Shown here piece by piece: positions 1-64,000 of a stretch of 64,000 nt of DNA (position 1 is the stretch's first letter; every line of letters begins with the position of its first letter). A program made the translations under genes and the position numbers. The DNA is taken from positions 17,238,823 through 17,302,822 of the forward strand of contig OX421497.1 of assembly GCA_949126835.1 (NCBI GenBank). Direction: 5' to 3'. Below the pieces are notes generated by a model. It searched no databases, was not told where the DNA came from, and worked only from the letters and a program-made list of their open reading frames with translations. Source of the stretch: Anisus vortex. Its lineage: Eukaryota > Mollusca > Gastropoda > Planorbidae.

Positions 1-3000
1 AGTGATATATAGATGTAGTGATGGACAAATGTAGTGACAGATAGATGTAGTGATGGACAAATGTAGTGATATATAGATGTAGTGATATACAAATGTAGTG
101 ATATATAGATGTAGTGATATACAAATGTAGTGATATATAGATGTAGTGATGGACAAATGTAGTGATATATAGATGTAGTGATGGACAAATGTAGTGATAT
201 ATAGATGTAGTGATGGACAAATGTAGTGATATATAGATGTAGTGATATACAAATGTAGTGATATATAGATGTAGTGATGGACAAATGTAGTGATATATAG
301 ATGTAGTGATGGACAAATGTAGTGATATATAGATGTAGTGATATACAAATGTAGTGACAGATAGATGTAGTGATGGACAAATGTAGTGATATATAGATGT
401 AGTGATAGACAAATGTAGTGATATATAGATGTAGTGATGGACAAATGTAGTGATATATAGATGTAGTGATGGACAAATGTAGTGATATATAGATGTAGTG
501 ATATACAAATGTAGTGATATATAGATGTAGTGATGGACAAATGTAGTGATATATAGATGTAGTGATGGACAAATGTAGTGATATATAGATGTAGTGATAT
601 ACAAATGTAGTGACAGATAGATGTAGTGATGGACAAATGTAGTGATATATAGATGTAGTGATAGACAAATGTAGTGATATATAGATGTAGTGATATACAA
701 ATGTAGTGACAGATAGATGTAGTGATGGACAAATGTAGTGACAGATAGATGTAGTGATGGACAAATGTAGTGATATATAGATGTAGTGATGGACAAATGT
801 AGTGATATATAGATGTAGTGATGGACAAATGTAGTGATATATAGATGTAGTGATAGACAAATGTAGTGATATATAGATGTAGTGATATACAAATGTAGTG
901 ATATATAGATGTAGTGATAGACAAATGTAGTGATATATAGATGTAGTGATGGACAAATGTAGTGATATATAGATGTAGTGATATACAAATGTAGTGATAT
1001 ATAGATGTAGTGATAGACAAATGTAGTGATATATAGATGTAGTGATGGACAAATGTAGTGACAGATAGATGTAGTGATGGACAAATGTAGTGATATATAG
1101 ATGTAGTGATAGACAAATGTAGTGATATATAGATGTAGTGATGGACAAATGTAGTGATATATAGATGTAGTGATAGACAAATGTAGTGATATATAGATGT
1201 AGTGATAGACAAATGTAGTGATATATAGATGTAGTGATGGTCAAATGTAGAGATATATAGATGTAGTGATAGACAAATGTAGTGATATATAGATGTAGTG
1301 ATAGACAAATGTAGTGATATATAGATGTAGTGATAGACAAATGTAGTGATATATAGATGTAGTGATAGACAAATGTAGTGATATATAGATGTAGTGATAG
1401 ACAAATGTAGTGATATATAGATGTAGTGATGGACAAATGTAGTGATATATAGATGTAGTGATGGACAAATGTAGTGATATATAGATGTAGTGATATACAA
1501 ATGTAGGGACAGATAGATGTAGTGATAGACAAATGTAGTGATATATAGATGTAGTGATGGACAAATGTAGTGATATATAGATGTAGTGATATATAGATGT
1601 AGTGATATACAAATGTAGTGACAGATAGATGTAGTGATAGACAAATGTAGTGACAGATAGATGTAGTGATGGACAAATGTAGTGATATATAGATGTAGTG
1701 ATATACAAATGTAGTGACAGATAGATGTAGTGATGGACAAATGTAGTGATATATAGATGTAGTGATGGACAAATGTAGTGATATATAGATGTAGTGATAG
1801 ACAAATGTAGTGATATATAGATGTAGTGATGGACAAATGTAGTGATATATAGATGTAGTGATGGACAAATGTAGTGATATATAGATGTAGTGATGGACAA
1901 ATGTAGTGATATATAGATGTAGTGATATACAAATGTAGTGACAGATAGATGTAGTGATGGACAAATGTAGTGATATATAGATGTAGTGATGGACAAATGT
2001 AGTGATATATAGATGTAGTGATGGACAAATGTAGTGATATATAGATGTAGTGATATACAAATGTAGTGACAGATAGATGTAGTGATGGACAAATGTAGTG
2101 ATATATAGATGTAGTGATGGACAAATGTAGTGATAGATAGATGTAGTGATATACAAATGTAGTGACAGATAGATGTAGTGATGGACAAATGTAGTGATAT
2201 ATAGATGTAGTGATGGACAAATGTAGTGATATATAGATGTAGTGATGGACAAATGTAGTGATATATAGATGTAGTGATATACAAATGTAGTGACAGATAG
2301 ATGTAGTGATGGACAAATGTAGTGATATATAGATGTAGTGATGGACAAATGTAGTGATATATAGATGTAGTGATGGACAAATGTAGTGATATATAGATGT
2401 AGTGATGGACAAATGTAGTGATATATAGATGTAGTGATGGACAAATGTAGTGATATATAGATGTAGTGATAGACAAATGTAGTGATATATAGATGTAGTG
2501 ATGGACAAATGTAGTGATATATAGATGTAGTGATGGACAAATGTAGTGATATATAGATGTAGTGATATACAAATGTAGTGATATATAGATGTAGTGATGG
2601 ACAAATGTAGTGATATATAGATGTAGTGATGGACAAATGTAGTGATATATAGATGTAGTGATGGACAAATGTAGTGATATATAGATGTAGTGATGGACAA
2701 ATGTAGTGATATATAGATGTAGTGATGGACAAATGTAGTGATATATAGATGTAGTGATGGACAAATGTAGTGATATATAGATGTAGTGATGGACAAATGT
2801 AGTGATATATAGATGTAGTGATAGACAAATGTAGTGATATATAGATGTAGTGATGGACAAATGTAGTGATATATAGATGTAGTGATGGACAAATGTAGTG
2901 ATATATAGATGTAGTGATATACAAATGTAGTGATATATAGATGTAGTGATGGACAAATGTAGTGATATATAGATGTAGTGATGGACAAATGTAGTGATAT

Positions 3001-4884
3001 ATAGATGTAGTGATATACAAATGTAGTGACAGATAGATGTAGTGATGGACAAATGTAGTGATATATAGATGTAGTGATGGACAAATGTAGTGATAGATAG
3101 ATGTAGTGATATACAAATGTAGTGACAGATAGATGTAGTGATGGACAAATGTAGTGATATATAGATGTAGTGATGGACAAATGTAGTGATATATAGATGT
3201 AGTGATGGACAAATGTAGTGATATATAGATGTAGTGATGGACAAATGTAGTGATATATAGATGTAGTGATGGACAAATGTAGTGATATATAGATGTAGTG
3301 ATGGACAAATGTAGTGATATATAGATGTAGTGATGGACAAATGTAGTGATAGATAGATGTAGTGATATACAAATGTAGTGACAGATAGATGTAGTGATGG
3401 ACAAATGTAGTGATATATAGATGTAGTGATGGACAAATGTAGTGATATATAGATGTAGTGATGGACAAATGTAGTGATATATAGATGTAGTGATATACAA
3501 ATGTAGTGACAGATAGATGTAGTGATGGACAAATGTAGTGATATATAGATGTAGTGATGGACAAATGTAGTGATATATAGATGTAGTGATGGACAAATGT
3601 AGTGATATATAGATGTAGTGATGGACAAATGTAGTGATATATAGATGTAGTGATGGACAAATGTAGTGATATATAGATGTAGTGATAGACAAATGTAGTG
3701 ATATATAGATGTAGTGATATACAAATGTAGTGACAGATAGATGTAGTGATGGACAAATGTAGTGATATATAGATGTAGTGATGGACAAATGTAGTGATAT
3801 ATAGATGTAGTGATGGACATATGTAGTGACAGATAGATGTAGTGATGGACAAATGTAGTGATATATAGATGTAGTGATGGACAAATGTAGTGATATATAG
3901 ATGTAGTGATGGACAAATGTAGTGATATATAGATGTAGTGATGGACAAATGTAGTGATATATAGATGTAGTGATGGACAAATGTAGTGACAGATAGATGT
4001 AGTGATGGACAAATGTAGTGATATATAGATGTAGTGATATACAAATGTAGTGACAGATAGATGTAGTGATGGACAAATGTAGTGATATATAGATGTAGTG
4101 ATATACAAATGTAGTGACAGATAGATGTAGTGATGGACAAATGTAGTGATATATAGATGTAGTGATATACAAATGTAGTGACAGATAGATGTAGTGATGG
4201 ACAAATGTAGTGATATATAGATGTAGTGATGGACAAATGTAGTGATAGATAGATGTAGTGATATACAAATGTAGTGACAGATAGATGTAGTGATGGACAA
4301 ATGTAGTGATATATATATAGATGTAGTGATGGACAAATGTAGTGATATATAGATGTAGTGATGGACAAATGTAGTGATATATAGATGTAGTGATGGACAA
4401 ATGTAGTGACAGATAGATGTAGTGATGGACAAATGTAGTGACAGATAGATGTAGTGATGGACAAATGTAGTGATATATAGATGTAGTGATGGACAAATGT
4501 AGTGATATATAGATGTAGTGATGGACAAATGTAGTGATAGATAGATGTAGTGATATACAAATGTAGTGACAGATAGATGTAGTGATGGACAAATGTAGTG
4601 ATATATAGATGTAGTGATGGACAAATGTAGTGATATATAGATGTAGTGATAGATATATGTAGTAATGGAAAAATTTAGTGATAGAATGATGTAGTGATAT
4701 ACAAATGTAGTGACAGATAGATGTAGTGATAGACAAATGTAGTGATAGATAGATGTAGTGATATACCTACAAATGTAGTGACAGATGGATGTAGTGATAG
4801 ACAAATGTAGTGATAGATAGATGTAGTGATATACAAATGTAGTGATAGATAGCCCTAGTGATAGACAGATGTAGCCTAGTGAAA
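1..4884. repeat. 16/32-bp minisatellite, left array
   Basis: Continuous tandem array of a 16-base unit of the form AGTGATATATAGATGT alternating with AGTGATGGACAAATGT, so the higher period is 32 bp. Variants (GGACAA, TAGACAA, TATACAA, ACAGATAG) recur in mixed order. The array is cut by the left edge of the window and decays between about 4650 and 4880. Because 16 is not a multiple of 3 the minus strand repeats every 48 bases (16 residues), which produces a 1,215-codon open frame of Tyr/Ile/Ser/His repeats; I regard that frame as an artefact. The same family returns at 13892-14478. Confidence 0.97.
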
Positions 4885-6222
4885 GCAAGGCAGACTTGGG
4901 CCATGGATGAAAGAAACAATATAATATCTACTTGTTTTAATTGAAAGTAGGCCTACTGGTAGGATTAGTTAGGCCTAAAGTCTCCAGTCTTGTATACTAT
5001 ATAGTTAACAAGCTATGTCAAGAACTTAATTATGAATAATTAAGCAAGAAATCCCGGCTCAACTAATTAAGTTTAATACAATGATAATTATATTAAATAC
5101 CACTAACAATTTACTACAAGAAGCACAACGTAAAATAGAATGACAGAGACTATCTTTTAAATGTAGAAAATGATTACTTTACTATACTTTATTGATGTTG
5201 ATCTTAGTTTAAGAGAAACAAACAAACAAATATCAAAACCAATATTATAAAATGATAAGCTTATATATAAGAAAAAAATTAGTATGTTAAAAGAAATTCT
5301 TTCAATATAGTACTAATGAAAAAAATAAGTGAAGAAGTATGAGTGACATTAATTTATAAACATTAATGCGTAATATAAAAAAATGGCCTGCTAACAAAAT
5401 TGATGAGAATGAATATAAGAAGAAGATTAGATCTAATAACGAAAGTGATTAATATTAAAATCTGCTATCCATATCCATAGTTTGTATCTCGTATAACAAT
5501 AGCATAGGGTCTGTCCCGCCTTAGTTCAACTGTTAAGACTTCCCTTCGTTTCACCTGCTTGGTCCCTCCGACGTCCACTATGGCACGACACGGACAACCC
5601 ACTCCGACGTATTAGTGGCGCAACTAACTGCTGCCAGTAGTCAGTCAATATCGTGGTCGTCCTCTCGTCTCTCTCTTACTCGTTTCCTTCACTACACACT
5701 GGCCGTCACCTAAATAGTAGTCAATAAAGTACTAAGTACAGTCCTATTTATATGTAACTTGTCTAATGGAAAGTATTGATGTAAAACCCAACTTACCCGT
5801 GTCAGAAATTAACTGTCCAGTGTCCTCTTTATTCGGTGGTCTGGCAAAGTCTCGTCTACGGACAGATAAATTAGCTTGAGCAAGATACAAACATCAAGCC
5901 TCTTAGCAAAAGTTCTGTGCCGCAAAGTCAGTCTCCCTAAGTTAAATAGTCGTCTCGACTCCCCCAATTTCATAGCCTGTCAGTTTCCACATTCCATCTA
6001 AAAAATTTATGCCCGTGTCTTGGCCAACCTTGATTCCCCCTTTGTCCCTTTAGCGCCCTATCCGTATATAGTTACCCGCCCCTAGGTATACATCTTCCTG
6101 TTAGACTCTCTCTACCTCGATTCTGTTGTTTGTGCTAGAGTTGCTGTGTCGTGGGACCAAGCTCAGTATTAGCAAGATATTATTATAATTTTGTTAGCGT
6201 TCCCATGATTTTAATTGTACTT
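4885..6222. other. Unassigned AT-rich DNA
   Basis: No gene or clear element recognised. Bases 5500-6150 are less AT-rich than their surroundings and could be an old transposon remnant, but I see no terminal repeats or coding motif. Confidence 0.4.
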
Positions 6223-6583
6223 GACAAGCTACATTTCCCGGCGTTGCGCGGGTGAAAAAAAACAGGACAGTCTAAGGTGCAGGGCGCAGATAAAAATTTT
6301 ATAAACTATAATTAAATATATATATAAATCTAATATTTAAATTATTTTTTTTACTGAAGACTTTTAGGAAAGTAATTTAAAATAAATATTGTAATCTGGT
6401 ATAAAAATAGGCAAGTATTTATATTTAAAAAAAATGTAAATTGCCCGAACATTTAGGCTACAATGTCTTTTGTTTTTAAATTTTGAAAAAAAAAATTAGA
6501 AAAAAAGGTAAAGTCTAACTGGAGAATCGAACACGGGTCGCCCGCATAGCAATCCGCTACGTTAACCACTGAGCTAGCGAACA
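6223..6583 (-). mobile_element. tRNA-derived SINE, copy 1
   Basis: On the minus strand the head carries an A-box-like TAGCTCAGTGG (about 6576-6566) and a B-box-like GTTCGATTCTCC (about 6532-6521), the internal promoter layout of tRNA-derived SINEs. The acceptor-stem halves do not pair well, so this is not a functional tRNA gene. An A/T-rich body follows, and the 3' tail is CCCGCGCAACGCCGGGAAAT followed by GTAGCTTGTC. The same head and nearly the same tail occur at 36025-36484 on the plus strand, which supports one family. Confidence 0.7.
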
Positions 6584-7871
6584 CACATGGCCGATGTGAA
6601 AAATTATTAGACGGTATATAGGCCTACGCCTAAATAGGTCAGTGACACAAACACACGTGATTTCAAATTGACCAATGGGGATCCTTATGCGGACAAACAG
6701 TTTCTTTTTATGTATATAGATGACAATAAACGGGATAGTCTCATTGGATGATCAAGTTCACAATAGGTACATGCGTAAACTATTTACTTGAAGAAACAGC
6801 CTTTTTCTCAGTTAATATTAACACTAATAGGCAAATCATCTGATTCTATGTACATTTCAACTACTAATATTATATGAACCTTAGATCATTACTTGTGAAA
6901 CTTCATTCCTTGTGAAACTCCAGATTTTAAAGTTATAGGATTTAATATAGATTTATGATTAAATATTTCTTTTATTGTTTTCTTTAAAAAACATTTATTT
7001 ATTTTTTAGATTTTTACTATGTTACTAAGTTACATTTTTAATGTTTACTTTGCACGGTAAGCCCTACTTTTTGAATGTAATTTCTGTATTAGATCTGGTT
7101 ATATTAAACTTTAAACATACATTTTCTTATTGTTTGCAAACATTTCTTTTTTATTTCATTCTTTTTTTTTCATATTTTGTTGTTAATACCAAGTATTTAT
7201 TATTGTTTTAAATAATTTGATTTTAGTCGATTCGAAATTCTAGGCCTATTTGTTGCGTGTTATTTAGATCTATATTTAATCAGAAAGTGTTGTCCAGGAA
7301 TCGGTGTAGAAAGTAGGCATATCTTTTTTAAACTGGTCAAAACTAATCCTATCTTCTCATACTTTACCAATGAAACAAATGTTTTGAAATGTGGATATTA
7401 GTCGTTGATAAATATAAACTACTCTAACCCAGAAAACTGATGAGTTTGAAACGATCTGGTCCCAGGACCGTTGGTAGAGAGGCGTCATTTAATACATACT
7501 AAAAGTTTGATTATTTAGCCTACCAGCCCTATGTTGCACTATTTGCCCCAACCCACCTTATACTATTTAAATCTCCGCCCCCCACCTCCCTCAGGCTTGT
7601 ACTAATGACCCTTTCCTCAAAATTTCTGACTACGCTACTGAGCGGGCAACATTACGTTAAATTACTATTCCTTACTTTCGATCATGTAATAATAAATACA
7701 CAACTAGACTAGTGCCATTATTTTTCTCTTTCTGGGAGTAAGCTTACATGCTAGTTTTACTATTTCGACTTTTACTTACTTGGTTACTATCTCTATAAAT
7801 AAATATTAACAATTTCTTGCTCATCAAACATCAAACGTGTCGATATATACGAATAAAATGATAAAAAGATA
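6584..7871. other. Unassigned AT-rich DNA with a possible hAT end
   Basis: No gene seen. At about 7624-7640 the sequence ends in GACTACGCTACTG, whose reverse complement CAGTAGCGTAGTC looks like a degenerate hAT terminus. I could not find its partner end. Confidence 0.35.
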
Positions 7872-8259
7872 CTACTAGGCAGGGCCGGATTAAGCCATCT
7901 TGGTGCCCTAGGCACAAACCCAAATGAGTGCCCCCTTCTGCCCCGGGCCCCCGATCCTCCACTCACCGCTGGTATGTTCAATATTAGGCCAAAAACTAAC
8001 AAAGAAACACAGTTGTTAACACATATGTTTGTACTACTAACACTCATATAAAACCTACAATAAGATATTTCTGTATTAAAATTGTAATAATAATTAATGC
8101 ACACAAATACTGTAACTTTTTTAATAGATGAGATAGTCAGAGTTGAGAGCACACATTTACATTTTAAAGTTCTTTTTTCGAGATTTAGATCTGGCAAAGT
8201 TTTTGAGTACAAAATCAAAGTTAATTTTGCGCAACAATTCTGTCTCAATCATCAGCAGA

Positions 8260-8487
8260 CAGTGCCGGTTTATCCATATAGGCAACCTAGGCGGCCGCGA
8301 AATTTGGGGCGGAAGAGCTTTAATTGAGGATTTTTTTTTAATTTGGGGATTTAAAAATATAAACTAAATTAAAGGAAAGTATGACCTAACACTAGGCCTA
8401 CTCAGTTTCTTCCCGCCGAAGGCACTTTAATGAGGGCGCATAATTTGTTTTCGCCTAGGGCGTCAAAAACACTAAAGCCGATTACGG
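8260..8487. mobile_element. Possible nested miniature hAT
   Basis: The two ends are imperfect inverted repeats (AGTGCCGGTTTATCC on the left, TAAAGCCGATTACGG on the right), each followed inward by a CCTAGGCG-type motif. No 8-bp duplication is visible, so the borders are uncertain. It lies inside the 7880-10044 element. Confidence 0.45.
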
Positions 8488-8562
8488 GTCAAAGTTGACT
8501 TTTCGCAAAATCAATTATTGCAAACTTCACGTAAGTACTGCAACACTTCATTAGTCATACAT

Positions 8563-9990
8563 TCACCGGTGTGACTTTGCAGGTCCAAGAAAGTAAAAAA
8601 AGCGCCCAATGGGCTCTCCCTCTACCACATATCGAAGAACAACGCTTAACTGATCTATATGTGAAATATCGGGTGTTGAGTCTACTGACAAGCTGAAATA
8701 ACCAAAAGCCTTTACTTCATCTACAATTACTTCATGGACTTTTTGGGACATAATTTCTATCAGTTCTTCACATATTGTTTTGGATAAATAAGAAGGATTT
8801 CCTTTTCCAGAATTTCCAAATTTCGCAATGTGTGATGCTAAAAATGGATCAAACTGACTGACTAACTCCAGCAAACATAGATAATTTCCATTTTGTAAAG
8901 ATCCACATTTTTCATTAGTCCCTCTAAAAGCCAGACCAAGCTCAGCTATAGTACAAATAACCGCTACTGCTCGCCTCAAAACATGTCCCCAATAACTGTA
9001 CTATTCATTTATTTGCTCTTCTAGCTTTTGTAGTGGACCCGAGCCTTGTCGACGAGCTATGTTATAACATGCAGTCTTTAAGAGTATCCTTTTTTTTTAA
9101 TGATTATCAACTTGAATGTTATTTTTCCAGTCACTGAACCCATTTTTATCAGCCTAACTTGTGGAACCTTTAGACGCAAAAAGTTTACAAACAAAGCAGT
9201 ACACAGATGCCGTGGATGGTGAATACAATAACCATTCTCTCCTGTACTGATCACCATTTGCTTTTGTGCCATAGAAGATTTATTGAGAACAATATCTTGT
9301 TATTTTTCCTCCAGCATAAATACGGCAATATTTATCAAACGGACCATAATGATGCTGACAGTTAGTGGGCCCACAGTCCACCCAGTAAGCCACATCATCA
9401 GCGGAGACGTCAATCCACAGTCCTAGATCTTCTGCTTGGTTTATTTTATCATCTTCATCTTTATCATCTTCAACTTTATCATCATCTTCAGTAGACTGAA
9501 ATGGGTCACATCAAATTTCATTTTCAAGCACTAATGCAATATCTTGATTTGCAGAACAGCCTATAGTCAGGGCCGTATCCAGGATTGTGGGGGCCCTGTT
9601 CCCAAGGGCCAAATTTATGTGGGGGACCCCTCATGGACTCGACCCGGCCAGTGTGACTTAACAATCAAATGTGATTTCCCATTCACAGTATTTGTTCATT
9701 GTGCGTTTCTACAACAGCATTGTTCTAATTGTCGAAAGAAAAGACTAACATTTTTATTTTGGAATGTGTGGGGGCCCCTTTTGTGTGGGGGCCCCTGTTC
9801 CATAGGAACACGTGGAACATGCCTAAATACGACTCTGCCTATGCCTATAGTAGACTTATCAAGAGGATTGATGGTGTCAGTAAAATCCTGTTCCACCTGT
9901 TGCCTTACTGAAACGAAACAATTCGTTAATTTTCTGCTCTTAGCTTTTACAATATACACATTTTTTTTGAGGCCTTGTGGTGCCCCCCAA
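8563..9990 (-). pseudogene. Broken hAT transposase (TTF zinc finger + DUF4371, ZMYM1-like)
   Basis: Read from right to left. A basic N-terminal leader (about 9990-9852) is split by a 270-bp insertion. An acidic stretch and the start of a TTF-type zinc finger follow (DLGLWIDVS...YWVDCGP near 9429-9370). The rest of the finger, with YSPSTASVYCFVCKLF and GFSDWKNN, lies near 9230-9110 and is interrupted by a stop codon. The longest intact piece, 8979-8563, matches the DUF4371 part of ZMYM1-like hAT proteins: Gly-Asn-rich LAFRG, then FGYFSLSVDSTPDISHIDQ with the catalytic-region Asp, then QLSVVLRYV. Several stops and frame changes exist and the C-terminal hAT dimerisation domain is absent. In the intact family the product excises and reinserts the element in the nucleus; this copy cannot. 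Confidence 0.85.
9568..9837. mobile_element. Nested miniature hAT, 270 bp
   Basis: The left end CAGGGCCGTATCCAGG and the reverse complement of the right end, CAGAGTCGTATTTAGG, form an imperfect inverted repeat. The left flank is CCTATAGT; the same octamer occurs 6 bases past the right end (9844-9851), and the octamer directly at the right end (CCTATGCC) matches it at 5 positions. The element splits the leader of the hAT transposase pseudogene, so it inserted later. Confidence 0.65.
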
Positions 9991-10052
9991 ACGCTTGGTG
10001 CCCTAGGCACGTGCCTTGTTTGCCTAATGGTTAATCCAGGCCTGCTACTAGG

Positions 10053-10420
10053 CATTATATATTTTGAAAGCATTCTGTGTGACACTTAATAAATAAAAAA
10101 TGCATTTTAAAATAACTGCGAATAAAGTTATAGCAGATCAAAAACTATGATTTAACCTTTTTATATGTGCTGACCTGAGTCTGTTTTCTTCTCAACACGA
10201 GTTTTTTAGTGGTATAACAATACTAGTATAAATTACATAAGATAAGATAAGAATGGGCATTTCTTATAGCGCTTCAATCCATGCTATTAAATTAGCATGC
10301 TCATACATAGACGTATAATCCATTTTTTCGGATCGACGATGCCATCGTCGATTTGTTCAAATACGTTTTTTTTCGCAGCTATTTTTTTTATTTTACTTTT
10401 AAATAAATCATACTCTATGT
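10053..10420. other. Unassigned DNA with a short hairpin repeat
   Basis: About 10262-10306 holds TAGCGCTTCAATCCATGCTA followed by TTAAATTAGCATGCTCA, which contains the palindrome CATGCTA...TAGCATG. Near-identical copies occur at about 33955-33998 (inverted) and a looser one at 37628-37668, so this is a short interspersed family. Nothing else is recognised here. Confidence 0.45.
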
Positions 10421-11680
10421 CAGAGGTCGACAACCTTTTACCTAAATCGTTCTGTGTGCCAACAGCCTAAAAGTCAACCTGTTCTATTCTTGTTACAAAT
10501 TATGTTATAGGACAATTAATTTAACTCCGTAGCAAGACCAATGCCAAAAGCAAAGGAGATTTATAGAGAAAATAGTAAAAGCGTTTTATATTTAGGCTAA
10601 TAAAAAAATGAACTTGTTTGTGATTATCAAACTTTTTATTTGCATTTATATCAAATACAATATTTTATTAGTCTACGTAACTTTCACATTTATGTTAATC
10701 ATTGTCTACACATTATTTTGGTACTCAAAATGAATATCTAATACTTATTTATATTAATTATATTATTGTGATATCAGTTTACTGAGATGTCCTTTAATTA
10801 ATGTATTTAACGTGATGAAATATCGCTCGATACTACAGTTAAGCGGAATAGATACGTTCTAATCAGACAAACTTGTTACTTAATGTAATGTTTGAAAATA
10901 TACATATAAATTATTAAATCATAAATACTTTTAAAAGTTTGTTCATTTTAAAATTATACATTTTATGCCATTAATTCTTTTATAAAATTAATAAAATGGA
11001 ACATACATAAATTATTGGCGCAAATAAAATGCTTAAATTATCTCCCTTTAATAAAAAAAAAACCGTTTCCACATTTGATTCAATAGTGATGCCAAACAAG
11101 TTATGTTTTGTAATATAAAAAATTTTGCTGACTTTTAAAAAATTTCTTTCTAAGTGTAAGTTGAACCAAAAGCTGAAAGTAGAAGAGCGAATGTCTATCA
11201 GTTGAGAATTGCAGATGACTTTCCTAAGCTAAGAAGCTTCCTTTCAGATTTTTGTCCGCAAAAGGGCTAATTTGGATGCACATTTTAGAAAAGTTTTTGA
11301 AAGTCTTGCCTTTGGTTAGAAAACTCCGCTTTGAGTACTTTGATGTACATCTGAAAAAGTCATAACTATCTATCTAAATATATGCCTTAATATAGGGATG
11401 TACATGTAGTTAAAGGTTTTGAAATTGATTTCACGGCAATATATATGTACTGTTTAAATGCAAATCCATTCCAGTGGTCCTTGTAAATGCAAGTTCAACT
11501 CACTGAAATATGTCGCTATGTCATTCAGAAACATCGGCTTCAACAATCAGTTTTCCTCATTGAGAACCAGAAAATGTTTTTCTTTTCATCTATTAAAAAA
11601 TTCTTGGAGGTCTCTCGCGTGCCATTAAAAATTTTTCTATGTACCAACTTTAGCACGCGTGCCTTACTTGCCGACCCCTG
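10421..11680. mobile_element. Non-autonomous hAT, 1,260 bp, perfect 8-bp target duplication
   Basis: The left end is CAGAGGTCGACAACC and the reverse complement of the right end is CAGGGGTCGGCAAG. The identical octamer CTCTATGT flanks it at 10413-10420 and 11681-11688. Sub-terminal motifs are GTGTGCCAACAGCC on the left and CGCGTGCCATTAAAAATTT on the right. The same sub-terminal sequences occur in the elements at 13574, 31945 and 39475, defining one family. I see no transposase motif inside. The right-hand duplication falls in frame inside a hAT transposase relic (next entry), so this copy appears to have jumped into an older hAT. Confidence 0.88.
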
Positions 11681-12960
11681 CTCTATGTGCTTGGATGAAA
11701 GCACAGATGACACGGTAACATATGTAAATAATCATGCAAGGCTGCTTGAGGTGATTTTGCGTTATTCAGTTGGTGACATTATGAGAGAAGAGCTGGTGAA
11801 ATTGTTATCTTTACCTGAAAGAACACAAGGAATAGATATCCACAATGCTGTTATGGAAGCTTTTTAGGCACAAGACATAAAACCAGAACAAGTTACTAGT
11901 GATGGGGCACCTTGCATGATAGGGGAAGCGTCTGGTTTCATACAGTTATTTTTTAAAGAAGCAACACACCCAGTCGTTCAGTTTCACAGTATTATGCACC
12001 AAGAAGCTCTTTGTGCCAGGGATAGCAGCAAGAAATTAATTGCTATCCTCAAAGATGTCACAAAAATTGTCTATTACATCGTGATTGTTCTGGTGTCGAC
12101 AGTTTCACGCACTTTTTGATGAGGTCAAGGCGCAGTACTCATGCACAATAATGTCAGGTGGCTGAGCAGAGAACGAGTATTGGGGAGATTTCTAGCATGC
12201 TTGGATGAAATTAGGCTGTTTATGATTCATAAGGGGCAGGATTATCCACAGCTCACTGAGGCTTACCACCCTCATGTGTTTTTTTTTTTACAGATTTGAC
12301 AGCACACTTTAATGAACTAAATAAAAAACTGCAAGGTTAAGTAAAAACAGCAGGAATGATGTTTTGTGATATCAGAACATTTGGTTTTGCAGTTTTTTTA
12401 AGGAGACCTACAAAGTTATCAGCTAAAATATTTTCCAAATGTAAAAAATACCTTAAAAAAATTCTATAACATTTACCGACAAACCATCAGGAAATCTACA
12501 TGGAATTTTCTAGCATTGTAGCAGCTACAAAGGATAATTTCAGTAATAGATTTGTACAGTTCCGTAAAATGGAGACAACCCTCTCTTTTCTTACTTCCCT
12601 ATATAAAACCAAATTTGAAGAACGTTATCTTTCCTGCTATTTGTGGTTAGATTCAGGAAATCTGGAAATGGGGCTATTATAATTTCAAGAAAGCTCTATC
12701 TGGAAAAATAAATTATATTATCTGCGTGAAACAGTTGAGAAGATAGAATGTGAAAGGATAGCAAAGGACAGCACAGTTGGTACCTCTGATGTTGAATTCT
12801 TTAAAGTGTGGAATTCTCTGCCAAATAATTTCAAGTCGATGAAAGCACTTGGGAAAGCTTCTTATTTTGTTTGAGTCATCTTATGCTTGTGAGCAGCTGA
12901 GCCAAGGCTTGTCAAATTATCAGCATGCACACAACAGCAAAAATCACATTAAAAATGCAT
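11681..12960 (+). pseudogene. Decayed hAT transposase (ZBED5/GTF2IRD2-like group)
   Basis: Starting in the target duplication of the inserted element, the plus strand encodes SMCLDESTDD (the conserved LDEST catalytic-core motif). Then come EELVKLLSLPERTQG, VTSDGAPCMIGEASGF (matching the TDGAP block), HSIMHQEALCAR (matching the IIHQ-LC block) and, near 12150-12240, a WLSR block preceding a region rich in hydrophobic residues. DLTAHFNELNKKLQG lies near 12295-12335 and LLILFESSYACEQLS near 12862-12900, the start of the C-terminal dimerisation segment. Stops and frame changes separate the blocks, so it is dead. The N-terminal BED finger region is not recognisable upstream of 10413, although a weak open stretch precedes the target site. 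Confidence 0.8.
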
Positions 12961-13200
12961 CCAGTTAACTGTAATAACTGTAATTGTAATATATTATTCA
13001 TTTTTTCATTTACTACTGTTCATGTTTTTTTATATAAAAGACTGTTTGTATCATTCAAAGCTCTGTCAATGTGTTATTCTATTAGGAAATGTTTTCATTC
13101 TGCTCCAAACGGAGACAGTATGCGTTGGATAGAAGAAAGTAAATATCTAAATAAAATGGGGTCGTCAGTTTTGTGGGCTACTTAATACATGGCCAACACT

Positions 13201-13475
13201 CCGAGGCGTAACTTGGGGGAACAGTGCCTGGGGCGAAGAGGGGGGTACATTTGGCGCCTATTTTTGTTTTCAATCAATAGTTAAATAACGTACATGGTAA
13301 GAAAGGATGGTGTTTTATTCAATTTATTTCTTTGATTAAATTTTTAGTCAAATGATTTAATTAACTATTTTTTTTACCTAATGGGTATGCTTTATATATA
13401 CATTTTTAAAGTGTCTCATTAGTACCTCTTATAAACACGGCCCATCTACTTCACCCTCCACTGGCTATGCTATTG
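13201..13475. mobile_element. Miniature hAT-like element, 275 bp
   Basis: The ends are degenerate inverted repeats (CCGAGGCGTAACTTGG and, reverse complemented, CAATAGCATAGCCAGTGG). The flanks CCAACACT (13193-13200) and CCAACATG (13476-13483) agree at 6 of 8 positions, consistent with an aged target duplication. Confidence 0.5.
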
Positions 13476-13573
13476 CCAACATGTCCAGAATCAGGTTCTT
13501 TCTATAAATACTTTACTCAGGAGCCCCAGCTACTTCGTTTCCTGCCCTTAGCTTTTTTTTTATTAGACTAGAT

Positions 13574-13743
13574 CAGGGGTCGGCAAAATTAGATAATAGT
13601 TTGCAAAAGTAACATTTCTAAATCATTCAGCGCGCCTACAGCCTTAATGTCATCCTGCTCGTTTTTGGTGGCCTTTCACGTGCCATTTAAAACCATTCCG
13701 CGTGCCAAGTCTGGTACGCATTCCGTATGGTTGCCGATCCCTG
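13574..13743. mobile_element. Miniature hAT of the GGTCGGCAA family, 170 bp
   Basis: The left end CAGGGGTCGGCAAA and the reverse complement of the right end CAGGGATCGGCAA are inverted repeats. The flanks GACTAGAT and TACTAGAG agree at 6 of 8 positions. Internal CAGCGCGCCTACAGCC and CGTGCCATTTAAAACCATT tie it to the 10421-11680 element, of which it looks like a short deletion derivative. Confidence 0.75.
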
Positions 13744-13891
13744 TACTAGAGTGTAGTCCGACCAATACGTTCAATAAGAACAATGGATATTTTATGTTTT
13801 CCAATTTTACCATAGCCGATTTCACGGTTTTGATAGTTTTGCCTTGTCTAAATTACCGTTCCCAAATTACCGTTGCCGAATTGATAGTGAT

Positions 13892-14478
13892 TCGTAGTGA
13901 TAGATAGATGTAGTGATAGACAAATGTAAAAAAAATAGATGTATATATAGACCTGTAGTGATAGATGTATATATAGACATGTAATGATAGATAGATGTAG
14001 TGATAGACATGTAGTGATAGATATGTATAGATAGATGTAGTGATAGAGGTAGTTATAGATAGATGTAGTGATAGAGGTAGTTATAGATAGATGTAGTGAT
14101 AGAGGTAGTTATAGATAGATGTAGTGATAGAGGTAGTTATAGATAGATGTAGTGATAGAGGTAGTTATAGATAGATGTAGTGATAGAGGTAGTTATAGAT
14201 AGATGTAGTGATAGAGGTAGTTATAGATAGATGTAGTGATAGAGGTAGTTATAGATAGATGTAGTGATAGAGGTAGTTATAGATAGATGTAGTGATAGAG
14301 GTAGTTATAGATAGATGTAGTGATAGAGGTAGTTATAGATAGATGTAGTGATAGAGGTAGTTATAGATAGATGTAGTGATAGAGGTAGTTATAGATAGAT
14401 GTAGTGATAGAAATATGTAGAGATAGACAAGTATAGTGATATATAAATGTAGCGATAGATATATACAGAGATAGATAC
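13892..14478. repeat. Minisatellite, same family as 1-4884, with a 28-bp sub-array
   Basis: Begins with AGTGATAGATAGATGTAGTGA-type units shared with the left array. From about 14036 to 14410 a pure 28-bp unit (AGATAGATGTAGTGATAGAG then GTAGTTAT) repeats about 13 times. It ends roughly 30 bp from the 3' border of the last ankyrin exon. Confidence 0.93.
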
Positions 14479-14504
14479 GAAGCTTCCAGAAACCCACAGA
14501 TGGC

Positions 14505-14658
14505 TCATACTTGAAAGCTATCAACAAGTCCGTTGGCTCTTAGGCACAATATGACTATGTCAAGTCTTGAGTTGGCCACAGCGTACCAGAGTGGGGATTT
14601 ATGAGCAGAGTCTAGCAAGTTGACATCGGCACCAGCTGCAATGAGATCCTGGATGCAT
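14505..14658 (-). CDS. Ankyrin gene exon 7 (last identified)
   Basis: Acceptor ATCCATCAG at 14659. Codes for CIQDLIAAGADVNLLDSAHK, SPLWYAVANSRLDIV and ILCLRANGLVDSFQ. It either stops at the TGA at 14507-14505 or splices at CAA|GTATGA (14511). It lies 15.6 kb from exon 6, across the satellite. Confidence 0.85.
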
Positions 14659-17600
14659 CTGATGGATAATTAATAGTGAAATAGGTTGGTACTAATAACT
14701 AAAAGATAGCTATGTCTAATCACATATATGTATACTATATAAAGAATATAAAGTAACAGTTTCTTTTAAGAAACCTATCTAATATAGTGAATAAGGTCTG
14801 GTCATTTGCAAATATTTGCAGCCAAAACTAGGGATGTTAAACGAAAACCGGAATACCGGATTCCGGTTTTGAATCTGAAAACCGGTTTTGATTTTTAAAA
14901 CCGGATTTCGGTTTGTTGGTTGGAAGGTAATCATTACTTCAAGTAGCAAACCCTTTTTTTTATTTATTGGTTCTGATGAAAATGTTGGATTCACGCAAAA
15001 CAATTATTGAAATGCCTTGCTAATACTATTTAGTCTTAGATATTGTGTTTCTTTTTTTTTCTCCAAATACCAACTATGGCTTGCGATAAAAACAACATCA
15101 AACCAAATGTCGGCTCATCGTTTAGATGTGCGCTACTGTTTGATGTGCCTCAAGTGCGGCAGGGATTGCCCCTCCTGGGTTGGCCTACACAGCCATTCTC
15201 GGCGGTGCAGTTGGATACCTCATCCATGAAGCCACACCATCGTCACTCGAGACGGACGGATACCGACGACAACTCTTTGATGTACGCAATGGAGAGAGCA
15301 AACTAGTTTTGTCCTGTGACCCTGAACAATTCGGCTAGACACCGCGTCTGTGCTTTATTAGTAACGGCAACATTAAATACACATTCTTTTGACTTTTGAT
15401 TGGCGCTACGTGATCCTATTCAATACATTATTTTACAAGTCTAAGTCCACGGTGCACAAATTATCACTATTGAAAGCTATTATCGGTTGTAATCAATTAG
15501 CCCATATTTTTTTTTATTTCTAAAGAATGTTCTGGTAAAGTGTACAAAATCATAATGTATTCACACAAATCAACCTCTTAAATGCTATGCAAACACTTAT
15601 TAAGTTTGAAATATTTTTCAAATACACCTACAAAGCTACGCTCATTTATCTTTTCCGGCCTGTGACTTGTGACATTGCGGGGGGGGGGGGGGGGGGGAGG
15701 GGGATAATCGAAATCCGGTTTTAAAACGGTTTTATAGAAACGAAAACCGGTTTTGAAAACAAATCGGTTTTAACATCCCTAGCCAAAACCATATCAAGCC
15801 AATGTTCTAATAAACGTACTTGTTGTATCCCATTATATGTTGAGAATAGTATTTGCTCAAATTGTTTTACCTAAGAAAAACATGTCAATATTTGTACCTA
15901 TGAGATTATTGATATTAAATATACCATAACATGATTTCTTCTTGGTATGAAACCAGGATCATGTTTGGGTCCATACTCAAGACGGAAAGGTGTCGCTGAA
16001 TCTACCTATTTCTGTCTGAATTAGGTGAAAAGCTAAAAAGGCTTGGCGTTGTGCTGGCCACACAATCCCCCTGTATGCAGTGGCCATGGAAATATGTGAA
16101 CACTGCTTCACGTGTCCCATGGATAAACCTGATCCCAAAAATATACTATAATTATTGATGGGAAGTTGGTAATGACAAACACTTTACAACAAGCCAAAAA
16201 AAAAAAATGGCACAAAGCTCATTTATAAATATTTGATATTGTATTGCTAATACTTGATTGTTTAATTTAAAATATTTGATATTGTGTTGCTAATACTTGA
16301 TTGTTTAATTTAAAATATTTGATATTGTGTTGCTAATACTTGATTGTTTAATTTAAAATATTTGATATTGTGTTGCTAATACTTGATTGTTTAATTTAAA
16401 ATATTTGATATTGTGTTGCTAATACTTGATTGTTTAATTTAAAATATTTGATATTGTGTTGCTAATACTTGATTGTTTAATTTAAAATATTTGATATTGT
16501 GTTGCTAATACTTGATTGTTTAATTTAAAATATTTGATATTGTGTTGCTAATACTTGATTGTTTAATTTAAAATATTTGATATTGTGTTGCTAATACTTG
16601 ATTGTTTAATTTAAAATATTTGATATTGTGTTGCTAATACTTGATTGTTTAATTTAAAATATTTGATATTGTGTTGCTAATACTTGATTGTTTAATTTAA
16701 AATATTTGATATTGTGTTGCTAATACTTAATTGTTTAATTTAAAATATTTGATATTGTGTTGCTAATACTTGATTGTTTAATTGAAAATATTTGATATTG
16801 TGTTGCTAATACTTGATTGTTTAATTTAAAATATTTGATATTGTGTTGCTAATACTTGATTGTTTAATTTAAAATATTTGATATTGTGTTGCTAATACTT
16901 GATTGTTTAATTTAAAATATTTGATATTGTGTTGCTAATACTTGATTGTTTAATTTAAAATATTTGATATTGTGTTGCTAATACTTGATTGTTTAATTTA
17001 AAATATTTGATATTGTGTTGCTAATACTTGATTGTTTAATTTAAAATATTTGATATTGTGTTGCCAATACTTGATAGTTTAATTTAAAATATTTGATATT
17101 GTATTGCTAATACTTGATTGTTTAATTTAAAATATTTGATATTGTGTTGCTAATACTTGATTGTTTAATTTAAAATATTTGATATTGTGTTGCTAATACT
17201 TGATTGTTTAATTTAAAATATTTGATATTGTGTTGCTAATACTTGATTGTTTAAAATTTAAAATATTTGATATTGTGTTGCTAATACTTGATTGTTTAAA
17301 ATTTAAAATATTTTATATTGTGTTGCTAATACTTGATTGTTTAAAATTTAAAATATTTGATATTGTGTTGCTAATACTTGATTGTTTAAAATTTAAAATA
17401 TTTGATATTGTGTTGCTAATACTTGATTGTTTAAAATTTAAAATATTTGATATTGTGTTGCTAATACTTGATTGTTTAAAATTTAAAATATTTGATATTG
17501 TGTTGCTAATACTTGATTGTTTAAAATTTAAAATATTTGATATTGTGTTGCTAATACTTGATTGTTTAAAATTTAAAATATTTGATATTGTGTTGCTAAT

Positions 17601-20600
17601 ACTTGATTGTTTAAAATTTAAAATATTTGATATTGTGTTGCTAATACTTGATTGTTTAATTTGAAATATATGATATTGTGTTGCTAATACTTGATTGTTA
17701 AAAATTTAAAATATTTGATATTGTGTTGCTAATACTTGATTGTTTAAAATTTAAAATATTTGATATTGTGTTGCTAATACTTGATTGTTTAATTTAAAAT
17801 ATTTGATATTGTGTTGCTAATACTTGATTGTTTAATTTAAAATATTTGATATTGTGTTGCTAATACTTGATTGTTTAATTTAAAATATTTGATATTGTGT
17901 TGCTAATACTTGATTGTTTAATTTAAAATATTTGATATTGTGTTGCTAATACTTGATTGTTTAAAATTTAAAATATTTGATATTGTGTTGCTAATACTTG
18001 ATTGTTTAAAATTTAAAATATTTGATATTGTGTTGCTAATACTTGATTGTTTAATTTAAAATATTTGATATTGTGTTGCTAATACTTGATTGTTTAATTT
18101 AAAATATTTGATATTGTGTTGCTAATACTTGATTGTTTAATTTAAAATATTTGATATTGTGTTGCTAATACTTGATTGTTTAATTTAAAATATTTGATAT
18201 TGTGTTGCTAATACTTGATTGTTTAATTTAAAATATTTGATATTGTGTTGCTAATACTTGATTGTTTAATTTAAAATATTTGATATTGTGTTGCTAATAC
18301 TTGATTGTTTAATTTAAAATATTTGATATTGTGTTGCTAATACTTGATTGTTTAATTTAAAATATTTGATATTGTGTTGCTAATACTTGATTGTTTAATT
18401 TAAAATATTTGATATTGTGTTGCTAATACTTGATTGTTTAATTTAAAATATTTGATATTGTGTTGCTAATACTTGATTGTTTAATTTAAAATATTTGATA
18501 TTGTGTTGCTAATACTTGATTGTTTAATTTAAAATATTTGATATTGTGTTGCTAATACTTGATTGTTTAATTTAAAATATTTGATATTGTGTTGCTAATA
18601 CTTGATTGTTTAATTTAAAATATTTGATATTGTGTTGCTAATACTTGATTGTTTAATTTAAAATATTTGATATTGTGTTGCTAATACTTGATTGTTTAAT
18701 TTAAAATATTTGATATTGTGTTGCTAATACTTGATTGTTTAATTTAAAATATTTGATATTGTGTTGCTAATACTTGATTGTTTAATTTAAAATATTTGAT
18801 ATTGTGTTGCTAATACTTGATTGTTTAATTTAAAATATTTGATATTGTGTTGCTAATACTTGATTGTTTAATTTAAAATATTTGATATTGTGTTGCTAAT
18901 ACTTAATTGTTTAATTTAAAATATTTGATATTGTGTTGCTAATACTTGATTGTTTAATTTAAAATATTTGATATTGTGTTGCTAATACTTAATTGTTTAA
19001 TTTAAAATATTTGATATTGTGTTGCTAATACTTGATTGTTTAATTTAAAATATTTGATATTGTGTTGCTAATACTTGATTGTTTAATTTAAAATATTTGA
19101 TATTGTGTTGCTAATACTTGATTGTTTAATTTAAAATATTTGATATTGTGTTGCTAATACTTGATTGTTTAATTTAAAATATTTGATATTGTGTTGCTAA
19201 TACTTGATTGTTTAATTTAAAATATTTGATATTGTGTTGCTAATACTTGATTGTTTAATTTAAAATATTTGATATTGTGTTGCTAATACTTGATTGTTTA
19301 ATTTAAAATATTTGATATTGTGTTGCCAATACTTGATAGTTTAATTTAAAATATTTGATATTGTATTGCTAATACTTGATTGTTTAATTTAAAATATTTG
19401 ATATTGTGTTGCTAATACTTGATTGTTTAATTTAAAATATTTGATATTGTATTGCTAATACTTGATTGTTTAATTTAAAATATTTGATATTGTGTTGCTA
19501 ATACTTGATTGTTTAAAATTTAAAATATTTGATATTGTGTTGCTAATACTTGATTGTTTAAAATTTAAAATATTTTATATTGTGTTGCTAATACTTGATT
19601 GTTTAAAATTTAAAATATTTGATATTGTGTTGCTAATACTTGATTGTTTAAAATTTAAAATATTTGATATTGTGTTGCTAATACTTGATTGTTTAAAATT
19701 TAAAATATTTGATATTGTGTTGCTAATACTTGATTGTTTAAAATTTAAAATATTTGATATTGTGTTGCTAATACTTGATTGTTTAAAATTTAAAATATTT
19801 GATATTGTGTTGCTAATACTTGATTGTTTAAAATTTAAAATATTTGATATTGTGTTGCTAATACTTGATTGTTTAATTTGAAATATATGATATTGTGTTG
19901 CTAATACTTGATTGTTAAAAATTTAAAATATTTGATATTGTGTTGCTAATACTTGATTGTTTAAAATTAAAAATATTTGATATTGTGTTGCTAATACTTG
20001 ATTGTTTAATTTAAAATATTTGATATTGTGTTGCTAATACTTGATTGTTTAATTTAAAATATTTGATATTGTGTTGCTAATACTTGATTGTTTAATTTAA
20101 AATATTTGATATTGTGTTGCTAATACTTGATTGTTTAATTTAAAATATTTGATATTGTGTTGCTAATACTTGATTGTTAAATTTAAAATATTTGATATTG
20201 TGTTGCTAATACTTGATTGTTTAATTTAAAATATTTGATATTGTGTTGCTAATACTTGATTGTTTAATTTAAAATATTTGATATTGTGTTGCTAATACTT
20301 GATTGTTTAATTTAAAATATTTGATATTGTGTTGCTAATACTTGATTGTTTAATTTAAAATATTTGATATTGTATGGCTAATACTTGATTGTTTAATTTA
20401 AAATATTTGATATTGTGTTGCTAATACTTGATTGTTTAATTTAAAATATTTGATATTGTGTTGCTAATACTTGATTGTTTAATTGAAAATATTTGATATT
20501 GTGTTGCTAATACTTAATTGTTTAATTTAAAATATTTAATATTGTGTTGCTAATACTAGATTGTTTAATTTAAAATATTTGATATTGTGTTGCTAATACT

Positions 20601-23600
20601 TGATTGTTTAATTTAAAATATTTGATATTGTGTTGCTAATACTTGATTGTTTAATTTAAAATATTTGATATTGTGTTGCTAATACTTGATTGTTTAATTT
20701 AAAATATTTGATATTGTGTTGCTAATACTTGATTGTTTAATTTAAAATATTTGATATTGTGTTGCTAATACTTGATTGTTTAATTTAAAATATTTGATAT
20801 TGTGTTGCTAATACTTGATTGTTTAATTTAAAATATTTGATATTGTATTGCTAATACTTGATTGTTTAATTTAAAATATTTGATATTGTGTTGCTAATAC
20901 TTGATTGTTTAATTTAAAATATTTGATATTGTATTGCTAATACTTGATTGTTTAATTTGAAATATTTGATATTGTGTTGCTAATACTTGATTGTTTAAAA
21001 TTTAAAATATTTGATATTGTGTTGCTAATACTTGATTGTTTAAAATTTAAAATATTTGATATTGTGTTGCTAATACTTGATTGTTTAAAATTTAAAATAT
21101 TTGATATTGTGTTGCTAATACTTGATTGTTTAAAATTTAAAATATTTGATATTGTGTTGCTAATACTTGATTGTTTAAAATTTAAAATATTTGATATTGT
21201 GTTGCTAATACTTGATTGTTTAAAATTTAAAATATTTGATATTGTGTTGCTAATACTTGATTGTTTAAAATTTAAAATATTTGATATTGTGTTGCTAATA
21301 CTTGATTGTTTAAAATTTAAAATATTTGATATTGTGTTGCTAATACTTGATTGTTTAATTTAAAATATTTGATATTGTGTTGCTAATACTTGATTGTTTA
21401 AAATTTAAAATATTTGATATTGTGTTGCTAATACTTGATTGTTTAAAATTTAAAATATTTGATATTGTGTTGCTAATACTTGATTGTTTAATTTAAAATA
21501 TTTGATATTGTGTTGCTAATACTTGATTGTTTAATTTAAAATATTTGATATTGTGTTGCTAATACTTGATTGTTTAATTTAAAATATTTGATATTGTGTT
21601 GCTAATACTTGATTGTTTAATTTAAAATATTTGATATTGTGTTGCTAATACTTGATTGTTTAATTGAAAATATTTGATATTGTGTTGCTAATACTTGATT
21701 GTTTAATTTAAAATATTTGATATTGTGTTGCTAATACTTGATTGTTTAATTTAAAATATTTGATATTGTGTTGCTAATACTTGATTGTTTAATTTAAAAT
21801 ATTTGATATTGTGTTGCTAATACTTGATTGTTTAATTTAAAATATTTGATATTGTGTTGCTAATACTTGATTGTTTAATTTAAAATATTTGATATTGTGT
21901 TGCTAATACTTGATTGTTTAATTTAAAATATTTAATATTGTGTTGCTAATACTTGATTGTTTAATTTAAAATATTTGATATTGTGTTGCTTATACTTGAT
22001 TGTTTAATTTAAAATATTTGATATTGTGTTGCTAATACTCGATTGTTTAATTTAAAATATTTGATATTGTGTTGCTAATACTTGATTGTTTAATTTAAAA
22101 TATTTGATATTGTGTTGCTAATACTTGATTGTTTAATTTAAAATATTTGATATTGTATTGCTAATACTTGATTGTTTAATTTAAAATATTTGATATTGTG
22201 TTGCTAATACTTGATTGTTTAATTTAAAATATTTGATATTGTATTGCTAATACTTGATTGTTTAATTTAAAATATTTGATATTGTGTTGCTAATACTTGA
22301 TTGTTTAATTTAAAATATTTGATATTGTGTTGCTAATACTTGATTGTTTAATTTAAAATATTTGATATTGTGTTGCTAATACTTGATTGTTTAATTTAAA
22401 ATATTTGATATTGTATTGCTAATACTTGATTGTTTAAAATTTAAAATATTTGATATTGTGTTGCTAATACTTGATTGTTTAAAATTTAAAATATTTGATA
22501 TTGTGTTGCTAATACTTGATTGTTTAATTTAAAATATTTGATATTGTGTTGCTAATACTTGATTGTTTAATTTAAAATATTTGATATTGTGTTGCTAATA
22601 CTTGATTGTTTAATTTAAAATATTTGATATTGTGTTGCTAATACTTGATTGTTTAATTTAAAATATTTGATATTGTGTTGCTAATACTTGATTGTTTAAT
22701 TTAAAATATTTGATATTGTGTTGCTAATACTTGATTGTTTAATTTAAAATATTTGATATTGTGTTGCTAATACTTGATTGTTTAATTTAAAATATTTGAT
22801 ATTGTGTTGCTAATACTTGATTGTTTAATTTAAAATATTTGATATTGTGTTGCTAATACTTGATTGTTTAATTTAAAATATTTGATATTGTGTTGCTAAT
22901 ACTTGATTGTTTAATTTAAAATATTTGATATTGTGTTGCTAATACTTGATTGTTTAATTTAAAATATTTAATATTGTGTTGCTAATACTTGATTGTTTAA
23001 TTTAAAATATTTGATATTGTGTTGCTTATACTTGATTGTTTAATTTAAAATATTTGATATTGTGTTGCTAATACTCGATTGTTTAATTTAAAATATTTGA
23101 TATTGTGTTGCTAATACTTGATTGTTTAATTTAAAATATTTGATATTGTATTGCTAATACTTGATTGTTTAATTTAAAATATTTGATATTATGTTGCTAA
23201 TACTTGATTGTTTAATTTAAAATATTTGATATTGTGTTGCTAATACTTGATTGTTTAATTTAAAATATTTGATATTGTGTTGCTAATACTTGATTGTTTA
23301 ATTTAAAATATTTAATATTGTATTGCTAATACTTAATTGTTTAATTTAAAATATTTGATATTGTGTTGCTAATACTTATTGTTTAATTTAAAATATTTGA
23401 TATTGTATTGCTAATACTTGATTGTTTAATTTAAAATATTTGATATTGTATTGCTAATACTTGATTGTTTAATTTAAAATATTTGATATTGTGTTGCTAA
23501 TACTTGATTGTTTAATTTAAAATATTTGATATTGTGTTGCTAATACTTGATTGTTTAATTTAAAATATTTGATATTGTATTGCTAATACTTGATTGTTTA

Positions 23601-26600
23601 ATTTAAAATATTTGATATTGTGTTGCTAATACTTGATTGTTTAAAATTTAAAATATTTGATATTGTATTGCTAATACTTGATTGTTTAATTTAAAATATT
23701 TGATATTGTATTGCTAATACTTGATTGTTTAATTTAAAATATTTGATATTGTATTGCTAATACTTGATTGTTTAATTTAAAATATTTGATATTGTATTGC
23801 TAATACTTGATTGTTTAAAATTTAAAATATTTGATATTGTATTGCTAATACTTGATTGTTTAATTTAAAATATTTGATATTGTGTTGCTAATACTTGATT
23901 GTTTAATTTAAAATATTTGATATTGTGTTGCTAATACTTGATTGTTTAAAATTTAAAATATTTGATATTGTGTTGCTAATACTTGAATGTTTAAAATTTA
24001 AAATATTTGATATTGTATTGCTAATACTTGATTGTTTAAAATTTAAAATATTTGATATTGTATTGCTAATACTTGATTGTTTAAAATTTAAAATATTTGA
24101 TATTGTATTGCTAATACTTGATTGTTTAATTTAAAATATTTGATATTGTATTGCTAATACTTGATTGTTTAATTTAAAATATTTGATATTGTATTGCTAA
24201 TACTTGATTGTTTAATTTAAAATATTTGATATTGTATTGCTAATACTTGATTGTTTAATTTAAAATATTTGATATTGTATTGCTAATACTTGATTGTTTA
24301 ATTTAAAATATTTGATATTGTATTGCTAATACTTGATTGTTTAATTTACAATATTTGATATTGTATTGCTAATACTTGATTGTTCAATTTACAATATTAG
24401 ATATTGTATTGCTAATACTTGATTGTTAAATTTAAAATATTTGATATTGTATTGCTAATACTTGATTGTTTAATTTAAAATATTTGATATTGTGTTGCTA
24501 ATACTTGATTGTTTAATTTAAAATATTTGATATTGTGTTGCTAATACTTGATTGTTTAATTTAAAATATTTAATATTGTATTGCTAATACTTGATTGTTT
24601 AATTTAAAATATTTGATATTGTATGGCTAATACTTGATTGTTTAATTTAAAATATTTGATATTGTGTTGCTAATACTTGATTGTTTAATTTAAAATATTT
24701 GATATTGTGTTGCTAATACTTGATTGTTTAATTGAAAATATTTGATATTGTGTTGCTAATACTTAATTGTTTAATTTAAAATATTTAATATTGTGTTGCT
24801 AATACTAGATTGTTTAATTTAAAATATTTGATATTGTGTTGCTAATACTTGATTGTTTAATTTAAAATATTTGATATTGTGTTGCTAATACTTGATTGTT
24901 TAATTTAAAATATTTGATATTGTGTTGCTAATACTTGATTGTTTAATTTAAAATATTTGATATTGTGTTGCTAATACTTGATTGTTTAATTTAAAATATT
25001 TGATATTGTGTTGCTAATACTTGATTGTTTAATTTAAAATATTTGATATTGTGTTGCTAATACTTGATTGTTTAATTTAAAATATTTGATATTGTATTGC
25101 TAATACTTGATTGTTTAATTTAAAATATTTGATATTGTGTTGCTAATACTTGATTGTTTAATTTAAAATATTTGATATTGTATTGCTAATACTTGATTGT
25201 TTAATTTGAAATATTTGATATTGTGTTGCTAATACTTGATTGTTTAAAATTTAAAATATTTGATATTGTGTTGCTAATACTTGATTGTTTAAAATTTAAA
25301 ATATTTGATATTGTGTTGCTAATACTTGATTGTTTAAAATTTAAAATATTTGATATTGTGTTGCTAATACTTGATTGTTTAAAATTTAAAATATTTGATA
25401 TTGTGTTGCTAATACTTGATTGTTTAAAATTTAAAATATTTGATATTGTGTTGCTAATACTTGATTGTTTAAAATTTAAAATATTTGATATTGTGTTGCT
25501 AATACTTGATTGTTTAAAATTTAAAATATTTGATATTGTGTTGCTAATACTTGATTGTTTAAAATTTAAAATATTTGATATTGTGTTGCTAATACTTGAT
25601 TGTTTAATTTAAAATATTTGATATTGTGTTGCTAATACTTGATTGTTTAAAATTTAAAATATTTGATATTGTGTTGCTAATACTTGATTGTTTAAAATTT
25701 AAAATATTTGATATTGTGTTGCTAATACTTGATTGTTTAATTTAAAATATTTGATATTGTGTTGCTAATACTTGATTGTTTAATTTAAAATATTTGATAT
25801 TGTGTTGCTATCACTTGATTGTTTAATTTAAAATATTTGATATTGTGTTGCTAATACTTGATTGTTTAATTTAAAATATTTGATATTGTGTTGCTAATAC
25901 TTGATTGTTTAATTTAAAATATTTGATATTGTGTTGCTAATACTTGATTGTTTAATTTAAAATATTTGATATTGTGTTGCTAATACTTGATTGTTTAATT
26001 TAAAATATTTGATATTGTGTTGCTAATACTTGATTGTTTAATTTAAAATATTTGATATTGTGTTGCTAATACTTGATTGTTTAAAATTTAAAATATTTGA
26101 TATTGTGTTGCTAATACTTGATTGTTTAATTTAAAATATTTGATATTGTGTTGCTAATACTTGATTGTTTAATTTAAAATATTTAATATTGTGTTGCTAA
26201 TACTTGATTGTTTAATTTAAAATATTTGATATTGTGTTGCTTATACTTGATTGTTTAATTTAAAATATTTGATATTGTGTTGCTAATACTCGATTGTTTA
26301 ATTTAAAATATTTGATATTGTGTTGCTAATACTTGATTGTTTAATTTAAAATATTTGATATTGTGTTGCTAATACTTGATTGTTTAATTTAAAATATTTG
26401 ATATGGTGTTGCTAATACTTGATTGTTTAATTTAAAATATTCTATATTGTGTTGCTAATACTTGATTGTTTAATTTAAAATATTTGATATTGTGTTGCTA
26501 ATACTTGATTGTTTAATTTAAAATATTTGATATTGTATTGCTAATACTTGATTGTTTAATTTAAAATATTTGATATTGTGTTGCTAATACTTGATTGTTT

Positions 26601-29600
26601 AATTTAAAATATTTGATATTGTATTGCTAATACTTGATTGTTTAATTTAAAATATTTGATATTGTGTTGCTAATACTTGATTGTTTAATTTAAAATATTT
26701 GATATTGTGTTGCTAATACTTGATTGTTTAATTTAAAATATTTGATATTGTGTTGCTAATACTTGATTGTTTAATTTAAAATATTTGATATTGTATTGCT
26801 AATACTTGATTGTTTAATTTAAAATATTTGATATTATGTTGCTAATACTTGATTGTTTAATTTAAAATATTTGATATTGTGTTGCTAATACTTGATTGTT
26901 TAATTTAAAATATTTGATATTGTGTTGCTAATACTTGATTGTTTAATTTAAAATATTTAATATTGTATTGCTAATACTTAATTGTTTAATTTAAAATATT
27001 TGATATTGTGTTGCTAATACTTATTGTTTAATTTAAAATATTTGATATTGTATTGCTAATACTTGATTGTTTAATTTAAAATATTTGATATTGTATTGCT
27101 AATACTTGATTGTTTAATTTAAAATATTTGATATTGTGTTGCTAATACTTGATTGTTTAATTTAAAATATTTGATATTGTGTTGCTAATACTTGATTGTT
27201 TAATTTAAAATATTTGATATTGTATTGCTAATACTTGATTGTTTAATTTAAAATATTTGATATTGTGTTGCTAATACTTGATTGTTTAAAATTTAAAATA
27301 TTTGATATTGTATTGCTAATACTTGATTGTTTAATTTAAAATATTTGATATTGTATTGCTAATACTTGATTGTTTAATTTAAAATATTTGATATTGTATT
27401 GCTAATACTTGATTGTTTAATTTAAAATATTTGATATTGTATTGCTAATACTTGATTGTTTAAAATTTAAAATATTTGATATTGTATTGCTAATACTTGA
27501 TTGTTTAATTTAAAATATTTGATATTGTGTTGCTAATACTTGATTGTTTAATTTAAAATATTTGATATTGTGTTGCTAATACTTGATTGTTTAAAATTTA
27601 AAATATTTGATATTGTGTTGCTAATACTTGAATGTTTAAAATTTAAAATATTTGATATTGTATTGCTAATACTTGATTGTTTAAAATTTAAAATATTTGA
27701 TATTGTATTGCTAATACTTGATTGTTTAAAATTTAAAATATTTGATATTGTATTGCTAATACTTGATTGTTTAATTTAAAATATTTGATATTGTATTGCT
27801 AATACTTGATTGTTTAATTTAAAATATTTGATATTGTATTGCTAATACTTGATTGTTTAATTTAAAATATTTGATATTGTATTGCTAATACTTGATTGTT
27901 TAATTTAAAATATTTGATATTGTATTGCTAATACTTGATTGTTTAATTTAAAATATTTGATATTGTATTGCTAATACTTGATTGTTTAATTTACAATATT
28001 TGATATTGTATTGCTAATACTTGATTGTTCAATTTACAATATTAGATATTGTATTGCTAATACTTGATTGTTAAATTTAAAATATTTGATATTGTATTGC
28101 TAATACTTGATTGTTTAATTTAAAATATTTGATATTGTGTTGCTAATACTTGATTGTTTAATTTAAAATATTTGATATTGTGTTGCTAATACTTGATTGT
28201 TTAATTTAAAATATTTAATATTGTATTGCTAATACTTGATTGTTTAATTTAAAACATTTGATATTGTATTGCTAATACTTGATTGTTTAATTTAAAATAT
28301 TTGATATTGTGTTGCTAATACTTGATTGTTTAATTTAAAACATTTGATATTGTATTGCTAATACTTGATTGTTTAATTTAAAATATTTGATATTGTGTTG
28401 CTAATACTTGATTGTTTAATTTAAAATATTTGATATTGTATTGCTAATACTTGATTGTTTAATTTAAAATATTTGATATTGTGTTGCTAATACTTAATTG
28501 TTTAATTTAAAATATTTGATATTGTATTGCTAATACTTGATTGTTTAATTTAAAATATTTGATATTGTATTGCTAATACTTGATTGTTTAATTTAAAATA
28601 TTTGATATTGTATTGCTAATACTTGATTGTTTAATTTAAAATATTTGATATTGTGTTGCTAATACTTGATTGTTTAATTTAAAATATTTGATATTGTATT
28701 GCTAATACTTGATTGTTTAATTTAAAATATTTGATATTGTATTGCTAATACTTGATTGTTTAATTTAAAATATTTGATATTGTGTTGCTAATACTTGATT
28801 GTTTAAAATTTAAAATATTTGATATTGTGTTGCTAATACTTGATTGTTTAATTTAAAATATTTGATATTGTGTTGCTAATACTTGAATGTTTAAAATTTA
28901 AAATATTTGATATTGTATTGCTAATACTTGATTGTTTAAAATTTAAAATATTTGATATTGTATTGCTAATACTTGATTGTTTAAAATTTAAAATATTTGA
29001 TATTGTATTGCTAATACTTGATTGTTTAATTTAAAATATTTGATATTGTATTGCTAATACTTGATTGTTTAATTTTAAATATTTGATATTGTGTTGCTAA
29101 TACTTGATTGTTTAAAATTTAAAATATTTGATATTGTATTGCTAATACTTGATTGTTTAATTTAAAATATTTGATATTGTAATGCTAATACTTGATTGTT
29201 TAATTTAAAACATTTGATATTGTATTGCTAATACTTGATTGTTTAATTTAAAATATTTGATATTGTGTTGCTAATACTTGATTGTTTAATTTAAAATATT
29301 TGATATTGTATTGCTAATACTTGATTGTTTAATTTAAAATATTTGATATTGTGTTGCTAATACTTGATTGTTTAATTTAAAATATTTGATATTGTGTTGC
29401 TAATACTTGATTGTTTAATTTAAAATATTTGATATTGTATTGCTAATACTTGATTGTTTAATTTAAAATATTTGATATTGTATTGCTAATATTTGATTGT
29501 TTAATTTAAAATATTTGATATTGTATTGCTAATACTTGATTGTTTAATTTAAAATATTTGATATTGTATTGCTAATACTTGATTGTTTAATTTAAAATAT

Positions 29601-31627
29601 TTGATATTGTATTGCTAATACTTGATTGTTTAATTTAAAATATTTGATATTGTATTGCTAATACTTGATTGTTTAATTTAAAATATTTGATATTGTATTG
29701 CTAATACTTGATTGTTTAATTTAAAACATTTGATATTGTATTGCTAATACTTGATTGTTTAATTTAAAATATTTGCTATTGTGTTGCTAATACTTGATTG
29801 TTTAATTTAAAATATTTGATATTGTGTTGCTAATACTTGATTGTTTAATTTAAAATATTTGATATTTTGTTGCTAATACTTGATTGTTTAATTTAAAATA
29901 TTTGATATTTTGTTGCTAATACTTGATTGTTTAATTTAAAATATTTGATATTGTGTTGCTAATACTTGATTGTTTAAAATTTAAAATATTTGATATTGTA
30001 TTGCTAATACTTGATTGTTTAATTTAAAATATTTGATATTTTGTTGCTAATACTTGATTGTTTAATTTAAAATATTTGATATTGTGTTGCTAATACTTGA
30101 TTGTTTAATTTAAAATATTTGATATTGTGTTGCTAATACTTGATTGTTTAATTTAAAATATTTAATATTTTGTTACGATTTGATACAGACAAGCAGCATA
30201 CACCTTATATATAATATCATGTATTCAAATTAACCTTTTATGACCTTTGTAGGCTAAAATATGTAATGGTGTTTTCATAGATGGCATGTTGGCAAGGTTT
30301 ACATTGATTCCTGGCACCTGGCACAGACTGTGTATGACCTTGTCCAGACCTTCTGTGGCTGCAGCAAGCAGTGAAGTGGAGCCATCTTTGTCCTGGATAT
30401 TCACATCGGCACCTGTGGAGATAAATATATAAAGAGTGTCTAAGTGTAAGTTTCTATATAGTAACTGTTCAACACTTTCACTAACAATCTCTTCGAGGCT
30501 TTGACAAATTTAATAACACTCTCCAGGAACAGTAAAATATATATATATATATATAAGTTTATTTACACACACATTTTATATCCTCACAAATTACAAGGAA
30601 ATCCATTTGAATGCTTAAGCATGTAGCAATAAGATATAATCACTTAATTACATTGCAATTTACATAATAGAATGTACAGAATAGATTCACTGAGATCTCC
30701 AATACTATCTCCATTACAAAAATCCACATAAAAAAAACTCCAGCTCATACCACCACAAAAGCTGGTTGCACACTGCCTTAGCCAAGGTCAAAATCTCTCC
30801 GGATCCTTCTCACATCCTCTCACATTTCTCAATCTCGTGAACTCACAAAAATCACTACACTATCGTCCACTCTTTGTCATATAATAACTGTCCTTTATCC
30901 TATAGTCTGTTTCTGCTATTTAAGGTCAAAGTTTACTCTTCTTTTCATTGGTTATCTCTCTTTGACCATAGACAAATTATTATGCTCTATTTCAATCACT
31001 GACACTAAATATGACATAGATTAATATATACAGAGGGTCTCAGTATGAAATAGATTAATATATACAGAGGGTCTCAGTATGAAATAGATTAATATATACA
31101 GAGGGTCTCAGTATGAAATAGATTAATATATACAGAGGGTCTCAGTATGAAATAGATTAATATATACAGAGTGTCTAAGTATGAAATTGATAAATATATA
31201 CAGAGTGTCTAAGTATGAAATTGATAAATATATACAGAGTGTCTAAGTATGAAATTGATAAATATATATATAGTGTCTAAGTATGAAATAGATAAATATT
31301 TACAAAGTGTCTAAGTATGACAAGGATTAATATATACAGAAATAATTTTATACAGAGTGTCTAAGTACGAAATAGATTAATATATACAGAGTGTCTAAGT
31401 ATGAAATAAATAAATATATACAGAGTGTCTAAGTATGAAATAGATTAATATATACAGATTGTCTAAGTATGAAATAGATTAATATATACAGAGTGTCTAA
31501 GTATGAAATAAATAAATATATACAGAGTGTCTAAGTATGAAATAGATTAATATATACAGATTGTCTAAGTATGAAATAGATACATTAATACAGAGTGTCT
31601 AAGTATGAAACAAAATAAGAAAGAAAT

Positions 31628-31673
<46 letters not shown>

Positions 31674-34600
31674 GAAAGAGAGGTAAAAGAGCAAGTAAAG
31701 ACGAAGAGATATTGCATCACAATTTCAGGGTCGTAGCTTAGGCTTAGCTAATGAATACTGAATTTCATATTTTAAAATTCATAACTTTAAAAACCAAAAT
31801 GTTATCCAATTTGTTTTAATAAATTATATATCAATGAAATCATCTCTTCAAGATATTTCTATGTCGCATACCCACTGATAATAAAAGAAATATTTATAAG
31901 AAAAACAAAAGATATATCCCCGGTGTCTAGAAGATAGTCTAGAGCAGTGGTCGGGCAACCTTTGGATTATATTGTGCTCAAGTAGGATTTCTAATTCATT
32001 TAGCATGCCAACATCCTAAAAGTCAACCTGCTAAAGCACTTAATTTTCTGTAGAAGAGACTTGTACTGTCCTTATGTCGAGTCTTCGCGTGCCATTGAAA
32101 ATCGCTCTGCGTGCCAAGTTTGGCATGCAGAGAAGTAGGTTGGCGACACCTGGTGTAGAGTCTAGAGCTACTCTAAAGCTTAGATTTTCTATCAGAGTAT
32201 CACCAACGCCAAAAATAAACATGCTTCTAATTTAACGTAGTACTTGAATATGAAGAAAGGTATGCATTCTCTGCAAACTTTCAAATACCTAGCACACAGA
32301 AATGGAAATAATTTAAACGTTGTCATGCAATTACTCTACCTGCCCTAATTAACTGCTCAACGGCAACAGCCGTTTGACTGGCGTAGTGAAGGGCTGATCT
32401 CCCTTCTAGATCAACGCAGTTGACATCACATCCGTTCTCAAGCAGGCTAGCTATTGCCCCATAGTGCTTCCCTTTTACTGCGAGAATCAGGGGCGTGGAT
32501 CCGAAGGAGTCTCTGGAGTTGAGGCAACTTCCATGGGAGAGAAGGACCTAGAGAAAACATTGGCCTTAGAGCACATTGTAGGCATACACTGCATGTTATC
32601 TAAACTCACTTCCAGACATTCACTGCATGTTATCTAAACTCACTTCCAGACATTCACTGCGTGTTATCTAAACTCACTTCTAGACATTCACTGCGTGTTA
32701 TCTAAACTCACTTCCAGACATTCACTGCGTGTTATCTAAACTCACTTCCAGACATTCACTACGTGTTATCTAAACTCACTTCCATACATTCACTGCGTGT
32801 TATCTAAACTCACTTCCAGACATTCACTGCATTATATCTAAACTGACTTCCAGACATTAACTGCATGTTATCTAAACTCATTTCCAGACATTCACTGCGT
32901 GTTATCTAAACTCACTTCCAGACATTCACTGCGTGTTATCTAAACTCACTTCCAGACATTCACTGGGTGTTATCTAAGCTCACTTCCAGATATTCACTGC
33001 GTGTTATCTAAACTCATTTCCAGACATTCACTGCGTGTTATCTAAACTCACTTCCAGACATTCACTGCGTGTTATCTAAACTCATTTCCAGACATTCACT
33101 GCGTGTTATCTAAACTCACTTCCAGACATTCACTGCGTGTTTTCTAAACTCACTTCCAGACATTCACTGCGTGTTATCTTAACTCACTTCCAGACATTCA
33201 CTGCGTGTTATGTAAGCTCACTTCCAGACATTCACCGCGTGTTATCTAAACTCACTTCCAGACATTCAATGCGTGTTATCTAAACTCTTTTCCAGACATT
33301 CACTGGGTGTTATCTAAACTCACTTCCAGACATTCACTGCGTGTTATGTAAGCTCACTTCCAGACATTCACTGCTTGTTATCTAAACTCACTTCCAGACA
33401 TTCAATGCGTGTTATATAAACTCACTTCCAGACATTCACTGGGTGTTATCTAAACTCACTTCCAGACATTCACTGCGTGTTATGTAAGCTCACTTCCAGA
33501 CCTTCACTGCGTGTTATCTAAACTCATTTCCAGACATTCAATGCGTGTTATCTAAACTCACTTCCAGACATTCATCCTGTCCCCATTTGGCTGCCAAATG
33601 GAGGGATGTATTGTTTCCACTGCCCCGGGCATCCACCTTAGCTCCGCCTCCGCACAACACTTGTGCGACCTCATGGTGACCTTCTTTAACGGCCAGATAC
33701 AAGGGTGGGTTGTTGCTTACGTCACATATGTTTGGATCAGCGCCAGCTATGAAAAGAACAATAAAGTTACAACATCAGTACTAAAAAACAAACAAAAAGT
33801 AAAAAAAATACACTGAGTGTGTTTGTGATGAAAATAAAATTGAGAATCCAGGTAATGTGGGTGGGGGCTATGTGTACAGTCAGGTGGATGCATTGTTTTT
33901 TGCAAGGGAGGAACCTTATACATCTACCACTGCAATTCACACCAAGTGCGCACTGAGCATTCTAATTTAATAGCATGGATAGAAGCGCTAAAAGATATGG
34001 CCATTCTTCTTCTTATTGTTCTTGTTCTTTGTTGGGCTTGTTCATTTTGCTGTACATTTTTCTTTCTGTTTTCTTTGTGTCCCGAGGCTTTCAGCCATAA
34101 CAATTAACCAAACAAAAATAACAAAAAAAAGAGAAGAAAATCAACAATGACTAACACCCAGGAGCGAAGCCACAAGGGAAGGGGGCTGAGGAGGGCTAAG
34201 CGCCCCCCCCCCCCCCCTGGAATTAAAAAAAAAAAATTTTCAACAGATTTTTTAACAAATAAGTACTAAATTCGCCGTAAATATTTGTCACGCGAAAGTT
34301 CAGCCCCCCCCCCCCCCCCCTGAACCTATTTCCTGGCTTTGCACCTGCCAACACCTATGATATATTATGTTATATTTAAAGGCGTTTTTCTTCTTCCTTT
34401 TCAATTGTAGTAGATTTAGAGGTTGAAACATAGACAGCCATGTCGGTAACGAAATGTATGATTTTCTAATTAAGAGTGGATTTTGTGTCAAAATAAAGCT
34501 AATGAAAAGCAAGGTACTTCAAACTATTTTCTAGCGAGGATAAAAATTGAAGTACATATTTCAATCTTCGCTGGAGACTTCTAACAAGGACAGTATTCTG

Positions 34601-37389
34601 GGATGCAAACACAACACTTCTGTAACCGAAATCCCCAAAAGCTGGTAAAGTTTGTAAACCACCGTTACGCTGCCATTAAGGGTCAATCTGTGGACGAACA
34701 CGTTGAGTAATTTCCCTCTTGTGCCTCCAAGGATCGCACGAGCCCTAAGCCCAACAAACTTCAGTGGGAAAGAAAGGAGGGCACTAAAATTCCGACTCTG
34801 CAATCCTGGAGACTGGACGACAAAGTCTATCGATATATTTTGGTATTTGCACAATGGGAACATACATACGCGAGGAGAAACCGTTAAATACTTCAAGAGG
34901 GAGATTGCGTTGGGGGGGGGGGGGGTGAAATGTGAGAGTGCCTACGGTGTCCTTACATGGCACATGCTCCATAACATAACAGGAATAAAAAGATAAGATT
35001 ATATAAACCCACCCCTTACACTATGCGCCATGGTCTTCAAAGCTGAAAAGCTCGTCCGGTAAAAGAGACTTTTTAATTCAGTGCAAACAACGTGATTCTG
35101 GTATTTGTGTTATAACCTGTAGAGTCTGAATTTTAAGTTTGACGCTGGAGACGTGGGTAAAAACACTAGGATTCCTGCTGTTAGAATTATACCTTTAACT
35201 CAATCATTGTCTTGGTTGGAATTACCATAGAAATACTCCTGCAGCCTTCGCCAGTTACTTTGATCCTGGCATAAAAAGGGCGTGGTGTGGTCAGCACAAT
35301 GCACCTAGTCACAGGTACCTAAAAGGTAAGGTTGCTTAGTTCCAGAAACACTGTGTAGATCTAGGTGAGAAAATACCTGCGTTTTATTCATCAACAAGCT
35401 GGGCTAGGCCACCCTATCACAACCAATTGCCCCCCCCCCCCCCCCCATAATAAATGTCAAAATGTCGTAGCCTTGTTCTCATGTTTTCTTTTTTTTTGCT
35501 GCTATTTTTAGAAACGATATAAATTATACAATGTAAGCGTCATTAAAAATAAAAATTAAGCAACTGTATGCTTTACGTAAACAAATCAGTTTTATTTTGA
35601 TCGTTTTTCCTTATTTTGTTTTGTAGCTTGATTAAGGTACAAAGTGCGATAACAACGAAATTATTTTTTTACATTATCACTCAACGTATTTCACGAGTTG
35701 TGTACCTTTCAATAAGCAGCGTACACAATCAGTATACCCTAGAGTGACAGCAGAGATGAGAGATCTTTCAATATCACTTGGCTGAGTTGGTCCCCTTAGT
35801 ATGATGTCTAATATTCTTATATTATTGGCTTGGATAGCTGAAAGAACACTATGTTTAAAAAAAATTACAATAAAATTAATATATATGATAAATAGGACCT
35901 ATATTTTAGAATTTACCTTTATAAAGTAGACTGTGTGTGTGTGGAACCCCCATTGGTTAATTTAAAGACACGTGACCTTATTGTCTTATATTTTACTTTT
36001 GCCATCTTACTTCCGGTAAATGTCCGCCCAAGCAGACTAGCAGAGTTGTTAACGTATCCGACTGCCATGACTGCGTCCTGGGTTCGATTCCCCGATGATA
36101 CTTTTTTTTTCTACTTTTTTTTCATTTCCATTAGTATTACCTTTTTTTAAAAAAGATTTTAAAGGATTTCAAAATTTAAAACTTTCTTAAAATGTTTTCA
36201 CTACATAAAATCTAATAATTAAATTTCAGACTATGCGGGAGACGGGTATTCAATTCTCAGCCAGGGATAGTCCAAATTGTTTGTTAAAATAAAAAGAAAT
36301 GACCATTGTTAACCCGATTACAATATTTTTTTAAAATTTCTTTTCTAAATGTTTTCAGTAAAGAATAAATAGGTTTTTTTAGATTACTATATCATTTTAT
36401 TAATAATAGTTTATACATTTTTTATATAAGGGCTATAAGGCCTATGTAATTTTTCCCCCGACAACGCCGGGGAATTTAGCTTGTAATTTATATATATATT
36501 AATAATAATCTGATAATAATCTAGGTCGGTATATACTCTAGGTAGGTTACATTTATATAGGTGTGTCTATAATATAGGAATATATTGTTTATAAAGCACT
36601 AAAATCACAAACCTCTTAATTAAACTTACTTTTGGGGTATTTTCATTTCAGCTACATTTTGAGACTCAACTAATACATTCACATTTCTTATATTTGTACT
36701 CGCTGAAAAACATACACAGCTAAATGGAAAATAGCAAAAGTTTTATTTGGCAGTTAGCTAATTAGAAATTGTTTGATACGCAAATTTTAAGGCAACTAAA
36801 TACAGAGATTCTTACAAGGTTATTTAAACTATTTTTGTACATCAATCAGAATTAAATATGTTAAATCAACAAAATACTATTAGCCTACAAAAAAACAAAA
36901 AACAATAACATATTAATATTAACCATTTCATAGTTGTAGTCTAAATGTGTTTTGTATTTTAAAATGTGAATACAAAAAATAGCCTAATGTTTGTTTTTTT
37001 ATTAGCGTAGGTCCTAAAGATCTATATTGATTAGAGTTTAGTTAAAAGAATCCCTTCGTGATTAAAATCTTACTCGTACACTGACGACAGTGTCTGTTCC
37101 AATCGACTTAAGCAGTTAAAGTAAAGTAAGACAATTCTGATGTTTACCTGACCATGATAATTGACTAAATGTAGCTCCTTTCGAATATTCAACAAGAAAT
37201 TTAACATCAATACAAAGTAGGCTGGCAGAAACAGAGTTTATAGATAAATATTGAAATATTGTGAACAAAGTTTGTACATTATGTACACATCTACATAGGG
37301 CTTACAAGACTGTGTACTTTTACACATACACTCGTGAGTAAGGGTATTTACGACTATATTTAGATTTACCTTGCTCGAGACAAGAACAT
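14505..37389 (-). CDS. Ankyrin-repeat protein gene, seven exons, 316 codons assembled
   Basis: Exons, in transcript order: 37389-37370, 37221-37148, 35837-35706, 33746-33562, 32547-32340, 30412-30235, 14658-14505. Every intron has GT-AG borders, codon phases match at all six joins, and the total (951 bases) divides by three, ending at a TGA. The product is a tandem ankyrin solenoid: GADPN at residues 77-81, NTSLHLAAKWG near 121-131, STPLILAVKG near 154-163, RSALHYA near 187-193, GADVN at 207-211, TPLHILAYKG near 254-263 and GADVN at 275-279. I see no signal peptide, membrane segment or other domain, so a soluble protein-binding scaffold is the family expectation; partner and pathway are unknown. 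The start is the ATG in exon 1, six codons before the first donor; a TATATATT-like stretch lies about 90 bases upstream. The 3' end is less certain: the last sense codons overlap CAA|GTATGA, a usable donor, and no AATAAA lies close by, so further exons are possible. Introns range from 148 to 15,576 bases. Confidence 0.85.
14829..15781. mobile_element. Non-autonomous hAT, 953 bp, perfect 8-bp target duplication
   Basis: Both ends read TAGGGATGTTAAA in inverted orientation, followed by repeated CCGGTTTT motifs. The octamer GCCAAAAC flanks it exactly at 14821-14828 and 15782-15789. It sits in the last intron of the ankyrin gene. The interior contains a LINE-derived coding scrap and a run of 19 G at about 15679-15697 rather than a transposase. 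Confidence 0.9.
15075..15306 (+). pseudogene. LINE C-terminal zinc-finger fragment inside the hAT
   Basis: The plus strand codes for YCLMCLKCGRDCPSWVGLHS followed by HSRRCS. This is a Cys-x2-Cys-x12-His-x4-Cys knuckle that, from memory, is common at the C terminus of animal non-LTR retrotransposon polymerases. A stop shortly afterwards and frame changes show it is a relic. It may have been captured by the flanking hAT or have inserted into it. Confidence 0.5.
15960..16160 (+). mobile_element. Possible LINE 3' tail fragment
   Basis: The stretch with AAGGTGTCGCTGAATCTACC and GGCTTGGCGTTGTGCTGGCC resembles 3' ends of mollusc LINEs as I remember them. There is no coding content, so the assignment is tentative. 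Confidence 0.3.
16229..30175. repeat. 13.95-kb satellite of 43/45-bp units in the last ankyrin intron
   Basis: About 320 copies of TTTGATATTGTGTTGCTAAT-ACTTGATTGTTTAATTTAAAATA (43 bp), mixed with a 45-bp form that carries TTAAAATTTAAAATA. Runs of the 45-bp form have a 15-residue period and create several short periodic open frames. Units with GTGTTGC dominate on the left and GTATTGC units become common on the right. Rare shared variants reveal large internal duplications (see findings). The AT-rich units are flanked by unrelated DNA on both sides. Confidence 0.98.
30235..30412 (-). CDS. Ankyrin gene exon 6
   Basis: 178 bases, acceptor TATCTCCACAG, donor AAAAG|GTTAAT. Codes for ADVNIQDKDGSTSLLAAATE and TPLHILAYKGHK. 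Its donor is about 60 bases from the edge of the 14-kb satellite. The phase-2 end joins exon 7 to restore an Arg codon and the sequence GHKRCIQDLIAAG. Confidence 0.92.
30538..30556. repeat. (TA)n microsatellite
   Basis: Short alternating TA run in the intron between exons 5 and 6. Confidence 0.9.
31015..31611. repeat. 34-bp minisatellite in intron 5
   Basis: About 17 copies of a 34-bp unit of the form TATACAGAGTGTCTAAGTAT then GAAATAGATTAATA. A single related copy (GATAAATATATAAAGAGTGT then CTAAGTG) sits immediately next to the exon 6 acceptor at about 30419-30447, suggesting that intron edge as the source. Confidence 0.93.
31626..31682. repeat. (GA)n microsatellite
   Basis: Nearly pure GAGAGA tract. 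Confidence 0.92.
31945..32152. mobile_element. Miniature hAT of the GGTCGGCAA family, 208 bp
   Basis: The left end CAGTGGTCGGGCAACC and the reverse complement of the right end CAGGTGTCGCCAACC are inverted repeats. The flanks GTCTAGAG and GTGTAGAG agree at 7 of 8 positions. Interior GCATGCCAACATCCTAAAAG and CGCGTGCCATTGAAAAT match the 10421-11680 element. Confidence 0.82.
32340..32547 (-). CDS. Ankyrin gene exon 5
   Basis: 208 bases, acceptor TTTTCTCTAG, donor CAG|GTAGAG. Codes for VLLSHGSCLN, STPLILAVKGKHYGAIASLL, NGCDVNCVD and RSALHYASQTAVAVEQLIRA, two ankyrin repeats. It ends in phase 1 and joins exon 6 to give RAGADVN. Confidence 0.93.
32579..33574. repeat. 34-bp minisatellite built from the exon 4 splice donor
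   Basis: About 29 copies of CATTCACTGCGTGTTATCTA followed by AACTCACTTCCAGA. On the transcribed strand each unit reads GAATGTCTGGAA|GTGAGTTT, which is the last 12 bases of exon 4 plus its donor. The array begins at exon 4 itself and runs almost to the exon 5 acceptor, filling the intron. Confidence 0.95.
33562..33746 (-). CDS. Ankyrin gene exon 4
   Basis: 185 bases, acceptor TTTTCATAG, donor GAA|GTGAGT. Codes for PLYLAVKEGHHEVAQVLC and SLHLAAKWGQDECLE, two ankyrin repeats. Its last 13 bases and the donor are the seed of the 34-bp array that fills the following intron. Confidence 0.92.
34159..34347. mobile_element. Miniature hAT, 189 bp
   Basis: The left end CAGGAGCGAAGCCACAAGG and the reverse complement of the right end CAGGTGCAAAGCCAGGAAAT are inverted repeats. 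The flanks CTAACACC (34151-34158) and CCAACACC (34348-34355) agree at 7 of 8. It carries two runs of C. Confidence 0.75.
34560..35705. other. Intron 3 remainder, no element recognised
   Basis: Both strands have open frames of about 100 codons near 34561-34996, but they resemble nothing I know and overlap antisense to each other. A C-run lies near 35431-35447. This is intronic with respect to the ankyrin gene. Confidence 0.4.
35706..35837 (-). CDS. Ankyrin gene exon 3
   Basis: 132 bases, acceptor TTCTTTCAG, donor AAG|GTACAC. Codes for IQANNIRILDIILRG and LISAVTLGYTDCVRCLLK, and the codon completed by exon 4 makes the classic LLKAGADPN ankyrin junction. A second possible acceptor lies at 35849-35850. 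Confidence 0.88.
36025..36484 (+). mobile_element. tRNA-derived SINE, copy 2
   Basis: The head has TAGCAGAGTTGTTAACG (A-box-like) and GGTTCGATTCCCC (B-box-like) near 36085-36095, then an A/T-rich body. The tail at about 36455-36484 is CCCCGACAACGCCGGGGAAT followed by TTAGCTTGT. This mirrors copy 1 at 6223-6583 in opposite orientation. It lies in an ankyrin-gene intron. Confidence 0.7.
36630..36702 (-). CDS. Candidate alternative exon of the ankyrin gene
   Basis: 73 bases with a strong acceptor (TTTTTCAG) and strong donor (AAAA|GTAAGT), open in the frame that continues exon 2 (coding for STNIRNVNVLVESQNVAEMK then IPQ). It ends in phase 2, which does not fit the exon 3 acceptor at 35837, but does fit an AG 11 bases upstream (exon 3 starting at 35848). 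The added length, 73 + 11 = 84, keeps frame. It could be a cassette exon tied to an alternative 3' splice site, or chance. Confidence 0.4.
37148..37221 (-). CDS. Ankyrin gene exon 2
   Basis: 74 bases between acceptor TTCTGCCAG and donor CAG|GTAAAC. It codes for residues 8-31, including LCIDVKFLVEYSKGATFSQ, a divergent half-repeat. It ends in phase 1, matching exon 3. Confidence 0.72.
37370..37389 (-). CDS. Ankyrin gene exon 1 (start codon)
   Basis: Encodes MFLSRA plus two bases of a Ser codon, followed by the donor AAG|GTAAAT. The phase fits exon 2, which supplies the third base. An in-frame TAG lies upstream of the ATG, which supports this start. It is the least secure exon because it is so short. 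Confidence 0.6.
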
Positions 37390-37849
37390 GCAACCAGTGA
37401 CCTAGTTTTAGCCTTCTTGTGTCGGCAGGAGTAAATTGGCTTTTACGATTTAAAGGGAAATTATTTGAAAAAAATATATACGTTGAAATATAAAATAATT
37501 ACTTCCCTTCATTTACCGATGCACTATGTGTTTTGTTACATGTAAATTATACGCAATAGTGACCTTTAGTAATTATATCCTTTCTTAACTATTAACTACA
37601 ATATTAATTAATTAATTAATTGGTCTTTTATATTGCGCCTCACTCCATGCTAATGCAAGCATGCTCAGCTCAGATAAAACTGTGTGTAGCAGTCAAAGTA
37701 GTCAAGGACTAAATCTACAGGTGAGCCTCACTGAATACTTTTAGAAAAATACTTTAGCCAAGAAGATTAACTATTTGCTGTACTGGGCTTTATGTATAAG
37801 TTACTGAATCAAAATAAACTTTTTAAATCTACAACATGGACTGAGTATG

Positions 37850-38140
37850 TAATTAGCTAAATATTTTAGTAGATTCATTAAATTAGAAAAACTGAAAATA
37901 AACTTTTTAGTTAAATCATTAAATAACAAAAACTGATAATAAATATTTTAGTTAAATTATTGAATTACAAAAACTGATAATAAACATTTTAGTTAAATCA
38001 TCAAATTATAAAAACTGATAAAAATATTTTAGTTAAATCATCTAATTCCAAAAACTGATAATACGTATTTTAGTAAAATCATCAAATTCCAAAGAACTGA
38101 TAATAAATATTGTAGTTAAATCATCTAATTAAAAAAAACA
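37850..38140. repeat. Degenerate ~40-bp tandem repeat
   Basis: About seven diverged copies of AAAACTGATAATAAATATTT followed by TAGTTAAATCATCAAATT. Confidence 0.75.
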
Positions 38141-38168
38141 GCTAATAATTTTTTTTTTATTAATTCCC

Positions 38169-38410
38169 TATGTCGACACCAGGTGGTCACATTCATATCT
38201 TTAGCTACACATTACTCACCTATGTCGACACCTGGAGGTCACATTCATATCTTTAGCTACACATTACTCACCTATGTCGACACCAGGTGGTCACATTCAT
38301 ATCTTTAGCTACACATTACTCACCTATGTCGGCACCAGGAGGTCACATCCATGTCTATAGATACACATTACTTACCTATGTCGACACCTGAAATTCACAT
38401 ACATGTCTTT
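38169..38410. repeat. 52-bp tandem repeat containing a GTGAGT motif
   Basis: Copies start at 38169, 38221, 38273, 38325 and 38377, exactly 52 bp apart. On the minus strand each has GGTG(C/T)CGACATAG followed by GTGAGTAAT or GTAAGTAAT, that is, an ankyrin-like GADI codon string and a donor-like motif. One or two further copies at about 38905-38975 lie beyond the hAT fragment. Confidence 0.88.
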
Positions 38411-38414
38411 GGAT

Positions 38415-38900
38415 CAGCTGTTCCCAGCATGTGGGTCGCGACCCTTTTGGGGGTCGAACGACCATTTCACGGGCGTCGCCTAAGACCATTGGAAAAGATA
38501 TTTTGCTAGTCTTGGGAACCGAGACACCTACCTTATCTATTTTCTTTGAGGAACATGAAATTGAACCTGCTAAAGGATTTCGTCGATAAATTCTGTGAAA
38601 GAACACTTGAACATACCTGCAGACAAAATTTAATCGTACTTTCCTAATCTATAAGACATCTCTTTTGCACTTGCCTCAAGCAAATCCACAATAACAGTTG
38701 AAGATGTTCCTGAGACAGCACAAGAGGAGTTTATTTCAAATTATTAACAACGATGCAGCGAGAACTGATTTCTATACGACTCTGTCTGAGACTGTGTTGC
38801 GTTTTCTTTTTCCGTTTCCAACAAAATATCTTTGTGAAACAAGGTTTTCTAGCTTGTTAATTATCAAGTCTAATTACAGAAGTACAGTTGTTGTCCATGT
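38415..38900 (+). mobile_element. SPIN-like hAT fragment
   Basis: The left end CAGCTGTTCCCAGCATGTGG continues as GTCGCGACCCTTTTGGGGGT CGAACGACC and CGCCTAAGACCATTGG. From memory this closely matches the terminal sequence of SPIN (Space Invaders) hAT elements. Further right is the transposase C terminus. No right-hand inverted repeat or target duplication is visible. The fragment interrupts the 52-bp array. Confidence 0.6.
38690..38895 (+). pseudogene. hAT transposase C-terminal dimerisation fragment
   Basis: The plus strand codes for EDVPETAQEEFI, then in other frames INNDAARTDFYTTLSE and LFPFPTKYLCETRFSSLL followed by IIKSNYRS. This is the conserved PFxTxYLCExxFS...IKxKYRS block of hAT C-terminal domains. 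Stops and frame changes make it non-functional. Confidence 0.78.
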
Positions 38901-39474
38901 TATAAGATGCAAATTACTTGCCTGTGTAGACACCAGAAGTTCACATCCATGTTATTAGATGATGATTACTTGACTGTGTAATAATAGTTTTTAATATTGT
39001 ATTTATACCTTTTTTCTGTCAACACACATGTTTATAAAATGGTATAAATAGAATAAATATCAATTCAAAGTTGGCATCTGTCATCATGTTCTAAAGATCA
39101 GTTTTACCATAAAATTCTTGGAGTCTGTATTTCAAGTAAGTTGTATGCAAACACTTTCAAGTAAGTGGTATTTGTAGGCAAATCTCCAGGTGGGGAGAAA
39201 CAGAGAAGCTCATGTGACTGCGTAGAACTTACCCTTTGTTACGCGGCAGACCCTATCGCCACCATCTTCCATTGATCGGTAGAGTAGGCAGTGTGTGGGG
39301 GGGGGGGGGGGAGCAGGGGGAGCGGCCTCTCCCCCTACGATCATTTTTTTTAAAAAAAGGGCCTTTTAGGGAAACAAATTTATTTAATTTATAATTTTAA
39401 CAAGCCACGAAGCACAATTTATGCTGTTTGTAATTTTTTTCTTTAAATTGCATTTCAACAATCTAATTTATTAC

Positions 39475-40750
39475 AATCATTTCAAATCATTCAGCGTGCC
39501 AACAGCGTGAAAGTCAAACTGATCAACTATATTATTTTTATAAGACAATTTATTTAGTGCCGTAGCAAGACCAAGACCAAAAGAAAAGGAGCGTAATAGA
39601 AATAATCATTTAAGCGTTTTATATTAAAAAAAAAAAATAACCTGTTTGTTATTAGGTCTATTTTAAAAAAAAATCCATTCATGGCTAATACACAATTTTA
39701 ATAGTTATTAAGAATTGAATTTAGTTGTCATGAAAGTTTTCTAGTAATGGATATAAAGTCTTTAATGTTGCATCTCAGAATAACTTATGTTTACTCCTAC
39801 ATAATATTTATTTTAACTCGAAGGGCAAAGAATATGTTCAAATTACATTATGGAGGAAGAGATACATAATAATTATACAAACTAAATAGATATTTTAATG
39901 TTTAAAAATGTACATGTATATTCTTTGGTCATAAAATATTTATATCATTTTCAACAATCTTGTGTAATTTGATAATTTTTTAGTTATCAATTGTAAGTCA
40001 TTAATTTTTGTTAAAAGAAAACAAAAAAGCAACGTATTAGAAATATTAATGAAAGAAATCGGGTTAATTATCTCCCTTTAATTAAATTATCCAAATTTGA
40101 TGCTAGTTAAACCGAACGAGTTAATTGTTTTAATATAACTGAAAATGCTCATCTATCTTAATTTGCCTTAAATTAGGGAAATAGTTAAATGTTTTGAAAT
40201 TGATTTCACGGAAAGATATGCCCAGTTTCAATGCAAATCCATTAAAGTTGCCCAACACTTAAAGTGCTTTTTGACCCAGTCTTGTAAATGGAAGTTTAAC
40301 TCACTGAAACGTGTCGCCAAGTCATACAGAGACATTGACTTCAACAGTTAGTTCATCTCATTCAATAACGGATTTTTTTTCCCATTAAGATATGTCTTAA
40401 TTGCTTCCAGACAAGAAAAGAATCTATCCAAGACTTTACGTATACTCCGTATGACTTTCTTCTAGAAGAGACTTGAGAAACTATACAATTGACTATCTAA
40501 ACAATATATTTAATCACAGATTGCAAGTCCAATGATGGGAGCTTTGCATTCAAACATTCCTGAACTATACAGTCGACGTCCAGTGTGATTCCCAAGGAGT
40601 TCGCCGTGAAGCACCCACTAAATATGCTGACATATTGCCATACGCTATTTTCCCTTGCATTAAACAATATTCTTGGAGGTCTTTCGCGTGCCGCTGAAAA
40701 TCTTTCTGTGTGCCAAGTCTGGCACCCGAGCTTTAGGTTGCCGACCCCTG
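39475..40750. mobile_element. Second large copy of the GGTCGGCAA hAT family, 5' end lost
   Basis: Shares with 10421-11680 the left sub-terminal motif CAGCGTGCCAACAGCGTGAA, GTAGCAAGACCAAGACC, TTTTGAAATTGATTTCACGG and the right end CGTGCCGCTGAAAATCTTTC...GGTTGCCGACCCCTG. The left terminus is not visible. It contains an extra segment at about 40380-40670 that the first copy lacks. Confidence 0.75.
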
Positions 40751-41149
40751 CTACCTGCTATAGAGCATTCGCATTGATTATATGCATACTTTTCGATACT
40801 AGATGTTCATCCCGAAAATGAGTAGACGCAATCAATTTTGCAGAAATTCCCACCACTATTAGCTGCTAGAAAAAGAATGGTGAATGGTTAAATATAAACT
40901 GCACTATTATACAGTGTGTGTATCCCGAGGCACAAGGTCTTCTTAAACACTTGATACGTACAAATTCTTAGTTATTCTATTAATCTGGAAAAATTGCTAA
41001 AATTTGGGCCTTTTACTAAAATTTCGCACCTTCTAACGTCAAAACCTGACTATGCCACTGCATATTGCATCACAAAAGCGAGCCAAATCCCTTGACCTAG
41101 CCGCTACTAAAAAAGGGCCCACACAAAAACAAACTAAAAATTTCATTTA

Positions 41150-41385
41150 CAAGTTCAACTAATATCGGACTTGATAAGTTCAACTAATATCTTACTGGAA
41201 AAGTTCAACTAATATCGGACTGGATAAGTTCAACTAATATCGGCTGGATAAGTTCAACTAATATCGGACTGGATAAGTTCAACTAATATCGGACTGGATA
41301 AGTTCAACTAATATCGGACTGGATAAGTTCAACTAATATCGGACAGGAAAAGTTCAACTAATATCGGACTGGAAAAGTTCTATCC
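41150..41385. repeat. 25-bp tandem repeat
   Basis: About nine copies of AAGTTCAACTAATATCGGAC followed by TGGAT. Confidence 0.9.
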
Positions 41386-41536
41386 TAAAGACCACAACTG
41401 TACAACGTGTGTGATTATACCGATTATTCAATCTAGAAAAAAGAAGTTCAGTGACTTGTTTGTGGAAGGGGGGAGACACATGCTTGCTCATGAAAAGTGT
41501 TTGTTTGCATGTTTTTGGTGCACTGAACTATATATT

Positions 41537-42510
41537 GGGGAACCTGGGGTAAAACGAGATAGTTAAGGGAAAAAACCCTGTCGTATCAAAGATAACATTG
41601 ACATGTAAATGACATTTTGTGCACTGAACAAACAAGAGGTGGACAACAATGTCACAACAAAAAAAGATGAGATTTGTTTGTTTCAAAAGGAACACAAATG
41701 ATATATTGGGATAACCGTATTTTCCCGTTTTGTCCCATGCCTGGGATAAAACGAGACATACGCTGGGGGTATGCTAAATCAAATGTCAGTCGTCGCAGAG
41801 TTCACAAACGAAAACTGGGGCATTGTTTCTTCATCCAGACCTGCACAGCTGTAGTGTGCCAACCTTTTACAGTCATCTTGACAGGCTACCCAGCTGTCTG
41901 CACTCTCAGAGTAGGGGAACCTGGGGTAAAACGAGACACTTAAGGGGGAAAACCCTGTCGTATCAAAGATAACATTTACATGTAAACAACATTCTGTGTA
42001 GGCCTACTGAACAAGCAAGTGGGGGACAATAATGACACAACAAAAAAAGATGAGATTTGTAGGTTTCAAAAGAAACACAAATGATTTATTGAGTTAACGT
42101 ATTTTCCCATTTTGCCCCATTGTTTTGTCCTGTTTTACCCCAACATAACCTTGTTCACAAAGCCTCTAAACCACATGCTGCCATGTTTAAGTAGGTCACA
42201 CTGATAGATATATTACCATTGCCCACAGTAATATCTATCAGAATGTTAATTCATGTCGGATAAATCTGTATTTTTTCTCTTAATTAACACATTTGCATCA
42301 TAAGCATAAAAATAGATCAAAATAGATAAAATTGAAATATTTGCCTCTCACTGAAGCACGAAGCTCAACCAAACAACACAGACTTTGCCGACAAGGCAGT
42401 ATCACGTGATCTCTTTATTAGACTCATTGCTAAAGCGCTCCCACTTTCGGTTTTTCAGTAATTAGTGTGCCTCGTTTTACCCCACTATCTCATTTTACCC
42501 CAGTTTCCCC
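41537..42510. mobile_element. Unclassified inverted-repeat element with internal duplication
   Basis: The left end GGGGAACCTGGGGTAAAACG and the reverse complement of the right end GGGGAAACTGGGGTAAAATG are inverted repeats of over 20 bases. The left ~210 bp is repeated in direct orientation at 41914-42122, so a second left terminus lies inside. No transposase and no clear target duplication are seen; the superfamily is unknown. Confidence 0.65.
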
Positions 42511-43428
42511 TAATCATTTTCTTAACACATCATTCTGTAAATTAATCATATGTTTCAATGTCAAGACATAACTATATACATTCTTATTACTTAGGTCGCA
42601 ATGTTAATAATTAATGGTAGTAGTGGCCTAGCCAGATTTTCTATATAGGGAAGGTAGAGGGGGGGGGGCAACAATGTAAAAATAAATGGGGCACATATTA
42701 GGCAAATAAGGTGGTTTGAATGATATTTTTACCCTGTAAATAATTACTATTTTGCTTAAAAGCTATTGATTGATCTAGTTGCCTTCACCTCTCAATGACA
42801 GCATATTAGCCTCTAAGCCTAAATAAACAAAAAACTAACCCATAAAAACTAAGTTTTTATTATACTCCCTTTCTTTGTAAACTAAGTTTATATTTGATAT
42901 ATTTAAAAAAAAAAATATATAAGTGATATCATACCTTATGAATTTCCACACTAAAATTTTGCGCATCCTTTTTTTTCTAGCTTTGGCCCGCAAAAAAACA
43001 TAAAAGATAACTCGCTTTGTTTCGGCTACATTGTGTCGTTTTCATTCTATTTATTTCGTAAAAACGAACATATCCGAAAATTTTATTTACTTCCGTCTCA
43101 TCCGGTAGAGGCAGCCATGTTTGACGTAAATATTTACATTGAATCGCAAATTGGTCGAATGAATTCGTGACTATTCCAAACGCTATGATGCTGAAAATTT
43201 GATAGAATGTATTGTTAGTCGGGACAAGTCTGCTGGCCAAGTTTCGCTCGATTGGACAACGAGAAGTGGTAAAAAAAACGATGCAAATTTTTGCAAGTAA
43301 CCAGACAAGCAGACAATCAGACAATCTGACAAGCAGACAGACAGCGCAAGTTAATAGAAAGGGAGTAAAAAAAACTTATAAAATACATAACAGCTATCCT
43401 GTTTGCATTGTATTAATTAGTACTAAAC

Positions 43429-43480
43429 AGGGCCGGATTTAGATGAAAAGAGGCCCTAGGCTATTCCACTTACCAGGCCC
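43429..43480. mobile_element. hAT-like left terminus
   Basis: CAGGGCCGGATTTAG followed by AGGCCCTAGGC matches the end type of the 7880-10044 element. The right end is not found; a TA run at 44034-44080 may have replaced it. Confidence 0.4.
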
Positions 43481-44030
43481 TTTCACCTCCGACTTTTACG
43501 TTTCTAAATTACATGAGAGGTGATAAAATACATCATTACTGTGATATATATATCAATATCTTAAACAAGACATGTTGTAATTCGTACTAACCTTGATAAA
43601 AAATTTGGCTCGGATAAAAAATAAAAAAAATAGTCGAGAACACTTATTTGGACATTTATTCTCAGCACCATATACAGTACTTGTAACTATAACTAATCAA
43701 ATATAACACAGAACATTTACATAGAAACAAAATTCAAATAATGAAAATCTTTGACTACGAAAATATAATACGCAATAAACAATATCATTTTTTTCTATCA
43801 AATAAAATAAAATATATTCAATAAACCAAATTCAATTAAGATAAATTTATTTCATAATAATTCGCATTTAAAGTTTAAGTATGAATTTCTATTAATTATA
43901 AGTCTTAAACTAAACCAAAAATGGAACTTTATTCAAACAAAATCCAGATCACGAAAAAGAAAATATAAAATTGTATATCATATTAAATTCGAGGTTAGGG
44001 AAAAGGCCCCACTTTTACCAATTTTTCCAG

Positions 44031-44033
<3 letters not shown>

Positions 44034-44080
<47 letters not shown>
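44034..44080. repeat. (TA)n microsatellite
   Basis: Uninterrupted alternating AT tract of more than 40 bases. Confidence 0.95.
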
Positions 44081-44085
<5 letters not shown>

Positions 44086-44843
44086 TAAATAATTGATCAA
44101 AGAATGCTTGTATGTATTTAAGTATGTGTGTACTGAAGGTGTTTTATGGCTACCTGTATGTGTGACTTGACACGATGACAAAAATGTATATTATTGTATG
44201 TTTATTTTACCCTTAATCCATGTATTGAAGAACTGGCCAGCAAAATCCCCAGCTGGCTGCGTTAAACGTAGAGCCAAACGATTCTACTTTTCCATCATAG
44301 CGCCATAGTATAAAGATCTGTCAGACTCTAGGGGAAACACGTCTTTTTAGATATTTGAATTGGTCATGTGGGAGTAATAAAAAAAAGTGCATTAAAAATA
44401 TCAATAAAACATCAATTTTCAAACAGGAATAAGGAATAAATAACGAAAACAGCACTAATGCTATATTACCGTTTCAAACATTTAGGGATTATCAACGTCC
44501 CTTATGAAAGGCTTTGGCGGATTAAGGCGTCTTTTATTTCTATGCTAACTCGCTGAATCAAATAATCTTGAACTTGTGAGGGATTATTTAGACCACACGT
44601 CAGCTAACCTAATGTTGTATTTCTTTACATTACGAGGTCTTATTCTCGTATTTATTACCCGTGCCTCTACTTTAATTTCTCGTCCGTTTTGATGGTATCT
44701 CTAAATCTATTCGTTTTTAAGTTTTATTGCCTGAAGTTTGATTTTAGCTAAATATAAGTCAGTTACATTATAACACAAAGAGATATACTAATTAAACTTT
44801 AGTTAAACATCACATTTATGCTTTGGTCAATTTACTGTATTGA

Positions 44844-45275
44844 CGCGAGATATGGGTTTCCTACGCTAAGCCAATAAAGCAGCTCAATACCTTTCACCTG
44901 CTGAGATGCTTGCGTAGGATCCTCCACATCAAATGGTATGATAGAGTCACAAATGTGGAGGTACTCAGGAGAAGCCATATGCTGAGTAGGAATTAGATTA
45001 TAAGTGAGAGGCGCCTGTGGTGTATAGGTCATGTCCAGAGAATGGGCCCGGAACGTATAACAAGAGCCTGCTTTATAGTAATCTGGCTACTGGAACGAGA
45101 AAAAGAGGCCACCCCTACCTGCACATTTAAGATATTGGAGGGTCTTGCTGAGGAACGCACTTCCTGGCGGCCAAAGGTCCGTGAGGGCACGCAAGTCGCA
45201 GAAGCCACCCTCACAGAAAGGAGCGAAGAAAAGCGAGCCGGAACAGAGGAAAAGGAGCTTGTTTCCAATATTTGA
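44844..45275 (+). pseudogene. LINE reverse-transcriptase C-terminal fragment
   Basis: Read on the plus strand: EIWVSYAKPIKQLNTFHLLR followed by CLRRILHIKWYDRVTNVEVL, then SERRLWCIGHVQRMGPERIT and LAEERTSWRPKVREG. The FHxRCLRRILxIxWxDRVTNxEVL block and the later RRLxWxGHVxRM block are typical of the end of jockey/CR1-type non-LTR polymerases. One stop interrupts it, and the 5' polymerase domain and 3' tail are absent. Confidence 0.75.
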
Positions 45276-45492
45276 CATTATTGCATGCAGACTGTAGAAA
45301 ACACAACGAATCTCAGGGCTATTGTTCGGACATCCTCTTTGTAAGGTTATGTGATGTGTAGATTGGCAATGTTAAAACCAATCTAATTAGGTTATGTAAC
45401 TGATGAAATAAAATCACAAGTTAATGATCTCACAGTAAAATAGAAATAAGTGATAGGTTGGATTCTGCAGCTCTGAAAATAACTACATCTTT

Positions 45493-45626
45493 CTTACATA
45501 AAACTACATCACACTGTCTTACATAAAACTACATCACACTGTCTTACATAAAACTACATCACACTGTCTTACATAAAACTACATCACACTGTCTTACATA
45601 AAACTACATCACTCTGTCTTACATAC
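45493..45626. repeat. 25-bp tandem repeat
   Basis: About five copies of CTTACATAAAACTACATCAC followed by ACTGT. Confidence 0.92.
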
Positions 45627-46285
45627 ACAAATAAACTCGTGAAGCTAATTTTAAGGGCAACGCGAGCATTTGAATTCTATTATTCTATTTTAAATGCAAA
45701 AACCATTGCGTGGACATTCACATTTTTTTAAAACACCCAAGATGAAGTGAACAGAAGATATCATAAACTCCAAACATAAACATAACAATTGGCATTGTTA
45801 TCATGAAGCTTATTATTTTTTATTTTCAAATGTTTTCATATGGTTCTTTAATATTGTTTTAGGTATGCTGAAAGACGGAATTTATGTAATCAAGTCAGAT
45901 TTCCATTTATTTGGATCAATAAAGCAATCTTATCTTATCTTAGCTTATATAGTCCTAAATTTTTAAGAGACGTAATCAAATGTATTTGTTTCAAATGTGT
46001 TAATACTAACGGCGATTTGTTCTAATTATTAAGTAATAAAAAAAATATATTTATGGTAGATATCTTTAGATAATGTAGTTGAGTCTTCATACTATATATA
46101 TCATACTAAAGTCTACTTTATAGGTTTAGTTTAAACCAAACTGATTGAAAAGTCCCTTCATAAAGATTATACCCCTCCCCCTATAGTTGTTCCATTTTGG
46201 TAGTTTTTTTTTTCACTTCAGTAACAGCTTTGATTAATTTTTAATAAAGTTGTGCTGTTAGTAGATCCTATTATTGTGATATAAC
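45627..46285. other. Unassigned AT-rich DNA
   Basis: No gene or element recognised. Confidence 0.4.
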
Positions 46286-46289
46286 TTAA

Positions 46290-46712
46290 TATGGTAATTT
46301 GTAAGCCTGTTTGTTAGAATGTAACATTTTAGATAGTAATTTGTAAACATATTTGTTAGAATGTAACAATTTAGATGGTAATTCGTAAACTTGTTTGTTA
46401 GATTGTAGCAATTTAGATGCTAATTTGTAAACTTGTTTGTTAGAATGTAACAATTTAGATGCTAATTTGTAAACTTGTTTGTTAGAATGTAAATATTTAG
46501 ATGATAATTTGTAAACTTGTTTGTTAGAATGTAACAATTTAGATGGTAATTTGTAAACTTGTTTGTTAGAATGTAACAATTTAGATGCTAGTTTGTAAAC
46601 TTGTTTGTTAGAATGTAACAATTTAGATGGTAATTTGTAAACTTGTTTGTTAGAATGTAGCAATTCAGATGGTAATTTGTAAACTTGTTTGTTAGAATGT
46701 AATATTTAGAAT
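46290..46712. repeat. 42-bp tandem repeat
   Basis: About ten copies of ACTTGTTTGTTAGAATGTAA then CAATTTAGATGGTAATTTGTAA. The period is divisible by three, so the minus strand shows a 14-residue periodic open frame that I do not regard as a gene. Confidence 0.93.
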
Positions 46713-46719
46713 AATTTAG

Positions 46720-49040
46720 ATATTGTTCACAAGATTGATTACCGAAATGTATTTATTGGCGTAAGTACGTCTATGTGTAAACCCGCCTTTTTTTTTGGCT
46801 AACCGACCTCAGAAGCACCTTGCTCCCCCCTCAACCTACCTTTACCAACACACTATATAGCAGTATTGAACAACTGAAAAAGACTTGTAAATATGTTTGT
46901 CTGGCATTGACTGCAAAAGAGCAAACAGCTCTATAGACTGGCTAATAGAAGAAGAAGAAGAAGAAACCCGCCTTTTGGTTTCGTGTATAATAATTTTATC
47001 TCTAAGTTAAGGTGGGCTTTCAAACATAATGTTTGCCCCCAACATTAACACTGTTTGCCGCTCAATACTTTAATTATTTGACCTAAATTACTCTTGTCAA
47101 CTATTCGTTTAAAAAAACCAAAACAAGAACATATTTTTCTTACGACTGGAGAAAAAAAAATATTTGTATTTTAAAACATTCATTTAAAATTGAAAACCAA
47201 ATATAAAGTGGAGATAACTCGGATATATTTATTTTGAACACAAGTAAAATGGAAGAAAGAAAACAATTACCATTCATAAATAACTTTGGCATTTTTCTAT
47301 CAAAAGATTTCAGTGTTTGTGCTTTCTTTTTTTATATTTTAAACGCCTTAGAAGTCAAATAACTATACACAATAGCAATATATAATTTGAACATAATGAT
47401 TCCATCAAAAACATCACATACGACAGTAATAATTAAATCGTAAAATATATATTACGATTTTCTAATAGGGGGAGGGCAAATAAGCAGGGGATACAACTCT
47501 TGCATGCTTTACAACTATTAAAGGGAAAGAAAAAAAAGCAGCATTAATTTGCAATATGGACATAAGCCAAAGCTGTTAAACTAAATTGAACCATTAGTTA
47601 TGTTCACCTGTAGAGTTTTACCTTAAACAAGGGATTCTGTGCTAGGTAAATAGTCGAGGCGGGGGCTTGGGGGAAGGGGGAGCTGTGGAACATAATAAAA
47701 TTAAGGATATCTTAAATGTTTCCAATCGACTTTCTGTCTAATTCCATTTCAAAATTCCCCCACGGAAAGCTGTAACTTTCCCAAAAAGAAAGAAAAAAAT
47801 AATTCGTGGGGATTTTTTTTTTATAAAAGCCTCAAACTTTTCACTTCAAAGGGAGATAATTACCAACACATTCGAACTACGCCAAGCCTGAGGTTTGTGC
47901 AGTCACGGTAGTCTACCCTGTTACTCTGTTTATAATATATATATATAGTTCTTAGATTAACACAACCTCCCCTTTCCCTTAAAATTGCTGTACACCCGCC
48001 CCTATCCCTTCCCGTTTTCCGACATGATTGAAATCTCTGAGAGTAGAAACTTTTGTGTGTTTTTTTTTTTTTCGATTTCGTGACGTTCCTGTGTCGTTGT
48101 AGAAATTGAAGCGCCGCTAAAAGATCACTATCTGTCTCGCTAACCTTTTCTACACGATTATCTTCTCTCTTCTCTTTACCCACAATCCCTCTCCAATTTA
48201 GGTTTTAATAAATGTCTTTATATTCACAGAAAGAAGTAAAAAAAAAAAACGTGATATATATTTTTATATCAACAACCGTGTTCTTTGTAAATGTCTGTCT
48301 AGCCCCCCCCCCCTCCTCACTACCACCGCACCATCAAAACATGCCTAGAGTTTAGCTCTCCTCCCAGCCCACGTCTTTAAGGTTGTCATGTACTTACCAA
48401 ATTATTTAATGGTTTAACATTGTTTAACTTTGCTTTCTCCATATAAAACTGCTCTATAAAAGACTGAAAAAAAAACACACTCTATGAAGGCATAATAATA
48501 TATTAATGAGGAAGGATAAACATTATAAGCAGTTCATCGTTTAAACATACATTAAGTTCTCGAGTTATCGTTCTTAAATAAACCAAAGTTATTAGTAAGT
48601 ATCAGCGAAACGATGGTCTACTTGATATAGTCCATGCAAGTACAGGATTAATAGTCCGATTGTCCAGGCTGGTAAATTGTTGGGATTAAGTAGGCCTATA
48701 TTTTTTTAAAGTATAAAATATGTTTAAAAACACTAATATACTTTTGAACAAAAACAACAACTAGTTTTTGTGATCGAGAAAAATTTTTCTTGTATGTTAC
48801 AGAAGCTCCACTTAAAGACAGAAATAAATGAATTTCAACGAGCAAAAGTCACAAACAATAATAGGTGTTACGAATATGATTACAATTATTAAATTTTGTT
48901 TTATTAAGTATAGGCTAAAAACAACAATACAGGCAAGGGGAACGAGTCTGACATGGGGAGATAAGAAACAGTTATTTCTCGTTTATTTCATAGATTTGTC
49001 CTGGCTGTGACTTAGATTTGAAAGTCATTGGTGAAAAGGG
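46720..49040. other. Unassigned AT-rich DNA
   Basis: No gene recognised. It contains an (AGA)n run near 46952-46965, a short TA run near 47935 and several C/G homopolymers. Open frames up to 107 codons (47860-48183, minus) lack any recognisable motif. Confidence 0.4.
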
Positions 49041-49047
49041 AATGTAA

Positions 49048-49145
49048 TCTTGTCATGTTGTTTAATCTCATGACATACTGCTAACCCTTCCTGGTCATGT
49101 TGTTTAATCTCATGACATACTGCTAACCCTAACTTGTCATGTTTA
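49048..49145. repeat. Short direct repeat, about 42 bp, two to three copies
   Basis: TGGTCATGTTGTTTAATCTC followed by ATGACATACTGCTAACCCT is repeated twice with a partial third copy. Confidence 0.8.
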
Positions 49146-49494
49146 TTAACTTTAATCAACGAGTTAGAACAATGTTTGTGTAGTAGAGTTTGATGGCATA
49201 ATAGAATGTCTTAAGTGTGGTTCCATGACGAATACGTCTGTATCTCTCTTTAGTATTATTATTATGTTAATAATATTATACAATTATCAATTATTAGATA
49301 AAAAGATCAATGTTGGAGTGCATTAAACGTGGAGCGTTGGCTATGGATCCGTAATCATTATAATTGAATTATGAATTAGGAAAGCAAGATTAGTAGCAAC
49401 TTGTTGAATGCCTAAACTGCTGGCTAAACCTTGCTTCGGTGGTTTCAATTAATTAAATATCAAACGAAGTCACAGAAATAGGAATGGGGCATGA

Positions 49495-49845
49495 TAATCT
49501 AATGGCTGCTATTTCATTGTAGTCTAATCGCTGCTATTTCATTTTAGTCTAATGGCTGCTATTTCATTGTAGTCTAATGGCTGCTATTTCATTGTAATCT
49601 AATGGCTGCTATTTCATTGTAGTCTAATGGCTGCTATTTCATGATAGTCTATTGGCTGCTATTTCATGATAGACTAATGGCTGCTATTTCATGATAATCT
49701 AATGGCTGCTATTTCATGATAGACTAATGGCTGCTATTTCATGATAGTCTAATGGCTGCTATTTCATGATATTCTAATGGCTACTATTTCATGACAGTCT
49801 AATGGCTGCTACTTCATTATAGTCTAACGGCTGCTATGTATGTAT
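49495..49845. repeat. 25-bp tandem repeat
   Basis: About 14 copies of AGTCTAATGGCTGCTATTTC followed by ATTGT or ATGAT; copies on the right are more diverged. Confidence 0.93.
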
Positions 49846-50069
49846 AGTTTACTATCTTAACACTATATATGACAACAATTGGCATCTAAATTTATATAAT
49901 TGAATGAGAAACAGCTAAAGAAATGTAAGATGTAAAAATTTGGTTTATCTAAAATCATGAAAAAATGAATATCTAAAAGTATATATTATTTAGGAAAAGA
50001 AGTTTTGGCATTTAGTTTATAATGAAACAGGTATATCAAGGTCCACGAAAGTATGTATACAAAGTCGGG

Positions 50070-50175
50070 TATAAAGTGGTATACATATATAAATATTTAC
50101 GTATAATACAATCTAATCAATTGCTAGTATACATATATAAATATTTACGTATAATACAATCTAATCAATTGCTGG
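50070..50175. repeat. 48-bp duplication
   Basis: Two adjacent copies of GTATACATATATAAATATTT then ACGTATAATACAATCTAATCAATTGCT. Confidence 0.85.
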
Positions 50176-50439
50176 TATACGGAGAGAAATATTGCTTTTT
50201 TATATTGTATGCAAACTAGGTTGGTTGTTAAAATAAAACCGCTAGCAATGTTCGATAACTCTATTAATTCTACAAATTATCTCTATTACTTCCCTGTACT
50301 CTCATAAACATTGACTGAAGATCGGCTTTACTGAAGGGAAAGAACTACCTACATTTTCTTTACTGACTTTTTTTAATTTGGAAAATAGAACGACGGACTG
50401 AAAGATTTTTTAGAAATGTGGTCCGTTTTTGGACAAAAT

Positions 50440-50660
50440 ATCAGAGGGGGGCATGTGCCCGGGGGCGACACTTCCACGGGGGAAGAGGGGCGGCAAATGT
50501 AGTCTAAATATAGCAAATATAGCAATAAACAAGCAGTTATAGTGTGCAAGGGGGCGGCGCTGAAACTTTTGCCCTGTGGCGCTACATAAGCTTGTTAAGG
50601 CTCTGAGTGGACGTAATAATCGTCTAGAGCGCACTGAACATGATAATATAACATGGTTAG
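50440..50660. mobile_element. Possible miniature transposon remnant
   Basis: GC-rich patch with CCCGGGGGCGACACTTCCAC and later GCTCTGAGTGGACG...TAATCGTCTAGAGCGCACTG, which look like common gastropod hAT/SINE-type repeat pieces. No borders are visible. Confidence 0.3.
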
Positions 50661-51640
50661 AAGTGCTATATAAATAACAATTATTCTATTGGTCAATTTA
50701 AAGTACAATCTTCTATTTATAACTCCAGTTCATAACACATTTAATATCTAGTTCATTTAAAAATGTCTACTTTTAACCAAAGACAATAACATAAAGGATG
50801 ATTGTTTGTCAATGTTCATGTGATTACCTTTATTTATATTTACGTTCACCAGGTGGCGACACTAACAACTGCTCCCGTTTTATTTCATAGATAGACAAGA
50901 ACGTATACAAATAAACCGAAAATCATTGAGCCAGTAAAATTCATAATAGATAATACGCCTTTTCAAAGTATTATTTTCAAAAATGCCACTTATATAGGGT
51001 CTTTACATATCTTCCATATCAACGCCTTGTTTAGGCATAATAATATATAGAAATTCATCTATCGGTGAGTTATAAGAAACTTATGGCCTATTAGATAAGG
51101 TGAAACTAGTTGCTGATATTATTTCTCACGGTCCAAGACTCTACGCCCCCTACACTTACCATTTACTCTTGGCTAAAAGAAGCAAATAAAACATTTTTAC
51201 TAAGTGGTTCTAGATTTTTAAATGTCTTATTTCAAAACACATCTTTAGAAATCAGCATCGCTTCATTATTCCGCTATCTCACAAGACAAAGAAAAGTAGT
51301 TAAGAAAAGTTTGTACATGAACAAGAAACATAGTATTCCCAGATAATGTGAATTGTACTTGAGAACTGTTTAAAAGTCAACACTGGCTTGGAACACCTGC
51401 TATCAAGATACTGTGGTGTTTATTTCATGATATTGCATCACAAGTTAGTCGTCAGGGAATGTTGAGTGACATGAAAACTATATCAACAAAACGTGACAAT
51501 ATGTCGATGTTCTTTCAACAACAACTAGTTAAGCGATCATTAACTTAGTATGTGTTTCATTTCTTTAGTTGGGCCAATGCTAATTACAATCATATAGAGC
51601 TAACTTTACACGATATCTATCTTTCTAATTTCACTCTTTC
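50661..51640. other. Unassigned AT-rich DNA
   Basis: No gene recognised. A 78-codon open frame at 51110-51346 (plus) has no family motif. Confidence 0.4.
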
Positions 51641-51654
51641 TTTATATGTCCACC

Positions 51655-51860
51655 ATACGCCCATCTATCCGTCCATTCATCCATTCATCCATTCAATCAT
51701 CCATTTATTCATGCATCCATGTATCTATCCAACCATCCATTCATTCCATTAAATCCATTCTTACATCGATCCATCTATCCCGCTATCCTACTATCTAGCC
51801 ATCTATCCAGTTATCAATCTATATTTATCTATGTATCTATGTATAGGCCTACATCTATAT
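51655..51860. repeat. Degenerate tetranucleotide (TCCA/TCTA)n tract
   Basis: Irregular run of ATCCATTCATCC and CTATCTATC motifs leading into the large CT-rich array. Confidence 0.8.
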
Positions 51861-51956
51861 AATAACCTATATATCTTTCTCTTCATTTAAGTATTAATTT
51901 CATTAACTATAAACCTTTCTAACGCTTTGACTCTTTATTCCGCGGAAAACTCTATC

Positions 51957-54900
51957 CTATCGTTCTCTCTACCTCTCTCTATCCCATCTCTCTCTACCTC
52001 TCTCTATCCCATCTCTCTCTACCTCTCTATCCCATCTCTCTCTACCTCTCTCCATCCCATCTCTCTCTACCTCTCTCTCTATCCCATCTCTCTCTACCTC
52101 TCTCCATCCCATCTCTCTCTACCTTTCTCTCTATCCCATCTCTCTCTACCTCTCTCTCCATCCCATCTCTCTCTACCTCTTTCTATCCCATCTCTCTCTA
52201 CCTCTCTCTCTGTATCCCATCTCTCTCTACCTCTCTCCATCCCATCTCTCTCTACCTCTCTCTCTATCCCATCTCTCTCTACCTCTCTCTCCATCCCATC
52301 TCTCTCTACCTCTCTCTCTATCCCATCTCTCTCTACCTCTCTCTCTGTCCCATCTCTCTCTACCTCTCTCTCCATCCCATCTCTCTCTACCTCTCTCTAT
52401 CCCATCTCTCTCTACCTCTCTCTCTCTATCCCATCTCTCTCTACCTCTCTCTCTCTATCCCATCTCTCTCTACCTCTCTCTCTCTATCCCATCTCTCTCT
52501 ACCTCTCTCTCCATCCCATCTCTCTCTACCTCTCTCTATCCCATCTCTCTCTACCTCTCTCTCTATCCCATCTCTCTCTACCTCTCTCTCTCTATCCCAT
52601 CTCTCTCTACCTCTCTCTCTCTATCCCATCTCTCTCTACCTCTCTCTCTCTATCCCATCTCTCTCTACCTCTCTCTCTCTATCCCATCTCTCTCTACCTC
52701 TCTCTCTCTATCCCATCTCTCTCTACCTCTCTCTCTCTATCCCATCTCTCTCTACCTCTCTCTCCATCCCATCTCTCTCTACCTCTCTCTATCCCATCTC
52801 TCTCTACCTCTCTCTCTCTATCCCATCTCTCTCTACCTCTCTCTCTCTATCCCATCTCTCTCTACCTCTCTCTCTCTATCCCATCTCTCTCTACCTCTCT
52901 CTCTCTATCCCATCTCTCTCTACCTCTCTCTCTCTATCCCATCTCTCTCTACCTCTCTCTCTCTATCCCATCTCTCTCTACCTCTCTCTCTCTATCCCAT
53001 CTCTCTCTACCTCTCTCTCTATCCCATCTCTCTCTACCTTCCATCCCATCTCTCTCTACCTCTCTCTCTATCCCATCTCGCTCTACCTCTCTCCATCCCA
53101 TCTCTCTCTACCTCTCTCTATCCCATCTCTCTCTACCTCTCTCTCTATCCCATCTCTCTCTACCTCTCTCTCCATCCCATTTCTCTTTACCTCTCTCTCT
53201 ATCCCATCTCTCTCTACCTCTCTCTCTATCCCATCTCTCTACCTCTCTCTCTATCCCATCTCTCTCTACCTCTCTCTCCATCCCATCTCTCTCTACCTCT
53301 CTCTCTATCCCATCTCTCTCTACCTCTCTCTCTATCCCATCTCTCTCTACCTCTCTCCATCCCATCTCTCTTTATCTCTCTCTATCCCATCTCTCTCTAC
53401 CTCTCTCTCTATCCCATCTCTCTCTACCTCTCTACATCCCATCTCTCTCTACCTCTCTCTATCAAGTCTCTCTCTACCTCTCTACATCCCATCTCTCTTT
53501 ACCTCTCTCTCTATCCCATCTCTCTCTACCTCTCTCCATCCTATCTCTTCTTACCTCTCTCTCTATCCCATCTCTCTCTACCTCTCTCTCAATCCCATCT
53601 CTCTCTACCTCTCTCTCAATCCCATCTCTCTCTACCTCTCTCTCAATCCTATCTCTCTCTACCTCTCTCTCAATCCCATCTCTCTCACTACCTCTATCAA
53701 ATCTCTCTCTACCTCTCTCCATCCCATCTCTCTTTACCTCTCTCTCTCTATCCAATCTCTCTCTACCTCTCAATCTATCCCATCTCTCTCTACCTCTCTC
53801 TCTATCCCATCTCTCTCTACCTCTCTCTATCCCATCTCTCTCTACCTCTCTCTCTATCCCATCTCTCTCTACCTCTCTCTATCCAATCTCTCTCTACCTC
53901 TCTCTCTATCCCATCTCTCTCACTACCTCTATCCCATCTCTCTCTACCTCTCTATCCCATCTATCTCTACCTCTCTCTCTATCCCATCTATCTCTACCTC
54001 TCTTTCTATCCCATCTCTCTCTACCTCTCTCTCTACCTCTCTATCCCATCTCTATAAACCTTTCTAACGCTTTGACTCTTTATTCCGCGGAAAACTCTAT
54101 CCTATCGTTCTCTCTACCTCTCTCTATCCCATCTCTCTCTACCTCTCTCTATCCCATCTCTCTCTACCTCTCTATCCCATCTCTCTCTACCTCTCTCCAT
54201 CCCATCTCTCTCTACCTCTCTCTCTATCCCATCTCTCTCTACCTTCCTCCATCCCATCTCTCTCTACCTCTCTCTCTATCCCATCTCTCTCTACCTCTCT
54301 CTCTATCCCATCTCTCTCTACCTTTCTCTCTATCCCATCTCTCTCTACCTCTCTCTCCATCCCATCTCTCTCTACCTCTCTCTATCCCATCTCTCTCTAC
54401 CTCTCTCTATATATCCCATCTCTCTCTACCTCTCTCCATCCTATCTCTCTCTACCTCTCTCTCTATCCCATCTCTCTCTACCTCTCTCTCTGTCCCATCT
54501 CTCTCTACCTCTCTCTCCATCCCATCTCTCTCTACCTCTTTCTATCCCATCTCTCTCTACCTCTCTCTCTCTATCCCATCTCTCTCTACCTCTCTCTCTC
54601 TATCCCATCTCTCTCTACCTCTCTCTCTATCCCATCTCTCTCTACCTCTCTCTATCCCATCTCTCTCTACCTCTCTCTCTATATCCCATCTCTCTCTACC
54701 TCTCTCCATCCCATCTCTCTCTACCTCTCTCTCTATCCCATCTCTCTCTACCTTCCATCCTATCTCTCTCTACCTCTCTCTCTATCCCATCTCTCTCTAC
54801 CTCTCTCCATCCCATCTCTCTCTACCTCTCTCTATCCCATCTCTCTCTACCTCTCTCTCTATCCCATCTCTCTCTACCTCTCTCTCAATCCCATCTCTCT

Positions 54901-57530
54901 CTACCTCTCTCTCAATCCTATCTCTCTCTACCTCTCTCTCAATCCCATCTCTCTCACTACCTCTATCAAATCTCTCTCTACCTCTCTCCATCCCATCTCT
55001 ATATACCTCTCTCTCTAGCCCATCTCTCTCTACCTCTCTCTCTATCCCATCTCTCTCTTCCTCAGTCCATCCCATCTCTCTTTACCTATCTCTATCCCAT
55101 CTCTATCTACCTCTCTCCATCATATCTCTCTTTACCACCCTCTCTATCCCATCTATCTCTACCTCTCTCTCTATCCCATTTCTCTCACTACCTCTATCCC
55201 ATCTCTCTCTACCTCTCTCCATCCCATCTCTCTTTACCTCTCTCTCTATCCAATCTCTCTCTATCTCTCAATCTATCCCATCTATATCTACCTCTCTCTA
55301 TCCCATCTCTCTCTACCTCTCTCTATCCCATCTCTCTCTACCTCTCTGTCTATCCCAACTCTCTCTACCTCTCTCTATCCCATCTGTCTCTACCTCTCTC
55401 TCTATCCAATCTCTCTCACTACCTCTATCCCATCTCTCTCTACCTCTCTATCCCATCTCTCTCTACCTCTCTCTCTATCCCATCTATCTCTACCTCTCTT
55501 TCTATCCCATCTCTCTCTACCTCTCTCTCTACCTCTCTATCCCATCTCTCTCTACCTCTATCTCTATCCCATCTATCTCTACCTCTCTCTCTATCCCATC
55601 TATCTCAACCTCTCTCTCTATCCCATCTCTCTCACTACCTCTATCCCATCTCTCTCTACCTCTCTATCCCATCTCTCTCTACCTCTCTCTCTATCCCAAA
55701 TATCTCTACCTCTCTCTCTATCCCATTTATCTCTACCTCTCTCTCTATCCCATCTCTCTCTACCTCTCTCTATATCCCATCCATCTCTACCTCTCTCTAT
55801 CCCATCTCTCTCTACCTCTCTCTCTATCCCATCTATCTCTACCTCTCTCTCTATCCCATCTATCTCTACCTCTCTCTCTATCCCATCTATCTCTACCTCT
55901 CTCTATCCCATCTCTCTCTACCTCCCTCTCTATCCCATCTCTCTCTACCTCTCTCTATCCCATCTATCTCTACCTCTCTCTCTATACCATCTCTCTCACT
56001 ACCTCTATCCCATCTCTCTCTACCTCTCTATCCCATCTCTCTCTACCTCTCTCTCTATCCCATCTATCTCTACCTCTCTTGCTATCCCATCTCTCTCTAC
56101 CTCTCTCTCTACCTCTCTATCCCATCTCTCTCTACCTCTCTCTCTATCTCATCTATCTCTACCTCTCTCTCTATCCCATCTATCTCTACCTCTCTCTCTA
56201 TCCCATCTATCTCTACCTCTCTCTCAATCCCATTTCTCTCACTACCTCTATCCCATCTCTCTCTACCTCTCTATCCCATCTCTCTCTACCTCTCTCTCTA
56301 TCCCATCTATCTCTACCTCTCTCTCTATCTTATCTATCTCTACCTCTCTCTATCCCATCTCTCTCTACCTCTCTCTCTATCCCATCTATCTCTACCTCTC
56401 TCTATCCCATCTCTCTCTACCTCTCTATCCCATCTCTCTCTACCTCTCTCTCTATCCCATCTATCTCTACCTCTCTCTCTATCCCATCTATCTCTACCTC
56501 TCTCTCTATCCCATCTATCTCTACCTCTCTCTATCCCATCTGTCTCTACCTCTCTCTCTATCCCATCTCTCTCTACCTCTCTCTCTATCCCATCTATCTC
56601 TACCTCTCTCTATACCATCTCTCTCACTACCTCTATCCCATCTCTCTCTACCTCTCTATTCCATCTCTCTCTACCTCTCTCTCTATCCCATCAATCTCTA
56701 CCTCTCTCTCTATCCCATCTCTCTCTCTACCTCTCTCTCTATCCCATCTATCTCTACCTCTCTCTCTATCCCATCTATCTCTACCTCTCTCTCTATCCCA
56801 TCTCTCTCTACCTCTCTCTCTATCCCATCTCTCTCACTACCTCTATTCCATCTCTCTCTACCTCTCTCCATCCCATCTCTCTTTACTTCTCTCTCTATCC
56901 CATCTCTCTCTACCTCTCTCTCTATCCCATCTCTCCCCACCTCTCTCTCTATCCCATCTCTCTCTACCTCTCTCTCCATCCTATCTCTCTCTACCTCTCT
57001 CCATCCCATCTCTCTCACTACCTCTATTCCATCTCTCTCTACCTCTCTCCATCCCATCTCTCTTTACTTCTCTCTCTATCCCATCTCTCTCACTACCTCT
57101 ATTCCATCTCTCTCTACCTCTCTCCATCCCATCTCTCTTTACTTCTCTCTCTATCCCATCTCTCTCTACCTCTCTCTCTATCCCATCTCTCCCCACCTCT
57201 CTCTCTATCCCATCTCTCTCTACCTCTCTCTCCATCCCATCTCTCTCTACCTCTCTCTCTATCCCATCTCTCTCTATCTCTCTCTCCATCCTATCTCTCT
57301 ACCTCTCTCTCTATCCCATCTCTCTCTACCTCTCTCTCCATCCTATCTCTCTCTACGTCTCTCTCTATCCCATCTCTCTCTACCTCTCTCTCTATCCCAT
57401 CTCTCTCACTACCTCTATCCTATCTATCTCTACCTCGCTCTATATATCATATACCTCTCTCTCTATATCATATATCTTTTCTACCTCTCTCTCTATCCTA
57501 TGTCTCTCTACCTCTATCATATGTCTCTGT
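51957..57530. repeat. 5.6-kb pyrimidine-rich minisatellite
   Basis: Hundreds of short variable-length units of the form TCTCTCTATCCCATCTCTCT followed by CTACC, 20-28 bp each. Almost every plus-strand base is C, T or A, with very few G. A unique 60-base lead (CTATAAACCTTTCTAACGCT...CCGCGGAAAAC) appears at 51907 and again at 54052, showing that the first 2,145 bp were duplicated in tandem. To the right of about 55500 the CTATCTCTACC variant becomes frequent. The 1,876-codon open frame across it is a composition artefact. Confidence 0.96.
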
Positions 57531-57559
57531 CTCTCTATTACAGAATTATGCTGTTAAAA

Positions 57560-58700
57560 CTCTGGCCAAGGCTTTAGACATTATTGATTGATTGTTTTTG
57601 TAAAAAGACTTTGATTATTCTCTATGAGTTATAATCTCTACTCACCAACAGAAAAATTAATATTTAAAAATTGCTTCAATAAAAAAAAATACGTCATCAA
57701 ACAGTTACAATTGCAAAAACAATTATACTCTATCGAACACATTGTACAACAATTTAGATTCCACTATTTCATATCTGGCAATATAAACAAACCCCTACAA
57801 AAAAATAAAATGTAAAATAAATGTACCAGTATTTGGAGTAAAGCAGAATAATTAAATATTTCCTAATTAAGTATTGGAGTAAAGCAGACCAATTAAATCT
57901 TTACTAATTGAGTAATGGAGTGAAAAAAACTAATTTAGACAACCTAATCAAGAGATAGCCAATATTATATATATATATATATATATCGTATAGAGCTGCA
58001 GATGCTTTGAGAGTTTGTCAAGTGCTACTATAAGGCCATAGAGTACTTGATAATAACGTGATGATAAGATCATAAGTGACTTGCTGACTTTACCAGTTTA
58101 TTTAGTCACAACTAAAGACTACATCTACTCTTTCAGTGAGTCTCAATTTGTGCCAGTCAAGGATCCCTGTAGTAATAAACAAAAATATGGTTTCGATGTT
58201 GTTGTTTTTAAAACGCATGAAGTGAAGTTTTCTTGGGTAATATAATAGAACTATTTAGAGATAAGGAGTGGGAGTTAGTTAATGAAAACGATAGAAGGGA
58301 TTAAGAGAGAGAGATAGAGTGTGTGTGTTTGTGTGTGTGCGTCTGTGTTTGTGTGAGAGAGAATGAGAGAGGGGGGAGAGATGGATTATTGTCTTTATCT
58401 TGGGTGGACATTAGGTGAATTAGGCTATGTTAGTCTAAATTACTTTATAGAAACATTTTATGCACATTGTTAAGAGTGTGAGTTATTTTAAAAACTAATT
58501 GCATCAGATGGTAAAGAGTCAAGATTCGCATGAATCCAAGGAAAATGGGGAGTAAAGATCTATAAAATATATTTAATTAATTAATTGAAACTGGATTTGA
58601 TTGCCTGCAATAAAGTCCTGACTAAAGTCATGATGACCCAACTGAGAAGACCAAAATAATGTCTCGGGGTTTGCGGACATCGTGTCTTGTCAGTAAAGTT
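57560..58700. other. Unassigned DNA with microsatellites
   Basis: TA run at 57964-57986 and GT/GA tract at about 58305-58380; no gene recognised. Confidence 0.5.
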
Positions 58701-58711
58701 TTAAGTTAAAT

Positions 58712-58981
58712 CAGTCGATGGTATTGAAGTGACCAGTCGATGATATTGACGTGACCAGTCGATGATATTGAAGTGACCAGTCGATGATATTGAAGTGACC
58801 AGTCGATGCTATTGAAGTGACCAGTCGATGATATTGAAGTGACCAGTCGATGATATTGAAGTGACCAGTTGATGATATTGAAGTGACCAGTCGATGATAT
58901 TGAAGTGATCAGTCGATGATATTAAAGTGACCACTCGATGATATTGAAGTGACCAGTCGATGCTATTAAAGTGACCAGTCA
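58712..58981. repeat. 22-bp tandem repeat
   Basis: About 12 copies of CAGTCGATGATATTGAAGTG followed by AC. Confidence 0.93.
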
Positions 58982-59065
58982 ACTAAATTATTCTTTACGT
59001 TTGTTGCTGTAGCCTAGATTATTTTGTTACTTATACAACTTGAGATAAAATTCAACTTGTTGTTT

Positions 59066-60430
59066 GAACTATTCGTCTTCTTGGTAAGTGACAGAACTAT
59101 TCGTCTTCTTGGTAAGTGACAGAACTATTCGTCTTCTTGGTAAGTGACAGAACTATTCGTCTTCTTCGTAAGTGATAGAACTATTCGTCTTCTTGGTAAG
59201 TGACAGAACTTTTCGTCTTCTTGGTAAGTGACAGAACTTTTCGTCTTCTTGGTAAGTGACAGAACTTTTCGTCTTCTTGGTAAGTGACAGAACTATTCGT
59301 CTTCTTGGTGAGTGATAGCATCTTAAGTACATGAACTGAAGGCAGTGAACTATTCGTCTTCTTGGTAAGTGATAGAATCTTGAGTACGTGGACTGAAGGA
59401 AGTGAACTATTCGTCTTCTTGGTGAGTGATAGAACTATTCGTCTTCATGGTGAGTAATAGAGACTTGAGTACGTGAACTGAAGGATGTGAACTATTCGTC
59501 TTCTTGGTGAGTGATAGAACTATTCGTCTTCTTCGTGAGTGATTGAGACTGAGTACGTGGACTGAAGGCAGTGAACTATTCGTCTTCTTGGTGAGTGATA
59601 GAGACTTGAGTACGTGAACTGAAGGCAGTGAACTATTCGTCTTCTTGGTGAGTGATAGAGACTTGAGTACGTGAACTGAAGGCAGTGAACTATTCGTCTT
59701 CTTGGTGAGTGATAGAGACCAGAGTACGTGAACTGAAGGCAGTGAACTATTCGTCTTCTTGGTGAGTGATATAACTATTCGTCTTCTTGGTGAGTGATAG
59801 AGACTTGAGTACGTGGACTGAACGCAGAGAACTATTCGTCTTCTTGGTGAGTGATAGAACTATTCGTCTTCTTGGTGAGTGATAGAACTATTCGTCTTCT
59901 TAGTGAGTGATAGAACTATTCATCTTCTTGGTGAGTGATAGAGACTTGAGTACGTGGACTGAAGGCAGTGAACTATTCGTCTTCTTGGTAACTGATTGAG
60001 ACGTGAGTACGTGGACTGAAGGCAGTGAACTATTCGTCTTCTTGGTACGTGATTGAGACTTGAGTACGTGAACTGAAGGCAGTGAACTATTCGTCTTCTT
60101 GGTAAGTGATAGAGACTTGAGTACGTGGACTGAAGGCAGTGAACTATTCGTCTTCTTGGTGAGTGATAGAACTATTAGTCTTCTTGGTGAGTGATAGAAA
60201 CTTGAGTACGTGAACTGAATGCAGTGAACCATTCGTCTTCTTCGTGAGTGATAGAGACTTGAGTACGTGGACTGAAGGCAGTGAACTATTCGTCTTTTTT
60301 TTTGGTGAGTGATAGAACTATTAGTCTTCTTGTTGAGTGATAGAAATTTGAGTACGTGAACTGAAGGCAGTGAACTATTCGTCTTTTTGGTGAGTTATAG
60401 AGACTTGAGTACGTGAACTGGAGGCAGGGA
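59066..60430. repeat. 28/57-bp compound minisatellite with GTAAGT/GTGAGT core
   Basis: The left part is a 28-bp unit, ACTATTCGTCTTCTTGGTAA then GTGACAGA. To the right this alternates with a 57-bp unit in which 29 more bases (GACTTGAGTACGTGAACTGA then AGGCAGTGA) are added. Every unit carries CTTGGT(A/G)AGTG, a splice-donor-like string on the plus strand. Confidence 0.93.
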
Positions 60431-61915
60431 AGCTTATACAAATCAAGTTAATACATATAGAAAAGAGAAAGATCTTATATAAAACCAACGTCTAAAAAAT
60501 GTAAGATGTATTAACCCCAACGAATCATACTATTATGATCACATTTATATTTTATACTGAAATATCCCAGCCTGACTATCTAAATAATAGCAACACGTTA
60601 AATACATGCCATACATGCCATTCTATAAATAAATCTGCAGCAACAATTTTTTAAATAACATTTTGCATACCATTATAGATTTTCGTAACGAATACAATTA
60701 ACAAAATTGTTTTAAAACATAGCTTTCTGGAGATCAAAACATTGATCAAGCTCTTTGTTCCAAATGGACCCTAAAAGAAAGATTACTATTAAAACAATAT
60801 GTGAATTGTGTGAGATGTTTTCTTTAATGTGCCCGTTATCTTATTGCAATTTTAAATAAAAACCTAAGACTCGGTGTACAATAACAAAGTGGAACAGCAA
60901 AGTTTCAGATAGTCAACTCTGATCACGGGGTCAAGTTAGACACTTGATATATTTACCGTTAATCAAAGTACTAGCAAATAATATCATTTTTTTATCAGCT
61001 GACTTCTAATAGACCATTGAGAGCTAATCGAATGCCATTGAGAAGATGCAGTCTTGAAATGAAGGATGAGGTTAAGACTTAGCTGAGACTTTATATTCAA
61101 ATCATCTTATGATTTGTCTCTTCTCATATCTAATTGGCTGGCAATCATTCAATGCCAGTTGATAGATAAGCTTCTGTGGAAAAGCTTATAAACAAGATGA
61201 CAAGTAAAATATATAAATCGAGTCCAAAGTTCTACCGATATTTGAAAATGGTTAAGCTCATCGCAAAATTGTAGTGGAAAAAAAAATTAAAACCAACACA
61301 TCAGCTTTTAATGAATCACTTTAAGATGCTTGATGACTCTTTTTCTATTTTTAGCCATAGGGAAAATAGCTAAAAATTTAATGTTTTTGTACAGCAATTA
61401 CCTTTTGTTTTTCCCCTTAATGGTAATCATACATGGCCAGGTACGGGACAAGTTTTGGCCCCAGATGGAGCCACTATGTAGATGGAAGAGATAACAGGAA
61501 ACCCTTTATGTTTGAGCCCTTGCTTGCAAGTCTTAGAATGAGACCAATCGGTGATACCCACATTACATTGATCACAGAAAATCTAACCGCACTACGCACA
61601 TCTACATGGTTAATATTCATGGCTCTTAGAGATGAGTATACCCAGCCAGCTTCAGTATGAGTTCTAGCCTGGTAGTTCACATATCGCAATCATGTTTCAA
61701 GCTTTGTCGCGCCTGAATTTTCGTTTACATTAGTCTAGTTTTTTTCTCGCGTTATGCTGAGCTATTGTTTTACACACCTATCACAAATTATGGGTTATGA
61801 AGTTGTGAAAATTAATTAGATTTGCATTGTGCGGGACACACCTTCTTGTCTTCCTGATTTGATCATGAAAGCTGACCTATGGGGGTCAAATAGGAAGCAA
61901 TAATCTTCTTTACAT
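60431..61915. other. Unassigned DNA with one short open frame
   Basis: No gene confidently recognised. A 75-codon frame at 61433-61660 (plus) begins MARYGTSFGPRWSHYVDG, has more balanced composition than its surroundings and overlaps a 71-codon antisense frame. I cannot assign it to a family; it could be an exon or transposon scrap. Confidence 0.35.
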
Positions 61916-61921
61916 CATTAG

Positions 61922-62502
61922 ATAGACACATTTGCATTCTCAGGTAGACACAGTTACGCCCTCAAGTAGACACAGTTACGTCCTCAGGTAGACACAGTTA
62001 CGTCCTCAGGTAGACACAGTTACGTGCTCAGGTAGACACATTTGCGTTCTAAGGTAGACACAGTTACGTACTCAGGTAGACACATTTGAGTTTTAAGGTA
62101 CACACAGTTACGTCCTCAGGTAGACACAGTTACGTGATCAGGTAGACACATTTGCGTTCTAAGGTAGACACTAGTTACGTCCTCGGGTAGACACAGTTAC
62201 GTCCTCAGGTAGACACATTTGCCTTCTAAGGTAGACACAGTTACTTACTCAGGTAGACACATTTGAGTTTTAAGGCACACACAGTTACGCCCTCATGTAG
62301 ACACAGTTACGTCCTCAGGTAGACACATTTGTGTTCTAAGGTAGACACAGTTACTTACTCAGGTAGACACATTTGAGTTTTAAGGTACACACGGTTACGT
62401 CCTCAGGTAGACACAGTTACGTAATCAGGTAGACTCAGTTAAGTACTCAGTTAGACACATTTGCGTTCTAGGGTAGACACAGTTACGTCCTCAGGTAGAC
62501 AT
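61922..62502. repeat. 22-bp tandem repeat
   Basis: About 26 copies of AGGTAGACACAGTTACGTCC followed by TC, interleaved with an AGGTAGACACATTTGCGTTC variant in a loose alternating pattern. Confidence 0.93.
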
Positions 62503-62867
62503 AAAAATTGTTTGACCAGTACACAGATATCAGCACAGTTCGTCAATGTTTATATTTTAACCATTAAAGACAATTTTCTGGCACATACTATGGAGGCACC
62601 ATGCTGGGGATAGGATTTGTTTCGGAACATCACTTCCGTTGTATTCCATGAGGCAGCTAAGCATTATTACATGGATTAGTGCTAATGGCCGATATCATAC
62701 GGTTGATTAGTGGATATTCTCGCCTAAACTTTCATGGTGTCAAGTTTGAGTTCAAAACACTTTCTGTCTCTCTGAGCAATGGACTTGTATATGTTTTTTA
62801 ATGTTTAGGGTTTAGTAAATGTGACCTGGTTAAATACATATAATAATCCTGTTTCTCGGGGGGAATA

Positions 62868-63131
62868 CATTTTCACTACAATATAGTTGAAATTTTATTC
62901 ATTGTATTTTCACTACAATATAGTTGAAAATTTATTCATTGTATTTTCACTACAATGTAGTTGAAGTTTTATTCATTGTTTTTGGCTACAATATAGTTGA
63001 AGTTTTATTCATTGTTTTTGGCTACAATATAGTTGAAGTTTTATTCATTGTATTTTGGCTGCAATATAGTTGAAGTTTTATTCATTGTTTTTGGCTGCAA
63101 TATAGTTGAAGTTTTATTCATTGTTTTTGGC
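62868..63131. repeat. 36-37-bp tandem repeat
   Basis: About seven copies of TACAATATAGTTGAAGTTTT followed by ATTCATTGTTTTTGGC. Confidence 0.92.
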
Positions 63132-63181
63132 TTATTTAAATGTAAGGGTCATGAACAGATATTCCAAGCTCCTAAAAAAAA

Positions 63182-63182
<1 letters not shown>

Positions 63183-63227
<45 letters not shown>
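63183..63227. repeat. 45-base A homopolymer
   Basis: Uninterrupted A run preceded by AAAAAAAAC-type sequence. It could be a retrotransposed tail, but no element body or target duplication is evident. Confidence 0.9.
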
Positions 63228-63230
<3 letters not shown>

Positions 63231-64000
63231 GTGGAGTAACTAAATTTGACATGACCTCACCCTCAAGAAAATGTGAAGATCAAGTAATCTTTGCTAAGTT
63301 ATCTCAAGGCCAACAGTTACTTGGCCAAATACGCCTCTGACTCCAGTTGTAGTGCGCCCCCCCCTCCCAACACATGTCCACCGCGCCACTTCTGATGTGC
63401 TATGCATCCAAAACTGTTAAGAAATAATAATAAAAAAATTGACTTTCATTTAGTTATACTATCCGAATAAAAGACATTTCTATATATAAAAAAAGTAGAA
63501 AAAACCTATAGAAAACTTATAAAGCCAAAAGGTCACTTCAGAAAGATCTGGAAATAATGTGCTCCACACCCATACAGCTTTTCATCTTTAATGTGCTCTT
63601 TTCTATAAAGGGAGGGGGAAGGGGGAGGAGACCTCATTCTGGACAGTACGCCCCTGACTCTTAGGGAAGAAGGGGGAGAGAAAACTAATTGAAACAATCT
63701 TTCCACTGCTATCACAAACTTCTTAATCCGATAGTCGCCCTTTGTCACCTGCAGGGGAGGTTAACTTGGCCAGATGCAGAAGAGTGCTGCCCCCTTTATT
63801 TTAGTTTTTTTCATCTTTTCATCTCTATTTTAAAAGGACCGGGGGTTCAAAAATGGGGGTTTATATGATAGGGGGGGGGGTGAGGGGTGGGGAAGAAAGG
63901 GTATCTTCGTCGTCGAGTCATGTCCTTTCTATTCTTTTTTTTTAATACCTGGAAGTACCCTTGGTAGTACCCCTTCATTATGTTTTGTTAAGTTTTTTCC
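63228..64000. other. Unassigned DNA with hAT-like end motifs
   Basis: TACGCCTCTGACTC (about 63330) and TACGCCCCTGACTC (about 63646) are near-identical, same-orientation motifs resembling degenerate hAT termini. G- and C-rich homopolymers are frequent. No gene seen. Confidence 0.35.

What the first reader, a model, noticed from the sequence alone, without database searches (positions are those of the whole stretch)
32548..33574. An intron made of about 29 copies of its own splice donor
The 34-bp unit of this array, read on the transcribed strand, is the end of ankyrin exon 4 plus its 5' splice site (GAATGTCTGGAA|GTGAGTTT), and the real donor is the first copy. The intron therefore presents up to about 29 near-identical consensus donors in a row. 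Most would add exonic-looking sequence with a new phase: 34 is not a multiple of 3, so use of a wrong donor shifts frame by one base per unit. This is either a splicing hazard that must be suppressed or a length-variable source of isoforms.
Basis: partly seen in the sequence, partly recalled or inferred. Interest (0 to 1): 0.82.

Follow-up and report, generated by a model that had tools for sequence, protein, structure and literature searches.

The report
Snail intron of repeated splice donors
In a snail gene for an ankyrin/SOCS-box protein, the junction where an exon ends has been copied about 29 times in a row, so almost the whole next intron consists of near-identical splice start signals; similar arrays sit at a few other genes of the same genome, and a human gene with this layout has been reported.

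Summary
On the minus strand, 29 units of 34 bp (33573-32588) each hold the last 12 nt of an ankyrin exon plus its 5' splice site; they fill 974 of the intron's 1014 nt. 24 of 29 copies keep GT, 23 GTGAG, 19 GTGAGT. The gene is an ankyrin-SOCS box gene without a close paralog (about 80% identical to Bulinus and Biomphalaria proteins); 9 of 9 related proteins aligned run straight across the junction. Best reading: a minisatellite seeded by a tandem duplication across the exon edge, recently amplified next to the exon, tolerated because copy 1 is used or mis-spliced RNA is removed. Donor use is inferred; no RNA was available. The class recurs: of 16 flanks of other donor-bearing arrays, 3 have a family-supported coding exon ending at the array (PDZ, TRPM-like, NEMO/ABIN-like); 2 more have long open frames without homologs. 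Closest precedent: the human IFI6 minisatellite.

The parts
33562..33746 (-). ankyrin exon (exon 3 in my numbering), phase-0 end ..DECLE|
   Evidence: tblastn of P0001-P0003; borders; 9 of 9 related proteins aligned are contiguous across this point
32548..33561 (-). array intron, 1014 nt, GTGAGT..CTCTAG
32588..33573 (-). 29 units of 34 bp, each 12 nt exon end + 22 nt intron start; copy 1 holds the exon's own donor
33166..33573 (-). copies 1-12 form a 4-unit (136 bp) higher-order repeat: mean identity 0.96 at lag 4 and 0.95 at lag 8, 0.90-0.92 at lags 1-3 and 5-7
32548..32587 (-). the only non-array intron sequence, 40 nt: polypyrimidine tract and acceptor TTTTCTCTAG, candidate branch CTCTAAG (guess); no significant match to the unit
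   Evidence: 1118 of 2000 shuffles reach the score
32340..32547 (-). next ankyrin exon, starting VLLSHG..
35706..35848 (-). upstream coding exon (exon 2)
30235..30412 (-). exon 5
14511..14658 (-). exon 6; exons 7 and 8 (SOCS box) lie beyond the window start, tblastn matches in L009 8296-8120 and 4614-4444, borders not worked out

Best explanation
A tandem duplication with one end in the exon (12-13 nt before the junction) and the other about 22 nt into the intron copied the 5' splice site; slippage or unequal exchange then grew it to 29 units, so the intron is now donor array plus a 40-nt acceptor end (inferred from anatomy). It was amplified recently next to the exon (shown: a 4-unit higher-order repeat that takes in copy 1). 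The array is most likely a neutral passenger: copy 1 is a full-strength donor with the exon's own context, and use of any later copy gives the same early stop, several exon junctions before the end, which nonsense-mediated decay should remove (stop shown; use and decay inferred). Copy number would set how many decoys compete, but need not change the protein made.
For: Array and register. No insertion at the junction in 9 of 9 related proteins, and the residues encoded by the unit are partly conserved (the Cys in 10 of 10 rows), so the exon is the likely source of the unit. The 5 coding exons in the window join into one open frame of 864 nt, two further exons match without stops, with ankyrin and SOCS box domains. 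28 of 28 downstream positions give the same stop. Higher-order repeat: lag-4 identity of copies 1-12 reached by 1 of 5000 shuffles, as the best of all lags by 17 of 5000; for the first 10, 11 or 13 copies 14, 35 and 131 of 5000. Recurrence: of 16 flanks of other arrays with repeated AGGTAAGT units, the first copy is the end of a family-supported coding exon in 3 (L032 PDZ, L043 NEMO/ABIN-like, L044 TRPM-like). No sign that decoy GTs are being silenced over the 5 arrays I class as exon-anchored: GT changed 13 of 250, other positions 209 of 4001. Arrays are frequent: 34 in a 200-kb sample, so some should hit donors by chance.
Against: No RNA: use of copy 1 is unproven. In the window alone GT columns change more than the rest (6 of 58 against 31 of 928, p = 0.018), which fits selection against decoys, or chance with spread by homogenisation. 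Work on duplicated 5' splice sites (recalled, not read) often favours the site nearer the acceptor, which would make mis-splicing common. The duplication step rests on anatomy only; no relative without the array could be read.
Confidence: 0.68

Rival explanations
1. Splicing rheostat: decoy donors compete for U1, a fraction of transcripts takes the stop, and array length tunes the amount of productive mRNA.
For: GTGAG is kept in 23 of 29 copies and every position leads to the same stop; the array next to the exon was amplified recently.
Against: No RNA and no length polymorphism data; no consistent conservation of GT in the arrays classed as exon-anchored. One of them, L054, does keep GT in 114 of 114 cells against 116 changes in 1653 elsewhere, but its exon (L045) has no homolog support.
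Confidence: 0.12
2. Mis-splicing hazard under active suppression: selection removes decoys by mutating their GT.
For: Window GT columns 6 of 58 changed against 31 of 928; L052 shows the same direction, 7 of 46 against 42 of 828.
Against: Pooled over the 5 arrays classed as exon-anchored there is no excess (13 of 250 against 209 of 4001, p = 1); L054, L053 and L032 have no GT change; 17 of 29 window copies are still identical to copy 1 over 18 nt. All but the window array were found by their intact donors, which biases against GT changes.
Confidence: 0.1
3. One reading: different donors give proteins of different length or frame.
For: Many strong donors in a row. In L043 the first downstream donor would add 14 codons in frame, so the idea may hold elsewhere.
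Against: In the window 28 of 28 alternatives give one and the same stop.
Confidence: 0.03
4. The repeat is an unrelated satellite that landed at the exon edge, or an assembly artefact.
For: The genome is rich in arrays (7% of a 200-kb sample; 47.7% of the window).
Against: The unit carries 12 nt of this gene's own exon; all 13 matches reported for a two-unit query in the genome lie in this array (a search that skips very common words and scores only the best candidates); unit variants and higher-order structure argue against an invented repeat.
Confidence: 0.05

Closest known systems
Human IFI6 (6-16/G1P3) minisatellite with multiple splice donor sites (Turri, Cuin and Porter 1995, Nucleic Acids Res 23:1854; not held, not read; title seen in four reference lists)
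   Same: A minisatellite whose repeat units act as splice donors; PMC4526556 (passage) says two downstream repeat units serve as donor sites, giving three mRNA species.
   Different: Here the unit is 34 bp and carries a stop in the exon's frame, so alternatives give one truncated product; 29 copies fill the intron; use in RNA unknown. Details of the IFI6 unit beyond title and passage are recalled only.
Intron gain by tandem duplication across an exon-intron border (potato RdRp, PMC4974935, abstract read)
   Same: A duplication that crosses an exon-intron border and copies splice signals.
   Different: There one duplication makes a new intron; here repeated amplification of the donor end within one intron.
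Variable internal tandem repeats at exon-intron boundaries in human segmental duplications (PMC2812944, passages)
   Same: Minisatellites with units of about 30 bp on average that alter exon-intron structure.
   Different: Not described, in the passages seen, as an array of one donor.

Membership tests
Donor-bearing minisatellite at an exon-intron junction (IFI6 type) | Tandem array includes the gene's own 5' splice site | tested here: met
   Copy 1 is the exon end and donor; 9 of 9 related proteins aligned are contiguous there
Donor-bearing minisatellite at an exon-intron junction (IFI6 type) | Downstream units keep donor consensus | tested here: met
   24 of 29 copies GT, 23 of 29 GTGAG, copy 1 included
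Donor-bearing minisatellite at an exon-intron junction (IFI6 type) | Downstream units are used as donors in transcripts | not testable with these tools
   No RNA data held
Donor-bearing minisatellite at an exon-intron junction (IFI6 type) | Copy number varies between individuals | not testable with these tools
   One assembly; only the internal higher-order repeat speaks for turnover
Intron gain by tandem duplication | The intron is new at this position | not testable with these tools
   No gene structure of a relative could be read; protein alignment only
Poison-exon / NMD-coupled alternative donor | Alternative use brings a stop well upstream of the last junction | tested here: met
   28 of 28 alternatives stop in unit 1; five further exons follow
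Poison-exon / NMD-coupled alternative donor | The unproductive isoform is made and regulated | not testable with these tools
   No RNA data held

The most novel reading that the evidence does not exclude
Donor-anchored minisatellites are a standing class in this snail genome: fast-mutating arrays of a gene's own 5' splice site whose copy number sets the share of transcripts that take the stop, giving heritable, length-variable expression levels at many genes.
Probability: 0.1. Interest if true: 0.78.

Novelty: new member of a known kind. Interest (0 to 1): 0.5.

Why it matters
It is an extreme natural test of how the splicing machinery picks one donor among some twenty near-identical ones that share one acceptor. 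The same genome holds at least three further cases with other units and copy numbers, so rules of donor choice, decay and tolerance of repeats could be read from RNA of one species.

Tried and rejected
Paralogous intron as an empty-site comparison: none seen; after the gene's own two exons the next 15 listed matches in the genome are 31-39% identical (best candidates only). Orthologous nucleotide sequence: among the collections offered I knew of none with mollusc genomes besides G000, and I did not search them. The 40-nt 3' end as a degenerate 30th copy: score reached by 1118 of 2000 shuffles, rejected. Lower variation in the exon-like part (5 of 348 against 32 of 638, p = 0.004): units are not independent and the variation sits in few columns, so I do not rest on it. 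Donor-like arrays as enriched over chance: GTAAGT triples 91,098 against 59,943 for the backwards control, but AGGTAAGT triples 1977 against 3565; no general enrichment claimed. Base rate of AGGTAAGT in the 200-kb sample: 4, permuted mean 5.9, too few to say what share are true donors. Flanks not counted as exons: L045 (65 open codons; no Pfam, PDB or homolog match; the homolog search admits only proteins of similar length, so full-length relatives could not appear), L039 (90 open codons, of which the last 70, partly a CA repeat, were searched; no Pfam or PDB match), L037 (no Pfam match), L034, L036 and L047 (31-39 open codons; only matches at E about 0.06 far below cut-off, or none). L042: possible micro-exon, not tested. 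L038: only 36 nt of flank, uninformative.

Full report
What is there. TRF reports a 34-bp array of 29.2 copies at 32583-33574. On the minus strand it divides into 29 units in register from 33573 to 32588, each GAATGTCTGGAA followed by GTGAGTTTAGATAACACGCAGT or a variant. Of 29 copies 24 have GT at the donor position, 23 GTGAG and 19 GTGAGT; 17 are identical to copy 1 over the 18 nt from -12 to +6.

The gene. A protein search with joined exon translations found relatives in molluscs: Bulinus truncatus and Biomphalaria at 80% identity, Physella 67%, Arion 64%. Searching proteins P0001-P0003 against the window, and P0001 and P0003 against L009-L011, places exon 2 at 35848-35706, exon 3 at 33746-33562, exon 4 at 32547-32340, exon 5 at 30412-30235, exon 6 at 14658-14511, and two further exons beyond the window start. 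Exons 2-6 join in phase into one open frame; the last two match without stops, borders not worked out. Pfam finds ankyrin repeats and a SOCS box. The numbering assumes one short upstream exon with the start codon, which I did not find. In 9 of 9 related proteins aligned, the sequence runs without insertion across the point that corresponds to ..DECLE|VLL.., which places the exon end at copy 1. A search of the genome gave the gene's own two exons first and then matches of 31-39% identity in the next 15 rows, so no close paralog was seen (only the best candidates are scored). The genome has 863 Mb in 159 contigs, of which the 18 contigs I sampled are 30-87 Mb long; with the protein matches this suggests a planorbid-like snail, which is inference.

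The intron. It is 1014 nt; 974 nt are array and the last 40 nt hold the polypyrimidine tract and acceptor. The 5 donors of this gene in the window score 4.2, 8.3, 6.2, 2.9 and 4.1 on a donor matrix that I recalled; the array donor is the best. From copy 29 to the exon is 62 nt and from copy 28 is 96 nt. PMC3223203 (abstract and passages) suggests, from a survey of mutated introns, a need of 50 nt between donor and branch site; if the branch is at CTCTAAG (my guess) copy 29 would be too close and copy 28 not.

What wrong donors would do. I joined exon 3 ending at each of the 29 copies to exon 4 onward. Copy 1 gives an open frame; 28 of 28 others stop at the same codon, after ..ECLEVSLDNTH, because a TGA closes the first unit in the exon's frame. 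Five of these 28 lack GT. The stop lies before the junctions of exons 4-8, which by the usual rule would expose the RNA to nonsense-mediated decay (established knowledge, not tested).

How it arose and moves. The exon-like 12 nt encode residues that are partly conserved in relatives, so the exon is the likely source. Copies 1-12 show a higher-order repeat of 4 units: mean identity is 0.96 at lag 4 and 0.95 at lag 8, against 0.90-0.92 at lags 1-3 and 5-7; 1 of 5000 shuffles reaches the lag-4 value and 17 of 5000 reach it at any lag; taking the first 10, 11 or 13 copies instead, 14, 35 and 131 of 5000 do. The junction of exon 3 thus lies within the part of the array that looks most recently amplified. 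The donor does not vary less than the rest: the window's GT columns changed in 6 of 58 cells against 31 of 928 elsewhere (p = 0.018), units not being independent.

Is it unusual here? In a sample of 20 stretches of 10 kb, 34 arrays cover 7% of the bases; the window itself is 47.7% array in 18 arrays. With one array per 5.9 kb and a 34-nt target per donor, some 0.6% of donors would be hit if arrays seeded anywhere; this is hand arithmetic, and selection would lower it. To look for others I searched the genome for three AGGTAAGT in a row at 20-48 nt spacing: 1977 matches, against 3565 for the backwards control. The listing runs in coordinate order through C1 and ends with one place on C2; I take it as complete for C1, which the tool does not state. 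I fetched flanks of the 16 array places in it, 15 on C1 and 1 on C2 (the first three had been picked), and looked for open frames ending at the first donor. In 3 of 16 a coding exon with family support ends there: L032, PDZ domain (Pfam PF00595, above its cut-off; best PDB match Rho GTPase activating protein 21); L043, NEMO CC2-LZ (E = 1.5e-6, below the curated cut-off; weak PDB matches to TNFAIP3-interacting proteins and NEMO); L044, SLOG in TRPM (E = 1.4e-4, below the curated cut-off; no PDB match). L045 has a 65-codon and L039 a 90-codon open frame, both without a match. The other 11 showed no exon that I could support; L038 has only 36 nt of flank and L042 was not tested further. In L032, L043, L044 and L045 the unit again joins exon (or open-frame) end to intron start. 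Reading through: L032, L044 and L045 stop within 15 nt of the first donor; in L043 the first downstream donor, 42 nt on, would add 14 codons in frame before any stop; in L044 a GTGAG lies 6 nt after the donor, before the stop.

Test for silencing of decoys. In 12 of the 17 arrays (window plus 16; 5 classed as exon-anchored, counting L054, whose exon L045 is not supported by homology; 7 others) I compared changes in GT with changes elsewhere. Exon-anchored: 13 of 250 against 209 of 4001; others: 2 of 143 against 51 of 2260; no excess in either (p = 1 and 0.77). The arrays of L036, L038, L040, L041 and L047 were left out, L055 was covered in part, and in L033 the unit taken holds two donors of which one was counted as GT. 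Single arrays differ: window and L052 high, L054 0 of 114 against 116 of 1653. All but the window were found by having three intact donors in a row, which biases against GT changes.

Known work. [quoted passage not shown] the paper is not held and I know it from its title in four reference lists and one sentence in PMC4526556. Library searches for further cases (listings capped in 36, 39 and 86) listed no other array of donors that I recognised from titles and abstract starts; that is a statement about these searches only. Tandem duplication across exon-intron borders is a known route of intron change (PMC4974935 abstract; PMC2812944 passages).

Verdict. New, as far as these searches show, are this member, its size, and the sign that donor-anchored arrays recur in this genome.

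Noticed in passing
59065-60199, + strand: A second, unrelated array carries 24 strong donor-like sites (TTGGTRAGTGA) on the + strand; I recognised no exon at its upstream edge by eye.
   Followed up: partly
30174 and 14433 (minus strand): Two other introns of the same gene have arrays starting 60 nt and 77 nt after their donors; with the array intron that is 3 of the 5 donors in the window within 80 nt of an array edge. With 18 arrays in 64 kb about 0.02 per donor would be expected (hand arithmetic); seen after the fact.
   Followed up: partly
16221-30174: A 14-kb array of a 43-bp unit (321.6 copies, 97% matches, about 18% GC) fills most of intron 5.
   Followed up: no
32588-33573, + strand: Read on the other strand each unit looks like an acceptor (CTCACTTCCAG|A) with a branch-like CTAAAC before it (sequence).
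   Followed up: no
L043/L052 (G000:C1 about 72.08 Mb): Many units of this exon-anchored array hold both an acceptor-like ATTTTAG and a donor, so each looks like a micro-exon of about 20 nt.
   Followed up: partly
G000:C1: The listed arrays with repeated AGGTAAGT lie at 0.8-14.9 Mb and 72-85.7 Mb of an 86.6 Mb contig, none listed between, as if concentrated towards the ends.
   Followed up: no
L054 (G000:C1 about 85.17 Mb): 57 copies of a 31-bp unit keep GT in 114 of 114 cells while other positions differ in 116 of 1653.
   Followed up: no
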